A stretch of 64,000 nucleotides of DNA, from contig NZ_JACVXB010000005.1 in assembly GCF_014596945.1 (NCBI RefSeq), positions 124,001-188,000 of the forward strand. The letters are read 5' to 3'. Position 1 is the first letter of the stretch, and the number at the start of each line of letters is the position of its first letter. The DNA is from Aestuariibaculum sediminum (GTDB taxonomy: Bacteria; Bacteroidota; Bacteroidia; Flavobacteriales; Flavobacteriaceae). The notes below the pieces were generated by a model that was not told where the DNA came from, did no database searches, and was given only the letters and a program-made list of their open reading frames with translations. The translations under genes were made by a program, and so were the position numbers. Of the stretch, positions 1 through 64,000 are shown one piece after another.

Positions 1-3000
1 CCAAATATTTTAACTGAGAATTTAACTAATAACAACATTCCTTTTGCTTCCAAAGCGCAAAACCAGACAAAAGTTTCTACTCAAAAACTAAACATATCAG
101 GTATAATTACCGATATTAATAACCAACCTTTACCAGGTGCTACTGTACTTGAAAAAGGAACAACAAATGGAGCTCAAAGTGATTTTGATGGTAGATTTAG
201 CCTACAAATATCTAATCCCAATGCGGTTTTAGTAGTATCTTATATTGGTTTTAAAACCCAGGAAATTTCTATTGGAAACCAAACACAATTCAACATTAAA
301 TTAGAAGAAGATTCTGCAGTACTTGACGAAGTAGTTGTTGTAGGTTACGGTACGCAGCAAAAAGCAAATGTAACTGGAGCCGTTTCTCAAATTTCAGGAG
401 AAAAGTTACAATCAAGACCTGTAACAAATGTTTCTGCTGCATTACAAGGACAAATTCCAGGTGTAACCGTACAAGCACAAGGAGGTGCTCCTGGTGCAAA
501 TTCGGCTATTACCATTCGAGGCTTATCATCTTTAAACGGAGGAGGCGCCTTAGTAATTGTAGATGGTATTCCGGGAAACCTGAATAATGTTAACCCAGAT
601 GATATTGAGTCGATCTCTGTTCTAAAGGATGGTGCTTCGGCTGCTATTTACGGTTCGCGCGCTTCTGGCGGTGTTATTTTAATAACCACAAAAAAAGGAA
701 AAACAGGGAAAACAACAGTTACATACAATGGTAATTCTGCAATTCAAACCCCCACCATTGTACCTAAACAGCTAGATCCAATTGATTCTGCTATTTACGG
801 AAACCTGGCATTTGCTAATGCTGGCCGTGGTACGTTGTATCCTCAGTATGTTCTTGATGCGTTAAACGACCCGAATGTATCTGCTGTTGCAAATACGAGT
901 AACACCAGAGATTTCTTCTTTACAGGCGATTTCGATTGGACTGAGCATTTTTACAATTCAAGATTCCAACAAAACCATTCCTTAAGTATTGCTGGTGGTA
1001 GTGAACAAAACACCTATAATATTTCTGCTTCTTGGTTAGACCAAGATGGTTACTTTTCTAAATGGGGACCAGATAACTTCGACCGCTATACCTTTAGAGT
1101 TAATTTAAGCAATAAACTAATTCCAGAAAAATTAACATTAAACACCAATATTAGCTTAACATCGAACGACCGCCTACAATCTTCACTTCAAGCCGGTGTA
1201 ATACAGAGTGTTTTTCAAGCAGGTAGAAATCAAGAAATTTATGACCCTAATGGCAACTATTCTCGATACAGATTTCAGCAAAATACCCTGCAATTATTAC
1301 AGGAAGCTGGATTTGACGAAGACAAAACCCACAGAATGGAAGGTCGCTTAGGCCTGAACTGGAACGTTACAAAGGAGTTTTCGGTTGAAACCTTATTAGG
1401 TTACAATATTCAATGGCAAAAAGGAACCTTGTTCGGCCGTGGTTATTACAAACACAACACCGAAGGAGATATCGTCGATCCAAATGGTGTGCCCAGATGG
1501 GTAAACCAGCCAACCCGTGTTATTTTAAATAACGGCTACAACAGGTTTTACACCACCCAGGCCATTGCCAGATATAAAAAGTCATTCAACAAACACAATA
1601 TCGAGGTATTGGTGGGTGCTTCTGCTGAAGAATCGTATAACGAAACTAATTCTACACAACGCTTTAATATTAACGGAAACGAACTTGCCGCCCTAAATTT
1701 AGGTGATCCTGACACGGCACAAAACAGTTTTGGTATTGGAGAATGGGGAATTTTATCTCAATTTGGTAGAGCTGTTTATAGTTTCGACAATAAATACATT
1801 GTTGAAGGAACGTTTAGAAGAGATGGTTCTTCTAGATTTTCAGATGAAAATAAATGGGGATTCTTCCCTTCGGTATTGGCTGCATGGCGTGTAAGCAACG
1901 AGTCTTTCATGCAAAATATAAAGGCTATTTCTAATTTGAAATTAAAAGCATCTTATGGTGAAACTGGTAACCAAAGTGGTATTGGTCTTTACGATCATAT
2001 TAACACCATTACTCCAACAGGAAATTTATTATTACCCGATGGTGGAGGTATTCAACCCATTTACAGAAACCCTCAATTAGCATCTCAAGATCGAACTTGG
2101 GAAACCGTTAAATCTTTTAACTACGGAATTGAATTAGGCTTTTTAAGCAACAGATTACAAGGTGAATTTAACTATTTTGTTAAGCGTAATGAAAACATGT
2201 TAATTAACATCGATGTACCTTCAATTATAGGTATTGGTGTACCTACTAATAATAACGGTGAGTTAGAAACTAAAGGTTGGGATGCTCAAATTTCTTGGAC
2301 AGATACCGTTGAAAGTATTGGCCTTAAATATAGTATTGGTGCTAATATTTTCGATCAAACCGATAAAATTGTTTCTCTTGATCAGGAAACAGTTAACCTA
2401 GGTACAGGCATTAGAAACCTTCAAGGTTACCCTTCAAACGGTATCTTCGGATTTAGAACAAACGGCATATACCGAACTCAGGAACAATTCGACAACGGTG
2501 TTAGATTTAATAATGGCGTTGAAGAACTTGGAGACATCGAATACGTAGACATTGATGGCGATGGTCAAGTATCGAACAACCCAGACGACATCGCTTATAT
2601 TGGCGATTTAAAACCTAGATATGTTTACGGGTTTAACTTTAGTGCTGAATGGAAAAACTTTGATTTTTCGGCATTCTTCCAAGGCGTAGGTAAACGCAAT
2701 TATTATTTAAATGCAGATGCTGTTGGTCCATTTAGAAACCCATGGGACAACTGGGCATTTGCAGAACTAGGTGACTACTGGACACCAGACAACGTTAATG
2801 CCAAGTACCCAAGACCACTAGCCCGTGGTACTAACTTTAGATTCTCTGATTTCTGGATGCAGGATGCGTCTTACATCCGACTTAAAAACCTACAAGTAGG
2901 TTATAATCTTGCAGAAAAGCATTTAAGCAAAATAGGGTTTAAATCTTTTAGAATTTATTTCAGTGGTGAAAATCTTTGGGAAAAAACCAACCTGATTTTA

Positions 3001-3084
3001 TTCGACCCAGAAATAAATTCTTTAAATGGACGAGCATATCCATTAAACAGAAGTTACTCTTTAGGTATTAATGTTTCACTTTAA
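1..3084 (+). CDS. SusC/RagA-family TonB-dependent outer-membrane receptor (5' partial)
   Basis: This is the outer-membrane channel that imports oligosaccharides with its SusD lid and TonB energy. The reading frame is open from base 1, so the start and signal peptide lie outside the window. The visible part begins with a CarboxypepD_reg-like domain (roughly codons 33-105), then the SusC hallmark DEVVVVGYG at codons 109-117, then a plug domain containing TIRGLSS, VDGIPG and a LKDGASAAIYGSRASGG-like stretch. A long beta-barrel follows and ends in the aromatic-rich tail typical of outer-membrane barrels. A TTG at 835 is an internal codon and not the start. The SusD gene follows after nine bases. 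The fucosidase and sulfatase genes downstream suggest a fucose-containing glycan as substrate; that is inferred from context only. Confidence 0.95.
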   Translation, partial: PNILTENLTNNNIPFASKAQNQTKVSTQKLNISGIITDINNQPLPGATVLEKGTTNGAQSDFDGRFSLQISNPNAVLVVSYIGFKTQEISIGNQTQFNIKLEEDSAVLDEVVVVGYGTQQKANVTGAVSQISGEKLQSRPVTNVSAALQGQIPGVTVQAQGGAPGANSAITIRGLSSLNGGGALVIVDGIPGNLNNVNPDDIESISVLKDGASAAIYGSRASGGVILITTKKGKTGKTTVTYNGNSAIQTPTIVPKQLDPIDSAIYGNLAFANAGRGTLYPQYVLDALNDPNVSAVANTSNTRDFFFTGDFDWTEHFYNSRFQQNHSLSIAGGSEQNTYNISASWLDQDGYFSKWGPDNFDRYTFRVNLSNKLIPEKLTLNTNISLTSNDRLQSSLQAGVIQSVFQAGRNQEIYDPNGNYSRYRFQQNTLQLLQEAGFDEDKTHRMEGRLGLNWNVTKEFSVETLLGYNIQWQKGTLFGRGYYKHNTEGDIVDPNGVPRWVNQPTRVILNNGYNRFYTTQAIARYKKSFNKHNIEVLVGASAEESYNETNSTQRFNINGNELAALNLGDPDTAQNSFGIGEWGILSQFGRAVYSFDNKYIVEGTFRRDGSSRFSDENKWGFFPSVLAAWRVSNESFMQNIKAISNLKLKASYGETGNQSGIGLYDHINTITPTGNLLLPDGGGIQPIYRNPQLASQDRTWETVKSFNYGIELGFLSNRLQGEFNYFVKRNENMLINIDVPSIIGIGVPTNNNGELETKGWDAQISWTDTVESIGLKYSIGANIFDQTDKIVSLDQETVNLGTGIRNLQGYPSNGIFGFRTNGIYRTQEQFDNGVRFNNGVEELGDIEYVDIDGDGQVSNNPDDIAYIGDLKPRYVYGFNFSAEWKNFDFSAFFQGVGKRNYYLNADAVGPFRNPWDNWAFAELGDYWTPDNVNAKYPRPLARGTNFRFSDFWMQDASYIRLKNLQVGYNLAEKHLSKIGFKSFRIYFSGENLWEKTNLILFDPEINSLNGRAYPLNRSYSLGINVSL

Positions 3085-3093
3085 TAATTAAAC

Positions 3094-4695
3094 ATGAAAA
3101 AAATGAGAATTAAATATATATTAGCGATACTTGTGCTTAACATGACCATTGTAGGTTGTGACGACATATTAGACAAGTATCCACAAGACGAACTATCTGG
3201 ATCGGTATTCTGGAAAACCGAAAACGATTTTAAAGCTGTAGCCAACGATTTATATTCGGCTTACAATCTAATTTCAATCACAGACGGAAACTCTATAGAT
3301 TACTTTTCGAACAGCAATGTGAGTAGAGGGGCTCACGACGTCCCAAATACCGATGGTGTTTGGAACAGTGCTTACGCTATAATAAGACGTGCTAATTTTC
3401 TAATAGAAAGTGCAGAGACTTCAACAGTAGAAGAAACCATTAAGAACCGTTACATTGGAGAAGCACGTTATTTTCGAGGATTAGCTCACTTTTTACTGGT
3501 ACAACGTTACGGAGACGTACCTTTAGTTGAAACAACCTTAGATTTTTCAGAGCTTGAACCAGAAAGAGATTCCAGAGCAACAGTAATTAATAAAGTTGTT
3601 GAAGACATTGAATTTGCCGCTGCAAACCTACCAAATGCAACAGATGCTGCTGGAAGAGTTTCTAGAGGTGCTGCCTTAGGCATGTTAAGCAGAATAGGAC
3701 TGTACGAAGGTACTCATGCCAAATACCACAACTCAGGAAGCGATGCTAACACTTTATTAACAAAAGCCAAAAATGCAGCACAAACGGTAATAAGCGAGGC
3801 CAACTATTCGGTTTTCCAATCGCCTTTGGACGAAATTTTCTTTGATGCGAATCAAGATAATGATGAAGTTATTATTTCTATCGCTTATGACGAAAGTTAC
3901 ACCAATGTATCTCCAAGAGGAAGAGGTCATGTTATCGATGCGGTTCAAGACCCTACCAAATACTTAGCAGATGCTTTTTTATGTACCGACGGATTACCAA
4001 TAGATCAATCACCACTTTTCCAAGGTTATGGTTCCTTAACCACGGAGTTCGAAAACAGAGACCCTAGAATGACTTCTGTAATTTGGGAGCCTTACACTAC
4101 TTTCGACAACTCACCATTAGTTCCAGATTTAACCCGTACCTCTACCGGTTACTGGCCTAAAAAACCTGGAGACCCAATTGCACAGACTGTAACATTTGTT
4201 TACACCGATGTTATCATCATGAGATTGGCAGAAGTATTACTTAATTACGCTGAAGCAGCGTACGAATTAGATGGAAGTATTAGCGACAGCGATCTTGACT
4301 TTTCTATTAATAAACTACGAGACCGAGTTGGGATGGTTCATTTAACAAACAACCATGTTACCATTAATAATTTAGACATGAAAGAAGAAATTAGAAGAGA
4401 GCGTCGTATAGAATTATCTGGTGAAGGATTTAGATATAATGACATAATTAGATGGAAAACAGCCGAAAACGTACTAGCTAATGCTGTTTTAGGCGCTAAA
4501 TTCCAGCAATCGGATTATCCTAATTTAACCGTTGGAACCGACGTTAATTTAGACGCAGATGGATTTATAATTGCCGAAGATAGTAGTGTTAGAAATTTTG
4601 ATGCTTCCAAGCATTATTTGTTCCCATTACCATTAAGAGAATTAAATTTAAATCCAAACTTAGTGCAAAACCCTAATTGGGGAGGTAGCAACTAA
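3094..4695 (+). CDS. SusD/RagB-family glycan-binding lipoprotein
   Basis: This is the surface lipoprotein that caps the SusC channel and binds glycan. The N-terminus is a lipoprotein signal with lipobox IVGC (Cys22). The SusD pattern follows: an N-terminal helical region with YIGEARYFRGLAHFLL and RYGDVPL (about residues 125-150), TPR-like helices, and the C-terminal IRRERRIELSGEGFRYNDIIRW segment region near residues 435-455 found in nearly all SusD proteins. At 533 residues the length is usual. It sits nine bases after SusC, so the pair is co-transcribed, and a strong hairpin terminator follows at 4733. Met1 or Met4 could be the start. Sugar specificity cannot be read from the sequence. Confidence 0.95.
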   Translation: MKKMRIKYILAILVLNMTIVGCDDILDKYPQDELSGSVFWKTENDFKAVANDLYSAYNLISITDGNSIDYFSNSNVSRGAHDVPNTDGVWNSAYAIIRRANFLIESAETSTVEETIKNRYIGEARYFRGLAHFLLVQRYGDVPLVETTLDFSELEPERDSRATVINKVVEDIEFAAANLPNATDAAGRVSRGAALGMLSRIGLYEGTHAKYHNSGSDANTLLTKAKNAAQTVISEANYSVFQSPLDEIFFDANQDNDEVIISIAYDESYTNVSPRGRGHVIDAVQDPTKYLADAFLCTDGLPIDQSPLFQGYGSLTTEFENRDPRMTSVIWEPYTTFDNSPLVPDLTRTSTGYWPKKPGDPIAQTVTFVYTDVIIMRLAEVLLNYAEAAYELDGSISDSDLDFSINKLRDRVGMVHLTNNHVTINNLDMKEEIRRERRIELSGEGFRYNDIIRWKTAENVLANAVLGAKFQQSDYPNLTVGTDVNLDADGFIIAEDSSVRNFDASKHYLFPLPLRELNLNPNLVQNPNWGGSN

Positions 4696-4732
4696 TTCCA
4701 TAACATAAGTATTTGTTGAGTTAATTTCTTAA

Positions 4733-4771
4733 ACGAGCACCATTTGCTACGGCATGGTGCTCGTTTTTTTT
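4733..4771 (+). terminator. Rho-independent terminator after susCD
   Basis: An 11-bp perfect stem (ACGAGCACCAT at 4733-4743 with ATGGTGCTCGT at 4754-4764) and a 10-base loop are followed by eight T residues. It lies 37 bases after the SusD stop and separates susCD from the fucosidase operon. Confidence 0.9.
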
Positions 4772-4780
4772 ATGAAACCA

Positions 4781-4834
4781 TATACTAAAATTAAATATTT
4801 AGGGCATTAGCCCTAAATATTTAATTTTAGTATA
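4781..4834. promoter_or_regulatory. Perfect 25-bp palindrome upstream of the fucosidase operon, candidate TetR operator
   Basis: Arms 4781-4805 and 4810-4834 are exact reverse complements around the four-base spacer ATTA. The inner ten bases of each arm (TATTTAGGGC and GCCCTAAATA) are identical to the palindrome at 11564-11601, upstream of the TetR-type gene. The 3' end of the right arm runs into TATATTTA (4831-4838), which differs at one base from the Bacteroidetes -7 box TAnnTTTG, so a bound repressor would cover the promoter. No T-run follows, and a separate terminator lies just upstream, which argues against a terminator role. The operator assignment is inference. Confidence 0.7.
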
Positions 4835-4873
4835 TTTACAACCTGAAAGTGAATCTGAAAAACAAAAGAAATA

Positions 4874-6781
4874 ATGATATTGAAACATTTAAACCTCCTT
4901 ACTCTAGTTATTTTATTTTGCGCTGGCAACATTCATGCACAATGGTCTATTAAAGGAACAAAAACCGATAAAAACGCAAGATGGAACCACATTCAATTTT
5001 TTAGCGATAAAGATTGGAACTCCAGTAATTTTGCTTCAGAAAAAGACATGAAATGGTTTAACGATGCTAGATATGGTATGTTTATTCATTTCGGCCTATC
5101 GACATACATTAAAAAAGACCTTAGTTGGGGCATGTGCTATACCCGAAAAGCTCCTGACGGAGGTCATGGCCCGATTGCAGACTCGGTTTGGGTTACCTAT
5201 CCTGAACAATTCGAATTTAAAAATTTTGATGCTAAAAAATGGGTGCAAATTGCCAAAGATGCAGGTATGAAATACATTGTTACCATAGCAAAACATCATG
5301 ACGGATTTCATATGTGGGACACGAAATATTCCGATTTTAAAGTGACTAACACACCTTTTGGGCGCGATTATTTAAAAGAAATAGCTGATGCTTGTCATGA
5401 AGCCAATATGAAATTTGGTATTTACTATTCACAACGTGACTGGTATCACCCCGATTACGCCCCAATTGACACCTCTTTAGTTGTTAGACAAAATGAAGCG
5501 CCTTATTACAGGCCAAAACCTGAAGTTGATAAAGTGTTACCTGGACCAACTCATGAAAAGTATAAAGAATACCAGTTTAATGTGGTTAGAGAATTATGCA
5601 CTAACTACGGAAAAGTAGATGTTTTTTGGTTCGATGCCTCTTGGTGGGGCGGAATGTTTACCGCAGACATGTGGGATTCTGAAGCGCTTACCAGAATGAT
5701 ACGCGAATTACAACCAGGCATAATTATTAACAACCGTGCTTCCATACCTGGCGATTTCGATACACCAGAACAAAAAATAGGCATGTATCAAGAACGACCT
5801 TGGGAAAGCTGTATCACCTTAACGCATTCTTGGTCGTATTCTGATACACCACCGAAATCGAAAGAAAATATCATTAAAATGATAACCTCTACAGCCTGCG
5901 GAAACGGCAACATGCTCCTCAGCTGGGGATCAAAATGGGATGGTGCTTTTGATCAGGATGAAGTAGAACGCCTGGAAGAGGTTGGTAAATGGATGAAAAG
6001 CTACGGACAATCGATTTACAATACAAAAGGCGGACCGTGGTATCCTCAAAAATGGGGAGGCAGTACCTACCAAAACAAAACCATTTATTTACATATTACC
6101 AATAAATCGCTTAATTCTTTAAAACTACCAGGGATAGCTTCAAAAATTAAAAAAGCTAAGGTGTTAACTGGAGGCGAAATAAGTTTTACCCAAAATAAAT
6201 CGGAAATAGTATTTAATCTTTCAGAAGTAAATAAAACGGAAGAAACGATTATTATTGAACTTACCTGCAAAAAGACTATTACTGGTATGTTTGGCTCTGA
6301 GCTTTCTAATTCGTTATTTTCAGATCCTTCATACGGTAACATTATATCTAACAATGCAACATTTACATTAAGCTCTCAATCTGATGAAGATGATTCGAAA
6401 TTCCATAGTTTATTGTTTTCAAACAAACTTTTTAATAGTCCTTTTGCATTTCATACGAAAGAAGAAAAAGAGTCTTATACCGTCGTCGACTTAGGGAAAA
6501 ATTATACTGTTAAGGGGGTCGATATTTTTAATCAGAAACATTATTTAACTAAGGATCTTAATTTTAGTGTTCTTATTTCTAAAGATGGGAATAACTGGAA
6601 AAAAGTTGAAGATAAAAAAGGTAGCTTTTATCACTGGGAGGTGCCTGTAACCCAATTTAATGCTGGCATTGAATTACCAGGGGTAGAGACCAGATTTATA
6701 AAAATAGTGGTTACCTCATCAAATCCAGCCGCACTTCATCTTAAAAAGATTCAAGTTTACGGTACAGATATTGATAATTAG
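4874..6781 (+). CDS. GH29 alpha-L-fucosidase with C-terminal F5/8 type C domain
   Basis: This enzyme is predicted to hydrolyse terminal alpha-L-fucose from oligosaccharides, probably in the periplasm. A signal peptide ends near NIHAQW (residue 24). The GH29 barrel begins with WFNDARYGMFIHFG; other family blocks are IAKHHDGFHMW and GIYYSQRDWYHPDY. VFWFDAS carries the expected nucleophile Asp254. A galactose-binding-like F5/8 type C (discoidin) domain occupies about residues 500-635 (YTVVDLGKNYTVKGVDIF, RFIKIVV), which suggests glycan docking. It is the first gene after the terminator and palindrome, and appears to start the operon running to 11521. A family with relaxed specificity cannot be excluded, but the GH29 assignment is firm. 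Confidence 0.93.
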   Translation: MILKHLNLLTLVILFCAGNIHAQWSIKGTKTDKNARWNHIQFFSDKDWNSSNFASEKDMKWFNDARYGMFIHFGLSTYIKKDLSWGMCYTRKAPDGGHGPIADSVWVTYPEQFEFKNFDAKKWVQIAKDAGMKYIVTIAKHHDGFHMWDTKYSDFKVTNTPFGRDYLKEIADACHEANMKFGIYYSQRDWYHPDYAPIDTSLVVRQNEAPYYRPKPEVDKVLPGPTHEKYKEYQFNVVRELCTNYGKVDVFWFDASWWGGMFTADMWDSEALTRMIRELQPGIIINNRASIPGDFDTPEQKIGMYQERPWESCITLTHSWSYSDTPPKSKENIIKMITSTACGNGNMLLSWGSKWDGAFDQDEVERLEEVGKWMKSYGQSIYNTKGGPWYPQKWGGSTYQNKTIYLHITNKSLNSLKLPGIASKIKKAKVLTGGEISFTQNKSEIVFNLSEVNKTEETIIIELTCKKTITGMFGSELSNSLFSDPSYGNIISNNATFTLSSQSDEDDSKFHSLLFSNKLFNSPFAFHTKEEKESYTVVDLGKNYTVKGVDIFNQKHYLTKDLNFSVLISKDGNNWKKVEDKKGSFYHWEVPVTQFNAGIELPGVETRFIKIVVTSSNPAALHLKKIQVYGTDIDN

Positions 6782-6829
6782 AAGTCTTATGCTTTATCAA
6801 ACAAAAAACATAAATCAAAATACAGTACA

Positions 6830-7885
6830 TTGAAACAATTCTTAATCGCTATAGCCACAATATTCACTACAGTCATGGTATACGGCCAGAATATGACATC
6901 CTTCGCCGACCAATGGGAGTTTATTGGTACTGCCATTAATGAACCAGGATATACTATTTGGGGTACATCACCTATTATGGATGAAGACGGTCATGTTCAT
7001 TTGTTCGTTGCAAGATGGCCATGCGAACTAAATGTAGATCCAGGTTGGCGTACGCATAGTGAAATTGCTCATTATATAGGAGACAATCCCGAAGGTCCTT
7101 TTAAATTTTCAGATATAGTAGTAGAAGGCGATATTAATATTATAACTGAATCTACTCAATCTATAAAAAAAATATACGCACCTCATAATCCAACGATTAA
7201 AAAGATTAACGACCAATATGCTCTACTTTATATTGTAAATACCGGAATTGAAAAACATCCATCAAATCAATATATCTGTATGGCGGTTTCAAAAAGTTTA
7301 AATGGTCCTTGGAAAAAAGTTGGAGATAATGGTAAAATACTTGACACACCTAATAACCCCGAATATTGGAATTATAAGGCAACTAACGGCGTAAATAACC
7401 CTACGCTGCTGCAACACCCTAACGGCGGCTATTTTTTATATTTTAAATCTGAAAAAGCCAAAATGGGCTTAGCGATTGCTGAAAACCTTTCAGGCCCATA
7501 CATCCAAATGCCTTTTCCTGTAACAGCCAACAACCAATCTATTGAAGATGGTTACGCTTTTGTGTACAATAATCAGTTTTGCCTACTTACAACAGACAAC
7601 CATGGCATTATTGAATCTGGTGGTGGTATTCTTTGGAAATCTGATGATGGCATTCATTTTAACGATTACGAAAAAGGATTTCATCGTATAAACCAATATA
7701 CCAACATTAATATGAAAGACGTTGCCGTGCATTATGGCCCAAAAAACAGAACTTATGCAAAATTTGAACGCCCTCAAATTTTATTTCAAAATAACCAACC
7801 TGCATATGTATATATGCCATCAGGCACCAACATTTTTGGAGGTGATTGCACCGTAAGTTACATTCTGAAATTCAAAGAAAATTAG
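6830..7885 (+). CDS. Secreted five-bladed beta-propeller glycoside hydrolase-like protein
   Basis: The 351-residue protein has a signal peptide (MKQFLIAIATIF...VYGQ) that is complete only if the TTG at 6830 is the start, so TTG is chosen. Repeated propeller-blade patterns are visible: IWGTSPIMDEDGHVHLFVARW near residue 45, YAPHNPTIKK near 120, GVNNPTLLQHPNGGYFLYF near 190, and DGYAFVYNNQFCLL near 230. They resemble the GH43/GH117/GH130-type fold with acidic residues at blade starts. It lies between two fucosidases, so it probably acts on the same glycan, perhaps on a non-fucose or anhydro-sugar linkage. The exact family cannot be set by eye, and a lyase or binding role is possible. Confidence 0.7.
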   Translation: MKQFLIAIATIFTTVMVYGQNMTSFADQWEFIGTAINEPGYTIWGTSPIMDEDGHVHLFVARWPCELNVDPGWRTHSEIAHYIGDNPEGPFKFSDIVVEGDINIITESTQSIKKIYAPHNPTIKKINDQYALLYIVNTGIEKHPSNQYICMAVSKSLNGPWKKVGDNGKILDTPNNPEYWNYKATNGVNNPTLLQHPNGGYFLYFKSEKAKMGLAIAENLSGPYIQMPFPVTANNQSIEDGYAFVYNNQFCLLTTDNHGIIESGGGILWKSDDGIHFNDYEKGFHRINQYTNINMKDVAVHYGPKNRTYAKFERPQILFQNNQPAYVYMPSGTNIFGGDCTVSYILKFKEN

Positions 7886-7927
7886 AACAACTCAAATTGA
7901 AAAATATACTTTAGAAACAAATTCATC

Positions 7928-9325
7928 ATGGCTAAAAAATTATCCTTAGGTATTTATTTTATTTTATTATTTGCGAGCAGTATGTTAGCTCAAAACGATT
8001 ATAAAGTTCCAATTCCCACTCAAGCACAATTAGACTGGCAAAACTCTGAATTGGTTGCTGTATTTCATTACGATCTTCACGTTTTCGACAATAAGAAGTA
8101 CAACCAGAAAGAAAACAGAATTACACCTATAGAAGACATTAATGTTTTTAATCCAGAACAACTAGACACAGACCAATGGATAAAATCGGTTAAAGATGCA
8201 GGGTGTAAAATTGCCATTTTAACAGCTACGCACGAAACAGGTTTTGCCCTTTACCAAAGCGACGTTAACCCTTATTCACTAAAAGCAGTTAAATGGAGAG
8301 ATGGCAAAGGTGATATTGTAAAGGATTTTGTAGAATCATGCAGAAAATATGGTGTAAAACCAGGAATATACATTGGAATTCGTTGGAATTCATTTTTTGG
8401 GATTCACGACTTTATGGTAGAAGGAGACAGCGATTTTGCCAAAAACAGACAAGAATACTATAACCGCATGTGCGAAGGCATGGTAGATGAACTAATGTCT
8501 CGTTATGGCGATTTAGCTATCGTATGGTTCGATGGCGGCGCCCATGGGCCGGAAAAAGGCGGCGCTGATATTTTACCAATTGCAGAAAAATATCAAAAGA
8601 GCATTGTTTTTTATCACAATACGCAAAGAGCTGATATTCGTTGGGGTGGTAGTGAATCTGGCACTGTGCCCTACCCTTGTTGGGGTAACTATCCGTTTCC
8701 TTACTCACATTCAACGAATCAAGAAGTTATTTTTAAAAACAACTTTCAGTTATTAAAAACAGGAGATTCTAATGGAAAATTTTACATGCCTGCTATGAGT
8801 GATGCGCCGTTAAGAGGCTACAATGGTCGCCATGAGTGGTTTTGGGAACCAAACGACGAAGCTCACGTTTTTCCTCTGAAAAATTTAATGCACATGTATT
8901 ACAATTCGGTGGGACACAACTCTTCATTAATTCTTGGAATAACTCCAGATCCAAACGGTCTTGTTCCTGAACCAGATGTAAAACGTCTTAAAGAATTCGG
9001 TGACAACATTAAACGCAATTTTTCAAATCCGATAGCGCGCACTTCAGGAAACAAAACGAAACTCACAGTAAAATTACCTTCTACACAGAAGATCAATCAA
9101 ATTGTACTTACTGAAGATATTACTCAGGGTGAACGTGTTAGAAAGTTTATTTTGGAAGGAAGAACAAAACAAGGTTGGAAAACTATTTTCGAAGGCTCAT
9201 GTATCGGACATAAATTTATTCATAAATTCGATGACATAGATGTCTCTCAAGTACGTTTAAAAATAACCGCAGCTCAAGATAAACCTTTAATAAAATCATT
9301 TGAGATATTTCACCTTACCGACTAA
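7928..9325 (+). CDS. GH29 alpha-L-fucosidase (second copy, divergent subgroup)
   Basis: This is a second secreted alpha-L-fucosidase, shorter than the first (465 residues) and lacking the discoidin domain. The signal peptide ends near MLAQND. The GH29 blocks are ILTATHETGFALYQS, then GVKPGIYIGIRW, then LAIVWFDGGAHG with predicted nucleophile Asp202. NSSLILGITPDPNGLVPEPDVKRLKEFG marks the end of the barrel (about residues 335-360), followed by a C-terminal beta domain. The ITPDPNGL and REFG-type ending resembles the subgroup that prefers internal alpha-1,3/4 fucosyl branches, but that is inference. It sits 42 bases after the propeller gene and 11 before the esterase, in one operon. Confidence 0.9.
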   Translation: MAKKLSLGIYFILLFASSMLAQNDYKVPIPTQAQLDWQNSELVAVFHYDLHVFDNKKYNQKENRITPIEDINVFNPEQLDTDQWIKSVKDAGCKIAILTATHETGFALYQSDVNPYSLKAVKWRDGKGDIVKDFVESCRKYGVKPGIYIGIRWNSFFGIHDFMVEGDSDFAKNRQEYYNRMCEGMVDELMSRYGDLAIVWFDGGAHGPEKGGADILPIAEKYQKSIVFYHNTQRADIRWGGSESGTVPYPCWGNYPFPYSHSTNQEVIFKNNFQLLKTGDSNGKFYMPAMSDAPLRGYNGRHEWFWEPNDEAHVFPLKNLMHMYYNSVGHNSSLILGITPDPNGLVPEPDVKRLKEFGDNIKRNFSNPIARTSGNKTKLTVKLPSTQKINQIVLTEDITQGERVRKFILEGRTKQGWKTIFEGSCIGHKFIHKFDDIDVSQVRLKITAAQDKPLIKSFEIFHLTD

Positions 9326-9336
9326 AATATTAAGTC

Positions 9337-10035
9337 ATGTTTAAAATACGTTTACTATATATACCAGTTGGTTTAGTAGCTTTTCTGCTCCTAGCTTGCT
9401 CTCCGCAAAAAACTAAAACGATAGCCTGTATTGGCGATAGCATTACGTTTGGAGCCAGACTCGAAAACCCAATTCAGGATTCTTATCCATCCAAATTACA
9501 GTCTCTGCTTGGAACAAATTATAACGTCATTAATTTTGGAGTAAGCAGTTGCACGCTTATTCGAAAAGGCAGCCCTAATGTTTGGCAACAGCTGGAAAAC
9601 ATAAGAGAGTCACAGCCAGACCTTGTTGTTATAAGTTTAGGAACCAACGACACTTGTGGTATGGGCACCTGTGGCTCAAGAGTATGCTGGGAGCATAACG
9701 ATGAATTTGAGTCAGATTACGTTGATTTGATTCATGAATTTAAAAAAATCCCTTCACACCCTGAAATTTATATTTGTGCACCAACCCCCATGGTATTGGA
9801 AACGCCAGGGTTAAATAACGAACGCATACAAGGCTTAACTATTAGAAAACCACGTTTACAAAAATTAATAAGCATCATTCGGGCAGTGGCTAAAAAAGAG
9901 CAAGTTAACTTTATAGATTTAAACACACCATTAAATCATAAGCCTGAATTTTTCACTGTAAAAGATGGCGTTCATCCAAATAAAAAAGGCTATCTAGCTA
10001 TAGCTGAAATAGTAGCGAAAGCCATAAAGGAATAA
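9337..10035 (+). CDS. SGNH/GDSL-family esterase lipoprotein
   Basis: This is a predicted carbohydrate esterase, probably removing O-acyl groups from the imported glycan before the fucosidases act. The N-terminus is a lipoprotein signal with Cys21 after FLLLA. SGNH block I is GDSITFG with catalytic Ser35, block III is LGTNDTC, and block V is DGVHPN with Asp210 and His213. An insert rich in Cys (CGMGTCGSRVCW) follows block III, which might form disulfides. The 232-residue length is normal. It is tightly packed between a fucosidase and a sulfatase. The acyl group cannot be inferred from sequence. Confidence 0.85.
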   Translation: MFKIRLLYIPVGLVAFLLLACSPQKTKTIACIGDSITFGARLENPIQDSYPSKLQSLLGTNYNVINFGVSSCTLIRKGSPNVWQQLENIRESQPDLVVISLGTNDTCGMGTCGSRVCWEHNDEFESDYVDLIHEFKKIPSHPEIYICAPTPMVLETPGLNNERIQGLTIRKPRLQKLISIIRAVAKKEQVNFIDLNTPLNHKPEFFTVKDGVHPNKKGYLAIAEIVAKAIKE

Positions 10036-10057
10036 ACTGATTTAACACCACCCAAGT

Positions 10058-11521
10058 ATGATGACAAAGAACATAGCGTTGGCAACTATATCAGTATTTA
10101 TAGCCTTATCCTGCTTTTCTCAAAAGAATAAAAATTCAAATGCAAACAAACCTAATATTGTATTTATTCTAGTTGATGATTTAGGATGGGCCGATTTAGG
10201 ATATTCGGGAAGCTCTTTTTACGAAACACCAAATATCGATGATTTAGCAGCTAACGGAATTGTTTTTAACAATGCCTATTCTGCTTGCCCCGTATGCTCT
10301 CCTGCTCGAGCCTCAATTTTGACAGGAAAAACGCCTGCACTATTAAACCTTACAGATTATCTTCCAGGAAACAGACATTATGGTCCACATAAAGATCAGA
10401 TGTTAACCTCCCACCCATTTGCTACACATCTCGAATTAAACGAATACACCCTTGCTGAATGCTTAAAGGATGCGGGGTACAAAACAATGATGGCAGGTAA
10501 ATGGCATTTAGCCGAAGAACAAAAATACTATCCTCAATTTCAAGGATTTGACATCAATATTGGCGGTAATAAAACAGGACATCCTGCAGCAGGTTATTTT
10601 TCACCTTATAAAAACCCAGAGCTAACGGATGGTTATGAAGGCGAATATTTAACCGATCGTTTAACTGACGAGGTTATTCATTTTATTGAGCAAAATAAGA
10701 AACAGCCGTTCTTCGCTTATTTGTCGTTTTACACGGTGCATTTACCTATGCAGGGAAAACCCGATAAAGTTAAAAAATACCAACAGAAGTTAAATACAAT
10801 TAATAAATCCAATGAAGAATTTGTTAAAAATGGTAAAACATGGGTAAAACAGCAACAAAATATGCCACATTTTGCAGCCATGGTCGAAAGTATGGATGAA
10901 AATGTAGGGCGTATTTTGGAAACTTTAAAGCGACTTCAACTGGATGAAAATACTATAGTCCTTTTCACATCCGATAATGGCGGCATGGCAACAAGCAATC
11001 GTACGGACAATATTCCAACAAGTAATTTACCTTTAAAAGCCGGTAAAGGATATTTATATGAAGGCGGCATACGCGTACCTCTTATCATTAAGAATGGGAA
11101 AAAATATAAAGGTCAAATATGTGAAACACCTGTTTCTGGTATAGATTACTACCCCACCCTGTTAGATTTAGCTAACATAAAAAACAGGATACCATATGAT
11201 ATAGAAGGTGTTAGTTTGAAACCGCTGTTAAGTAAAAAACCAATCAATGAAAGGCCGATTTTTTGGCATTACCCGCATTATAGTGGAGGTCTTGGAGGCA
11301 CGCCTTCTGGCGCAGTTCGGCTTGGAGATTATAAATTGATTGAATTTTATGAAGATATGCATATTGAATTATATAACGTTAAACAAGACTTAAGTGAAGA
11401 GCATAATCTTGTAAATCGATACCCGAAAAAAATGCAAGAGCTTAAAACGCTTCTACATGAATGGCGAAAAAATGTGGAAGCATTAATGCCCTACCCAAAC
11501 CCAAATTATATAGCAGATTGA
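10058..11521 (+). CDS. Type I (formylglycine) sulfatase, S1 family
   Basis: This enzyme is predicted to remove sulfate esters from the sugar substrate. It has a signal peptide with a possible lipobox ending at Cys19. The core begins with PNIVFILVDDLGWADLGYSG, carrying the metal-binding Asp pair near residues 40-41. The maturation signature is C-S-P-A-R with Cys80 as the residue converted to formylglycine. FTSDNGG and LYEGGIRVPLIIK are further sulfatase blocks. Its position directly after two fucosidases suggests that sulfated fucose is the target. Maturation needs an anSME- or FGE-type enzyme, and none was found in this window. ATG codons at 10058 and 10061 are both possible starts. Confidence 0.92.
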   Translation: MMTKNIALATISVFIALSCFSQKNKNSNANKPNIVFILVDDLGWADLGYSGSSFYETPNIDDLAANGIVFNNAYSACPVCSPARASILTGKTPALLNLTDYLPGNRHYGPHKDQMLTSHPFATHLELNEYTLAECLKDAGYKTMMAGKWHLAEEQKYYPQFQGFDINIGGNKTGHPAAGYFSPYKNPELTDGYEGEYLTDRLTDEVIHFIEQNKKQPFFAYLSFYTVHLPMQGKPDKVKKYQQKLNTINKSNEEFVKNGKTWVKQQQNMPHFAAMVESMDENVGRILETLKRLQLDENTIVLFTSDNGGMATSNRTDNIPTSNLPLKAGKGYLYEGGIRVPLIIKNGKKYKGQICETPVSGIDYYPTLLDLANIKNRIPYDIEGVSLKPLLSKKPINERPIFWHYPHYSGGLGGTPSGAVRLGDYKLIEFYEDMHIELYNVKQDLSEEHNLVNRYPKKMQELKTLLHEWRKNVEALMPYPNPNYIAD

Positions 11522-11563
11522 TGTCTTTGTACTTCGATTTACATTAGGTTCTTTTAAATTCGC

Positions 11564-11601
11564 AATACACTATTTAGGGCAAATGCCCTAAATAGTGTAT
11601 T
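11564..11601. promoter_or_regulatory. Perfect 17-bp palindrome upstream of the TetR-type gene, candidate operator
   Basis: Arms 11564-11580 and 11585-11601 are exact reverse complements around AAAT. The core TATTTAGGGC, four bases, GCCCTAAATA is shared with 4781-4834. A T-run (11600-11608) follows, so transcripts from the sulfatase could also terminate here. The -7 box at 11610-11617 directly follows, consistent with an autoregulatory operator. Confidence 0.7.
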
Positions 11602-11609
11602 TTTTTTTA

Positions 11610-11617
11610 TATATTTG
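11610..11617 (+). promoter_or_regulatory. Predicted -7 promoter element for the TetR-type gene
   Basis: TATATTTG matches the Bacteroidetes -7 consensus TAnnTTTG exactly and lies 20 bases before the ATG at 11638. No clear TTG was seen at -33; that position is inside the palindrome's right arm. Confidence 0.5.
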
Positions 11618-11637
11618 CCTAATCCACCTAAACATAG

Positions 11638-12243
11638 ATGAATACAAAACAAAAAATCATAAACCAAGCAATTTCACTTTATAATGAGCTTGGTCTCCGC
11701 AATGTTACAAGTAGAGATATTGCTAAAAAAATAGGTATTAGCCATGGAAACCTCGAATATCATTTTCCAACAAAAGAAGATCTCTTATTGGCTATTTATG
11801 AAAACATGCGAAACGAAATTTCTATCGTTTACGAAATAGAAGACATATCTAAAGATCCTATTTTACAATTTAATGAGCTTCTTTTACACTTAGAAACATT
11901 TCAGTCGAAGTACCTATTTTTCAATTTAGATGTTTTAGAAATTTCTAGGAATTTTCCGAATATAAATAACCTTTTAAAATCCACATTAAGAGTTAGACGC
12001 ACGCAAATGACGCACTTTTACAAACGTTTTAAATCCTATGGCTATCTAAAAGATGAAATCATTCCCGGAAATTATTTAAGGCTCCAACATACGATTCGCA
12101 TTCTTATTACCTTTTGGAATTCGCAACAAGAAATATTTCCAAAATTCACTTCAGAACAAGATCCGAGGTTAGCAACTTACGTCTGGGAGCTTGTATTGCC
12201 ACATCTTACTGAAAAAGGTAAATTAAAATATCATAAACTTTAA
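11638..12243 (+). CDS. TetR/AcrR-family transcriptional regulator
   Basis: This is a 201-residue DNA-binding regulator. Its N-terminal helix-turn-helix spans about residues 24-43 (TSRDIAKKIGISHGNLEYHF), followed by KEDLLLAIYENM, the TetR_N pattern. The C-terminal three-quarters is a divergent helical ligand and dimer domain. It sits between the glycan-degrading operon and the fucose catabolism genes and starts five bases before the symporter, so it is co-transcribed with the catabolic genes. A natural model is that it senses L-fucose or a catabolic intermediate and represses both transcription units through the two shared palindromes. The effector is unknown, and an activator role cannot be excluded. 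Confidence 0.88.
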   Translation: MNTKQKIINQAISLYNELGLRNVTSRDIAKKIGISHGNLEYHFPTKEDLLLAIYENMRNEISIVYEIEDISKDPILQFNELLLHLETFQSKYLFFNLDVLEISRNFPNINNLLKSTLRVRRTQMTHFYKRFKSYGYLKDEIIPGNYLRLQHTIRILITFWNSQQEIFPKFTSEQDPRLATYVWELVLPHLTEKGKLKYHKL

Positions 12244-12248
12244 ATTAA

Positions 12249-13847
12249 ATGAATTCTATCCATATATTCGACTTACTAGTCATTGTTGTTTACATAATAG
12301 GCATAGTACTTATAGGCCTTTGGTATTCGCGTAAAAAAAAGAAAACTAGCGAAGGCTATTTTTTAGCTGGCAAAACTTTAACGTGGTCTGTTATAGGCGC
12401 GTCGCTCTTTGCTTCCAATATCTCGACCGTACACTTGGTTGGTTTTGCCGAATCAGGATTTAGAGAAGGTTTAGTTTGGGGAAATTTCGAATGGTTTTCG
12501 GCGTTTGAACTTTTAATCTTAGCCTTTGTATTTATTCCATTCTACCTTAGAACCAAAATAACAACCCTGCCCGAGTTTCTTGAAAAACGTTATGACGGAC
12601 GCTCTCGTATTATTCTGGCTATTTTTAGTATTCTAGCTGCTCTCTTTATGCACATTGGTGTAAGTTTTTATGCCGGGGCAGTAGTTTTTGATTATATCTT
12701 TGGAATTGATATTTGGATATCTATTCTTATTATAGCTATAGCAACCGGTATTTATACGGTTATTGGCGGCTTATCTTCCGTAGTAATCACAGAAACTGTA
12801 CAAACGATTATTTTAATTTTTGGATCTTTAATTATCCTGATTTTGGCCATATTAAAACTACCAGAAATCGGAATTCATTCCTACGAAGCATTGAAGGAAG
12901 CTGTAGATCCAGACCGATGGAACGCCGTAGGTTTTAATCCTGAAAAAACTGGTTTTACGTTTAGTGATATTCTTCTAGGTCATCTAATTTTAGGTATATG
13001 GTATTGGTGTACAGATCAAACTATTGTGCAACGCGCTTTAGGAGCAAAATCAGAACAACAGGCAAAACTAGGAGCCATATTTGCGGGTTTCCTGAAAATT
13101 CTACCAGTTTTTCTAATGATTGTTCCTGGCATTTTGGCTTTTGCATTATTTCATGATCAAATTGGAGACGACACCAAGAACGTATTACCCATTATGATTA
13201 TGGAATTAATGCCTTTAGGTCTTAAAGGACTTATGATTGCCGCCTTGCTAGCTGCCGTAATGAGTAGTGTGGCCGCCGCCCTTAACAGTTGTTCGACTCT
13301 AATTGTATACGATGTTTTTGAAAAAATAAAACCAGGACTAAACGATAAAACCAAAATAAAAATCGGAAGAATTACAGGCGTAACAGTACTTACACTTGCG
13401 ACAATTTGGTCACCTTTTTTAGGAAATCTAGGCGCCATATTCGAACTCATAAACCAAATGTTTAGCATTTTTGCGCCATCAATCGTAGCTGTTTTTCTTT
13501 GGGGTATTATTTACCGAAAAGGAACAGCCAATGCGTCATTTGCTACACTTTTAATTGGAAGTTTGTTTGCTGGAGCCGTTTTCTTAATTGAAAAATACGC
13601 CACTATTAATGGTATCTCAAATTTTATTTCAAATTCAGAAGGACTTGGAATAAACTGGTTAAGACAAACCTATTTGTTTTTTGTAATTTCTTCGGCAATC
13701 TATTTTATCGTTTCCTATTTTGACACCTCGAACCAAAATGTATCTGGCGAATTTTACTTGAAAATAAAGAACCCATCAACTGTAGTAAATATTTCCGCCA
13801 TTACGTTAGTCGTTATCATGTTAATTATATATACAATATTTTTCTAA
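12249..13847 (+). CDS. Sodium:solute symporter (SSS/SLC5 family), probable L-fucose uptake
   Basis: This inner-membrane sodium-coupled sugar symporter has 532 residues and many hydrophobic segments, as expected for 13-14 helices. Family features include DLLVIVVYIIGIVLIGLWYS at the N-terminus, GYFLAGKTLTWSVIGASLFASNIS near residues 35-60, and the sodium-symporter signature region around AALLAAVMSSVAAALNSCST (about residues 330-350). The gene follows TetR by five bases and is followed by the mutarotase, dehydrogenase and dehydratase for L-fucose, so uptake of L-fucose is the likely job. The sugar is inferred from neighbours; other monosaccharides are possible. Confidence 0.9.
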   Translation: MNSIHIFDLLVIVVYIIGIVLIGLWYSRKKKKTSEGYFLAGKTLTWSVIGASLFASNISTVHLVGFAESGFREGLVWGNFEWFSAFELLILAFVFIPFYLRTKITTLPEFLEKRYDGRSRIILAIFSILAALFMHIGVSFYAGAVVFDYIFGIDIWISILIIAIATGIYTVIGGLSSVVITETVQTIILIFGSLIILILAILKLPEIGIHSYEALKEAVDPDRWNAVGFNPEKTGFTFSDILLGHLILGIWYWCTDQTIVQRALGAKSEQQAKLGAIFAGFLKILPVFLMIVPGILAFALFHDQIGDDTKNVLPIMIMELMPLGLKGLMIAALLAAVMSSVAAALNSCSTLIVYDVFEKIKPGLNDKTKIKIGRITGVTVLTLATIWSPFLGNLGAIFELINQMFSIFAPSIVAVFLWGIIYRKGTANASFATLLIGSLFAGAVFLIEKYATINGISNFISNSEGLGINWLRQTYLFFVISSAIYFIVSYFDTSNQNVSGEFYLKIKNPSTVVNISAITLVVIMLIIYTIFF

Positions 13848-13849
13848 AA

Positions 13850-14440
13850 ATGACAGATATACAGACTAATAAATATTGTTACGCTGGATATTCTCCACAA
13901 AAAAAATTTGAAAAATGGTCAGGTAATCAAAACGACCTGAACGCTTATTGCCTAGAAAATGTTACGTTTGTAATTAATACTTCAATAACAACAAAAAAAA
14001 ACGATTTACAACCTTATTTTTTGGATGTATTTGGTCCATTAAAATGTATATTTAAAAAGCCGGAAACAGATATAAATAAAGATCTGGTAACAAAAAATAA
14101 AACATTTGTATTTACCCTAAAATTAAAGCAAGACCCCTATCTTTTAAAGGAATACATTAACATACATAAGCCTGAAGCTGTTTGGCAGGAAATTATTAAA
14201 AACATGGACACCATGGGGGTTTTGAACATGGAACTTTTCCTTCATGAATATCGTGTATTCATGATTATGACTACAATTGAAAAATTTAATGCAGATACTG
14301 CTTTTAAGCAATGGAGCTCATTACCCAGAGAAAAAGAATGGCAAAACTACGTTTCAAAATTCCAACATGTTGATGATCAGGAAAAAATTCTGGAAAAGTG
14401 GCGCATAATGAAACCAATACAAAAAATCAATGAATATTAA
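13850..14440 (+). CDS. RhaM/FucM-type L-fucose mutarotase domain with N-terminal extension
   Basis: The C-terminal 110 residues match the COG3254 mutarotase family that interconverts alpha and beta forms of L-fucose or L-rhamnose. They show FTLKLKQDPYLLKEYINIHKPEAVW (about residues 85-110), GVLNMELFLHEYRVFMIM, and the terminal EKW-like segment with MKPIQKI. The His of IHKP corresponds to the conserved active-site His. Residues 1-84 are an extra domain that I do not recognise; mutarotases usually have about 105-115 residues. The gene starts two bases after the symporter and overlaps the next by 11 bases. Context (L-fuconate dehydratase) favours L-fucose. Confidence 0.75.
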   Translation: MTDIQTNKYCYAGYSPQKKFEKWSGNQNDLNAYCLENVTFVINTSITTKKNDLQPYFLDVFGPLKCIFKKPETDINKDLVTKNKTFVFTLKLKQDPYLLKEYINIHKPEAVWQEIIKNMDTMGVLNMELFLHEYRVFMIMTTIEKFNADTAFKQWSSLPREKEWQNYVSKFQHVDDQEKILEKWRIMKPIQKINEY

Positions 14441-15506
14441 ACAACATATCAATATACCAACCACTTCTCGCCCTATCGTAATAATTGGAGCCGGAGGTAT
14501 TATTAAAGATGCTCATTTACCTGCCTACGAGATAGCAGGATTTAAAGTCTTGGGGATATTTGATATTGACAATAGTAAAGCTAAAGAGCTGCAATCTTCA
14601 TTTGAAATAGTTAATCAGGCCTACCTCTCAGTCGATGATGCTATAAACGATGCTGTTAAGCATAATGCCATATTCGACATAGCGATTCCTGCATCGAAGT
14701 ACTTGGAAATACTAAAAATGCTACCAAAAGGTGCTACAGTACTGCTACAAAAACCTTTAGGAGAAACCTTAAAAAACGCTAAGGAAATTCATTCTCTTTG
14801 CGAAGCAAAAAACATAACAGCTGCCGTAAATTTTCAATTGCAGTTTGCGCCTTATATAATAGCAGCCAAACACTTAATAAACGAAGGCTCACTTGGGACG
14901 GTTTACGATATGGAACTCATGGTTAACGTAAATACGCCTTGGCATTTATGGGATTTCCTATTCGATTTACCTCGCGTTGAAATTCTTTATCACAGCATTC
15001 ATTATTTTGACCTGATACGCGGATTTTTAGGCAATCCAGAAAAAGTTTATGCCAGCACCAGAAAACACCCAAAAATGCAAGAGCTGGCTTCAACGCGAAC
15101 CACAGCTATTTTAGATTACCCAAATAATGTTCAAGCCCGAATAATAACAAATCACGGGCATGATTTCGACACAAAACACCAAGCTTCTTATCTCAAAATT
15201 GAAGGCACCGAAGGTGCTATTTATATCCAAATTGGCGTTTCACTAGACTACCCAAATGGGAAACCTCCTAAATTTGAGTATTATCTCAATTCTGAGCCTG
15301 AAAAAGGCTGGCAGGAACTTGCATTAGAAGGCAAATGGTTTCCTCATGCTTTTATAGGTACTATGGCAACGCTTCAAAATTATTGCATTGATAAAAGCAC
15401 AACAATGCCACATAGTATTAATAAAGCACTGGATACAATGAAATTAGTTGAAGCGGCTTACATCTCAAATGCTTCGGGCGGCACTCTATTTGAAACTATA
15501 AAATAA
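14430..15506 (+). CDS. Gfo/Idh/MocA-family NAD(P)-dependent oxidoreductase, candidate L-fucose dehydrogenase
   Basis: The cytoplasmic 358-residue protein has an N-terminal Rossmann fold (IVIIGAGGIIKDAHLPAY near residue 17) and the family motif QKP, where the Lys of EKP is kept and Glu is replaced by Gln (LLQKPLGET, about residue 105). The C-terminal alpha/beta substrate domain contains YHSIHYFDLIRGF, with a His at the usual catalytic position. It overlaps the mutarotase gene and precedes L-fuconate dehydratase. Oxidation of L-fucose to the lactone or acid is the missing step between those two proteins, so this is the best candidate. Most known L-fucose dehydrogenases belong to other families, so the step is inferred. 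Confidence 0.8.
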   Translation: MNIKQHINIPTTSRPIVIIGAGGIIKDAHLPAYEIAGFKVLGIFDIDNSKAKELQSSFEIVNQAYLSVDDAINDAVKHNAIFDIAIPASKYLEILKMLPKGATVLLQKPLGETLKNAKEIHSLCEAKNITAAVNFQLQFAPYIIAAKHLINEGSLGTVYDMELMVNVNTPWHLWDFLFDLPRVEILYHSIHYFDLIRGFLGNPEKVYASTRKHPKMQELASTRTTAILDYPNNVQARIITNHGHDFDTKHQASYLKIEGTEGAIYIQIGVSLDYPNGKPPKFEYYLNSEPEKGWQELALEGKWFPHAFIGTMATLQNYCIDKSTTMPHSINKALDTMKLVEAAYISNASGGTLFETIK

Positions 15507-15576
15507 ATTAACGAATTGTAAAAAGTTTGTGTTTTTAAACAAACACATCCTAAAAAAATAAAAGAATAAACCTAAA

Positions 15577-16806
15577 ATGAGTACTATTAAAATTATAAAA
15601 GGAACATCCTCAGACACGAGATTCCCTCTTGAAAATGGAGCTGGATCAGATGCCGTTCACCTTACCCCAATTTATGCTTACGCCATCTGTAACCTTGAAA
15701 CAAACACTAACATTAAAGGTACGGGTCTTGCTTTTACTTTAGGCACAGGAAATAAACTGGTATGCGATGCCATAGACTATTTGGTAAAACACGTTGAAGG
15801 TAAAGATATAGAGGAATTGATGGCCGATTTTGGCTCCTATTACAAAGCTATGGCCGACGACCCTAACTTTAGGTGGTTAGGACCTCATAAAGGCGTAGTA
15901 CATTTAGCTTTGGCAGCGGTTGTTAATGCCTGTTTCGACTTATGGGCTAAATCCAGACAAGTACCTTTATGGAAATTATTAATAGACCTTTCACCTGAAG
16001 CCATTGTCAACACCCTCGATTTTTCATTTTATGAGGATATTTTACCTAAAGAAGAAGCCTTAACACTTTTAAATGAGCAACAAAAAGGTATTAAAGATAG
16101 AAGTCGCCTATTAAAAACTGGATATCCAGGTTACGACACATCGATTGGGTGGTTTAATTATTCCGATGAAAAAGTAGTCGAGAATATAAAAAAAGCCATG
16201 GACCAAGGGTTCACTGCAATGAAATTGAAAGTTGGATCAAAGGAAGCACAACGCGATTTACGCCGCGCTGAATTGGTAAGAAAAACAGCTGGAGATGCTG
16301 CTACGATTATGTTCGATGCAAACCAGCAATGGACCTTGCCTCAAGCTATTGATATTTGTACTGAATTAAACCAATTAAATCCTTACTGGGTAGAAGAACC
16401 AACACACCCCGACGATGTTTTAGCACATGTAACCTTAGCCAATAAAACTCAAGTAAAAATCGCTTTAGGTGAACATGTTCCTAATAAAATAATATTTAAA
16501 AACTTTATACAAAGTGGCTGCATGTCTTTTAATCAGGTTGATGCTGTTAGGGTAGGTGGAATTTCAGAATTTATTTTAATCAGTTTATTATCTAAAAAAT
16601 TCAATATTCCAGTAGTGCCACATGTTGGCGATATGGGACAGATTCATCAGCACATGGTGTTGTTCAACCATATTTCATTGAATCTTCCCGTAGTTTTATT
16701 AGAGCATATTCCGCATTTACGCGGCAAATTCAAGCATCCTGCAATTATAGAAAATGGTCGTTACTTAGTTCCTCAAGAACCAGGTATGAGCAGCGATTTA
16801 CTGTAA
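15577..16806 (+). CDS. fucD: L-fuconate dehydratase, enolase superfamily
   Basis: This enzyme dehydrates L-fuconate to 2-keto-3-deoxy-L-fuconate in the non-phosphorylating L-fucose pathway. The 409-residue sequence matches the FucD pattern: SDTRFPLENGAGSDA near the start, ADFGSYYKAMADDPNFRWLGPHKGVVHLA, and the catalytic KxK (Lys216, Lys218). Metal ligands are expected at Asp247 (FDANQQW), Glu273 (VEEP) and Glu299 (GEH), with His349 (VPHVGD) as the second catalytic base. A rhamnonate or galactarate dehydratase is less likely, because FRWLGPHKG and DFSFY are FucD-like. It is the strongest evidence that L-fucose is the sugar handled here. A following fuconolactonase or aldolase was not seen. Confidence 0.9.
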   Translation: MSTIKIIKGTSSDTRFPLENGAGSDAVHLTPIYAYAICNLETNTNIKGTGLAFTLGTGNKLVCDAIDYLVKHVEGKDIEELMADFGSYYKAMADDPNFRWLGPHKGVVHLALAAVVNACFDLWAKSRQVPLWKLLIDLSPEAIVNTLDFSFYEDILPKEEALTLLNEQQKGIKDRSRLLKTGYPGYDTSIGWFNYSDEKVVENIKKAMDQGFTAMKLKVGSKEAQRDLRRAELVRKTAGDAATIMFDANQQWTLPQAIDICTELNQLNPYWVEEPTHPDDVLAHVTLANKTQVKIALGEHVPNKIIFKNFIQSGCMSFNQVDAVRVGGISEFILISLLSKKFNIPVVPHVGDMGQIHQHMVLFNHISLNLPVVLLEHIPHLRGKFKHPAIIENGRYLVPQEPGMSSDLL

Positions 16807-16820
16807 TACAATTACAAAAA

Positions 16821-16957
16821 AAGAGGCTATCTAAAAAGTCGCAAAACTTGTGTCAGTCTGAATTTATTTCAGAATTTCATATCGTTAAGTATCATATTTA
16901 ATGAGAACCTGAATCAAGTTCAGGTTGACTAAAGTTGTCCTTTTTAGATAACCTCTT
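16821..16957. repeat. 137-base imperfect inverted-repeat element between convergent genes
   Basis: Outer arms 16821-16838 and 16940-16957 pair with one mismatch over 18 bases. The homology continues inward: the left half around 16850-16880 and the reverse complement of 16900-16930 share a GTCA..CTGAA..TT...TTCAG pattern. Each half holds its own small palindrome (TCTGAA/TTCAGA at 16857-16873; AACCTGAA/TTCAGGTT at 16906-16926). A T-run follows on the plus strand. It sits between fucD and the convergent DUF1080 gene, so it probably terminates transcription from both sides. The nested layout resembles a mobile intergenic repeat; whether other copies exist cannot be seen here. Confidence 0.75.
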
Positions 16958-16985
16958 CTTTTTTTTAGTTTATAATTTTTATAAT

Positions 16986-17750
16986 TTAATTAAGCGCTCT
17001 AATTTTTATGTTTTTATACCATACTTTATCACCGTGATCTTGCAGTCCAATATGTCCTGTATGATGAACACCAAAGCCTTCCCATCCTTTAAATTTAGAA
17101 TTTTCAACCAAATCTTCCCATGGTTTTCCTTTCAGTGGGAATTCAACGATTTCCTTTCCATTTAAGGTAACCGAACCATGATTAGCGTTGTAATCTATTT
17201 TTAATACACAGGCATTCCATTGACCTGCTGGTTTACATACATCATATTTAGGCTGAACCAAATCGTATAGTGCCCCCGCTTGATGGAATTTAGGATTCTT
17301 AAACGCATCTGGATGACGTTCATTATCTAACACCTGTATTTCTGGTCCTGTTTGATATGGCTGATTAAAAGCCTCGTCTTCAGAAACTCCCCAAAAAAAA
17401 CCGCTATTTCCTCCTTCAGATATTTTCCACTCTAAGTATAATTCAAAATTGGTATACTTCTTTTTGGTTATAATATTCCCTCCGCCTTTTTTAGGCATAA
17501 AAACCATAGCTCCATCTTCAATAGTCCAGCTCTCAGGCATCTGTTCCATTAAATACCCTCGCCAACTATCCATCGAAGTTCCATCAAAAAGAATTTCCCA
17601 CTTACTCGTTTGATATGATTCTTTTCCATGTTCTATCACCACACCCATGACTTCGTTTTGAATTTTAGCCTCATTATCTTTTTGATTCTTACAGGCCACT
17701 AAGCCCATCACTAACCAAACTAATATCTTTATTTTTGTCATCCTTACCAT
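16986..17750 (-). CDS. DUF1080 (3-keto-disaccharide hydrolase) lipoprotein
   Basis: The family (PF06439) has a LamG-like jelly-roll fold and in characterised members cleaves 3-keto-glycosides. The protein has a lipoprotein signal (VWLVMGLVAC). The DUF1080 core includes WEILFDGTSMDSWRGY, NFELYLEWKISEGGNSGFFWG, and TGPEIQVLDNERHPDA, with the final strand YKNIKIRAL. At 254 residues it is a single domain. It is the last gene of a five-gene run on this strand. A start at the Met four codons in would move it away from the neighbour's stop; both fit a signal peptide. Role in 3-keto cleavage follows the family and context. Confidence 0.85.
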   Translation of the reverse strand: MVRMTKIKILVWLVMGLVACKNQKDNEAKIQNEVMGVVIEHGKESYQTSKWEILFDGTSMDSWRGYLMEQMPESWTIEDGAMVFMPKKGGGNIITKKKYTNFELYLEWKISEGGNSGFFWGVSEDEAFNQPYQTGPEIQVLDNERHPDAFKNPKFHQAGALYDLVQPKYDVCKPAGQWNACVLKIDYNANHGSVTLNGKEIVEFPLKGKPWEDLVENSKFKGWEGFGVHHTGHIGLQDHGDKVWYKNIKIRALN

Positions 17751-17754
17751 CTAT

Positions 17755-18807
17755 TTAAAGTCCTAAAATGTTATCTAAATTATCTTCATTTACATCTCCT
17801 CCCGAAAAATCATCAAAACTGCGTTTTGCAGCTTCAATAATGTGGTTTTGAATAAACGCTGCTCCTTCCTTAGCGCCTTGTTCAGATGATTTTATACAGC
17901 ACTCCCATTCCATAACAGCCCAAACATCGCAGCCATATTGCGTTAACTTTGAAAAAATCCCTTTAAAATCGGTTTGTCCATCACCTAGAGAACGGAAACG
18001 CCCAGCTCTGTCTATCCAATCTGAATAACCACCATAAACGCCCTGCTTTCCTGTTTTATTAAACTCGGCATCTTTAACATGAAACGCTTTAATATGCTGG
18101 TGATAGAAATCAATAAAAGCTAAATAATCCAATTGCTGTAAAACAAAATGACTTGGGTCGTAAAGAATATTCACGCGATTATGATTATTAGTTGCCTCTA
18201 AAAAACGCTCAAAAGTAACTCCGTCATGTAAATCCTCTCCTGGATGAAGTTCATAACAAACATCGACCCCTTGTTCATCAAAATGATTTAAAATAGGCAT
18301 CCAACGCTTGGCCAAAGCTTCAAATCCCTTTTCGACTAATCCGTGTGGTCTTTGCGGCCAAGGATACATGGTGTGCCAAAGTAAAGCTCCCGAAAATGTG
18401 GCGTGAGAATTCAAGTTTAACCTTCTACTTGCAGTACCAGCATTTTTAACCACATTTATAGCCCATTCGGTTCTCGCTTTAGGATTGTTTTTGACTTCTT
18501 TTGGCGCAAAATTGTCAAACATAACATCGTAACATGGATTTACAGCGACCAACTGACCTTGTAAATGCGTTGAAAGCTCTGTAATTTCAAGTCCATAAGC
18601 GTTTATTTTACCTTTTAGGTCGTCGCAATACATTTGACTTTCGGCAGCCTTATCTATGTCGATGAGTTTCGGTTCCCAAGTAGGAATCTGAATGCCTTTG
18701 TATCCAAGATTAGCGGCCCATTGACATAAACCATCCAGACTATCATAAGGCGATTCGTTACCCGTAAATTGTGCTAAAAAAACTCCTGGTCCTTTAATTG
18801 TTTTCAT
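17755..18807 (-). CDS. TIM-barrel sugar phosphate isomerase/epimerase family protein
   Basis: This 350-residue protein belongs to the xylose isomerase-like/AP endonuclease 2 TIM-barrel family (PF01261). The N-terminus has no signal peptide, so it is cytoplasmic. Barrel motifs with metal ligands are visible: VDVCYELHPGEDLHDG (about residue 195), NILYDPSHFVLQQLDYLAF (about 225), KAFHVKDAEF (about 250) and CDVWAVMEWECCI (about 305). Such enzymes isomerise or epimerise keto-sugars with a divalent metal. It is packed between a Gfo/Idh/MocA oxidoreductase and DUF1080, the usual partners in 3-keto-sugar catabolism. The exact substrate is unknown. Confidence 0.85.
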   Translation of the reverse strand: MKTIKGPGVFLAQFTGNESPYDSLDGLCQWAANLGYKGIQIPTWEPKLIDIDKAAESQMYCDDLKGKINAYGLEITELSTHLQGQLVAVNPCYDVMFDNFAPKEVKNNPKARTEWAINVVKNAGTASRRLNLNSHATFSGALLWHTMYPWPQRPHGLVEKGFEALAKRWMPILNHFDEQGVDVCYELHPGEDLHDGVTFERFLEATNNHNRVNILYDPSHFVLQQLDYLAFIDFYHQHIKAFHVKDAEFNKTGKQGVYGGYSDWIDRAGRFRSLGDGQTDFKGIFSKLTQYGCDVWAVMEWECCIKSSEQGAKEGAAFIQNHIIEAAKRSFDDFSGGDVNEDNLDNILGL

Positions 18808-18821
18808 TTTGCTGTAGATTT

Positions 18822-19967
18822 TTAATCTATTATTACCCAGTCTGCATTTTTCTTGTCACTTTCAACAGAGGCATAAATAAATTTCATTCCTCGCACCCCA
18901 TCATCCACAGAAGGGTAATCTGGTGCATTAACAGATTCTCCTTTTAAATATGCTTGTAAATGGTTTGCAAAGTTTTTATAAATATTTGCAAAGGCCTCTA
19001 AATACCCTTCTGGATGTCCTGCCGGAATTCTTGAAGCTGTAACAGCTTCAGGGTATAAATCAAATCCTTGTGGTGTAAAGATTTTTTTAGGTTTATCCAG
19101 CCATCGCGTAATTAATTCGTTAGGGTTCTCCTGGTGCCATTCTAAACTCCCCTTTTCACCATAAATCTTTATGGCTAAATTATTTTCTTCACCTAAGGCA
19201 ATTTGAGAAAACGACATAGTGCCTTTCGCACCATTTTCCATCCTGATAAGCACATTACCATCGTCGTCTAGAACTCTACCTTCACCAAAACGACCAAGAT
19301 CGGCAGCCAATTCATTTATTTTGAGACCAGAAATGTATTCTACTAAATTTTCAGCATGTGTTCCAATATCACCTAAAGCTCCTCCAATACCAGATTTTTT
19401 GGGATCAACTCGCCATGCTGCTTGTTTATGGTCTGATTTTTCCAAGGCGGTAGATAACCATCCTTGTAAATATTGAACTTGTATTTTCCTAATGGCACCT
19501 AAATCTCCGTTGGCAATCATAGCTTTTGCTTGTTTAACCATCGGGTGCCCGGTATAATTATGAGTTAGTGCAAATAACTTACCGCTCTTGTTTACTATGC
19601 TTTTAAGTTGAAATGCTTCATCTAAAGTTAGTGTCATTGGCTTATCGCATACCACATGAAAACCATGCTTTAAAGCCATTTCTGCTGGTGGATAATGCAT
19701 GTGATTAGGGGTGACAATAGCAACAAAATCCATTCTTTCATCTTCAGGAAGTTCCTTTTCTTTTAAAATCATTTCCTGAAAACTGCCATAGCAACGATTA
19801 TCAGGAAGAAAAAGAGCCTTTCCCGAAGCTTTCGACTTTTCGGCATTACTACTAAAGGCCCCACATACCAATTCTATCAACCCATCGATAGAAGCCGCTT
19901 TTCTATGCACATCTCCTATGAACGATCCCTGGCCGCCACCAATCATTCCCATTCTTAATTTTCTCAC
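18822..19967 (-). CDS. Gfo/Idh/MocA-family oxidoreductase (cytoplasmic)
   Basis: This 381-residue NAD(P)-dependent sugar or cyclitol oxidoreductase has a Rossmann start LRMGMIGGGQGSFIGDVHRKAA, with no signal peptide. The family motif DKPMTL replaces EKP (about residue 113). GGALGDIGTHAENLVEYISG carries the catalytic His in the C-terminal domain. It lies 14 bases before the TIM-barrel gene in the same operon and probably reduces or oxidises the 3-keto sugar after import. Specificity is not readable. Confidence 0.88.
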   Translation of the reverse strand: MRKLRMGMIGGGQGSFIGDVHRKAASIDGLIELVCGAFSSNAEKSKASGKALFLPDNRCYGSFQEMILKEKELPEDERMDFVAIVTPNHMHYPPAEMALKHGFHVVCDKPMTLTLDEAFQLKSIVNKSGKLFALTHNYTGHPMVKQAKAMIANGDLGAIRKIQVQYLQGWLSTALEKSDHKQAAWRVDPKKSGIGGALGDIGTHAENLVEYISGLKINELAADLGRFGEGRVLDDDGNVLIRMENGAKGTMSFSQIALGEENNLAIKIYGEKGSLEWHQENPNELITRWLDKPKKIFTPQGFDLYPEAVTASRIPAGHPEGYLEAFANIYKNFANHLQAYLKGESVNAPDYPSVDDGVRGMKFIYASVESDKKNADWVIID

Positions 19968-20006
19968 ACTACATTTATTTTAAATTATACTATTTAAAAA
20001 ACACGA

Positions 20007-21215
20007 TTAAACTCTAAACTTTTCCAATTTTTTTCGATTCAAAAATAAAATACCAAACAATAAAATTAACCCCATTGGAAAATACGCTATATTACCTAAA
20101 GCTATCTGACCCGCAAGTAGTTCGGCTTGATCTAATCCTAACCCAGATTCTAACGCGGTTGCTTTGGCATTATCTAACCAAGAGCCTATAACCGGTTGCC
20201 AGATGCTTGTTGCGAACATACCTGCTCCCCCAATTAACGACATTCCTAAAGCACCAGTTTTTGGAATATACTCACTAACAAACCCAATCATGGTTGGCCA
20301 AAAATAACATACTCCAACCGCGAATAATATGGCTGCAACATACACCATACTTCCTGTCGCCGTACTCATTAAAAATATAGCTAACGTTGAAATTACCGCC
20401 GACATTAATAATACACCAGGTGGATTTAATTTATGAATTACTGGTCCTGCAAAATAACGGCCTACCGCCATTAACCCAGTTACCATTGCTAATATAAGCA
20501 TGGGGCTTGCTCCCGAATTGCCTAATATTTTTTCAACCCATTGTTGTGTCCCTAATTCGGTGGTAGCCGTAAGCGTCATGCACAACACCATGAAAAGGAA
20601 CAATGGAGACAAAAGGCTTTTAATGTTGACTTTTGTGTCAGAAACCATATTTTCATTTTTAGGAAATGTTTGTCCGAAAAATAAAAGCCCATAAAGCAAG
20701 GTTGGAATTAGCATAATTCCTATTTGGTATTGCCAACCCATATTCAAATCGGTCATAAATTTTGAAACCAAAGCACCTAACACAATCCCTCCCGGAAACC
20801 ATACATGAAATTTGTTCAGCATAGTTGTACGGTTAGTGGTAAACATATCTGCAATAAGAGGATTACAGGCTGCTTCAACGGATCCATTTGCAAAACCAAT
20901 AAAAAATGTTGATATAAGTAATGTCCAGAAACCTCCCGCAAGAATAGTTAATACAAGCCCTAACAAATGCGATATAAAAGCGATAACCATAAGTTTTCGG
21001 GCTCCTAAAGAATTATATACCAGTCCTCCGAAAATTGTAGCTATTGGAAACCCCAAAAAAGCCATGCTATTTATCCAGCCTAACTCCGTATCTGTTAACT
21101 GAAAATTACTTCCTAGTTGACTTAATATACCTGCCCTAATAGCAAAAGTCATGGCTGTTACTATTAAAGCGATACAGCTAGCAACAAAAAGTCGGTTTTT
21201 ATTAATTGTATTCAT
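20007..21215 (-). CDS. MFS sugar transporter
   Basis: This 402-residue protein has about 12 hydrophobic segments, a typical major facilitator. It has LGWINSMAFLGFPIATIFGGLVYNSLGARKLM near residues 45-75, the loop 2-3 region of the family. It lies between a lipoprotein isomerase-like gene and the cytoplasmic oxidoreductase, so it probably brings the oxidised or isomerised sugar from the periplasm into the cell. FucP-like and nucleoside-type MFS proteins have similar layouts, so the substrate is uncertain. Confidence 0.85.
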   Translation of the reverse strand: MNTINKNRLFVASCIALIVTAMTFAIRAGILSQLGSNFQLTDTELGWINSMAFLGFPIATIFGGLVYNSLGARKLMVIAFISHLLGLVLTILAGGFWTLLISTFFIGFANGSVEAACNPLIADMFTTNRTTMLNKFHVWFPGGIVLGALVSKFMTDLNMGWQYQIGIMLIPTLLYGLLFFGQTFPKNENMVSDTKVNIKSLLSPLFLFMVLCMTLTATTELGTQQWVEKILGNSGASPMLILAMVTGLMAVGRYFAGPVIHKLNPPGVLLMSAVISTLAIFLMSTATGSMVYVAAILFAVGVCYFWPTMIGFVSEYIPKTGALGMSLIGGAGMFATSIWQPVIGSWLDNAKATALESGLGLDQAELLAGQIALGNIAYFPMGLILLFGILFLNRKKLEKFRV

Positions 21216-21240
21216 TCAATGCTTATTTAGTCGTGGTGCG

Positions 21241-22197
21241 TTAGTTGTTTATAAGTTTTTCGAGCAAGGCTTTCGTAGCTAATATACCGTCGACTTCATT
21301 TAATCGACTTCCTTCATACTCAACACCTATATAGCCTGAATATCCAGCATCCTTTATAATCTTAAGCATTTTATCAAAATCAATTTTAGTTTCATTTCCA
21401 TTAGCATCAAAATCGTAAGATTTGGCACTTACTGCTTTTGCAAAGGGCATTAATTCTTTAACACCTTTATATCTATCATATGCATCTTCACAATTATGCA
21501 CATTACCTTTCATGCAAAAATTCCCAAAATCTGGAAGGGTTCCACAATTAGACATATTAATCTTTAACATAACCTCAGCCAACCAACTACCGTTCGAGGT
21601 TAAACCGCCATGGTTTTCAACAATAACATTTATATTTTTTTCTTTTGCATAAGTTGCTAATTGACTTAAGCCTGAAACGGCCTGTTCCCTTTGAGCTTCG
21701 TAACCACCATCACCTTTAGCATTAACTCTAATCGAATGGCACCCCAAAGCAACAGCGGCATCAACCCATTTTTTATGATTTTCGACTGCTTTATGACGTT
21801 CCTCGACACTACTAGAAGCTAAATTCCCTTCACCGTCAACCATGATCAGCAAATTTTTCACACCATGGGCTTCACTTTCGGTTTTGAGACTGTCAATTAC
21901 CGCATCCATACCAATATCTTTGATTGCTCCATTATATAATGCACTTACATATTCAATAGCCTCAAACCCCAATATCTTGGCTTCCTTGGCAAAATCGAAC
22001 GGACTCAATTCTTTACTATGTATTTTTTTGTGCAAGGACCACTGTGCTAAAGAAATTTTAAAGGAAGTATTATTTGCACTCGAAGCATCCAGCTCTTTAT
22101 TCGCTACTTCTTTTTTCTTTAGCTCTCCACAAGAAAAAAGACTTAATGCTAATAACATTACGACTGTAGCTTGTACTTTTAAGAAATTTATATCCAT
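21241..22197 (-). CDS. Lipoprotein TIM-barrel sugar isomerase/epimerase family protein
   Basis: This 318-residue protein has the xylose isomerase-like TIM-barrel fold, but with a lipoprotein signal (LLALSLFSC) so it acts at a periplasmic or membrane surface. Barrel motifs are FKISLAQWSLHKK (about residue 47), INVIVENHGGLTSNGSW (about 190), NCGTLPDFGNFCMKG (about 220) and YSGYIGVEYEGSRL (about 295). It is the first gene of the five-gene minus-strand run and lies 110 bases after the AraC gene. An exported member of this family is unusual and fits a pathway that handles keto-sugars before import. The substrate is unknown. Confidence 0.83.
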   Translation of the reverse strand: MDINFLKVQATVVMLLALSLFSCGELKKKEVANKELDASSANNTSFKISLAQWSLHKKIHSKELSPFDFAKEAKILGFEAIEYVSALYNGAIKDIGMDAVIDSLKTESEAHGVKNLLIMVDGEGNLASSSVEERHKAVENHKKWVDAAVALGCHSIRVNAKGDGGYEAQREQAVSGLSQLATYAKEKNINVIVENHGGLTSNGSWLAEVMLKINMSNCGTLPDFGNFCMKGNVHNCEDAYDRYKGVKELMPFAKAVSAKSYDFDANGNETKIDFDKMLKIIKDAGYSGYIGVEYEGSRLNEVDGILATKALLEKLINN

Positions 22198-22307
22198 TGG
22201 TTATTTACATTAATTATTGTGAAAATAAAAAATCAACAACCAATTTCTGTTTATTTTTATTCAGTGAAAGAATTTATACAACTAAAAAAACAACACGTCT
22301 TCTTTCT

Positions 22308-23336
22308 TTAAGCCGTATTACTTACTCTAAAATAATTTTCTCGATATTCCTGAGGCGTGCATTTTTCATGCTTTTTAAATACCGTTGAAAAATACTGACT
22401 TGTTGAAAACCCACAACTAAAAGCAATTTGAGAAACACTTAAACCTGCGTTTTCCACAAGTAGTTTTTTAGACCACTCTAAACGTCGCATCATCAAATAG
22501 CGCATTGGTGTTAAATTAGTTAATCGCTTGCAGTGATGTGTAAATCTGGTTAAACCCACACCTGCCGATTCGGCCATTTTACCAATTGTCCAATCATCGG
22601 ACAAATTTTTCTCCAGTTCATCCAAAAACAACTGCACACTTCTAGAACTATCAATTAGCTCATCATTTAACTTAACGTCATCGGCATTTAATAGATCTAA
22701 CAACAAAACCAACAAATAATTAATTTGCAAACGCAAATAAGAAGCATTACTACCCTGATTATCAGTGTTAACTAAATAACTTATTTGCTTAAAACAATCT
22801 CGAATTCTACTATCGGCTTTCCAGTGAATTTTTTCGTTTTGACGTAAAATAGCAGTTAAGCGCTCCAAATCAGTTGGTGCTAACACAATCCAGTCTGGCC
22901 AAACCCATTTTTGATGCGGCCTGCGAACACCTAAGTCCAAAATGACCCAATAAAATTTCCCCATACCAATCTCCGGATTACCAACCTTATGCATTTCCCA
23001 AGGCCTGGTAATCGTTAAACTATTGGGACGCAACACCATATCTTTACCTTCCTGAGAATAAGGCATAGTACCAGATTCTAAAAAATGTATTTCAACCCCC
23101 TCATTTCTATGCCAATCCAAACCCCAATCCTGAGGCTCATTAGCATCCCAATACCCTACACTATTCAAACCTAAGGTGTCCTCAGTTAAACGATCGCCAG
23201 GATAGGTATATCTTGCCAAAGCTTTAAACTTTAATTTATTCCTATTTACGGCGTCAACCAAAGGCAAACACGTATCGGCATGATACACCACACCTTCAGC
23301 TTCAAATGGAGCTATTTCCTGTATATTTACTTTCAC
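22308..23336 (-). CDS. AraC-family transcriptional regulator
   Basis: A C-terminal AraC/XylS double helix-turn-helix spans about the last 100 residues (WTIGKMAESAGVGLTRFTHH and AGLSVSQIAFSCGFSTSQYFSTVFKK). The N-terminal part is a cupin-like sugar-sensing domain (HRNEGVEIHFLESG, RPWEMHKVG). A longer frame begins at 23414, but it would leave only 12 bases to the divergent GMC gene. The GTG at 23336 begins KVNIQEIAPFEAEG and leaves room for two promoters, so it is preferred; this choice is inference. It is adjacent to both operons of the keto-sugar cluster and is the likely regulator of both. Confidence 0.85.
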   Translation of the reverse strand: MKVNIQEIAPFEAEGVVYHADTCLPLVDAVNRNKLKFKALARYTYPGDRLTEDTLGLNSVGYWDANEPQDWGLDWHRNEGVEIHFLESGTMPYSQEGKDMVLRPNSLTITRPWEMHKVGNPEIGMGKFYWVILDLGVRRPHQKWVWPDWIVLAPTDLERLTAILRQNEKIHWKADSRIRDCFKQISYLVNTDNQGSNASYLRLQINYLLVLLLDLLNADDVKLNDELIDSSRSVQLFLDELEKNLSDDWTIGKMAESAGVGLTRFTHHCKRLTNLTPMRYLMMRRLEWSKKLLVENAGLSVSQIAFSCGFSTSQYFSTVFKKHEKCTPQEYRENYFRVSNTA

Positions 23337-23362
23337 TGAAAAAAAATGAACATTAATTATGT

Positions 23363-23380
23363 GCAAAATAACTATTTTGC
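23363..23380. promoter_or_regulatory. Perfect palindrome in the divergent AraC/GMC promoter region
   Basis: GCAAAAT (23363-23369), spacer AACT, ATTTTGC (23374-23380). It lies midway between the two divergent start codons, and both strands read TATTTTG, one base short of the -7 consensus TAnnTTTG. It is a plausible shared promoter and operator for the AraC-type regulator; this is inference. Confidence 0.45.
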
Positions 23381-23426
23381 CTATAAATAAAAATTTCACT
23401 TCAACAAATTCCAACTAAAACCAATA

Positions 23427-25151
23427 ATGAGCTTAAATAATTTAAATGCTTCCGGAGAATCTTACGACGCAATCGTTGTAGGAACAGGAATATCTGGAGG
23501 ATGGGCCGCTAAAGAACTTTGCGAAAACGGATTAAAAACCCTAGTTCTTGAGCGTGGAAAAATGATTAATCACCCAACGGATTACCACACAGCCCACCTC
23601 GACCCCTGGGATTTACCTAACGCAGGTGCCCCTACTCAAGAGCAGCTTAAAAGAAAGCACAAACAAAAACGTTCAGGCAATTATATCATGTATACAGCGC
23701 AACAACATTATTTTGTTGACGACCTCAAGCACCCTTACAATGAAGATCGCCGTTTCGATTGGATTAGAGGTTACCACGTTGGTGGCCGCTCCATTATGTG
23801 GGGACGACAAAGCTATAGACTAAGCGATATTGATTTTGAAGCTAATAAAAAGGATGGACATGGTGTAGATTGGCCTGTACGCTACAAAGACATTGCTCCC
23901 TGGTACAGCCACATTGAAAAATTTATTGGTGTTAGTGGCGAAGCACTTGGACTAAAACAGTTACCAGATAGTGAGTTCTTAAAACCTATGGAACTCAATT
24001 GCGTGGAAAAAGATTTAAAAGAAAAAATAGCCAAACACTTCGACGATCGTGTTTTAACTATAGGACGTTGTGCCCATGTCACCGAAGGCACGAAACCTGG
24101 TCTTGGTCGAACCACTTGTCAATACCGAAGTCGTTGTATGCGTGGTTGTCCTTATGGTGCATATTTTAGTAGCAATTCATCAACACTACCTACAGCTGAA
24201 GCTACAGGAAATATGACCTTAAAAGCCAATTCTGTTGTTAGTGAAGTTATTTACGATAATGACTTAGGTAAAGCCACAGGTGTTAAAGTTATTGACGCCG
24301 AAACTAAAGAAGCACATATATTTAAAGCGAATATCATTTTTTTATGTGCCTCCGCAATGGCTTCTGCAGCAATTTTGTTACAATCAAAATCAAAACGATT
24401 CCCTAACGGTTTAGGAAACGACAGTGGAGAACTTGGCCACAATATTATGGACCACCATTTTAGAGTAGGTGCCAGAGCGACAGTAAAAGGTTTTGAAGAC
24501 AAAATCAATAAAGGTCGTCGTCCTAATGGTATTTATATTCCTCGATTCAGAAATATAGGAGGAAAAACAAATACGTCTAATTTTTTGCGCGGCTACGGTT
24601 ATCAAGGCGGTGCGTCGCGAAACGGTTTAAGCGAATTAGTTTCAGAGATAAAATACGGCGAACAGTTAAAAGAAGAAATCCTAAAACCAGGAACATGGTC
24701 TGTTGGCTTAATCGGATTTGGAGAAACACTTCCAAACCATAACAATCGTATGTATTTAAATTACGATAAAAAGGACGAATGGGGGCTTCCTACAATTACA
24801 TTCGATGCAGATTTTGGCGAGAACGAACTAGCCATGCGTGAAGACATGAAAAATGAAGCTGTAAAAATTTTAAAAGCTGCAGGCTATAACGATGTTCAAG
24901 GATATGATCAAAAAGAGGGAAGAGCCATGGGGCTTGGCATTCACGAAATGGGAACTGCCCGTATGGGTCACGACCCAAAAACTTCAGTTTTAAACAAACA
25001 CAACCAGATACATGCCTGCAAAAACGTATTTGTTACCGATGGTGCTTTTATGACCTCAGCCGGATGCCAAAACCCTTCGTTAACCTATATGGCTTTTACA
25101 GCAAGAGCAGCAAACTATGCGGCCGACGCCTATAAAAAAAACAAACTTTAA
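23427..25151 (+). CDS. GMC-family FAD-dependent dehydrogenase, candidate glycoside 3-dehydrogenase large subunit
   Basis: This is the predicted catalytic subunit that oxidises sugars, likely at C3 of glycosides. The FAD Rossmann motif is G19-x-G21-x-x-G24. GYHVGGRSIMWGRQSYR is a GMC signature. The C-terminal catalytic His is in GIHEMGTARMG and the second residue is Asn in CQNPSLTYMAFTA. A Cys pattern C231-x5-C237-x3-C241-P resembles the 3Fe-4S site of FAD-glucose dehydrogenases, so electrons probably leave to a carrier and not to oxygen. There is no signal peptide; export is expected with its small subunit, whose gene follows after nine bases. Gluconate or sorbitol dehydrogenase is an alternative. 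Confidence 0.85.
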   Translation: MSLNNLNASGESYDAIVVGTGISGGWAAKELCENGLKTLVLERGKMINHPTDYHTAHLDPWDLPNAGAPTQEQLKRKHKQKRSGNYIMYTAQQHYFVDDLKHPYNEDRRFDWIRGYHVGGRSIMWGRQSYRLSDIDFEANKKDGHGVDWPVRYKDIAPWYSHIEKFIGVSGEALGLKQLPDSEFLKPMELNCVEKDLKEKIAKHFDDRVLTIGRCAHVTEGTKPGLGRTTCQYRSRCMRGCPYGAYFSSNSSTLPTAEATGNMTLKANSVVSEVIYDNDLGKATGVKVIDAETKEAHIFKANIIFLCASAMASAAILLQSKSKRFPNGLGNDSGELGHNIMDHHFRVGARATVKGFEDKINKGRRPNGIYIPRFRNIGGKTNTSNFLRGYGYQGGASRNGLSELVSEIKYGEQLKEEILKPGTWSVGLIGFGETLPNHNNRMYLNYDKKDEWGLPTITFDADFGENELAMREDMKNEAVKILKAAGYNDVQGYDQKEGRAMGLGIHEMGTARMGHDPKTSVLNKHNQIHACKNVFVTDGAFMTSAGCQNPSLTYMAFTARAANYAADAYKKNKL

Positions 25152-25160
25152 TCCCATATT

Positions 25161-25760
25161 ATGAAACGTAGAGAAGCTTTAAAAAACATAGGATTAACAA
25201 GCGCATTTTTTGCCGTGACACCAACCGTTATCAACTTATTACAAAGTTGTACTGCCGATGTAAAATCCTGGATTCCTGTTTTTTTAAGTAAAGAACAAGG
25301 AACAGCGCTGACTATATTTTCAGATATTATTTTACCAAAAACCAAAGGCTTACCATCGGCATCAGAGCTTAATATTCCAGAGTTTATAGACAAATATATC
25401 TTGGAGGTTTTTACAGAAGAAAATCAAATCCATTTCAACACTGCACTTAATCATATAATTCATTTATTAAAACCCAGTGAAACTTCCTCTATAGAAGAAG
25501 TCAAGATTGAAAACTACAAAGTCCTTTTAAATGAATATTTACTTACAAAAGATGAGATCGACCAAGAGCGCGAAGCCAAGCCTGAAGCTTTAGGATTTAC
25601 AACATCTGAATTTCTAAATACATTGAAATCCATGACTATTAATGCCTACCGAACTTCCGAATTTATAGGTGAGCAAGTACTCGCATACGACCCTATCCCG
25701 GGAACCTTCTACTGCAGTGATTTAGAAGAACTCACCAATGGCTTCAGTTGGTCATTATAA
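25161..25760 (+). CDS. Gluconate 2-dehydrogenase subunit 3-family protein with Tat-like lipoprotein signal
   Basis: This small subunit pairs with GMC dehydrogenases and carries the export signal for the complex. The N-terminus is MKRREALK, a twin-arginine motif (Arg3-Arg4), then a hydrophobic stretch and a lipobox-like LLQSC (Cys30). The family block FSDIILPKTKGLPSASELNIPEFIDKYI region lies at about residues 53-80. At 199 residues the length fits. It follows the GMC gene by nine bases and ends inside the upstream part of the next frame, so the three are co-transcribed. The hitchhiker export of GMC is known for the family and inferred here. Confidence 0.85.
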   Translation: MKRREALKNIGLTSAFFAVTPTVINLLQSCTADVKSWIPVFLSKEQGTALTIFSDIILPKTKGLPSASELNIPEFIDKYILEVFTEENQIHFNTALNHIIHLLKPSETSSIEEVKIENYKVLLNEYLLTKDEIDQEREAKPEALGFTTSEFLNTLKSMTINAYRTSEFIGEQVLAYDPIPGTFYCSDLEELTNGFSWSL

Positions 25761-25774
25761 CACTATTACAACAA

Positions 25775-26569
25775 ATGAACTTCATAAAAACCTTAAAACA
25801 AACGTTATTGCTAACAACAATAATAGTAAGTATTACAAACTGTCATTATAAACCAAAACAACAGATTAACAAATGGCAACCCCTATTTAATGGCAAAGAC
25901 TTAAATGATTGGATAGTAAAAATTAAAGGATACCCCTTGGGAGAAAATTATAATAACACCTTTATTGTTGAAGATGGCGTCATGAAAGTTAATTACAAAG
26001 TATATGATTCTTTTAACAATGCATTTGGACACATTTACTACAAAACACCGTTCAGTAACTATAAATTTAGAATGCAATACCGCTTTACCGGAGAACAATT
26101 ACAAGGCGGTGCGGGTTGGGCGAAAAGGAACAGTGGCGTTATGATTCATTGTGAAGACCCAAAAAATATTGGTATCGATCAAGATTTTCCAGTATCAATC
26201 GAAGTGCAACTTCTTGGCGGTTTAGATGCAGGTGAACGCCCTACAGGTAACCTATGTACACCAGGAACACATGTCGTTATCGACAATTCTTTATACACAC
26301 CACATTGTATCAACTCTTCTTCTCAAACCTATAATGGAGACCAATGGGTAACGGTAGAAATTGAAGTCAGAAATGACTCTATTATCAAGCATTTTATCAA
26401 CGGAGAAAAGGTCTTGTCATATACAAAACCACAAATTGGCGGTGCTGTTGATTACAACAAAAACTACTGGAACGCCCTAAAAAATACACCTCTCAAAAAA
26501 GGTTATATCTCTTTACAAAGTGAAAGTCACCCAGTAGAGTTTAAAAACATTGAGCTATTAGAACTATAA
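25775..26569 (+). CDS. DUF1080 (3-keto-disaccharide hydrolase) lipoprotein, second copy
   Basis: This 264-residue member of the family has the core motifs WQPLFNGKDLNDWIVKI, YKFRMQYRFTGEQLQGGAGWAKRNSGVMIHC, and VSIEVQLLGG. The terminal strand is EFKNIELLEL. The start at 25775 gives a proper lipoprotein signal with lipobox ITNC; an in-frame ATG at 25748 would overlap the previous gene and weaken it. It differs from the copy at 16986 in loops around the GGAGW insert, so the two probably cleave different 3-keto glycosides. It is co-transcribed with the GMC dehydrogenase, which would make its substrate. Confidence 0.87.
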   Translation: MNFIKTLKQTLLLTTIIVSITNCHYKPKQQINKWQPLFNGKDLNDWIVKIKGYPLGENYNNTFIVEDGVMKVNYKVYDSFNNAFGHIYYKTPFSNYKFRMQYRFTGEQLQGGAGWAKRNSGVMIHCEDPKNIGIDQDFPVSIEVQLLGGLDAGERPTGNLCTPGTHVVIDNSLYTPHCINSSSQTYNGDQWVTVEIEVRNDSIIKHFINGEKVLSYTKPQIGGAVDYNKNYWNALKNTPLKKGYISLQSESHPVEFKNIELLEL

Positions 26570-26572
26570 CCT

Positions 26573-27517
26573 ATGAAACAGCTATTAATCATCTTACTAT
26601 TTGTTTGGACTTCGAATTATAATCTTTTTGCTCAAGCTGAAGTTTTCCAAAGCTATTCTCAATCTGTTCCAGGCACAGAGATTGCCATAGAGCTAGTTGC
26701 TGTCTCTGGTGGCACATTCAACATGGGAAATGCCAATGGCAATTTAGACGAACAACCCGTTCACAAAGTTTCCGTTAATGACCTTTGGATGGGCAAATAT
26801 GAAATCACCTGGGAGCAATACGATGCTTTTGTTTATGCCACATTTGAAGATTCTCAATTTCAAGACAAATCGAAACTAGAAGCTTTAGGGATCGACGCCA
26901 TTTCAGGAGCCACTCCGCCATATGTAGATATGAGTTTTAATATGGGGAAAGGCACACACCCTGCGGTAAACATGACCCAATACGCCGCCTTAATGTTTTG
27001 TAAATGGCTTACCTCCAAAACAGGTATATTTTACAGATTACCAACAGAGGCCGAATGGGAGTATGTTTGTAAAACTAGTAATACCAAAAAAGACAACCTA
27101 AACGACATAAGCTGGTACGACGGTAATAGTGAAGAAAAATATCATGAAACTGGTAGCAAATCGGCTAACAACTTAGGTATTTATGATTTACTTGGCAACG
27201 TTTCCGAATGGGTTTTAGATCAATATGATGAAAATTATTATAAAAACTCCACAGAAGATAACCCTTGGAATAAGCCTACAAAACTATATTCACGAGTATT
27301 GCGAGGGGGCTCTTGGAAAGATACATCAGACAAGATATGTTGTACATCAAGACAGGCATCAAACCCAAAATGGAAACGCAGAGACCCACAGATCCCTAAA
27401 AGTAACTGGTGGCATACCGACGCACCTTTTATAGGATTTAGAGTTGTTAGACCTAAAATACAACCTTCAAAAGAAGAAATAAAAACCTATTGGCTTAAAG
27501 CCATACCCGACTTTTAA
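26573..27517 (+). CDS. Secreted SUMF1/FGE-sulfatase-domain protein
   Basis: This 314-residue protein has a signal peptide (...NYNLFAQAE) and the SUMF1 fold: GGTFNMGNANGNLDEQPVHKVSVNDLWMGKYEIT near residues 47-80, RLPTEAEWEYVC (about 160), LLGNVSEWVLDQY (about 205), RVLRGGSWKD (about 245) and GFRVVRP. True formylglycine-generating enzymes have a Cys two residues after GGS(Y/W) and another five later; here those positions are Asp and Ile, with Cys-Cys only after them. It is therefore probably not a sulfatase activator but one of the many Bacteroidetes SUMF1 proteins of other function. Four bases separate it from the DUF1080 gene. Confidence 0.8.
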   Translation: MKQLLIILLFVWTSNYNLFAQAEVFQSYSQSVPGTEIAIELVAVSGGTFNMGNANGNLDEQPVHKVSVNDLWMGKYEITWEQYDAFVYATFEDSQFQDKSKLEALGIDAISGATPPYVDMSFNMGKGTHPAVNMTQYAALMFCKWLTSKTGIFYRLPTEAEWEYVCKTSNTKKDNLNDISWYDGNSEEKYHETGSKSANNLGIYDLLGNVSEWVLDQYDENYYKNSTEDNPWNKPTKLYSRVLRGGSWKDTSDKICCTSRQASNPKWKRRDPQIPKSNWWHTDAPFIGFRVVRPKIQPSKEEIKTYWLKAIPDF

Positions 27518-27541
27518 AACAAACTAAATAACACCACAATA

Positions 27542-28867
27542 ATGCAACACAAAAAAATTTCCAGACGACACTTTGTTAAAGAAACTTCTTTAGCAACGGG
27601 CGGTATTTTACTTAGCACTTCAGTTCTTGCAGCAAACTTAAACCTTAAAAAAGAAAAAACTTTAAAACTTGCACTTGTTGGTTGTGGCGGAAGAGGCACT
27701 GGTGCGGCTGTCCAAGCCCTTAAAGCCGACGACAATGTAAAATTAGTTGCTATGGCCGATGCTTTTGAAGATCAAATTGAAAAATCGCTTTCTAGTTTGT
27801 CTCAAATCTACGATAACAGCCGTTTAGCAGTAAAACCTCATAAAAAGTTTGTAGGATTTGGTTCTTATAAAAAAGCTATAGATGAAGCTGATGTTGTTAT
27901 ATTAACAACACCTCCAGGATTCCGACCTTTACATTTTGAATACGCCATTAAACAAGGCAAACATGTTTTCATGGAAAAACCTGTAGCTACAGATGTTGCA
28001 GGGATAAAAAAGGTATTGGAAGCAGCCAAACTTGCTAAAGACAAAAAACTAAATGTTGTTGTAGGTTTACAACGCCGCTATCAAGCAGAATATTTAGAAG
28101 TTAAAAAACGTATTAATAATGGTGACTTAGGAAATATTCTTTCCGGACAAGTTTATTGGAACGGCGCAGGTGTATGGGTTCGCCCCAGACAAGCTGGCAT
28201 GACCGAAATGGAGTATCAAATGAGAAATTGGTATTATTTTAATTGGTTATGTGGCGATCATATTTTAGAACAACACATTCACAATATAGACGTAGCCAAT
28301 TGGTTTATAGGAGAACATCCCATTAAAGCACAAGGCATGGGAGGACGACAAGTAAGAAACGGAAAAGATCACGGTCAAATATTCGATCATCATTTCGTTG
28401 AATTTACCTATCCTAGCGGAGCCATAATTTCAAGCCAATGCAGACATCAACCTGGTTGTTTTAGCCAAGTTTCAGAAACATTTCAGGCCACACTAGGAAA
28501 TTCTTATACCGGAGGAGGTAACACGGCTATTTTAAAAGATTACGGTGGGAATACCATTTATAAACATAATGGCGAGCATGATGAAAACCCATACCAGGTA
28601 GAACACAATCGACTTTTTGCCGCCATAAGAAACAAAAGAGAAATAATTAATGACGCTGAAATTGGAGCTAATAGTACCATGACCGCTATAATGGGACGTA
28701 TGGCAACCTATTCGGGAAAACTTATTACATGGGATGAAGCCATGGATTCGAATTTAGAATTGGTTCCAAATGAAGATTTATTAGACTTCAGCACTACACC
28801 GCCTGTGGTTCCAGATGCAGATGGTAATTACCCAATTCCTGTTCCAGGAAAAACGACATTTTATTAA
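27542..28867 (+). CDS. Tat-exported Gfo/Idh/MocA oxidoreductase
   Basis: This 441-residue protein has a twin-arginine signal SRRHFVKET near residues 8-16, then an Ala-rich segment. The Rossmann fold begins KLALVGCGGRGTGAAVQAL (about residue 42). The motif MEKPVA (about residue 143) is the family EKP. GDHILEQHIHNIDVANWFIGEHP carries the catalytic His cluster. A folded, cofactor-loaded enzyme crossing by Tat would keep its NAD(P) bound in the periplasm. It probably reduces or oxidises keto-sugars or is a GH109-like enzyme; that is inference. It is followed by two further Tat-signal proteins. Confidence 0.87.
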   Translation: MQHKKISRRHFVKETSLATGGILLSTSVLAANLNLKKEKTLKLALVGCGGRGTGAAVQALKADDNVKLVAMADAFEDQIEKSLSSLSQIYDNSRLAVKPHKKFVGFGSYKKAIDEADVVILTTPPGFRPLHFEYAIKQGKHVFMEKPVATDVAGIKKVLEAAKLAKDKKLNVVVGLQRRYQAEYLEVKKRINNGDLGNILSGQVYWNGAGVWVRPRQAGMTEMEYQMRNWYYFNWLCGDHILEQHIHNIDVANWFIGEHPIKAQGMGGRQVRNGKDHGQIFDHHFVEFTYPSGAIISSQCRHQPGCFSQVSETFQATLGNSYTGGGNTAILKDYGGNTIYKHNGEHDENPYQVEHNRLFAAIRNKREIINDAEIGANSTMTAIMGRMATYSGKLITWDEAMDSNLELVPNEDLLDFSTTPPVVPDADGNYPIPVPGKTTFY

Positions 28868-28880
28868 AACATCGCAATTT

Positions 28881-29804
28881 ATGGAAAGAAGAGATTTTAT
28901 AAAAAAAACAGCTACGGCAACATCCATTTTAGGTGCAGGATTAACAGGTCTTCATGCTACAGAAACAAACAAAACCAACAACGGGAGCCATAATTTTAAA
29001 CTAAAATACGCACCACACCTGGGGATGTTTCAAAATCTTGCCGGAAATAACCCCGTAGATCAATTAAATTTTTGTGCCGATCAAGGTTTTACTGCTTTCG
29101 AAGATAACGGTATGAAAAACCGATCGAAAGACACTCAAGAAAAAATGGCCAACACCATGACCAAACGAAATATCACCATGGGTGTATTTGTTGCGCATCA
29201 AATTTACTGGAAAGAACCTACACTTACTAGTGGCAATCTGGATAAGCGGGAAGAATTTTTAAACGACATTAAAACATCTGTTGAAGTTGCTAAACGGGTA
29301 AACGCCAAATGGATGACAGTAGTTCCCGGTCATTTAGATTTAAGACAAAACATGAGCTACCAAACGCAAAATGTTATTGAAAGCTTAAAACAAGCTTCAG
29401 ATATTCTTGAACCTCACAACTTAACCATGGTTTTAGAACCTCTCAATTTCAGAAATCATCCAGGGCTATTTTTAAGCGAATCACCTCAGGCCTATCAAAT
29501 TTGTAAAGCTGTAGATTCTCCTGCTTGCAAAATTCTTTTTGACATATATCACCAGCAAATTCAAGAAGGAAATTTAATTCCGAATATTGAACAATGCTGG
29601 GACGAAATAGCCTATTTTCAAATAGGTGATAACCCGGGACGTAAAGAACCTACTACTGGCGAAATCAATTACAAAAATGTGTTCAAATTTATTCATTCTA
29701 AAAAGTATAATGGTGTGCTAGGTATGGAACATGGAAACTCCATGAAAGGTAAAGAAGGAGAATTAAAAGTTATAGCGGTTTACAAGGATTCTGATAATTT
29801 TTAA
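28881..29804 (+). CDS. Tat-exported TIM-barrel hydroxypyruvate isomerase-like protein
   Basis: The start at 28881 gives MERRDFIKKTATATSILGAG, a clean twin-arginine signal; the longer frame from 28815 overlaps the preceding gene. The 307-residue protein has the xylose isomerase-like TIM barrel with metal and substrate motifs LTMVLEPLNFRNHPGLFLS (about residue 190), ACKILFDIYHQQIQEG (about 220), EIAYFQIGDNPGRKEP (about 245) and GVLGMEHGNS (about 285). It resembles hydroxypyruvate isomerase. It starts 13 bases after the oxidoreductase. Function in the periplasm, on keto-sugars, is inferred. Confidence 0.84.
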   Translation: MERRDFIKKTATATSILGAGLTGLHATETNKTNNGSHNFKLKYAPHLGMFQNLAGNNPVDQLNFCADQGFTAFEDNGMKNRSKDTQEKMANTMTKRNITMGVFVAHQIYWKEPTLTSGNLDKREEFLNDIKTSVEVAKRVNAKWMTVVPGHLDLRQNMSYQTQNVIESLKQASDILEPHNLTMVLEPLNFRNHPGLFLSESPQAYQICKAVDSPACKILFDIYHQQIQEGNLIPNIEQCWDEIAYFQIGDNPGRKEPTTGEINYKNVFKFIHSKKYNGVLGMEHGNSMKGKEGELKVIAVYKDSDNF

Positions 29805-29851
29805 ATACTTTTTTAAGACTTAATAAGTTTAAACCAAAAAGCCTAAATTTT

Positions 29852-31294
29852 ATGAAAAATAATAAAAACGCTATTAACCGTAGACATTTTATAAAACGTA
29901 CCGCTTTAACCGGAATAGGCATAACTATTATACCTCGACGTGTTCTAGGCAAGGGTTTTACAGCCCCCAGCGACAAGTTAAACATTGCGGTAATTGGTGG
30001 TGGTGGCAAAGGGTACACCGACGCTATCCACTCTTGGAACAATGATAAAAACAACATAACAGCCATATGTGATGTAGACTGGGGACAGTCTAAAAGACTC
30101 ATGGATAAGTTTCCTAATGCTGCAAAATATAAAGATTTTCGAAAATTATTTGAAGACAATAACGATTTTGATGCGGTAACCATTTCAACTCCCGATCACA
30201 CGCATGCGGTTATAGCCATGGCTGCAATGCAATTAGGCAAGCACGTTTACGTTCAAAAGCCATTAACTCATAATATATACGAAGCACGCACCCTTACAAA
30301 TGCAGCAAACCGATACAAAATTGTATCCCAAATGGGAAACCAGGGCGCTTCAGGCCATGGTGTAAAACAAATGATAAAATGGTTTGACGCTGGTCTTATT
30401 GGAACCGTTAGTGAAGTACAGGCTTGGACAGACAGACCGGTTTGGCCACAAGGTATTGAGCCTCCAACTGAGAAACCCACACTTTTAAATAGTTTAGACT
30501 GGGATTCTTGGATTGGTCCAGCCCAATGGGTAGATTACCATCCGTCATATCATCCATTTAAATGGCGAGGATGGTGGAATTTCGGCACCGGTGCTTTAGG
30601 AGATATGGGATGCCATTTAATGGATCCACCTTACAGAATCCTGGGACTAGGCTACCCTACAGAAGTAGAAAGTAGTGTTGGGGCTATCTATAAAAAACTT
30701 TGGGAACCAGAAAATAATCCAGAATCCTGTCCACCGTCTTCAAGAACACAATTAAAATTCTCTGCTACCACTAAAAATAAATCGGATGTAACTTTAACAT
30801 GGACCGACGGCGGCTTAAGACCGTTCCATCCTGAACTCATACCAGCAGACCATCCTATTGGAGAAAACAATAGTTCCAATGGCGTGCTTATGATAGGAGA
30901 CAAAGGCATTATGACCTGTGGAACATACGGAAGAAATCCAAAAGTTTATTTAAATAATGGAGATGTTTTAACACCAAATGATTTAGGAACAAATATTTTA
31001 CCCGAACATGGTCATCATACCGCCTGGATAGAAGCCTGTAAAGAAGGTTATGGAAAAGAAAAGCACCAGGCTTTAACCTCCTCGTTCGATTATGCCGGCC
31101 CCCTTACTGAAACTGTTTTAATGGGAAATTTAGCTATAAGAAGTTATATGCTAACCAAACCTAAAGGAGACAATAAGGTTGATTACCCTGGTAGAAAAAG
31201 ACTGTTATGGAATGGAGAACAGATGAAAATAACAAATTTCGATGAGGCCAACCAATTTGTAAAAAGAGAGTACAGAGCCGGTTGGTCATTATAA
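29852..31294 (+). CDS. Tat-exported Gfo/Idh/MocA oxidoreductase, second
   Basis: This 480-residue protein has twin-arginine signal NRRHFIKRTA and a hydrophobic segment. The Rossmann fold begins LNIAVIGGGGKGYTDAIHSW (about residue 45). The motif is VQKPLTHN, with Gln instead of Glu before the conserved Lys-Pro (about residue 138). GTGALGDMGCHLMDPPYRILGLG is the catalytic-domain signature. It is the last gene of the nine-kilobase operon begun by the GMC dehydrogenase. Together with its neighbour it suggests paired oxidation and reduction steps outside the cytoplasm. Substrate unknown. Confidence 0.86.
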   Translation: MKNNKNAINRRHFIKRTALTGIGITIIPRRVLGKGFTAPSDKLNIAVIGGGGKGYTDAIHSWNNDKNNITAICDVDWGQSKRLMDKFPNAAKYKDFRKLFEDNNDFDAVTISTPDHTHAVIAMAAMQLGKHVYVQKPLTHNIYEARTLTNAANRYKIVSQMGNQGASGHGVKQMIKWFDAGLIGTVSEVQAWTDRPVWPQGIEPPTEKPTLLNSLDWDSWIGPAQWVDYHPSYHPFKWRGWWNFGTGALGDMGCHLMDPPYRILGLGYPTEVESSVGAIYKKLWEPENNPESCPPSSRTQLKFSATTKNKSDVTLTWTDGGLRPFHPELIPADHPIGENNSSNGVLMIGDKGIMTCGTYGRNPKVYLNNGDVLTPNDLGTNILPEHGHHTAWIEACKEGYGKEKHQALTSSFDYAGPLTETVLMGNLAIRSYMLTKPKGDNKVDYPGRKRLLWNGEQMKITNFDEANQFVKREYRAGWSL

Positions 31295-31327
31295 CTTACG
31301 GCTCTATGTTTAATAAAAGTAAAAGTG

Positions 31328-31843
31328 TTAATCAACAATAAATTTACCATTCATCATCGTGTAATGCCCTGGAAAACTGCATAAAAAAGCATACTCTCCA
31401 GAAGCAGGAGCTTCAAATTCAATAGTAGTTGTTTCTCCTCCACCAATAAGTTTTGTATGGGCTATAACCTGATCTTCATAATCTACCGGAATATACTCTG
31501 TAGCTCTAGCATTTAAAGCCTCAATAGCAAATTCTTCTAAATCAGCACCTTGTTTTAAAAGCACAAAATTATGCCCCATTACATTTTTATCCAATTTACC
31601 GGTATGCCTAAGTGTCAATTTTACTTTTTTACCGGCTTTTACTCGAATTTCAGATTTATCAAACTTCATTAAATCATCACCTGAAATCACCACATTATTG
31701 ACATCTTCCTCTACTGACTTTTTAGATTCTTCAGTTTTTTCCTCATATGAAAAGCCTTCTTTTTTCCTTTCTTCTTTTCCTCTGCAACATACCAACACGG
31801 TTACTGATAATACAGAAACCAAAAAATACTTAATCAATTTCAT
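31328..31843 (-). CDS. Azurin-like blue copper lipoprotein
   Basis: This 171-residue cupredoxin carries electrons between redox proteins in the periplasm or at the membrane. A lipoprotein signal ends at VLVCC (Cys19 or Cys20), then a charged linker of about 25 residues. The azurin copper ligands are present in order: His91 (MGHNF), Cys155, His160 and Met164 (LCSFPGHYTMM). Spacing C-x4-H-x3-M equals azurin. It converges on the keto-sugar operon, so it is a possible electron acceptor for the GMC dehydrogenase; cytochrome c is the usual partner, so this is inference. It has its own promoter region. Confidence 0.9.
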   Translation of the reverse strand: MKLIKYFLVSVLSVTVLVCCRGKEERKKEGFSYEEKTEESKKSVEEDVNNVVISGDDLMKFDKSEIRVKAGKKVKLTLRHTGKLDKNVMGHNFVLLKQGADLEEFAIEALNARATEYIPVDYEDQVIAHTKLIGGGETTTIEFEAPASGEYAFLCSFPGHYTMMNGKFIVD

Positions 31844-32006
31844 TTTTAGGGTTTTAATTTATCTCAATTTAGTTATAAACATATTTCTTTCGGAAGATAG
31901 TTAAATAACCGAAATTTCTTGTATAAAATTGTTCAATGAAAAAATTATAAATACAATTCTTTCATTGAACTTACTAAAGTTGTGCTTAAACTTAATAGAC
32001 TCTCTT

Positions 32007-33599
32007 TTACAGAATATAATCGGTACTAATAAAATTAGACACCTTTTTATCCAGAAGTTCATTTAAAATCGCTTTGTTGTATGCGTTATCCTTTGATGCC
32101 ACAAAAGTTCTTATTGAAAAAGAGCGTAAAGCATCATGAACACTCAATGTTCCATAAGCAGAATCTTTTCTTCCTGTAAAAGGATAAACATCTGGCCCTC
32201 GCTGACAAGAACTATTAAGATTTACCCGACACACCAAATTCACCAAGGTATCAATTAATGGCGCTAACGTGTGTACATTCTTTCCAAACAAACTTACTTG
32301 CTGTCCATAATTAGACTCGGCCATATCATCTAATGGCTCTTCAATATCTTTAAAAGACACCACTGGAATTACCGGTCCAAATTGCTCTTCCTGAAATACG
32401 CGCATCTCTTTGCTTACAGGAAATAAAACTGCAGGGTAAATAAAATTTTCAGTAACCTCTCCGCCTTTGTCATTTAAAATTGCTGCACCCTTTTCTACAG
32501 CATCATCAATTAATTCTTGAATATAGGCTGGCTTATCAACTTCGGGTAACGGGGTTAACTTAACCCCTTCTTCCCATGGATTTCCAAACTTTAATTGATC
32601 GACTTTATATGAAAAACGCCTATTAAATTCTTCTACAACAGATTCATGTACATAAATCACTTTTAACGCCGTACAACGCTGCCCGTTAAACGATAGTGTG
32701 CCCGCAATACATTCGTCGACTGCCAAGTCTAAATCAGCATCTGGTAAGATAATTGCTGGATTTTTGGCTTCCAGACCTAAAACCATACGAAGTCGGTTAC
32801 CTTTAGGGTGTTGCGACTGTAAGGCATTTGCCGATTTACTATTCCCAATTAAGGCCAAAACATCTATTTTGCCTGACTGCATGATTGGAGTAGCCAAAAC
32901 ACGACCACGCCCGTAAACCACATTCACAACTCCTTTGGGAAAACTACTTTGAAAAGCCTCCAGTAACGGCGAAATTAATAGCACACCGTGTTTTGCAGGT
33001 TTAAAAATTACGGTATTCCCCATAATTAATGCAGGTATAAGCAAAGAAAAGGTTTCATTAAGAGGATAATTATAAGGGCCTAAACAAAGTACAACCCCTA
33101 GTGGTCCACGACGAATATGGGCATAGACCCCATCATTTTTTTCAAACTTCGCGGAGTCTCTATCAATTTGCTTGTAAGCTTCAATAGTATCATAGATATA
33201 ATCTACGGTTCGGTCGAATTCCTTTTCCGAATCCGGAAGGTTCTTACCTATTTCCCACATTAAAAGCTTAACCACTTCATCGCGCTTGGTTTTCATCTGC
33301 TCTACAAATTTGGTCATACAGACGATTCTATCCTCAACTTTCATGGTTGGCCAAAGTCCCTGACCTTTATCAAATGCTTCCAAAGCAGAATTTAAGGCTG
33401 ATTGAGCTTCCTCCTCACCCAATTGAGGTATAGTACCTAAAAGTGTGGGTTTATAGGTTTCGGTTGAAGAAATCGTGGAATAAACTTCGGCAGTTTCGCC
33501 ATGCCATTCCTTAAGTTCACCTGACACCAAATAACTGTTTTGATGAGTAAGTCCTGTGATTTTATAGTTGTCGGGAATTTCAGCTGTTTTTGTCTCCAT
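32007..33599 (-). CDS. gapN: Aldehyde dehydrogenase, GapN-type non-phosphorylating glyceraldehyde-3-phosphate dehydrogenase
   Basis: This is predicted to oxidise glyceraldehyde-3-phosphate to 3-phosphoglycerate with NADP in the cytoplasm. It is 530 residues, with catalytic Asn177 (GPYNYPL), Glu277 (LGLEAKNPA) and Cys309 ([10 protein letters not shown]). GapN-type features are [18 protein letters not shown] near residue 460 and the region around ESVVEEF after the Cys. Because an L-fucose pathway is nearby, oxidation of L-lactaldehyde is an alternative, but the GapN-like RGPD motif argues against it. It stands alone, between the azurin gene and a sulfatase. Confidence 0.75.
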
Positions 33600-33860
33600 A
33601 ATCTAATTTTATTAGTTTAAAAAACTAGATTAAAGGTAATTATAAAATAGCGAAAACCATTTCGATTTAATCGATATCCTACCAAAAATAAATTATAGTT
33701 AAGATTAAAATTAAATCTTCAAAAAAACCATATAGCTATATCGTTTTCGAATGTTAAAACTACAATAACAACCCCCACATATATTTAATTTCGTTGTTAG
33801 AATATCTTAATTACTTGTATATTGCAAGCCAACTAATTCTAACACCAAATTTTTTCTATT

Positions 33861-35420
33861 ATGATAAAATTCAACGTTTATCTCCTAACTCTTTTTACTA
33901 TATTTTCTTGTAATACTAACGATAAAAAAGCTGAAACAACCCCTCCCAATATTATCTATATTCTGGCAGACGACCTTGGCTATGGAGATTTAGGTGCCTA
34001 CGGGCAAGAGCATATCGAAACACCAAACATTGATTTGCTGGCAAAAAACGGAATGCTGTTTACCCAACATTATAGTGGTGCTCCAGTATGCGCCCCTGCT
34101 CGCTCATCGTTATTAACAGGTACCCATTTAGGACATTCATATATTAGAGGTAACGACGAATGGCAACGCGGAGAACCTGGTGATGTTTGGAATTACCGAA
34201 AAGTGGCTGCAGATTCTACATTAGAGGGACAACGACCATTACCTGAAAACACTATTACATTAGGCACATTATTACAAGAAGCAGGATATAAAACCGGGAT
34301 GTTTGGCAAATGGGGACTTGGTGCCCCTCATACACATTCTATCCCAACGAATATGGGATTCGATTATTTTTTCGGTTATAATTGTCAGCGTCAAGCACAT
34401 ACCTACACACCGCTACACCTTTACGAAAACGAAAAGCGATATCACTTGGCTAATGATACAGTCGCTCCAAACACTAAACTTGACAAAGGTGCCGACCCAA
34501 ATAATGAAGCCAGCTACAATAAATACACACAACCATTTTATGCCCCTGATATTTCTTATAACAAAATGATTTCCTTCTTGGATTCAGTTAAAAAAGATGA
34601 ACCTTTTTTCATGTATTGGGCATCACCAATTCCGCATATGCCATTACAAGCACCAAAACGTTGGGTAGATTATTACGTTAAGAAATTTGGAACTGAAGAA
34701 CCGTATGTAGGAAACAGAGGTTATTTCCCTAACAGATATCCTAAAGCAACTTACTCAGCCATGATTTCGTATTTAGATGAAAATGTAGGTAAACTTATTT
34801 CGCATTTAAAAGAAACGGGGAAATACGATAATACGTTAATCATTTTCACTTCCGATAATGGGCCAACCTATAATGGCGGGACTGATTCACCTTGGTTTGA
34901 TAGTGCCAGACCATTTAACAGCGAATACGGACGTGGGAAAGGTTTTCTTTATGAAGGCGGTATTCGGGTTCCTATGATAGCTTCTTGGCCGGGAAAAATC
35001 ACCCCAAACACTAAATCAAATCATATTTCTGCATTCTGGGATGTACTACCTACTTTTTGTGATATTGCAAAAATAAAAACACCTGAAAACATAGATGGCA
35101 TTAGTTTTTACAACACACTTGTTGAAAATAAAAATCAAAAGAAACACGACTATCTATATTGGGAATTCCCAGAATATAATGGACAAGTTGCCATTAGAAT
35201 AGGTAACTGGAAATTAATATGGAAAAACATAAAAAAAGGAAATACCGATGTAGAATTATACGATCTAAGTAACGACCTTAAAGAAGAAAACAATATTGCT
35301 GAAGCTCATCCCGAAATTGTTGAGCGTTTATTCGAAATAATTAAAAAAGAACATACAACAGCAGAAATCGATAAATTTAAAATTGAAGCGATAGAAAATC
35401 TAGTAAATAGTAATCATTAA
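33861..35420 (+). CDS. Type I (formylglycine) sulfatase lipoprotein, S1 family
   Basis: This secreted sulfatase of 519 residues has lipobox FTIFSC (Cys17). PNIIYILADDLGYGDLGAYG carries the metal-binding Asp pair. The maturation signature C-A-P-A-R has Cys77 as the formylglycine precursor. FTSDNGPTYNGG and LYEGGIRVPMIASWPGK are family blocks. The HSYIRGN loop after the signature (about residue 94) resembles the arylsulfatase A-like subgroup. It has only 260 bases upstream, a solo gene ended by a hairpin shared with ilvA. Likely it works with the fucose locus, though it lies 17 kb away. Confidence 0.92.
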   Translation: MIKFNVYLLTLFTIFSCNTNDKKAETTPPNIIYILADDLGYGDLGAYGQEHIETPNIDLLAKNGMLFTQHYSGAPVCAPARSSLLTGTHLGHSYIRGNDEWQRGEPGDVWNYRKVAADSTLEGQRPLPENTITLGTLLQEAGYKTGMFGKWGLGAPHTHSIPTNMGFDYFFGYNCQRQAHTYTPLHLYENEKRYHLANDTVAPNTKLDKGADPNNEASYNKYTQPFYAPDISYNKMISFLDSVKKDEPFFMYWASPIPHMPLQAPKRWVDYYVKKFGTEEPYVGNRGYFPNRYPKATYSAMISYLDENVGKLISHLKETGKYDNTLIIFTSDNGPTYNGGTDSPWFDSARPFNSEYGRGKGFLYEGGIRVPMIASWPGKITPNTKSNHISAFWDVLPTFCDIAKIKTPENIDGISFYNTLVENKNQKKHDYLYWEFPEYNGQVAIRIGNWKLIWKNIKKGNTDVELYDLSNDLKEENNIAEAHPEIVERLFEIIKKEHTTAEIDKFKIEAIENLVNSNH

Positions 35421-35453
35421 AAAAAAGAGCGGTTTAAAAACCGCTCTTTTTTT
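35421..35453. terminator. Bidirectional terminator between sulfatase and ilvA
   Basis: A 15-bp perfect stem (35421-35435 with 35438-35452, core GAGCGGTTT/AAACCGCTC) with A-run and T-run on both sides serves the convergent sulfatase and ilvA genes. It overlaps the ilvA stop codon. Confidence 0.9.
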
Positions 35454-36717
35454 ACACTAAAAACTGAAACAAATCAGGTTTATTATTTAAATAATCTCCA
35501 AAGAAATTACGTTGCTTCATTTTGACTATTAAAGGCTCCAGATCAGATGAGGATTTCAATTGAATACCCACAACTGCAGACCCGTTTTCCCGATTGGTTT
35601 TTTTCGCATATTGAAAAAAAGTAATATCGTCGTTTGGCCCTAAAATATCAACTACAAATTCTCTCAGTGCTCCGGCACGCTGCGGAAACTTCACGATAAA
35701 ATAATGTTTTAAATTGGCATATAACAAGGCTCGCTCTTTAATTTCAGCGGTGCGTGTAATATCATTATTACTTCCACTCACTACACAAACTACGTTCTTA
35801 CCTTTAATCTGCTCAGCATAAAAATCTAAAGCAGAAATACTTAGTGCGCCAGCCGGCTCTACAACTATTGCATCCTTATTATAAAGCTCTAAAATGGTTT
35901 CGCAAACTTTACCTTCCGGCACTGTAATAACATCGTGTAAATTAGCTTTACAGATTTCAAAGGTTAAATCACCTACGCGCTTTACAGCTGCTCCATCAAT
36001 AAATTTTTCAATTTCTTCTAATTCAGTATTAATACCATTTTCAATAGAGACTTTCATAGAAGGAGCGCCCTCGGGTTCAACCCCTATAATTTTGGTATTC
36101 GGCGATAAAGTTTTAAACACCGTTGAAAGTCCAGATGCTAATCCACCACCACCTATAGCAATAAAAACATAATCAATGGGCACGGTGGTTTGCTCTAAAA
36201 TTTCAAGGCCAATGGTAGCCTGCCCCTCAATAACTTTTTCATCGTTAAAAGGATGTATAAATGTTTTTTGTTGCTCTTCACATTCTTTCATCGCTGCATT
36301 ATTGGCATCATCGAATGTATCACCAATAAGTTTGATTTCAATGTAATCTTCGCCAAACATTTTAACCTGCTGTACCTTTTGATTAGGCGTTGGTGCAGGC
36401 ATATAAATACTTCCCTTAATTTTTAATAATTTACAAGACAATGCTACCCCTTGCGCATGATTTCCAGCACTGGCGCATACCACACCATTAGCCGATTCTT
36501 CTTCGGTTAAAGAGCTTATTTTATTGTAAGCCCCCCTAATTTTATATGAACGAACCTGCTGAAGGTCTTCACGCTTCAAAAATATGTTCGCATCGAATTG
36601 TTTAGAATACCTAAAGGCAGGGCCTAAAGGCGTAACTGCCGATACCTGTTTAATGGTATCGGCAGCTACTTTAACATTATCTATACTAGGAAAATATGTG
36701 GTTTTCCCCTTTTCCAT
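35452..36717 (-). CDS. ilvA: Threonine dehydratase (biosynthetic)
   Basis: This enzyme makes 2-oxobutanoate from threonine, the first isoleucine-specific step. It is 421 residues with pyridoxal phosphate Lys59 in RSYKIRGAYNKI, and GGGGLASG (about residue 188) for phosphate binding. The C-terminal ACT-like domain starts near residue 335 (YFIVKFPQRAGALREFV), a single copy and shorter than E. coli IlvA. It is last in the ilvDBNCA operon, 37 bases after ilvC, where feedback by isoleucine would be exerted. Confidence 0.95.
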   Translation of the reverse strand: MEKGKTTYFPSIDNVKVAADTIKQVSAVTPLGPAFRYSKQFDANIFLKREDLQQVRSYKIRGAYNKISSLTEEESANGVVCASAGNHAQGVALSCKLLKIKGSIYMPAPTPNQKVQQVKMFGEDYIEIKLIGDTFDDANNAAMKECEEQQKTFIHPFNDEKVIEGQATIGLEILEQTTVPIDYVFIAIGGGGLASGLSTVFKTLSPNTKIIGVEPEGAPSMKVSIENGINTELEEIEKFIDGAAVKRVGDLTFEICKANLHDVITVPEGKVCETILELYNKDAIVVEPAGALSISALDFYAEQIKGKNVVCVVSGSNNDITRTAEIKERALLYANLKHYFIVKFPQRAGALREFVVDILGPNDDITFFQYAKKTNRENGSAVVGIQLKSSSDLEPLIVKMKQRNFFGDYLNNKPDLFQFLV

Positions 36718-36754
36718 ATATAATTTCTTTAATGTTTTGCTATCGCAAATTAAA

Positions 36755-38230
36755 TTAAACGATTGGCTTCATTGCCGTCATCGATGCTCTTAAGAAAGCT
36801 CCAATTTTTTCTACTGGGTGTTCTCTTAGGGCTTTATTAACAGCAATTAACTTAGCATTATCTACACCTTTACCATTATCTGTAGCATATGCTTTTCCAA
36901 TAACATCTGTGTCTATTTTAGTCATGAAATCTGCTAATAATGGCTTACATGCATGGTCGAATAAATAACAACCGTATTCAGCCGTATCAGAAATCACACT
37001 GTTCATTTCGTATAATTTACGTCTGGCAATAGTATTTGCAATAAGCGGCGTTTCGTGTAACGACTCGTAATAAGCCGATGCATCGATAATTCCAGAATCG
37101 GTCATAGCTTCAAAAGCTAACTCAACACCAGCTCTTACCATAGCTACCATTAACACACCGTTATCATAAAATTCTTGCTCAGAAATCTCAACATCACCAG
37201 CCGGAGTTTTTTCAAAAGCTGTTTCAGCAGTTGCTGCTCTCCATGTTAATAATTTCTCATCACCATTAGCCCAATCTTCCATCATACCACTAGAAAAGCG
37301 ACCTTCCATAATGTCGTCCATATGTTTTTGGAATAAAGGACGCATAATATCTTTTAATTCTTCAGAAAGTTCGAACGCTTTAATTTTAGCTGGATTGGAA
37401 AGCCTGTCCATCATGTTAGTGATACCACCATATTTAAGACCTTCGGTAATGGTTTCCCACCCGTACTGGATTAATTTTGAAGCGTATCCTGGTTCAATAC
37501 CTTTTTCAATCATTTTATCGAAACAAAGAATCGATCCTGTTTGTAATAACCCACACAAAATGGTTTGCTCACCCATTAAATCTGATTTCACCTCAGCTAC
37601 GAATGATGATTCTAAGACACCAGCTCTGTCTCCACCTGTTGCCGCTGCGTAAGCTTTTGCTTGTGCCCATCCTTTTCCTTCTGGGTCATTTTCAGGGTGC
37701 ACTGCAATTAAAGTTGGTACACCAAATCCTCTTTTATATTCTTCGCGAACCTCTGAACCTGGACACTTAGGCGCTACCATGATTACGGTTAAATCTTCAC
37801 GAATTTGCGTTCCTTCTTCAACGATATTGAATCCGTGAGAATAGGATAATGTTGCTCCTTTTTTCATTAAAGGCATCACCGCTTTTACAACATTAGTATG
37901 TTGTTTATCTGGAGTTAAATTTAATACTAAATCTGCTGTTGGAATTAACTCTTCATAAGTACCTACATTAAATCCGTTATCGGTTGCGTTTACGTAAGAT
38001 TTACGTTTTTCGGCAATGGCCTGTGGTCTTAAAGCATATGAAATATCCAAACCAGAATCTCTCATATTTAATCCCTGGTTTAATCCTTGCGCTCCACACC
38101 CAACGATAACAATTTTTTTGCCTTTTAATGCATTTACACCATCTTCAAATTCTGAAGAGTCCATAAATCTACACTTCGATAATTGGTCCAATTTATCTCT
38201 TAACGAAAGTGTGTTAAAATAATTTCCCAT
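36755..38230 (-). CDS. ilvC: Ketol-acid reductoisomerase, class II (long form)
   Basis: It converts acetolactate or acetohydroxybutyrate to the dihydroxy acid with NADPH and magnesium. At 491 residues it is the long class II form, as in E. coli, with duplicated C-terminal helical domain. Cofactor motif is [17 protein letters not shown] (about residues 33-50); [19 protein letters not shown] and [13 protein letters not shown] follow, with metal-binding acidic residues. It starts ten bases after ilvN, so the two are probably translationally coupled. Confidence 0.97.
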
Positions 38231-38240
38231 TTTTTAATTT

Positions 38241-38780
38241 CTAGTTATTATGATTATTGAATGCTAATAGCATATCGGTTACTCTCATTTCGTCTTTGGT
38301 TACAGCAATGCGACCTGCGCGAACAAACTGCATAATTCCAAATACATTTAAATCTCTGCGAAGCGCCTCAATTTCGTGTCGTCTACCCGATTTCTCTAAA
38401 ACAAAAAATTCTTTGTTTACGGTTACAATTCTTGAGTTGCTTTCTTTTATAATATTTTGAATTTGAGGCTCTTCAAACAATAAATCCGATTTAATCTTAA
38501 ACATACAAGACTCGGTATAAATGGTTTGTTCATCGGTATGATAATAGGCACGAATAACCTCAACCTGCTTTTCAAATTGTTTAACAATTTTTGCTGCCTG
38601 AGCTTCTGTCATATTCACCACAATTACAAATCGAAACACATCATCGATTTCAGATTGTGAGGTAGTTAAACTTTCAATATTTATGTGTCTACGCTGAAAA
38701 ATAGCAGAAACGCGATTTAATAGACCGATGTTATTTTCGGTATATAGTGATATGGTATATGATTTTATTTCTTCGTTCAT
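38241..38780 (-). CDS. ilvN: Acetolactate synthase regulatory (small) subunit
   Basis: This is the ACT-domain small subunit of acetohydroxyacid synthase that confers valine feedback and raises catalytic activity. The N-terminal ACT domain is visible as YTISLYTENNIGLLNRVSAIFQRR (residues 7-30), with NIESLTTSQSE. At 179 residues it is slightly longer than the 160-residue enterobacterial form. Its start is 121 bases after ilvB, in a spacer with the direct repeat AGATATTAGATT (plus-strand reading). Confidence 0.93.
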   Translation of the reverse strand: MNEEIKSYTISLYTENNIGLLNRVSAIFQRRHINIESLTTSQSEIDDVFRFVIVVNMTEAQAAKIVKQFEKQVEVIRAYYHTDEQTIYTESCMFKIKSDLLFEEPQIQNIIKESNSRIVTVNKEFFVLEKSGRRHEIEALRRDLNVFGIMQFVRAGRIAVTKDEMRVTDMLLAFNNHNN

Positions 38781-38901
38781 TTTTTAAAGATATTAGATTA
38801 AGATATTAGATTTTAGAAAAACGCATCTTCATCTTTTAGTTATAATTCTTTTATTATATTTTTTTAGCTAAATTTTCCAAATTCTAACGTCTAACCACTT
38901 T

Positions 38902-40635
38902 TTAACTTAAACGTACATCTGAAACCGACGCTCCTGTTGGCACCATCGGGAATACATTATCTTCTTTTTCTACACATACTTCAAGGAAATACGAGTCTTT
39001 CGAAGCAATCATTTCTTTAACAGCATCGGCCAATTCTTCACGTTTTGTTACACGCTTTGCATCGATATGATACCCTTTTGCTATGGTTACAAAATCAGGA
39101 TTTGTCATTTCGGTTGAAGCGTAACGTTTATCAAAAAATAATTGTTGCCACTGGCGCACCATTCCTAAAAATTCATTATTTAAAACCACAATTTTCACCG
39201 GAACTTTGGTTTGAAAAATAGTACCCAACTCCTGAATATTCATTTGATAGCCTCCATCACCAATAATAGCAACAACTTCACGATCTGGCGCACCCATTTT
39301 TGCACCTATGGCTGCTGGCAAAGCAAATCCCATGGTACCCAATCCACCTGAAGTGATATTACTTTTTGTCACATTAAAATCGGCATAGCGACAAGCAATC
39401 ATTTGGTGCTGACCAACATCGGAAACAATAGCTGCCTTACCTTTAGTTTCTTCATTTATCTGTCTTAATACTTCACCCATGGTTAAACCTTCTTTAACAG
39501 GGTGAATATCACCTTTAATTACTTTTTCAAATTCAATAGCATACAAGTCTTTAAATTTTTGTAACCAAGCATCGTGCGATTTAGCTTCCAATAGTGGAAT
39601 TAGCTGTGCTAAACTATCTTTAGAATCGCCAACTACAGCCACATCGGTTTTCACATTTTTATCAATCTCGGCCGGATCTATATCAAAATGAATGACTTTT
39701 GCTTGAGTAGCATAGGTATCTAATTTTCCAGTTACACGGTCATCAAAACGCATTCCTATCGCAATAAGTACATCGCATTCGTTGGTTAATTTATTTGGCG
39801 CATAATTACCGTGCATTCCCACCATTCCAATATTTAAAGGATGTGAGGTAGGAATCGCTGAAGCCCCTAAAATAGTCCAAGCTGCAGGAATTCCGGCCTT
39901 TTCGATTACCGTTTTAAGCTCCTCTTCGGCCTGACCTAAAATAACACCTTGCCCCCAAACGATCATTGGTTTTTTAGCTGAGTTAATCAACTCTGCCGCA
40001 GCCTTAACATCATCAGGGTTTGTTTTTGGCACTGGAATATAGCTACGCACACCTTTACATGGCTCGTATTCAAAATCTAATTCGCCAATCTGTGCATCTT
40101 TAGTAATGTCAACAAGTACTGGCCCTGGGCGTCCGCTTTTTGCAATATAAAAGGCCTTAGCCAAAGCCTTAGGAATATCGGCTGCTTTGGTTACCTGGCA
40201 ATTCCATTTTGTAACCGGCGTAGAGATACCAACAATATCGGTTTCCTGAAAAGCATCGCTTCCTAATAAATGAGAAAACACCTGACCTGTAATACAAACC
40301 AAAGGTGTAGAATCTATTTGTGCATCGGCAATACCTGTTACTAAGTTTGTGGCTCCCGGTCCTGAAGTAGCCATGGCCACACCAACTTTACCCGAAATAC
40401 GTGCATACCCCTGAGCAGCATGCGCAGCCCCTTGTTCGTGTCGCGTTAATACATGATGAATTTGATCTTGAAACTTAAATAATTCATCGTAAACTGGCAT
40501 GATAGCACCACCAGGGTACCCATAAAGAATATCAACACCTTCTGCGATTAAACTTCGTACTACGGCTTCGCTTCCTGAGATACGCATGGTTTTACTTGTT
40601 TCCGTTTTATTTTGTTTTATTATTTGTGAATCCAT
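38902..40635 (-). CDS. ilvB: Acetolactate synthase catalytic (large) subunit
   Basis: The thiamine diphosphate enzyme makes acetolactate and acetohydroxybutyrate, the first common step to valine, leucine and isoleucine. It is 577 residues; catalytic Glu is in HEQGAAHAAQGYARISG (about residue 65), FAD-like middle domain from about residue 200, and the ThDP site GDGGYQMN...LNNEFLGM at about residues 440-475. It pairs with ilvN downstream, 41 bases after ilvD. Confidence 0.96.
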   Translation of the reverse strand: MDSQIIKQNKTETSKTMRISGSEAVVRSLIAEGVDILYGYPGGAIMPVYDELFKFQDQIHHVLTRHEQGAAHAAQGYARISGKVGVAMATSGPGATNLVTGIADAQIDSTPLVCITGQVFSHLLGSDAFQETDIVGISTPVTKWNCQVTKAADIPKALAKAFYIAKSGRPGPVLVDITKDAQIGELDFEYEPCKGVRSYIPVPKTNPDDVKAAAELINSAKKPMIVWGQGVILGQAEEELKTVIEKAGIPAAWTILGASAIPTSHPLNIGMVGMHGNYAPNKLTNECDVLIAIGMRFDDRVTGKLDTYATQAKVIHFDIDPAEIDKNVKTDVAVVGDSKDSLAQLIPLLEAKSHDAWLQKFKDLYAIEFEKVIKGDIHPVKEGLTMGEVLRQINEETKGKAAIVSDVGQHQMIACRYADFNVTKSNITSGGLGTMGFALPAAIGAKMGAPDREVVAIIGDGGYQMNIQELGTIFQTKVPVKIVVLNNEFLGMVRQWQQLFFDKRYASTEMTNPDFVTIAKGYHIDAKRVTKREELADAVKEMIASKDSYFLEVCVEKEDNVFPMVPTGASVSDVRLS

Positions 40636-40676
40636 ATTCCCAATTAAATTTTATGAGATTTCCGCTTTTGCAGAAA

Positions 40677-42362
40677 CTAGAATGCATCGGTTACACAGCC
40701 TTTTGAAGCCGAAGCTACCGATCTTGCATATTTGTATAATATTCCTTTCTTGTGCTTTAATTCAGGTGCAACCCAAGCCGCTTTTCGTTTTGCTAATTCT
40801 TCTTCAGAAATCAACACATTAATCGAGTTGTCTTCTGCACTAATTCTTATTTTATCGCCAGTTTGCACTAATCCAATGGTGCCTCCAGTTTGTGCCTCTG
40901 GAGTAATATGTCCAACCACAAAACCGTGAGTTCCACCAGAAAAACGACCATCGGTAATTAAGGCCACCGATTTCCCTAAACCAGCTCCCATAATTAAAGA
41001 GGTTGGCTTTAACATTTCTGGCATACCTGGCCCTCCTTTTGGTCCTACATAACGAATAACGACCACATCTCCTTTTTCTACTTCTCCGTTAGAAATTCCA
41101 GTATTAGCTGCCTGCTCGCCATCAAACACAACCGCTTTTCCTTCGAAAACTAAACCTTCCTTTCCAGAAATTTTTGCTACGGCTCCTTCTTCGGCTAAAT
41201 TTCCGTAAAGGATTTGCAAGTTCCCTGAGGATTTTAAAGCTTTATCTTTTGGATAAATAACGTCCTGATCATTTTCGAAAGAAATTGGCTCTACGTCCTT
41301 TAAATTTTCAGCCAATGTTTTTCCTGTAACAGTCATACAGTCACCGTGTAAATAGCCGTTATCCAATAAATATTTCATAACCGCTGGCGTTCCTCCTACA
41401 CCATGTACATCTTCCATAAGATACTTACCACTTGGCTTTAAATCGGCAATTAAAGGAGTACGGTCGCTAACACGTTGAAAATCCTCTAAAGTAAATTCTA
41501 TATCGGCCGCATGGGCTATAGCCAAGAAGTGCAATACAGCATTTGTAGAACCTCCTAACGCATTTACAATCGCAATGGCATTTTCAATAGATTCTTTTGT
41601 AATAATATCTAATGGTTTTAGATCTAGCTCTAGTAGGTTTTTAATTGCTATGGCTGTTCGCTCACTTTCCGATAATTTATTAGGATTTTCGGCTGGAATA
41701 GATGAATTGTAAGGTAAAGCAAGCCCCATACATTCTATAGCCGAAGCCATAGTATTAGCAGTATACATACCTCCACAAGCACCTGCACCAGGAATGGCGC
41801 GTTTAATAATTTCACGGTATTCTTCTTCATCTATTTCACCTGCAACTTTCTGTCCTAAAGCTTCAAAAGCAGAAACAATATTTAATTTTCTTCCTTTGTA
41901 GTTTCCTGAGGCAATAGTTCCGCCGTACATCATAATAGACGGACGGTTTAATCGCAGCATAGCGATAATAGCACCTGGCATATTTTTATCACAACCTACC
42001 ACAGAGATTAATGCGTCATAGCTTTGGGCATTCATAACTGTTTCAATAGAATCGGCAATGATATCGCGAGAAGCTAAAGAATAATTCATTCCTGAAGTTC
42101 CCATAGAAATACCGTCGCTTACACCAATGGTATTAAACCCTAAACCAACTAATCCGGCAATATTACATTCAATTTTAATCTCCTTAGCTAAATTATTTAA
42201 ATGCATATTACATGGGTTACCATCGTAACCGGTACTTGCAATACCCACTTGAGCTTTATTCATATCTTCATCGGTCAATCCTACTGCATAAAGCATGGCT
42301 TGAGAAGCTGGTTGAGATTCATCCTGTGTAAGTCGCTTACTGTATTTATTAAGTTCTTTCAT
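40677..42362 (-). CDS. ilvD: Dihydroxy-acid dehydratase
   Basis: An iron-sulfur enzyme that dehydrates dihydroxyisovalerate and dihydroxymethylvalerate in the penultimate step of the pathway. It is 561 residues; cluster Cys candidates are in [10 protein letters not shown] (about residue 52), [11 protein letters not shown] (about 124) and [16 protein letters not shown] (about 195). The C-terminal [19 protein letters not shown] is the substrate site. It is the first gene of the ilv operon, 243 bases after the attenuator hairpin. Confidence 0.97.
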
Positions 42363-42604
42363 TTTTATTAAAGATATTCTACAATCTATCCTTTATTATA
42401 TTTGATACTTTATATATTTAAGATTTATTTTAGAGATAATACACCCGTAAAACTAAGCTTCGAAAGTAACTCTTTAGGTTTTTATATCTCATTTTCATTC
42501 ATTTTTAAGGTTAAATTCATTACAACCAAAAAACACATAAATATTTGTTTTTCAGTTGTTTAGACTGAAATTTTTATGATGTTCAAAAATTTAAATATTC
42601 ATAC
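42363..42604 (-). other. Untranslated leader between ilv attenuator and ilvD
   Basis: No gene is seen in these 242 bases. They are AT-rich and include a small 7-bp hairpin TTTCAGT/ACTGAAA at 42550-42570. A second promoter here is possible but no full consensus was found. The spacer is long for a leader and may hold further RNA structure. Confidence 0.5.
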
Positions 42605-42632
42605 AAAAAAAGCCTCCCAATTCTGGAAGGCT
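42605..42632 (-). terminator. Attenuator terminator hairpin before ilvDBNCA
   Basis: Minus-strand AGCCTTCC (from 42625-42632) pairs with GGGAGGCT (from 42611-42618), an 8-bp stem with one G-U pair and a six-base loop, then T residues at 42605-42611. The same AGCCTTCC is perfectly complementary to GGAAGGCT at 42662-42669, just after the leader-peptide stop region, so terminator and antiterminator exclude each other. Confidence 0.85.
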
Positions 42633-42656
42633 CTATATATTCTTATAAACATTTTA

Positions 42657-42731
42657 AATATAGCCTTCCTATCCTTGTGAAATAATCACAATGACAATAA
42701 TAGAAATGCTAATTAAAATTTGGTTTTTCAT
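42657..42731 (-). promoter_or_regulatory. Leader and antiterminator of the ilv attenuator
   Basis: The leader peptide gene is followed by segment GGAAGGCT at 42662-42669, which can pair with 42625-42632 to prevent the terminator. A ribosome stalled on the Ile/Val codons would free this segment; a ribosome at the stop codon would cover it and let the terminator form. This is the classic attenuation arrangement, read directly from the sequence. Confidence 0.8.
42669..42731 (-). CDS. ilv operon leader peptide (Ile/Val-rich)
   Basis: A 20-residue peptide, M-K-N-Q-I-L-I-S-I-S-I-I-V-I-V-I-I-S-Q-G, encoded on the minus strand with ATG at 42731 and TAG at 42669. Eight Ile, two Val and one Leu codons lie in a run, mostly ATT. 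The stop overlaps the start of the antiterminator segment. It is too short for normal gene calling, but its content fits exactly the end products of the ilvDBNCA operon. The peptide itself has no predicted function; its translation senses charged branched-chain tRNAs. A cluster of Ile over Val suggests isoleucine is the main signal. Confidence 0.85.
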   Translation of the reverse strand: MKNQILISISIIVIVIISQG

Positions 42732-42745
42732 AATGCTTAAAGCAG

Positions 42746-42776
42746 CAAATATTTAAAAATTTTATTTAACTACCAA
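42746..42776 (-). promoter_or_regulatory. Predicted promoter for the ilv leader
   Basis: On the minus strand, AATATTTG (42746-42753) is one base from the -7 consensus TAnnTTTG, and TTG (42774-42776) lies 20 bases upstream. The leader ATG at 42731 is then about 15 bases inside, so the transcript starts just before the leader peptide. Confidence 0.55.
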
Positions 42777-42827
42777 TTAAATCCTTAAAAAAAACAAAAC
42801 AAAGGCCTTATTACTTTTTATTTTTTT

Positions 42828-42835
42828 TACTTTTG
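42828..42835 (+). promoter_or_regulatory. Predicted -7 promoter element for metK
   Basis: TACTTTTG matches TAnnTTTG exactly and lies 15 bases before the first pairing element of the SAM riboswitch. No TTG at the -33 position was found. Confidence 0.55.
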
Positions 42836-42849
42836 CCCTCTAAAATAAC

Positions 42850-42979
42850 AGAGGAAAGATTTGACTGATTGCAACCTCTTTCAAATATAACAAAGTTGTA
42901 TTTGAGATGCCGTTAAACATACGGCATGAAAAATGCTAAAGGCAGTGTAAACTTCCTTCGACGTTTATCCGTCAAATCT
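42850..42979 (+). promoter_or_regulatory. SAM-II-type riboswitch upstream of metK
   Basis: The aptamer begins with stem AGAGG (42850-42854)/CCTCT (42875-42879), enclosing AGATTTGAC...GATTGCAA, the SAM-II consensus, and ends with GCTAAAGG (42935-42942). Between them are two extra hairpins absent from the minimal form: 42882-42904 (10-bp stem with one G-U) and 42907-42927 (ATGCCGT/ACGGCAT). Downstream, GTCAAATCT (42971-42979) is an exact complement of AGATTTGAC at 42857-42865, so it can disrupt the aptamer; it ends 18 bases before the metK ATG. SAM made by MetK would bind and lower expression. The class follows motif likeness; SAM-V is close. Confidence 0.85.
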
Positions 42980-42997
42980 AAGTATAAAAACAGTTTT

Positions 42998-44251
42998 ATG
43001 GCATATTTATTTACTTCGGAAAGTGTTTCTGAAGGGCACCCAGATAAGGTCGCAGACCAAATTAGTGATGCTTTAATCGATCATTTTTTAGCTTTCGATA
43101 AGGAATCTAAAGTAGCATGTGAAACACTAGTTACAACAGGTCAGGTGGTTTTAGCCGGCGAGGTAAAATCGCATACCTATTTAGATGTTCAAAAAATCGC
43201 AAGAGACACCATTAATAACATTGGTTACACCAAAGGCGAATATATGTTTGATGGTAATTCATGTGGTGTGTTTTCGGCCATACACGAACAATCTGATGAT
43301 ATTAACAGAGGTGTAGACCGCGCTTCAAAAGAAGAACAAGGCGCAGGAGACCAAGGCATGATGTTCGGTTACGCTACTAATGAAACCGAAAATTTTATGC
43401 CTTTAGCTTTAGATTTATCGCATAGAATTTTAAAAGAACTCTCTGAATTACGGAGAGAAAATAAAGATATTACTTATTTAAGACCCGACTCTAAAAGTCA
43501 GGTAACCATAGAGTATAGTGACGATAATATTCCACAGCGCATTGATGCTATTGTAGTTTCCACTCAGCACGATGATTTTGCCGATGATGATACCATGCTT
43601 GCGAAAATTAGAAAAGATATAGTTGACATTTTAATTCCTCGCGTGGTAGCTAAATTACCAGAACAAATTCAAGCATTATTTAATGAAGATATTAAATACC
43701 ATATTAACCCGACTGGTAAATTTGTAATTGGCGGCCCTCATGGAGACACCGGACTTACGGGACGTAAAATTATTGTGGACACTTATGGCGGTAAAGGCGC
43801 ACACGGAGGTGGAGCCTTTTCTGGAAAAGACCCAAGCAAAGTAGACCGTAGTGCTGCATATGCAACACGCCATATTGCGAAAAATTTAGTTGCTGCAGGT
43901 GTTGCCGATGAAATTTTAGTTCAGGTAAGTTATGCGATTGGTGTGGTTGAACCAATGGGTATTTTTATTAATACCTACGGCACTTGCCCGTTTAACATGA
44001 CGGATGGTGAAATTGCTGAAAAGGTTTCTGAAATTTTCGACATGAGACCTTTCGCTATAGAAGAACGCTTAAAACTTAGAAACCCTATATATAGTGAAAC
44101 TGCTGCTTACGGACACATGGGACGCACCAATGAGGTCGTAACAAAAACATTCTCGCAGCCAACAGGCGAAAGTGTTACTTTGGATGTAGAGTTATTTACT
44201 TGGGAAAAATTAGATTATGTGGATAAAATAAAAGAAGCTTTTAACCTATAA
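42998..44251 (+). CDS. metK: S-adenosylmethionine synthase
   Basis: It makes SAM from methionine and ATP in the cytoplasm. The start at 42998 gives [21 protein letters not shown], the conserved N-terminus with the His-Pro-Asp ATP site; a longer open frame from 42926 runs through the riboswitch and is not coding. Other motifs are [12 protein letters not shown] (about residue 122) and [16 protein letters not shown] (about 270). At 417 residues it is in the family range. It is divergent from the ilv operon. Confidence 0.97.
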
Positions 44252-44273
44252 TTTAATTTCATAAAAAAATGTA

Positions 44274-44308
44274 AACGCCATTAGAAGTATTCTGATGGCG
44301 TTTTTTAT
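44274..44308 (+). terminator. Terminator of metK
   Basis: Stem AACGCCAT (44274-44281)/ATGGCGTT (44295-44302) continues inward with AGAA/TTCT, and T residues follow. It is 22 bases after the stop codon. Confidence 0.85.
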
Positions 44309-44342
44309 TATACGGATTAAAAATCTAAATTTACTGAAATAA

Positions 44343-44366
44343 AAAAGCCTGCATGAGCAGGCTTTT
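44343..44366 (-). terminator. Terminator of tRNA-Tyr
   Basis: Stem AAAAGCCTGC/GCAGGCTTTT around the loop ATGA, with a T-run on the minus strand, lies eight bases downstream of the tRNA. Confidence 0.8.
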
Positions 44367-44374
44367 CAGTTTTG

Positions 44375-44456
<82 letters not shown>

Positions 44457-44593
44457 AAAACCGGCTGCAAATATATCACAGATTATTATATTAAACAACA
44501 CAAATTTCATGCATTTTAAAAAAAATATTCAAAACCATAATTAACAACAGTTTAGAAATTCATTTTTTTCAACTTTGCCCAATTCCTCACCTC

Positions 44594-45409
44594 TTAAAAC
44601 CTGCGATCACCACGACGCTCTCTAAATTGCGCCCTCATTTCTTCGGTTTTCTTAATTTTTAAGGCATCAAACTCTTCTCGTGTAATTTCTTTTCCCTTTG
44701 ATGGTTTTTCTAAATCTATTCCTTCCGGAGGATTCATTACTATTTTATTGCAGTATAAAGTTTTATTCTCTTCTGTTATTTCTAGAATTAAACCTGGTAA
44801 CCCCCAATAATCACCTGGCCCCATATTTACCGGTAATTGCAAGGTATACCACGCCTCAACCTCAACTTCCTTCATTTCTTTAGGCTCTTCACCTTCAGAG
44901 TTTCTTCTAAAACTTTCGAACCCGATGTTAGGCATCATACGTTTTGCTGTAGCTTTTAAACATATATAATCGCCAATTTTCTTCGATTCATTGGTCATTT
45001 TCCATTCCAATTTTGGCAATTCATCTTTTATCAAAAATTGTTTTCCAAAAAACTCTTGATCCTGAACCAATAAATTTTCTTTTGTATTCTTGTATTTAGG
45101 GCCGTTATTAAAACTATTCATCATACCCCGCCAACGATTACCTTCAGATGATTCATTTTCCACCTGCCTATACATAGATTCGGTTTGATTAAACATTAAT
45201 GTATAAGATTTATCTAGCATGTTTTTCATGCGCTCTACAATACGTTTTTGTCGCTCCGGATCCATATTACCATCACCAAAACGAGTAGGATCTATACTTG
45301 TACTGGACGAATAATAAGCGATGGCTTGAAAATCTTTTTGCGCCATAGACTTTTGCATGAACACTAAGGCCAACCCAAGAAATATAATTTTTAAATGATT
45401 CTTTTTCAT
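44594..45409 (-). CDS. GLPGLI-family protein
   Basis: This 271-residue exported protein belongs to a Bacteroidetes-specific family named for its GLPGLI motif, here in GDYWGLPGLILEI (about residue 200). The signal peptide ends near KSMAQ. The family has no established function. The Arg-rich tail (RERRGDRRF) is unusual but common to this group. The gene is alone and oriented against metK's terminator. Confidence 0.85.
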   Translation of the reverse strand: MKKNHLKIIFLGLALVFMQKSMAQKDFQAIAYYSSSTSIDPTRFGDGNMDPERQKRIVERMKNMLDKSYTLMFNQTESMYRQVENESSEGNRWRGMMNSFNNGPKYKNTKENLLVQDQEFFGKQFLIKDELPKLEWKMTNESKKIGDYICLKATAKRMMPNIGFESFRRNSEGEEPKEMKEVEVEAWYTLQLPVNMGPGDYWGLPGLILEITEENKTLYCNKIVMNPPEGIDLEKPSKGKEITREEFDALKIKKTEEMRAQFRERRGDRRF

Positions 45410-45647
45410 ACGTTACTATTGAATTAGGTTTTTTAGTAAGACATTAAATATAGAATTAAGTTTAATCGAACTGTGTTAAATTATCCCTAAACTATGTGGC
45501 TAGTTATTTATCTTCAAACCAGTAGCTGTTATAATTTATAGAAAAACTTACCTTTTTTTGTATTTTTACTCTCCACACAAAATTAAACATGGTAAATACG
45601 CGCCATCAATTGTAATATTTACCAAACTACTAAACAATAAACATTAA

Positions 45648-46436
45648 ATGAAACACCTCAAATACCTGCTCACCTTTATAACGCTATCGACATTTTCACA
45701 AGAATTTATTAATTCATCATTTATTAAAGAGATACCTTTAGAAGCCGACAGATTTATTGGTGTAAGTAATTTTGAAGACACCTATTATATATATGACAAT
45801 GTGCTTTTTAAAAAAGCTAAAAACTCCAAAGGCATTGATGTAGGCTATAATAATTTCCAGTTAGGAAACATTACCTCTGTGAACACATTTAATCCTTTAA
45901 AAATAAACTTATTCTACAAAGATTTCAATACGGTAATAATTCTTGATAATCGTATGGCTGAAATATACAAGATTGATTTTAATAGTTTAAAAGAACAAAA
46001 ATATGTTACCCATGTTTCAACTGGTTTCGATAACACGATATGGGTATTTAACCAAAACACGCAACAGCTGGAATTATTCGATTATAAAACACTTACAACA
46101 CGCGTAAAATCGACTCCTATACAAAGTCCTGTTTTAGATATTAAAAGCAACTACAATACGTGCTGGGTTTTAACCGAAGCGCATTTATATGTTTACAATT
46201 ATTTTGGAAGCCTCATAAAAAAAATTAACAACCAAGGCTTCAGTATCTTGCAACAAAGCAACGAAAATATAACTTTAAAGAAAGACAATGCTCTATTTTA
46301 TTTGGAGCATGAATCAGATGAAATTATTCCTGTTAAATTACCAAATTTGTTAATAAATGAGTTTTATGTAACCAATGAAACCTTGTATATTTACAACAAC
46401 GAAACCCTACACGAATACCATTTAAAAATCAACTAA
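45648..46436 (+). CDS. Conserved flavobacterial exported hypothetical protein
   Basis: I do not recognise a functional family. It is 262 residues with a signal peptide (MKHLKYLLTFITLSTFSQEF). The rest is rich in aromatic and beta-strand-like repeats such as YYIYDNVLFKK, TVIILDNRMAEIYKI, IWVFNQNTQQLELFDYKT and CWVLTEAHLYVYN, a spacing that suggests a beta-propeller. The next gene, a deoxynucleoside kinase, starts four bases after its stop, so the two are co-transcribed. A near-consensus -7 TACCTTTT lies about 100 bases upstream. Confidence 0.7.
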   Translation: MKHLKYLLTFITLSTFSQEFINSSFIKEIPLEADRFIGVSNFEDTYYIYDNVLFKKAKNSKGIDVGYNNFQLGNITSVNTFNPLKINLFYKDFNTVIILDNRMAEIYKIDFNSLKEQKYVTHVSTGFDNTIWVFNQNTQQLELFDYKTLTTRVKSTPIQSPVLDIKSNYNTCWVLTEAHLYVYNYFGSLIKKINNQGFSILQQSNENITLKKDNALFYLEHESDEIIPVKLPNLLINEFYVTNETLYIYNNETLHEYHLKIN

Positions 46437-46440
46437 AGTT

Positions 46441-47055
46441 ATGCATATAGCTATTGCCGGAAATATTGGCGCTGGAAAAACCACACTTACAAAATTACTT
46501 GCAAAACACTACCATTGGGAAGCACAACTAGAAGATGTTGTAGACAACCCCTATTTAGACGATTTTTATAACCAAATGGAACGCTGGAGTTTCAACTTAC
46601 AAGTATACTTTTTAAACAGTCGTTTCCGTCAAATATTACAAATTCGTGAAAGCGGAAAAGATATTATACAAGACCGAACCATATACGAAGATGCACATAT
46701 TTTTGCGCCTAATCTTCATGCTATGGGCTTAATGACAAATCGTGATTTTGAAAATTACCGTTCGCTTTTCGATTTAATGGAATCCTTAGTTCAGGGCCCC
46801 GATATTTTAATATACTTAAGAAGCTCTATTCCTAATTTAGTATCTCAAATCCAAAAACGTGGTCGCGAATACGAAAACTCTATCAGCATTGACTATTTAA
46901 GTCGATTAAACGAACGCTATGAAGCCTGGATACACGGTTATAACAAAGGCAAATTATTAATAATTGATGTCGACAAATTAGACTTTGTATCGAACCCTGA
47001 AGACTTAGGGCATGTTATAAACACTATTGATGCCGAAATAAACGGTTTATTTTAG
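46441..47055 (+). CDS. Deoxynucleoside kinase
   Basis: This cytoplasmic kinase phosphorylates deoxyadenosine or deoxyguanosine for nucleotide salvage. P-loop GNIGAGKTT is at residues 7-15, lid and base-binding parts are RWSFNLQVYFLNSRF (about residue 48) and IIQDRTIYEDAHIF (about 75), where the DR pair is expected to be catalytic, and a lid region is KRGREYENSI (about 140). At 204 residues it has the length of bacterial dNKs. Base preference cannot be fixed by eye. Confidence 0.93.
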   Translation: MHIAIAGNIGAGKTTLTKLLAKHYHWEAQLEDVVDNPYLDDFYNQMERWSFNLQVYFLNSRFRQILQIRESGKDIIQDRTIYEDAHIFAPNLHAMGLMTNRDFENYRSLFDLMESLVQGPDILIYLRSSIPNLVSQIQKRGREYENSISIDYLSRLNERYEAWIHGYNKGKLLIIDVDKLDFVSNPEDLGHVINTIDAEINGLF

Positions 47056-47171
47056 ACAACACTTCAAACCAATTATCTACTAACTATTAAGGTTTTAACA
47101 TTTAATTACCATTTTTAACGTTAGCGAATTAATATTTTCGTGGCTTATTAAACACTCGATTAATTTAACCC

Positions 47172-49703
47172 ATGAAAAAAATTACACTAATGGTTTTGTT
47201 TGCTTTAATAGCAAACATTGCTAGGGCTCAGGATCAGACTGAAAAAATAACTCCAACGCCCAATTACAAATTAGCCACCAAGTTTTCACCACGAAATCTT
47301 GCCAAAATGGTACATTCAACAAAAGTGAGCCCGCATTGGCTGGAGAACGGCAATCGCTTTTGGTACCAATACAAGACAACCGAAGGCTCAAATTATTACA
47401 TTGTTGATGCCGACAAAAAAACCAAAAAGAAACTCTTCGATAATGCTAAAATGGCCAAATGGTTAACCGAGATTACAAAAGACCCTTACGATGCGAAGCA
47501 TTTACCTCGATTTAATTTTGAATTTGTTGACAACGATACTGCAATACGTTTCAAGATAACCTCAAATGAAGAGGTTGAAGTTGTTGAAGAGGAAAAACAA
47601 ACAAAAAACACAGACACCACGCAAACAGACTCTTTAAAATCTAAAAAAGAAATAAAGAAAGCTCCAAAAATGGAGAAGAAAAAATACTATTTAGAATACA
47701 AATTAGGAGCTAATGGTTTAACAATTTTAGAAAACGAAAAAGACAAAAAAGAACCATGGAAAAAATGGGCTAATGTCGCTCCGGATAGTACAGTGGTTTT
47801 ATATTCAAAAAACCACAATTTGTATTGGATGGACAAAGAAAACTTTCTAAAAATAGTTAAAAACCCAAAAGATACGACAGTAGTAGAACACCAGTGGACC
47901 ACCGATGGTGTTAGATATTATGGTTATGGAGGCAGCGACAAGGAAGAAAGCAATCCAACAAAACCAACAGACACGACCAAAAAGGAAGCTATTTCTGGTT
48001 ATTGGTCGCACAACTCGAAAAAATTTATTTTCAAGAGAAACGATTCCAGACACATAAAAGATTTATGGGTAATCAACTCGGTTGCCAAAGGACGACCAAC
48101 ACTAGAAACCTACAAATATCACATGGCTGGCGAGCCTGAATTTTATAAAAGCAAATTGTTAATTTTCGACATAGCTTCTAAAGATATTACAACAGTACAA
48201 ACCGATAGCACGACGCAGCAAACCCTTGCCGTTTATTCCCATAAATACAAGAAGAACGATAAATCGGAACATAAACCTCGATTATTGTTATCTAAAAAAG
48301 ATAAAATTTATTTTAGTTCGGTAAGTCGCGACCGAAAAAAGCTTGACATTCACGTCGCCGATATAAACACAGGAGAAGTAAAAACCTTAATTGAAGATCA
48401 TTTTAACACATTTGTAGATAAAAAAGATATTGTTTTACTAAATAACGAATCTGAAATACTACACTGGTCGGAACGTGACGGATGGGCACATTTTTATTTA
48501 TATGATGCCAGCGGTAAATTAAAAAACCAAGTAACCACAGGAGAATTTCATGTTGAAAATTTCCTGGGAATTGATGAAAATACGCGTCAAATATTCTTTA
48601 CCGCCACAGGAGTCAATAAAGATGAAGATCCTTACTACGAACATTTATACAAAGTAAATCTTAACGGCAGTGGCCTTAAATGTTTAAACGAAGGCGACTA
48701 TAACACAGAAATCGACTTATCTGCATCTAACCAATACTTTGTTAGCAACTACTCTAGGGTAAATACGGTGCCAAAATCGGAACTTAGAAATAGTAACGGA
48801 TCGGTTATTTTGAATTTAGAAGAAGCCGATTTATCGCAACTTATGGCTTCAGGATACAAATTCCCAGAGCCCTTTAAGGTAAAAGCTGCCGACGGCATTA
48901 CCGATTTATACGGGGTTATATACAAACCTTTCGATTTCGATGAAACCAAAACCTATCCAATTCTGGAATATGTTTATCCAGGACCTCAAACCGAAGCAGT
49001 AAACAAATCTTTTTCAGTTAGCATGCATAATACCGACCGTATGGCTCAAGTAGGGTTTATTGTAATTACCGTTGGAAATCGTGGTGGACACCCATCACGT
49101 TCAAAATGGTATCACACCTATGGTTACGGCAATTTAAGAGATTATGGCTTGGAAGATAAGAAATACGTAGCCGAGCAGTTAGCCGACCAATACAGCTACA
49201 TCGATATCGACAAAGTTGGTATATACGGTCACTCTGGAGGTGGATTTATGTCTACTGCTGCCATGCTGGTATACCCTGACTTTTTTAAAGTAGCTGTATC
49301 TTCTGCAGGTAATCACGACAACACCATTTACAACAGTTGGTGGAGTGAAACGCATCATGGTATTAAAGAAGTAAAAGGAAAAGGCGACAACATTTCTTTT
49401 AAATACGACATAGACAAAAATCAGTCGTTGGCCAGAAATCTTAAGGGTAAACTCATGCTTGTAACAGGTGATATTGACAATAATGTACACCCCGCCTCGA
49501 CCATTCGTGTTGCTGATGCTTTAATAAAAGCAAATAAAAGATTCGATTTTATGATTATGCCAGGACAGCGTCATGGCTTTAGCTATATGTATGAATATTT
49601 CTTTTGGTTAAAAGCCGACTATTTCAGCAAACATTTATTAGGCGTTGAAGTTACTGATACAGACATAAAAGAGATTAACATCGACATACCCAGAAAACGT
49701 TAA
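47172..49703 (+). CDS. S9-family peptidase (dipeptidyl peptidase IV-like)
   Basis: An exported serine peptidase that cleaves N-terminal dipeptides or oligopeptides. The signal peptide ends near ANIARAQ. An N-terminal beta-propeller extends to about residue 560 and includes a Lys-rich, low-complexity insert near residues 140-175. The catalytic triad is Ser688 in GHSGGG, Asp769 in DIDNNV, and His801 in GQRHGF. At 843 residues it is longer than DPP IV, owing to the insert. It stands alone and ends in a strong terminator. Confidence 0.93.
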   Translation: MKKITLMVLFALIANIARAQDQTEKITPTPNYKLATKFSPRNLAKMVHSTKVSPHWLENGNRFWYQYKTTEGSNYYIVDADKKTKKKLFDNAKMAKWLTEITKDPYDAKHLPRFNFEFVDNDTAIRFKITSNEEVEVVEEEKQTKNTDTTQTDSLKSKKEIKKAPKMEKKKYYLEYKLGANGLTILENEKDKKEPWKKWANVAPDSTVVLYSKNHNLYWMDKENFLKIVKNPKDTTVVEHQWTTDGVRYYGYGGSDKEESNPTKPTDTTKKEAISGYWSHNSKKFIFKRNDSRHIKDLWVINSVAKGRPTLETYKYHMAGEPEFYKSKLLIFDIASKDITTVQTDSTTQQTLAVYSHKYKKNDKSEHKPRLLLSKKDKIYFSSVSRDRKKLDIHVADINTGEVKTLIEDHFNTFVDKKDIVLLNNESEILHWSERDGWAHFYLYDASGKLKNQVTTGEFHVENFLGIDENTRQIFFTATGVNKDEDPYYEHLYKVNLNGSGLKCLNEGDYNTEIDLSASNQYFVSNYSRVNTVPKSELRNSNGSVILNLEEADLSQLMASGYKFPEPFKVKAADGITDLYGVIYKPFDFDETKTYPILEYVYPGPQTEAVNKSFSVSMHNTDRMAQVGFIVITVGNRGGHPSRSKWYHTYGYGNLRDYGLEDKKYVAEQLADQYSYIDIDKVGIYGHSGGGFMSTAAMLVYPDFFKVAVSSAGNHDNTIYNSWWSETHHGIKEVKGKGDNISFKYDIDKNQSLARNLKGKLMLVTGDIDNNVHPASTIRVADALIKANKRFDFMIMPGQRHGFSYMYEYFFWLKADYFSKHLLGVEVTDTDIKEINIDIPRKR

Positions 49704-49733
49704 AACTCACCAATTCTTAAGGTGAAAATATAT

Positions 49734-49771
49734 AAAAAAAAGCCACACCTAAAAAGGTGTGGCTTTTTTTT
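49734..49771. terminator. Bidirectional terminator between S9 peptidase and hppA
   Basis: Stem AGCCACACCT (49741-49750)/AGGTGTGGCT (49755-49764), loop AAAA, with A-run before and T-run after. It serves both converging genes. Confidence 0.9.
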
Positions 49772-49790
49772 ATATAATTAAGATTACAAA

Positions 49791-52178
49791 TTAACCTTCA
49801 GCTTCAATTTCAATCTCTTTACTTATTTTTTTTACATGAATAGCTTGTGCTTCATTATTAGATAACTCGTCGATACTGGCTTGAACCTGAGCTTCACTTC
49901 CTTCGAAAGTTTCATAAGTTGTCGATGTTTCACCATTTGAAGTCGACACAGTAGTTACTATAGCTTTAACAGTACCATCTTCGTTATCCGTCATACTCAC
50001 ATTTATTTCTTTTGCTGCATCTAATTGGTTTTCAGCGTAAGCGGTATCACCATCTAATGATAACGCAATACTAGGAGCAATAACCAATGCAACAACACTC
50101 ATCAGTTTTAATAAAATATTTAATGACGGGCCAGATGTATCTTTAAACGGGTCTCCTACAGTATCACCTACTACAGCAGCCTTATGTGCATCACTTCCTT
50201 TTCTTCCTTGCTCTTCAATAGTCTTTTTAGCATTATCCCATGCGCCACCAGCATTGGACTGGAAAATGGCCATAAGCACACCACAAGTGGTTACACCTGC
50301 CAATAAACCTCCAAGCATTTCGGCTCCTCCAATAAAACCAACAGCTACAGGTACAGCAATAGCTAGTAAACCAGGTAAAACCATTTCTTTAATTGAGGCT
50401 TGGGTTGAAATAGCCACACATTTTTCGTATTCTGCCAAACCATCGGCTTCATCAAATATTTTTCTATCAGCTTCAGAAGCCTTAGTCATATCTGAATCGT
50501 ATTTACGCATCACTTCTAATGCCGCTTTCAATTGAGGAATATCTCTAAACTGACGACGCACCTCTTCAATCATAGCCATAGCCGCACGCCCTACAGCATT
50601 CATTGATAACGCTGAAAACACAAATGGCAACATACCACCAACTAATAATCCCGCCATAATATCTGGCTGAGATACATCGATAGCAGTAACATTTGCCGTT
50701 TCCATAAACGCCGCAAATAAAGCTAATGCCGTTAAAGCTGCGGAAGCGATAGCAAATCCCTTTCCAATAGCTGCAGTTGTATTACCCACAGCATCTAATT
50801 TATCGGTACGTTCACGTACTTCGCTAGGTAATTCAGCCATCTCGGCAATACCTCCAGCATTATCTGAAATTGGCCCGTATGCATCTACTGCAAGCTGAAT
50901 TCCTGTATTGGCTAACATACCAACGGCTGCAATAGCAATACCATATAACCCCGCAAAATAATGTGCCACTAAAATTGCTGCAGCAATTAAAAGTATAGGT
51001 ATCATGGTAGACATCATACCTATACCTAAACCAGCAATAATGTTGGTTGCCGACCCTGTTTCAGATTGCCTAACAATAGAATTTACTGGTTTTTTACCCG
51101 TTCCTGTATAATACTCTGTTACTTTACCTACTAGTAATCCAGCAACTAATCCTGCGATAGTAGCCCAAAACACACCCATGGCTGTATATTCTATACCTTT
51201 AAACACATACGATTCTGGTAAAAGGGCATTAATTATAAAATACGACGCCACAACCATTAGGCCCGCAGAGCCAAACTCACCAATATTTAATGCTGATTGT
51301 GGATTACCTCCCTCTTTTACTTTCACAAAAAAGGTCCCTATAATTGACATTAAAATTCCAATAGCAGCCAATACCAAAGGTAAATACACAGCACCAAGGC
51401 CATTAAAATCGGTTGTTGTTATTAAAGCCCCAAGAACCATAGTACCTATAATAGATCCTACATACGATTCGAATAAATCGGCCCCCATTCCAGCTACATC
51501 ACCCACATTATCACCTACATTATCGGCAATAGTTGCAGGATTCAAAGGATGATCTTCTGGAATACCAGCTTCAACCTTACCTACTAAATCGGCGCCCACA
51601 TCGGCAGCTTTGGTATAAATACCTCCACCAACACGCGCAAATAATGCGATAGATGAAGCTCCAAGTGAAAAGCCTGAAAGTACATTAAGCACTTCATTTA
51701 TACCCCAGCCCATTTCGCTGTAAATCAAAAATAAGCCACTTAATCCTAGTACACCAAGCCCTACTACACCTAAGCCCATTACAGCACCTCCTGCAAAGGC
51801 TACTTCAAGCGCTTTACCTAAGGACGTTCTTGCTGCACTCGTTGTTCTTACATTTGCTTTAGTAGCTACTTTCATACCTATAAAACCGGCCATAGCAGAG
51901 CAAATGGCTCCGACAATAAATGAAACTGCAACCATGCCATTGGAGCCTTCTTCAGAGCTTCCTTTAAAGAAAAGCAAAATGGCAACTGCAATAACAAATA
52001 CTGATAATATTTTATATTCAGCTTTGAGAAAAGACATAGCCCCATCGGCTATATTTTTGGCGATTTTAATCATTTTTTCATTGCCCTGATCCTGTTTCGA
52101 GACCCAGGCACTTTTAATAAATACAAATACTAATGCCAATACCCCAAAAAGCGGTAGAAAGTTCACTATTAATTCCAT
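49791..52178 (-). CDS. hppA: Membrane-bound ion-pumping pyrophosphatase
   Basis: It uses pyrophosphate to pump protons or sodium across the inner membrane. It is 795 residues with about 16 hydrophobic segments and the family motif [33 protein letters not shown] region at about residues 190-225. GNTTAA (about residue 465) has Ala where K+-independent forms have Lys, so it is the K+-dependent type. The C-terminus ends with about 90 hydrophilic residues (from about 705, [12 protein letters not shown]-like) beyond the last helix; most relatives end soon after. Ion specificity (Na+ or H+) is not certain. The soluble pyrophosphatase gene lies 132 bases upstream on the same strand. Confidence 0.95.
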
Positions 52179-52243
52179 ATTAGTTCGTTGGTTTTAGTTA
52201 ATAAAAATTTTTAATTCCGCTAAAAATAGGAAAATATAAGTGA

Positions 52244-52274
52244 TAAAAAAAGCCACCTTTAATTAAAGATGGCT
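52244..52274 (-). terminator. Terminator of ppa
   Basis: Imperfect stem AGCCACCTTTAA/TTAAAGATGGCT with a T-run on the minus strand, 36 bases after the ppa stop codon. It suggests ppa and hppA are separate transcripts in part. Confidence 0.75.
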
Positions 52275-52310
52275 CATATAATGATAGGAAATATTATTAA
52301 TCTAATAATA

Positions 52311-52835
52311 CTAGATAGTAAACGTTCTCTTTTTCTTATGATCGCTTTCCTCGTAACGTTTTACACACTCGTGATAAATTCTAACGGCATCTTCGGCATT
52401 ACCCCATCCACCTGTATCTACTTTCTTTTTTTCTAAATCTTTGTAAACCTGAAAAAAGTGCTCAATTTCTTTTAATCTGTGCGGATTTAAATCACTGATA
52501 TCCATCTTTTTACTCCAAATCGGATCAGATACAGGTACACAAATAACTTTTTCATCCGGCCCTTTTTCGTCGGTCATGTAAAACACACCAATTGGTCTAA
52601 CTTCCATAACCACCATTGGATATGTTGGCTGATGTCCTAATACTAAAACATCTAAAGGATCTTGATCTAATGCTAAAGTTTCTGGAATAAAACCGTAATC
52701 ACCAGGATACATCATAGATGAAAACAACATGCGATCAAATCGGATTTTGTGTAATGTAAAATCGTACTCGTATTTATTTCTACTTCCCTTAGGGATTTCA
52801 ATTAAAACATCAAATGTTACTTGCTCGTTACTCAT
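52311..52835 (-). CDS. ppa: Inorganic pyrophosphatase (family I)
   Basis: It hydrolyses pyrophosphate in the cytoplasm. It is 174 residues; metal-binding motif DYGFIPETLALDQDPLDVLVL holds the D-x-D-P-x-D signature (about residue 62). EIPKGSRNKYEYD begins the catalytic core. It is the usual length. Its presence beside a membrane pyrophosphatase gives the cell two ways to remove pyrophosphate. Confidence 0.95.
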   Translation of the reverse strand: MSNEQVTFDVLIEIPKGSRNKYEYDFTLHKIRFDRMLFSSMMYPGDYGFIPETLALDQDPLDVLVLGHQPTYPMVVMEVRPIGVFYMTDEKGPDEKVICVPVSDPIWSKKMDISDLNPHRLKEIEHFFQVYKDLEKKKVDTGGWGNAEDAVRIYHECVKRYEESDHKKKRTFTI

Positions 52836-52856
52836 TATAATTCGTATTTAGTCGTG

Positions 52857-52890
52857 CAAATGTACTGAACACTGATGCATTAAGCAACAA
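52857..52890 (-). promoter_or_regulatory. Predicted promoter of ppa
   Basis: Minus strand TACATTTG (52857-52864) is an exact TAnnTTTG -7 box; TTG (52885-52887) lies 20 bases upstream, the spacing expected in Bacteroidetes. The start codon is 22 bases downstream. Confidence 0.65.
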
Positions 52891-53085
52891 TTCGTTAGTA
52901 TTTATAATGATAATTTAAACTAAAACGTTTGAACTCTTTTTCTTATAGAATTCAATATTTTATTCATGAATATAATCTCATAATAATAGTTTATAAATTT
53001 TTGTAATAATTGCTTTTCAAATCATTACTAAACAACTAAAACAATTCATTATATTGTAGTTTCATTGTGACTAATTTAAATTATT

Positions 53086-55314
53086 ATGCGTTTACATTAC
53101 TTAATAATAAGTGTAGTTTGTACAATCTTTAGTACGTATGCACAAACTAAACCATGGCAAGGCAAATTTGAGCCTATTGATCATATGATAGCTCCGCCAA
53201 ACACCTATCGAACTGCGAGTGGTGCTCCGGGGCATGACTACTGGCAGCAACGCGCAGACTACCAAATTAAAGCAACCATTAACGAAAAAACTAACGTACT
53301 TACCGGCGACGAAACTATAACCTACCATAATAATTCACCCGATGACTTAAATTATTTATGGATTCAGTTAGAGCAAAATATCAATAAAAAAGAAAATCCA
53401 GATTTTGGAGATATTAAAGGAAATATTCAGGAGAATATGAGTGCCCGACAAATGCAGTTTCTTACCAGAGCTATCGATTTTCCTGCCGGGTATTCTATAC
53501 GATATATTAACGACGCTTCTGGAAATCCTTTAAAAGCATTGGTTAACAACACCATGATGAAAGTTATTCTTAGTACACCTTTAAAATCGGGGGATTCCAT
53601 GAGTTTTTCTTTAGGTTGGTCTTACCCGATTACCGACAGAAGCATGTTTTTACTGTCTCGCGAGGGTTATGAATACTTCCCCGAAGACAACAATTCTATT
53701 TACTTAATCGCGCATTGGTTTCCTAGAATGGCCGTATACAACGATACCGAAGGCTGGCAAAATCAGCAATTCAGGCGACTTGGAGAATTCGCATTAGAAT
53801 TTGGAGATTACGATGTTGAAATAACCGTTCCCGACGATCATATTATTGCAGCAACAGGAGAGCTTCAAAACCCTGAAAATGTTTTAACAAAAACACAACG
53901 CCAGAGGTTAGAAAAAGCGAAATCATCATTTGAAAAACCACTTCTAATCATCAATAAAGGTGAAGCCGAGGCCAATGAAAAAAAGAGGAGTTCAAAAACT
54001 ATCACATGGAAATTTAAAGCCAAAAATGTTAGAGATTTTGCTTTTGCATCCTCCAGAAAATTTATGTGGGATGCACAGGCTGTTAAACTTGAAACCCATA
54101 CGGTTATGGCCATGTCGTTTTTCCCGAAAGAAGGTCTTCCTGTATGGCACGAAGAATCGACTAAGGCGGTTAAAAATGCTTTAGAAGTGTACTCCGAAGC
54201 TACTTTCGAGTACCCGTACCCTGTTGCTATTTCGGTAAACACTTCTAATGTGGGCATGGAATTCCCTATGATAAGTTTTAATGGTGGACGACCAAAAGAT
54301 GGTAAAATGAGTGATGCCGCAAAACAAGGTATGATAGGAACAATTGTTCATGAAGTTGGACATATCTGGTTCCCTATGATTGTAAGCAGCGATGAGCGCA
54401 AATGGATGTGGATGGACGAAGGCTTAAATACCTTTTTACACCAACGTACCATAGCCGAACGCTATCCAGAATTCAGCCATACAACACCCAAAAGTATTGT
54501 ACCGTTTATGAGTGGTGATAAAAATATTCTACGCCCAATAATGACAACTTCCGACAATGAATTACTAAAGCAATTTGGAAACAACTTTTATCAAAAGCCT
54601 ACAGTGGGACTGCAAATGCTGCGCCATTCTATAATTGGTAAAGAATTATTTGATCAGGCATTCAAAGAGTATGCGAATCGCTGGAAATACAAACACCCCA
54701 ATCCTGGTGATTTGTTCAGAACCCTTGGAGATGCTACCGCAACCGATTTAGATTGGTTTTTTAGAGGTTGGTTTTTTACTACAGACCACGTAGACATGGA
54801 ATTAAGCAACGTAAAATGGTACAAAGTATATGAAGAAAACCTAAACATTGAAGACCAACAAAAGAAAAAATCGGTTAAAATAGAAGGCAACAGTGTCGCA
54901 GAACAAGCAAAAGACTTTTCGAACGGACCTGATACTATTACCGTAACAAATTCGTCTGATGGTGAATATGGAGGGTTTTTATCCAGACTTGATGATGCTG
55001 AAGTGCGCAAACAACTTAAAAATAAAAACATTTACGACGTTACTATAAAGAATATAGGAGGCCTAATCATGCCCGTTACCATTGAATGGATATATACGGA
55101 TGGAACTTCTGAAATAGAAAAACTACCTGCCGACATTTGGCGTCTTAATGAATACGAAGTTACTAAAACCTTTGTCAAAGAAAAAGAAGTTAAATCCCTG
55201 AATTTAGACCCAAATTTTGAATTTGCTGATACCGATATGACCAACAACAGTTTTCCGAAAACAGAAAATAAATCGGATTTCGATAGTTTTAAGGAAAATC
55301 TGAGATCTAATTAA
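53086..55314 (+). CDS. M1-family metallopeptidase
   Basis: This secreted zinc aminopeptidase-like protein has a signal peptide ending near IFSTYAQT. The zinc site is HEVGH at residues 422-426, with Glu445 in DEGLNTF, 19 residues after, as in M1 peptidases. The N-terminal domain has YHNNSPDDLNYLWIQLEQN, a typical beta-saddle. The C-terminal part after residue 560 has no clear helical M1 domain and is a beta-rich domain common in Bacteroidetes M1 proteins. At 742 residues it is a normal length. The following small lipoprotein gene is 16 bases away. Confidence 0.92.
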   Translation: MRLHYLIISVVCTIFSTYAQTKPWQGKFEPIDHMIAPPNTYRTASGAPGHDYWQQRADYQIKATINEKTNVLTGDETITYHNNSPDDLNYLWIQLEQNINKKENPDFGDIKGNIQENMSARQMQFLTRAIDFPAGYSIRYINDASGNPLKALVNNTMMKVILSTPLKSGDSMSFSLGWSYPITDRSMFLLSREGYEYFPEDNNSIYLIAHWFPRMAVYNDTEGWQNQQFRRLGEFALEFGDYDVEITVPDDHIIAATGELQNPENVLTKTQRQRLEKAKSSFEKPLLIINKGEAEANEKKRSSKTITWKFKAKNVRDFAFASSRKFMWDAQAVKLETHTVMAMSFFPKEGLPVWHEESTKAVKNALEVYSEATFEYPYPVAISVNTSNVGMEFPMISFNGGRPKDGKMSDAAKQGMIGTIVHEVGHIWFPMIVSSDERKWMWMDEGLNTFLHQRTIAERYPEFSHTTPKSIVPFMSGDKNILRPIMTTSDNELLKQFGNNFYQKPTVGLQMLRHSIIGKELFDQAFKEYANRWKYKHPNPGDLFRTLGDATATDLDWFFRGWFFTTDHVDMELSNVKWYKVYEENLNIEDQQKKKSVKIEGNSVAEQAKDFSNGPDTITVTNSSDGEYGGFLSRLDDAEVRKQLKNKNIYDVTIKNIGGLIMPVTIEWIYTDGTSEIEKLPADIWRLNEYEVTKTFVKEKEVKSLNLDPNFEFADTDMTNNSFPKTENKSDFDSFKENLRSN

Positions 55315-55330
55315 ACAAATCCCAAATTAT

Positions 55331-55867
55331 ATGAACACTAAACCTTTAAAACTATTATTCATCTTCACTTGTTTTATTCTATTACAAAATTGTGGTGGAG
55401 CGAAAGATGATGACTGTACAAAAGAAGCAAAAATTACAAATTATTACTACGTTAACAATCAATCCTATAGCTATGAAAGTACCATTGAAATCCCTTGCGA
55501 CTTTCCTGATCCTGAACCTGTAGAAATTGACATTCCTATTTTAGATAACTTTACTTATGAAATTATTAGCTTTATTTATACCAAAGACACAGGCAATAAC
55601 ACATCTCGGTTACAGTTTGAAATAAAATTAATAAACAATAACGATTTTGCTGTTGAAGGTGTTCCTGTTATAACCATGAAAACTCCCGAATTAGAATTTT
55701 CATCGAATTATTATGCTTCAAAGTCACCTAATAATTGTTATAAACTCGATGCAAACTCATCGTGCACTTTAAGTTACGACGAAGAAGCATCATTAGATTT
55801 AGGTGTATCAAATTCTATAGAAATTATTAATGTAGAATATTATTTAACCAAAAAAATTTCTTCTTAA
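55331..55867 (+). CDS. Small lipoprotein of unknown function
   Basis: I do not recognise a family. It is 178 residues with a signal ending in LLQNC (Cys21), a non-strict lipobox. Four later Cys residues (residues about 28, 58, 137, 148) could form disulfides. The pattern after the linker is beta-rich and acidic, like an immunoglobulin-type fold (IPILDNFTYEIISFIY, RLQFEIKLINNNDF). It is co-oriented 16 bases after the M1 peptidase gene and ends with a terminator. Confidence 0.6.
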   Translation: MNTKPLKLLFIFTCFILLQNCGGAKDDDCTKEAKITNYYYVNNQSYSYESTIEIPCDFPDPEPVEIDIPILDNFTYEIISFIYTKDTGNNTSRLQFEIKLINNNDFAVEGVPVITMKTPELEFSSNYYASKSPNNCYKLDANSSCTLSYDEEASLDLGVSNSIEIINVEYYLTKKISS

Positions 55868-55876
55868 AAAATAACA

Positions 55877-55908
55877 AAACCCCAAAAAGTAAAAGCTTTT
55901 TGGGGTTT
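55877..55908 (+). terminator. Terminator after the M1 peptidase operon
   Basis: Stem AAACCCCAAAAAG (55877-55889)/CTTTTTGGGGTTT (55896-55908) around a six-base loop. It is a strong stem, with only a short T-tail, and may also serve the convergent outer-membrane factor gene. Confidence 0.75.
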
Positions 55909-55940
55909 ACAATCAAACACTATTAACCAATTAGGGAGGG

Positions 55941-57371
55941 TTAATTCCAGCCACCCCCGAGAGCACGGTACATATTAACCATGGCATTCATTTGTTCTTT
56001 TTTAGTTTCTACCATTTCAAACTTCGATTCTAATGCTTCGCGTTGCACCAGCAACACTTCTAAATAATCAGCACGCGCCGATTTAAACAAAGTATTCGAA
56101 ATATCAATTGAACGGGTAAGTGCATCCACTTTCGATGATTTTAAAGCGTAACTTTTATCAAGATTATCAATTTTAGACAACTGATTTACCACTTCCAGAT
56201 ACGCATTTAAAACGGCACGCTCGTAATTAAAAACCGCTTGTACTTGTTTGGCATTCGCATTATAATAGGCTGCTTTAATTTCATTTCTGTTAATTAACGG
56301 CCCCGCAATATCCCCTACTATAGAATACAATAACGATTCTGGCGTTTCGGTTAATAATGAAGGTTTAAAGGACTCTAAACATATACCTGCCGAAATACCA
56401 AGTGATGGATAAAACCTCGCTTTAGCCACTTTTACATCCAACTTGGCTGCTTCGAGCTCCATTTCTGCCTGACGAATATCCGGACGGTTTTCTAACAATT
56501 GAGTAGGTACACCCACTGCTAAATGTTCAGGTATTAAATCATAAAAAGACTCTGAACTTCGTAACACTGGCTGCGGAAATCGACCAACCAAAAAGTTAAT
56601 ATTATTTTCTGTTTCTACAATTTGCTGTTTAATATCGAATTGTAAACTTTGTGTGTGCATAACCTCTGCCTCAAAGCGTTTCACTGCTAACTCGGTAACG
56701 CGGGCTGCCTGTTTTTGTAGTTTTACAATTTTTAAGGCATTGGTTTGAATTTTGATATTTTCTTCAACAATCTTTAATTGATTATCTAACGCTAATAACT
56801 CATAATACGACTTCGCTATCTCTGAAATTAAATTGGTTACCAGAAAATTTCGCCCCTCTACTGAAGCAATATACCTCTTATAAGCAGCCTTCTTTGCGTT
56901 TCTTAATTTTTTCCAGACATCCAATTCCCAACGTGCCTGAAGTGCTAATCCGAAATTTGGCAGAAGCTCAGGAAATTCTTCTCCTGGTCTTATATCGGTA
57001 GTAGCATCGTTGGCTCCCTGACTCGTATAGCGCCCCACTTTTTCAACTTCAGCACCCGCATTAAAATTCACAAAAGGCAAATATTCTCCCTTTTTAGCGC
57101 TAACCTCATTACGGGCAATGTCTATTTCCTGCAACGTAATATTCAACTCCTGATTATTTTTAAGAGCAGTATCAATTAAAACATTTAAATACGGATCGAT
57201 AAAATACTCTTGCCATTTTATCTGGGCAGTATTGACAGTATCGACCGGTTGATTTGTAAATTGCTCCGGAACATCTTTATGCCCTTTAACCACATCTATA
57301 GCAGGCACACAAGAAAAAAGAGTAGTTAAAACGATTACACCGATTAATGTTATTTTTTTATAATGTAACAT
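55941..57371 (-). CDS. Outer-membrane factor of a tripartite RND efflux system (NodT/OprM type)
   Basis: This TolC-like outer-membrane channel is a lipoprotein (FSC lipobox near residue 21). It is 476 residues with the duplicated long coiled-coil repeat typical of OprM: RARWELDVWKKLRNAKKAA (about residue 150) and VPTQLLENRPDIRQAEMELEAAKLDVKVAKARFYPSLG (about residue 290), and GGGWN at the end. It is the third gene of the operon, 13 bases after the RND pump. Confidence 0.93.
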   Translation of the reverse strand: MLHYKKITLIGVIVLTTLFSCVPAIDVVKGHKDVPEQFTNQPVDTVNTAQIKWQEYFIDPYLNVLIDTALKNNQELNITLQEIDIARNEVSAKKGEYLPFVNFNAGAEVEKVGRYTSQGANDATTDIRPGEEFPELLPNFGLALQARWELDVWKKLRNAKKAAYKRYIASVEGRNFLVTNLISEIAKSYYELLALDNQLKIVEENIKIQTNALKIVKLQKQAARVTELAVKRFEAEVMHTQSLQFDIKQQIVETENNINFLVGRFPQPVLRSSESFYDLIPEHLAVGVPTQLLENRPDIRQAEMELEAAKLDVKVAKARFYPSLGISAGICLESFKPSLLTETPESLLYSIVGDIAGPLINRNEIKAAYYNANAKQVQAVFNYERAVLNAYLEVVNQLSKIDNLDKSYALKSSKVDALTRSIDISNTLFKSARADYLEVLLVQREALESKFEMVETKKEQMNAMVNMYRALGGGWN

Positions 57372-57384
57372 ATCTATTATTTTT

Positions 57385-60300
57385 TTATTCTTCGTTATCT
57401 GATCGCTTCATTAATTTTTTAATCAATAAATTCATTTTACGAAGTTGTATTTTCAATTTACTTTCGCTTTCACTGTATTTCATAAATTCTTCGGTAATGG
57501 TAGAGGTATCCTCATCTTTAATCAAACTCTTACCATCAGCCATAGTTCCAAAAATGAAATAGAGGCCAGGGATAATAATTACTCCGAAAACCGTTCCTAA
57601 AATCATTCCTCCCATAGCAGAGCCTCCGATGGTGCGATTACCAATAGCTCCGGCTCCTGTGGCAATAACTAATGGAATTAAGCCCGCGATGAACGCAAAA
57701 GAAGTCATTAAAATAGGACGAAAACGGGCTTTCGCCCCATCAATTGCTACATCTAAAATAGTGGCCCCTTCACGTCGTCTCTGTACAGCAAACTCTACAA
57801 TTAACACCGCGTTTTTACCGAGCAACCCAACCAGCATAATAAGTCCAATTTGAGCATACACGTCGTTTGCCAGCCCCATACCTTTAAGAAGTAAGAATGA
57901 GCCGAAAATACCGACTGGTAAGGATAAGATAACTGCCAGAGGCAATAAAAAACTTTCGTATTGTGCCGCAAGTACGAAATACACAAATATTAATACAATA
58001 GCAAAAATGTAAACTGATTCGTTTCCGCGATTTGCTTCATCGTAGGTTAAACCTTCCCAAGCAACATCATAGCCACGAGGTAAAACTTCTTCGGCAACTT
58101 CTTTTATAGCTTTTATGGCATCTCCACTAGTGTAACCCTTTGCTGGCAATCCACGAATAGCTGCTGAATTGTATAAATTATAACGAGTAATTTCGTTAGG
58201 ACCTAATTGTTTTTCTAAAGTCATAAAGGCTGAATAAGGCACCATATCACCTTCTTCATTTTTTACGTAAAGCTTTTCTAAATCGGATGGAATTCTTCGA
58301 TATTCTGGAGCAGCTTGTGTATAAACTTTAAAAAAGCGACCAAAACGAATAAATCCTTGCTCGTAGGTACTACCAATTAAAATATTTAGGTTTTCCATGG
58401 CCTTACCAATGGTTACTCCTTTTTGCATGGCTTTTTTATTGTCTATTTTTAGATGGTATTGTGGATAATTTGCCGAATAGAATGTAAACAATCCATTTAA
58501 TTCCTTGCGTTCAGATAAAGCTTCTAAAAATGTATTATTAATCCTTTCAAATTCATGATAGTCGGTAGAATTGGTTTTATCTAACAAACGCATGGAAAAT
58601 CCACCTGAAGACCCAAAACCAGGAACTGCCGGCGGCTCGAAATACTCTATCACCGCTCCTAAATCTCTGGTTTCTTCCTCTAATTCTTCCATAATTTCAT
58701 GAACTGAATGATGACGCTCACGCCATGGCTTCAAATTAATTAAACAAGTACCCGCATTAGATCCGCGACCCTCGGTCATAATCTCATAACCTGCTAAAGA
58801 TGAAACAGACTCTACTCCTTCAGTTTCTTCACATATTTTTTGAAGTTTTTTGGCTACTTCATTGGTACGCTCCAAAGTTGCCCCAGGAGGCGTTTGAATA
58901 ATGGCATAAATCATCCCCTGATCTTCACTAGGAATAAATCCTGCTGGCAAGGTTTTATTAGTAAAGAAAATACCCGCACAAAAAGCAATTAACATACCGA
59001 AGGTTACCACGCGTCTTGCTACAATTTTATTTAATACCTTAACGTAACGTCCTGTTAGTTTTTCAAAGCCTCTGTTAAACCAATCTATAAATTTATCAAT
59101 CGGAGATTTTCTTGGTTTCCCGTGGTTATTTTTCAACATCATAGCACACAATACCGGTGTTAATATTAAAGCCACAACAGCTGAAATTATGATGGATCCA
59201 GCCATAGTAATTGAAAACTGACGATAGAACACCCCAACTGGCCCATTCATGAATGATATGGGCAAAAATACCGATACCATGACTAAAGTAATTGCTACAA
59301 TTGCCCCTCCAATTTCACTTAAGGCTTTATAAGAAGCCTGATATGGCGTAAGGTGTTCTTCCTCCATTTTTAAATGGACCGCTTCCACGACCACAATCGC
59401 ATCGTCGACCACAATTCCAATTGCTAATACTAAGGCGAATAGCGTAATTAGGTTTATTGAGAGTCCAAATAGTTGCATAACAAAAAAGGCTCCAATTAAT
59501 GACACGGGAACAGCTATAATAGGAATTAATGTGGAACGTAAATCTCCTAAAAACAAAAACACCACAATAGCCACTAAAATAAAGGCATCACGTAATGTAT
59601 GAAGCACTTGCTCTATCGATGCGTCCAAGAAATTCGAAACATCGTAGCTAATTTTATAATCAATTCCAGGTGGCAAATCTTCTTCTAATTCTTTTAGTTT
59701 GTCTTTTACAGCATCAATAACATCGTTACCGTTACTGCCAAAGGTTTGTTTTAAAACAATGGATGCCGAAGGATGGCCATCTAAATTCGAATAAATATCG
59801 AAAAACTCACTTCCTAATTTAACATCGGCAATATCGGCCAAGGTTAAAGTTTCGCCTTCTTCATTTGCGCGAATTATAATGTCCTTATATTGTTGAGGTT
59901 CGTTATATCGATTTTCGTATGTTAACACATACTCAAGCGATTGAGAGGCGATCCCCGAGCTTCGACCTAAACGCCCAGGCCTAGCTAAAATACTTTGATC
60001 TTGCATGGCTTCCAGCACTTCTTCTGCTGAAATATTATAAGCACGCATACGATCTGGTTTCAACCAAACACGCATCGCGTACTTTCTACTCCCTAAAATT
60101 TTAGCACTTGCAATACCGTTAATACGCTGTATTTCAGGAATAATTTTAGTGTAGGCATAATTATAAAGAAACTTCTCGTCATTGTCTTTTTGCTTACTAA
60201 ACAAGTTAACATACATAAGCATGCTTGGTTGCACAGGAGTAATGATAACACCTTCGCGTTGCACTAATTCTGGCAATAATGGCATAACTTGATCTACCCT

Positions 60301-60627
60301 TGTTTTTACTCTAACTACGGCCTGATTCGGGTCGGTACCCGGTTCAAAAATCACGCGAAGTGTTCCTTCACCCGCACTTGTAGCATCGGAAGCAATATAG
60401 CGCATACCTTGCACCCCATTAATCGCGGTTTCTAAGGGAATGAGTGTGGAGTTCACTAATACATCGGCACTAGACCCAGGGTAAGCGATAAAAATATTTA
60501 CCGTGGTTGGAGCAATTTGAGGAAATTGTGAAATGGGTAACTGCTTAATAGCTAGTAATCCTGTAAAAACTATTATAACCGAAATGACGATAGCCAATAC
60601 CGGTCTTTTTATAAATTTACTAAACAT
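57385..60627 (-). CDS. RND-family multidrug efflux pump (HAE1/AcrB type)
   Basis: The inner-membrane, proton-driven transporter has 1080 residues with 12 helices and two large periplasmic loops. Conserved parts include FIKRPVLAIVISVIIVFTGLLA (N-terminal helix), SAGEGTLRVIFEPGTDPNQAVVRVKTR-like porter segments, and VDDAIVVVEAVHLKMEEE (about residue 405), where the adjacent Asp residues form the proton relay. GRGSNAGTCLINLKPW and the second-half GLLGKNAVLIVEFAVQRR are also AcrB-like. It exports lipophilic compounds or dyes; the exact substrates are unknown. Confidence 0.96.
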   Translation of the reverse strand: MFSKFIKRPVLAIVISVIIVFTGLLAIKQLPISQFPQIAPTTVNIFIAYPGSSADVLVNSTLIPLETAINGVQGMRYIASDATSAGEGTLRVIFEPGTDPNQAVVRVKTRVDQVMPLLPELVQREGVIITPVQPSMLMYVNLFSKQKDNDEKFLYNYAYTKIIPEIQRINGIASAKILGSRKYAMRVWLKPDRMRAYNISAEEVLEAMQDQSILARPGRLGRSSGIASQSLEYVLTYENRYNEPQQYKDIIIRANEEGETLTLADIADVKLGSEFFDIYSNLDGHPSASIVLKQTFGSNGNDVIDAVKDKLKELEEDLPPGIDYKISYDVSNFLDASIEQVLHTLRDAFILVAIVVFLFLGDLRSTLIPIIAVPVSLIGAFFVMQLFGLSINLITLFALVLAIGIVVDDAIVVVEAVHLKMEEEHLTPYQASYKALSEIGGAIVAITLVMVSVFLPISFMNGPVGVFYRQFSITMAGSIIISAVVALILTPVLCAMMLKNNHGKPRKSPIDKFIDWFNRGFEKLTGRYVKVLNKIVARRVVTFGMLIAFCAGIFFTNKTLPAGFIPSEDQGMIYAIIQTPPGATLERTNEVAKKLQKICEETEGVESVSSLAGYEIMTEGRGSNAGTCLINLKPWRERHHSVHEIMEELEEETRDLGAVIEYFEPPAVPGFGSSGGFSMRLLDKTNSTDYHEFERINNTFLEALSERKELNGLFTFYSANYPQYHLKIDNKKAMQKGVTIGKAMENLNILIGSTYEQGFIRFGRFFKVYTQAAPEYRRIPSDLEKLYVKNEEGDMVPYSAFMTLEKQLGPNEITRYNLYNSAAIRGLPAKGYTSGDAIKAIKEVAEEVLPRGYDVAWEGLTYDEANRGNESVYIFAIVLIFVYFVLAAQYESFLLPLAVILSLPVGIFGSFLLLKGMGLANDVYAQIGLIMLVGLLGKNAVLIVEFAVQRRREGATILDVAIDGAKARFRPILMTSFAFIAGLIPLVIATGAGAIGNRTIGGSAMGGMILGTVFGVIIIPGLYFIFGTMADGKSLIKDEDTSTITEEFMKYSESESKLKIQLRKMNLLIKKLMKRSDNEE

Positions 60628-60648
60628 AATGTTGTAAGAATTTAAAAA

Positions 60649-61734
60649 TTACTCGGCATACATATTTAGACTTGCCATTACCTGTTTAGGGTTTTCGAAC
60701 TTAGTATGAATTTTTTCGCCATTTTTTACCATTCTAATGCCTTCAAGAAGAACTTGATCATTAGCTGACAATCCATTTTGAACAATAAACAGATGTGGTA
60801 ATTCGGCTTCTACGGTAATTTCACGTTGCCTTACAACATGGTTTTTGTCAATAACAAAAACATATTTTTTATCTAAAATTTCGAAAGTAGCCTTTTGCGG
60901 AATAATTAAAGCATCTTTATAAGGCACTTTCATGAGTATACTGCCTGTTTCACCATGTCTTAATATTCCTTCTGGGTTATCAAATGTGGCTCGAAATTCA
61001 ATGTTTCCTGTTTCATTATTAAACTCTGCTTCAATAGTTTCCACAATACCTTCGTGTGGGAAAGGCTTGTTATTAGCCATCAAAAGAGTTACTTCTTTAG
61101 CGCTTTCTTTGGACCTATTAGTAATATAATCCAAATACTCTGATTCGGGTACATTAAAATACACCCACATTTTACTATTATCAGATAAAGAAGTTAATAA
61201 TTCTCCTTCATCCAACAAACTGCCTTCACGTACATGCAAATGATCCATGATACCATCGAAAGGTGCACGAATTTTAGTAAAACTTAAATGGGTTTCCGCC
61301 AAGGCGACTTCGGCTTTAGCTTTATCAAAATTCGCTTTACTCATGCTTAACTCGTTGGCAGAAACAACATTATTCTCGGCAAGCATTGTTGTGTTTTTAT
61401 ATTCAATTTCAGCAACTTCGGCTTCCGCTTTTGCTTTTTGCAAGTCGGCCTGATAAACGTTAGGCATAATATCGAACATTTTTTGTCCTTTTTTTACCAT
61501 CTGTCCTTCATCAACATGTATTCCTTTTAAATATCCTTTTTCCAAGGCTCTTAATTCAATATGCCTTATGGAGTGAATTTGACAGACATAATCTTTCGTA
61601 ATTGTAGTATCAATTACTATGGGGTTAGTTACTAAAAACGCAACTTCTTTTTCCTTTTTCTTTTGTTTAGATTCACAACTAACAGATAGCAACACAGCAC
61701 ATAAGCCAGTTACAAGCAATAACTTTCGTGTCAT
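60649..61734 (-). CDS. Membrane-fusion (periplasmic adaptor) protein of the RND system
   Basis: This AcrA-type adaptor links the pump to the outer-membrane channel. The start at 61734 gives MTRKLLLVTGLCAVLLSVSC, a clean lipoprotein signal; the longer frame from 61767 adds 11 residues. It is 361 residues, with the lipoyl half motifs GYLKGIHVDEGQMVKKGQKMFDI and ILARPFDGIMDHLHVREG-like hairpin flanks, and a coiled-coil hairpin in between (about residues 95-155). It is first in the three-gene operon. Confidence 0.93.
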   Translation of the reverse strand: MTRKLLLVTGLCAVLLSVSCESKQKKKEKEVAFLVTNPIVIDTTITKDYVCQIHSIRHIELRALEKGYLKGIHVDEGQMVKKGQKMFDIMPNVYQADLQKAKAEAEVAEIEYKNTTMLAENNVVSANELSMSKANFDKAKAEVALAETHLSFTKIRAPFDGIMDHLHVREGSLLDEGELLTSLSDNSKMWVYFNVPESEYLDYITNRSKESAKEVTLLMANNKPFPHEGIVETIEAEFNNETGNIEFRATFDNPEGILRHGETGSILMKVPYKDALIIPQKATFEILDKKYVFVIDKNHVVRQREITVEAELPHLFIVQNGLSANDQVLLEGIRMVKNGEKIHTKFENPKQVMASLNMYAE

Positions 61735-61767
61735 TTTATAGGGTTTAATAAGAATGGAATTCTCCAT

Positions 61768-61949
61768 AGCTAGAACAACAAAACACCTTGCAGTATGTTG
61801 TTCCGGAGGATTCGGTATAATAAATAATTTGGTTTGCTTATTTTATGGATATAGAAATACCAATAACTATTCTTTTTCAAATTGAAAAAGACTTAATAGG
61901 CATAAGCATGCCGATAACAAGACAGTTTTATTTACTGCCTCGATTAATT
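61768..61949 (-). promoter_or_regulatory. RND operon upstream region with three inverted repeats
   Basis: Short perfect inverted repeats lie at 61773-61803 (GAACAACA/TGTTGTTC), 61872-61890 (CTTTTTCAA/TTGAAAAAG) and 61899-61912 (GGCAT/ATGCC). They are candidate binding sites for a local repressor of the pump, but no such regulator gene is beside them. No coding capacity was seen. Confidence 0.4.
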
Positions 61950-62339
61950 CTAAATTCTAAAAACTTGGAATAAGATGTGACGCTTGCTAAAAAGCGTGTT
62001 ACAAAAAAGCCCAGCAGATATAAGGCTTTTGTTACTAATTTTGAAAAGACGTTCTGCAGTCAGGTAAAATACGTTAAACCCTTTATCTTGAACGACTTTT
62101 TTTGAAATTGACTCTTCACTTTCTTCAATTTCTATCTCGGTTACTTTTAAATCCAATACCCCATCTGTACTTGCGTAAGATATATTTAATGGATTACCCG
62201 AAATAACTTGGTTCGCATGGCAGTAATTAGTATATAACGAACTCTCATCTAAAGAAATTACATCAGCTTGTGCCTGATTAAATCCGTTTAAGACGAATAC
62301 CAGTAGAAAAAGTAAATATTTAAAAATTGCTTTTTTCAT
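61950..62339 (-). CDS. Hypothetical exported protein
   Basis: I do not recognise this 129-residue protein. A signal peptide is likely (MKKAIFKYLLFLLVFVLNGFNQAQA). The rest has a possible single domain with two Cys residues (CHANQ near 39, CNTLF near 113), a Glu-rich mid part (EIEIEESEESI) and a basic end. A good promoter lies ten bases before its start. Its position upstream of the RND operon might mean a role there, but this is not shown. Confidence 0.5.
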   Translation of the reverse strand: MKKAIFKYLLFLLVFVLNGFNQAQADVISLDESSLYTNYCHANQVISGNPLNISYASTDGVLDLKVTEIEIEESEESISKKVVQDKGFNVFYLTAERLFKISNKSLISAGLFCNTLFSKRHILFQVFRI

Positions 62340-62348
62340 TCAGAAGAA

Positions 62349-62379
62349 CAAAACTATATCACGAAAAACATTTAAGCAA
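62349..62379 (-). promoter_or_regulatory. Predicted promoter of the 61950 hypothetical gene
   Basis: Minus strand TAGTTTTG (62349-62356) is an exact TAnnTTTG box; TTG (62377-62379) lies 20 bases upstream. The ATG is only ten bases away, so the transcript would have a very short leader. Confidence 0.6.
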
Positions 62380-62486
62380 ATTGCTAGGCTTAAATAATTG
62401 TTAATGGCCTTTTTTCTGTGATTTTTATATTTTTACCACCAAAAATTACTAAAAATATATTTATTGATGCTTTTAAACTCTAGGTT

Positions 62487-64000
62487 TTAAAACTGAAAAC
62501 CAAAAGTACCAGTTACACCAAAGGGTCTGGCATCAGGATTATCTAAATAATTACCTCTAAAATTGAAATCAATTCTAAAAACTTTAAAAATATTTCCTAT
62601 ACCGACGCTGTATTCATAATATATTTCGTTGTTTGGAGCTACCAATGGAATTGTATTTGGATTACTGGTTGTATTTAATGCAACGTTTTCATCAGAGATG
62701 TCACCCCAAGCACTTCTAAACCCAACAATTTCACGTAAATTTAATTTTCTCAGAAATGGAATTCTTGAAAATAATCGACCATTAAAATTATGTTCTACAT
62801 GAAAAGACGCGTAAGTATCGGTTACAAATTCGTAAAAATCTAACTGAGAAAAAGTATTGTAAATTGAAAAATACGATTGATTTCCAGGTACAACACTTAG
62901 TAACCCTAAAGGAACTTCTCCTATTGTTTTACCAGCTTCAACAACCGTTGTTAATCTACCAAAGCCTCCTATTTGCCATGGCTGAGTATATGAAAACTGA
63001 AGTTTTGTATAATCGAAATCACTATTCAAAAAGTCCTTATCTCCTCGCGTAATTTGCGCAAACAAACTGGCATAATCATCGTTGGCATGAAGACGTTCAA
63101 CGCCGTAGCCTGTCATTTTCCTTTTCGGGAAATATGACACCGAAAACGTGGATTCAAATTGTTTTATTTCGGAAGCCACACCTTCGGGTGTATTGTAATC
63201 TAAACTGAATGTTGGAGATGCCGATTCCAGCGTTCTATAATTTCCTCCAATTTTAAAAACCACATTTCGGATCGGCTCGGTTTCAATATACAAACTGGTT
63301 AAATTAACATCGGTCAATTTATCATTGGGTCCGGTAGTAATAAGCCCTGATGAGGCAAAACTTCGTCCCAAAACGTCGGTATTGGTGGTTAAATTAACAC
63401 CTATTTGCTCTACGTCTCGCCTGTTTCCTGCAGAGATAATAAATCGGTTTTTCTTATCTAATAACCATTTACCTGAAATCCCATATTTAAACTTATCGTC
63501 TTTAAACCCATATGCCAAGTACCCCTCTAGACGCCACATATCATTTCTACCAAAATAGGTTCGCCCACCTGTTCGCATGCGAATGCCTTCTACTTCGTTA
63601 TAGCCAAAAGATGAAAAAATAGGCCCGTAATCCAAGGGCAACGAATTAAACTCAATATATCCTGAGGTTAAAATACTTCCTAGATTATATAGGTTTTTAA
63701 ACTTTTTAACAGTTTTAAGGGTATCCAACATTTTATAAACCCCTTTTTCATCTTTGTTTAATGCCTCCATTCGGTTTTCTTCCCAAAAGGCATCATCGCG
63801 ATAATACACCTCTTGATCGTAATCGAAAACTTCGGCTTCGTAAAACTTTTTCTCTTTTTCAATATCAAACTTGTAATTATTGAATAAAGTCGTGCGCTTA
63901 CCGTAAACGCCTCGAGCCTTTTCTTTTTTCTTAAAGGCGAAATCTGACATCATATAATCACGCTTTACAAGAAAAATAGAGTCGTTTACAACTTCAAACT
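62487..64000 (-). CDS. DUF5686-family outer-membrane protein (5' partial)
   Basis: The frame is open to the window edge, so the N-terminus is missing; the ATG at 63953 is internal. The visible part has a C-terminal beta-barrel with alternating aromatic strands and a final strand GVTGTFGFQF ending in Phe, as for outer-membrane barrels. Full-length DUF5686 proteins have a CarboxypepD_reg-like domain at the front. Motifs such as SLPLDYGPIFSSFGYNEVEGIRMR (about codon 128 of the visible part) and RVDFNFRGNYL-like YFNFRG ending are typical of the family. Function is unknown; some members are lipoprotein-linked. Confidence 0.8.
   Translation of the reverse strand, partial: FEVVNDSIFLVKRDYMMSDFAFKKKEKARGVYGKRTTLFNNYKFDIEKEKKFYEAEVFDYDQEVYYRDDAFWEENRMEALNKDEKGVYKMLDTLKTVKKFKNLYNLGSILTSGYIEFNSLPLDYGPIFSSFGYNEVEGIRMRTGGRTYFGRNDMWRLEGYLAYGFKDDKFKYGISGKWLLDKKNRFIISAGNRRDVEQIGVNLTTNTDVLGRSFASSGLITTGPNDKLTDVNLTSLYIETEPIRNVVFKIGGNYRTLESASPTFSLDYNTPEGVASEIKQFESTFSVSYFPKRKMTGYGVERLHANDDYASLFAQITRGDKDFLNSDFDYTKLQFSYTQPWQIGGFGRLTTVVEAGKTIGEVPLGLLSVVPGNQSYFSIYNTFSQLDFYEFVTDTYASFHVEHNFNGRLFSRIPFLRKLNLREIVGFRSAWGDISDENVALNTTSNPNTIPLVAPNNEIYYEYSVGIGNIFKVFRIDFNFRGNYLDNPDARPFGVTGTFGFQF

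Follow-up and report, generated by a model that had tools for sequence, protein, structure and literature searches.

What do two long palindromes do in a putative locus for the algal sugar L-fucose in the marine bacterium Aestuariibaculum sediminum? In the window analysed, a stretch of 64,000 nucleotides (contig NZ_JACVXB010000005.1, positions 124,001 to 188,000, forward strand), one palindrome precedes a GH29-sulfatase operon and the other an operon that begins with a TetR-family gene (Table 1). The initial annotation saw in them a candidate fucose regulon under the TetR protein. This proposal is supported on both points that can be computed, the distribution of the palindrome in the genome and its conservation upstream of orthologues.

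One core at three operons

Reading the sequence confirmed both perfect palindromes. Palindrome 1 spans 4781-4834 (25 + 4 + 25), and one further pair extends it to 4780-4835, with arms of 26; palindrome 2 spans 11564-11601 (17 + 4 + 17). They have TATTTAGGGC-N4-GCCCTAAATA in common. Allowing up to three mismatches, this 24-base core matches twice in the window, against 0.02 matches expected from shuffling, and palindromes 1 and 2 are its only matches in the whole 4.04-Mb genome. The trimmed conserved core, TTAGGGC-N4-GCCCTAA, has three exact genomic copies, all within 12,144 bases. The third (C17:123447-123464; L056:11447-11464) lies upstream of susC, its start 554 bases left of the window, and there is one exact core for each of three operons: susCD, GH29-sulfatase and tetR-SSF-rhaM-GFO-fucD. 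The earlier statement that the core occurs only twice holds for the 24-mer, in window and genome alike, but not for the shorter core with its third copy outside the window. Either way the palindrome, confined to one locus, is not scattered over unrelated sites. The trimmed core has 15 matches in this genome at up to two mismatches (7 in the control) and 95 at up to three (87 in the control). Since the latter counts are at control level, we claim no further targets. A place in C3 with one mismatch was rejected as an extra target, lying inside a reading frame (L101).

Table 1. Features of the locus, in window coordinates
Feature	Position	Strand	Evidence or comment
susC (3' part)	1..3084	+	ORF; Pfam Plug and CarboxypepD_reg; full gene at L056:11869-15084 (1071 aa), beginning 132 bases left of the window
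susD	3094..4695	+	PF07980, PF14322
Presumed intrinsic terminator of the susCD operon	4731..4771	+	13-bp stem, 10-base loop, T-run
Putative operator 1	4780..4835	.	core TTAGGGC-ATTA-GCCCTAA at 4799-4816
-7-like box of the GH29 operon, TATATTTA	4831..4838	+	overlaps operator 1 edge
GH29 alpha-L-fucosidase with F5/8 type C domain	4874..6781	+	PF01120 4.2e-73
GH43-like protein, weak match	6830..7885	+	PF04616 1.4e-05, under the curated cut-off
Second GH29-type alpha-L-fucosidase	7928..9325	+	PF01120 2.1e-30
GDSL-type esterase	9337..10035	+	PF13472
Sulfatase	10058..11521	+	PF00884 1.9e-62
Putative operator 2	11564..11601	.	core TTAGGGC-AAAT-GCCCTAA at 11574-11591; scores as intrinsic terminator too
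-7 box of the tetR operon, TATATTTG	11610..11617	+	fits TAnnTTTG
TetR-family regulator, predicted repressor	11638..12243	+	PF00440 1e-11, PF13972 7e-16; Foldseek 3rh2, 3nnr
SSF-family sodium:solute symporter, presumed L-fucose uptake	12249..13847	+	PF00474 7.6e-73; TIGR00813; substrate inferred
C-terminal rhaM (mutarotase) domain protein	13850..14440	+	PF05336 1.5e-16, residues 86-190 of 196
GFO/IDH/MocA oxidoreductase, presumed L-fucose dehydrogenase	14430..15506	+	PF01408, PF22725; substrate inferred
L-fuconate dehydratase (FucD), enolase superfamily	15577..16806	+	phmmer to solved structures

The Bacteroidota -7 consensus is TAnnTTTG. The claim that each palindrome adjoins such a box stands for the tetR operon and fails in part for the GH29 operon, whose box is one base off the consensus. 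TATATTT(A/G) lies 14-18 bases past the core at all three sites here and at both A. suncheonense sites. The presumed susC leader is roughly 370 bases long. This arrangement is not general across relatives. TAnnTTTG was absent at 14-18 bases from all ten sites of other genomes (the G040 and G262 sites set apart); it is found at 6-7 bases in two of these ten (G162 and the G257 SSF site), a one-off box occupies that position in two more (both in G050), and six have no box nearby.

The susC site bears on a further point. In marine Bacteroidota, hybrid two-component systems or sigma/anti-sigma pairs are mostly held responsible for controlling SusCD loci. In the SusC protein here Pfam (E <= 0.001) reported no STN domain, the N-terminal mark of the usual sigma/anti-sigma control. 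Control of SusCD by TetR had been put forward with nothing direct to show for it, as susD precedes both palindromes. It now gains support from the third exact site 5' of susC and from sites with two mismatches upstream of susC in two more genomes, G050 and G257, whose SusC proteins are 38% (415 aligned residues) and 33% (1049) identical, respectively, to that of A. sediminum.

Among the catabolic genes, fucD is matched by solved FucD structures (1yey, 2hne and 2hxt, ~1e-98) and by human ENOSF1 (4a35, 3e-109). In a full-length alignment with 1yey and 2hne, over residues 9-408, the segments KLKVG, DANQ, EEPT, GEH and PH are kept, as expected for the KxK, D/E/E and H segments of the FucD active site. 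The lactonase-type (Amidohydro_2), SDR and FAA-hydrolase genes of the pathway form a second cluster elsewhere in this genome, next to an AraC gene. No TTAGGGC-type site was found at that cluster, so the regulon falls short of the whole pathway.

The TetR protein and its putative site in relatives

Both Pfam matches of the TetR protein are above curated cut-offs, and they supply the TetR_N helix-turn-helix and the all-helical ligand domain of TetR-family repressors. Its structure model matched the TetR-family structures 3rh2 (4.8e-07) and 3nnr (1.8e-06) in Foldseek; with a mean pLDDT of 67.6 from three sequences, the model is too weak for discussing a ligand pocket. As is typical of such repressors, a palindromic putative operator stands at its own or a neighbouring promoter and is conserved with orthologues, the exceptions being the lone tetR of G050 and the weak site of G250.

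The exact site occurs in 7 of 397 family genomes: in five of the eight with a fucose-linked TetR orthologue versus two of the 389 others (p = 1.4e-08 by Fisher's test; leaving out the discovery genome gives 5.1e-07). Conservation extends to nine other genomes that have the TetR orthologue, each with the core ahead of the fucose operon. The core is exact in six (G115, a Maribacter MAG, G162, G270, G050 and G711), has two mismatches in G203 and G257, and is weak in G250 (four mismatches, reached by 61 of 1000 shuffles). When 16 upstream regions from other genomes were shuffled 1000 times each, the match was reached by no shuffle in ten, by one shuffle in two and by 61 in one, and three had no site. 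Across genera and in a second family the core is kept and the outer arms change. Genome-wide matches at up to two mismatches are mostly at control level (18 versus 21 in G257, 3 versus 13 in G711), and imperfect sites therefore count only by position; the mismatch places considered come from genomes other than G162, G250 and G021, and for G257 they are some of its places. Further places inside reading frames were rejected, three with two mismatches (two in G270, one in G050) and one with a single mismatch in G470. The exact site is also present in G040 and G262, which belong to one genus and have no TetR orthologue.

Where tetR has moved, the site stays with the first gene of the fucose operon. 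In G050, G203, G257 and G711 it precedes SSF or GH95-SSF, with tetR elsewhere or last, and no site precedes the stand-alone tetR of G050, where 908 of 1000 shuffles match equally well. A second exact site in G711 is followed, ~200 bases on, by a truncated GH95-type gene; counting this one, a GH95-type gene follows a site in two genomes, the other site being imperfect. The locus inspection took in orthologue matches other than those of G450 and G631. In G470, G548 and G604 these fall on stretches with no SSF or FucD match and no site at up to three mismatches. Distant TetR relatives (30-36% identity), compared at seven loci (L012-L018) chosen from the weak TetR matches, were rejected as members of the same system: none of the seven has a TTAGGGC-type palindrome, and L012, L015, L016 and L018 have other palindromes, of the TTAGTAA type. 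The core is thus not a property of TetR regulators at large.

Operator, terminator or both

The separate terminator that had been placed before palindrome 1 is visible at 4731-4771, as a stem running into a T-run. This hairpin is absent from the list of the consensus terminator scan, probably because of its 10-base loop. Palindrome 1 itself, as first noted, has no true T-run, though the scan lists it on a loose tail, TATATTTACA. Palindrome 2 has a T-run directly after it, and its fold reaches -25.5 kcal/mol (z -8.57). The scan calls it terminator-like; this site may also terminate transcription.

A double function is worth weighing, in which the core is the repressor's operator and, in some copies, extension or selection of the outer arms has produced a hairpin that also stops read-through from the upstream operon. 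We compared arm extension at the 11 exact-core sites of the regulon. Although the letters of the arms vary, pairing continues without a fault for 19, 10 and 8 steps beyond the core at the sites of this genome, and for 11, 12 and 8 steps at the A. suncheonense sulfatase operon, in G162 and in G270; from the end of the sulfatase gene to the site at 11564 no other hairpin is listed. However, extension is only 0, 4, 4, 0 and 1 at the A. suncheonense tetR, Maribacter MAG, G050 SSF, G711 SSF and G711 GH95-type sites, and four of these five have a co-directional gene upstream. Moreover, palindrome 1, the longest copy, lacks a proper T-run, and no gene reads into the susC site. We regard the double function as possible but rather unlikely.

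It is very unlikely that some other regulator binds the sites or that they represent a mobile palindromic repeat. The link between TetR and site is a prediction, and the window does contain an AraC gene (22308-23414). However, none of the reading frames in the fetched fucose loci of relatives matches the AraC protein, and site and TetR orthologue occur together in several genera and in a second family. A dispersed, REP-like repeat would be expected in many copies and was rejected on the three exact copies in a single locus.

It is also very unlikely that the palindromes are simply intrinsic terminators of the upstream operon, their shared core being a coincidence or a conserved terminator type. 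The fold and T-run at 11564, the T-rich tails at the susC and A. suncheonense sulfatase operon sites, and the occurrence of this core around a TTCG loop in G040 and G262 (in G040 between housekeeping-type genes) speak for it. Against it, a terminator can do without a fixed sequence, whereas here the core persists while the arms change; four imperfect sites, folded as core pieces only, reach 0.0 to -7.1 kcal/mol (G203 and G257 SSF ~0), and the A. suncheonense tetR site -10.9 kcal/mol with flanks; the reading frame nearest to the susC site on the left points away; and palindrome 1 has its presumed terminator just upstream. With outer arms unconserved and imperfect copies that hardly fold, an operator fits better; on the folding and arm comparison and the shuffle tests we rejected termination as the main role and kept it as a possible second one.

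A proposed circuit and its relation to known systems

The analysis establishes that the sites exist, are unique in the genome, are conserved together with the operon and occur alongside this TetR; from this we infer TetR binding, repression, autoregulation, dimerisation and an effector. Very probably, a TetR-family repressor blocks three promoters until a metabolite derived from L-fucose releases it. The protein, presumably as a dimer, would bind TTAGGGC-N4-GCCCTAA at the susCD, GH29-sulfatase and its own promoters, covering DNA just 5' of the -7 box, the presumed -33 place, and so blocking transcription; no -33 element was identified at the sites. Fucosidases would release L-fucose, the SSF symporter would import it, and oxidation would follow. 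An intermediate (L-fucose, L-fuconate or a keto-deoxy derivative) would then bind the repressor and free the three promoters together.

More tentatively, and with considerable doubt, a single one-component TetR repressor sensing a cytoplasmic L-fucose intermediate might rule an entire SusCD locus, its fucosidases and the catabolic operon in marine Bacteroidota, having spread as a portable module. The operator would then have been picked up by susCD pairs that are not related to each other and by different families of fucosidases (GH29, GH95), and copies extended into perfect hairpins could also terminate the upstream operon, combining insulation and repression in one element.

For marine Bacteroidota that use L-fucose, and probably glycans derived from fucoidan, the predicted regulon names a regulator, an operator and a set of targets that can be tested. 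If the repressor is indeed cytoplasmic, the locus would report sugar already taken up and not surface glycan. The rarity of the exact site makes it specific enough as a marker in the search for more fucose genes, of which the GH95-type gene in G711 may be an example.

Among the literature matches listed, from a collection with few subscription journals, no title or abstract opening describes a TetR regulator that governs fucose use or a SusCD locus. In Enterobacteria, GusR/UidR is a TetR-family repressor of glucuronide use. It resembles the predicted system in being a sugar-responsive TetR-family repressor, and differs in sugar, phylum and operator and in having no SusCD. The X. campestris pathway for L-fucose comprises FucD, lactonase, SDR and hydrolase genes. 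Here FucD belongs to the regulon, and genes of lactonase, SDR and FAA-hydrolase type lie in the second cluster; unlike in X. campestris, there are an SSF transporter and a presumed GFO/IDH/MocA dehydrogenase, and the pathway genes fall into two clusters, each with a regulator gene of another kind. The oxidative route of Xanthomonas campestris is named in the available part of a study of a microbial-mat consortium (PMC5507952), which predicts FucR sites comparatively in consortium organisms and describes an oxidative fuc locus without FucD in the Bacteroidota member Algoriphagus marincola HL-49. Its main text contains no 'TetR', in contrast to the TetR regulator here. FucR (BT1272) of Bacteroides thetaiotaomicron, as presented in the accessible sections of its report, is a local L-fucose regulator of the GntR family with a motif at the fuc operon, and its regulon is confined to that operon, which encodes a sugar transporter and the cytoplasmic enzymes of catabolism (PMC3878776). 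So far as those sections go, the predicted regulator here would resemble FucR as a dedicated local L-fucose regulator with a DNA motif in Bacteroidota, but the family is TetR here and GntR there, and three predicted target operons stand against one. The proposed regulon is new; the kind of control is known.

Putative operator sites and operons in the A. sediminum genome

Direct reading of the sequence found both palindromes of the initial annotation present as described. The 24-base core that they share has two matches in the window at up to three mismatches, against 0.02 expected, and at the same tolerance these are the only two in the 4,043,315 bases of the genome; the core is not scattered. 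The part kept in relatives is shorter, TTAGGGC-N4-GCCCTAA, and a whole-genome scan yielded three exact copies of it. The third, read directly as AAAAAATTAGGGCTTTCGCCCTAATTTTTT, starts 422 bases upstream of the susC start, and the reading frame closest to it on the left is oriented away from it. The earlier extension of TetR control to SusCD thus gains an exact site upstream of susC, from which control of these genes is inferred.

Exact copies of the shorter putative operator core, and a second fucose-type gene cluster in the same genome
Feature	Location	Remark
Exact core copy	window 4799-4816	
Exact core copy	window 11574-11591	
Exact core copy, third	C17 (contig of the window):123447-123464	start 554 bases left of window
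Second fucose-type cluster	fetched locus L106 (own contig C11:327001-347000) 8791-18796	

One site belongs to each of three operons, inferred from gene order and spacing: susCD, GH29-GH43like-GH29-GDSL-sulfatase and tetR-SSF-rhaM-GFO-fucD. All three sites fall within a stretch of 12,144 bases, a closeness with a rough chance probability of 2.7e-05. Allowing two mismatches, the genome contains 15 matches versus 7 for a reversed control pattern, and 95 versus 87 with three; because imperfect matches lie near the control level, only exact sites are claimed here. About 400 bases (L056:11465-11868, C17:123465-123868) separate the susC operator from the susC start, and the distance is similar in the related genome G050 (490). 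This long leader could be a seat of RNA-level control.

Distribution of the regulator and its site

TetR matches were found in 42 of 397 family genomes at E <= 1e-15. Gene context was examined for nine genomes with TetR of at least 45% identity, and linkage to SSF and FucD was seen in eight: the own genome (G000), A. suncheonense (G115), G162, G050, G270, G203, G250 and G257. The TetR of G021 and a second G250 copy have other surroundings. Further orthologues occur in a Maribacter MAG (L035) and in G711, which belongs to a different family and was alone in giving a hit at 1e-45 among 100 genomes sampled from that family. The orthologue is rare, being present at 1e-40 in 7 genomes of a class-level sample of 395 (loci were fetched for G711, G470, G548 and G604 besides the own genome), in 4 of 395 genomes of the order sample at 1e-45, none of them new, in two of five genomes of the own genus and in 2 of 14 of the genus of G050. 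A paralogue with 47-48% identity (L063:8145-8828 and L064:8801-9466) has no SSF or FucD matches around it. In L063 the next gene encodes a pyrroline-5-carboxylate-reductase type protein, and the paralogue is itself preceded, at 270 bases, by a related site, ATAGTGC-N4-GCCCTAA; no related upstream site was found in L064.

TetR and the motif co-occur. The exact site, which the annotation expected to be conserved with TetR orthologues, is present in five of the eight genomes with a fucose-linked orthologue versus two of the 389 others (Fisher p = 1.4e-08, or 5.1e-07 excluding the own genome; guides only, since the genomes are related). Among the family genomes there are three copies in G000, two in G115 and one each in G162, G050 and G270, all with the orthologue, and one each in G040 and G262, from which it is absent; the reversed control pattern hit 2 of the 397. 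G711 carries two exact sites, one before SSF and the other about 200 bases upstream of a truncated gene (L098:8799-9482) whose 227-aa fragment has an N-terminal domain shared with the complete GH95 protein that G203 encodes. The gene for this GH95 protein comes after a 2-mismatch site in G203 and is itself followed by SSF. GH29 and GH95 both include fucosidases, according to the accessible text of PMC10154630.

We compared 19 upstream regions of 500 bases, three from the own genome, with 1000 dinucleotide shuffles each. Ten of the 16 other-genome regions matched at a level reached by 0 of 1000 shuffles (seven exactly, and with two mismatches G050 susC, G257 susC and the G250 paralogue tetR). 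Two regions, G203 GH95-SSF and G257 SSF, stood at 1 in 1000 and G250 SSF at 61 in 1000, and no site was detected in the 500 bases upstream of tetR in G050, G250-C6 and G021. Since tetR comes last, behind fucD, in G203, G250, G257 and G711, a site directly before it is unneeded there (of these four, only G250 is in the shuffle test). The lone G050 tetR without a site is a real exception to autoregulation.

The exact cores of G040 and G262, which belong to one genus (L066:3048-3065 and L067:2682-2699), have a TTCG loop, with TATATTTG 7 bases further on. DeoC-type and histidine-phosphatase-type genes flank the G040 site, near smpB (Pfam was run on L066 only), and the G262 site lies between frames matching these in length. 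Such sites may represent a terminator-like element, the site of another regulator, or chance.

Motif shape, candidate promoter boxes and folding

Sixteen sites from ten genomes define the motif TTAGGGC-AnnT-GCCCTAA with A/T-rich flanks; five imperfect sites were picked by similarity, making their contribution partly circular. In this genome, perfect pairing continues past the core for 8, 19 and 10 steps; the figures elsewhere are 11 at the A. suncheonense sulfatase operon, 12 in G162, 8 in G270, 4 in the Maribacter MAG, 4 at G050 SSF, 1 at the second G711 site and 0 at both A. suncheonense tetR and G711 SSF. With an extension varying over 0-19 steps, the long arms are not the conserved part. 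Perfect arms in six copies with differing letters are more than chance, and a core-bound dimer alone leaves them unexplained.

All five Aestuariibaculum sites have a TATATTT(A/G) box 14-18 bases past the core, so that a repressor occupying the site would mask the stretch in which a -33 element is expected. No similar box was found at this distance in the ten sites of other genomes: TAnnTTTG lies at 6-7 bases in G162 and G257 SSF, a one-off version at 6-7 in both G050 sites, and none near the core in the other six. Either the promoters of relatives differ or boxes were missed.

The site at 11564 is terminator-like, folding at -25.5 kcal/mol with a T-run present. The first palindrome (4780-4835), held by the annotation to be no terminator, folds at -32.9 with no proper T-run, and the core pieces of G203 and G257 SSF barely fold (-0.2 and 0.0) with most of the half-sites kept. 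An operator accounts for all regulon sites, a terminator for some only, and the 11564 site may have a dual role.

The fucose pathway and the predicted regulon

Pfam domains in the window identify GH29 fucosidases, a GDSL esterase, a sulfatase, the TetR protein, an SSF symporter, a rhaM-domain protein, a GFO/IDH/MocA oxidoreductase and an enolase-superfamily enzyme with full-length similarity to solved L-fuconate dehydratases. For SusC the domain search reported Plug and carboxypeptidase-like domains but no STN domain. The A. suncheonense homologue of the sulfatase at window 10058-11521 is broken into two frames (L033:8622-9902).

On contig C11, an Amidohydro_2 lactonase, two SDRs, an FAA hydrolase and rhaM are grouped with GH29-type and AraC genes and, judged by sequence, would fit the remaining oxidative steps of the L-fucose pathway. 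GH43-like and galactarate/altronate-type dehydratase genes also lie in this cluster. The 20-kb C11 stretch contains no TetR operator match at up to three mismatches, and the pathway appears to be divided between two regulators. A separate cluster at window 16986-31294, with 3-keto-disaccharide hydrolase, sugar-isomerase-like, GFO/IDH/MocA, MFS, GMC oxidoreductase, Gluconate_2-dh3 and AraC genes, resembles the 3-keto-glycoside pathway type.

We infer binding, repression and an effector as follows. A single repressor would sit on three promoters until an intermediate formed in the cytoplasm during L-fucose oxidation releases it. An arrangement of this kind would link outer-membrane uptake with the fucosidases, the symporter and the dehydratase. 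Among the matches listed in a partial coverage of the literature, no title or abstract opening names a TetR regulator of fucose or SusCD. A Bacteroidota oxidative fuc locus appears in a study predicting FucR sites, and the word TetR is absent from its main text (PMC5507952). We regard the system as a new regulon belonging to a known type. FucR of B. thetaiotaomicron, as described in the accessible text of PMC3878776, is a GntR-type regulator controlling one operon, whereas the regulator here is of the TetR family and three operons bear its predicted site.
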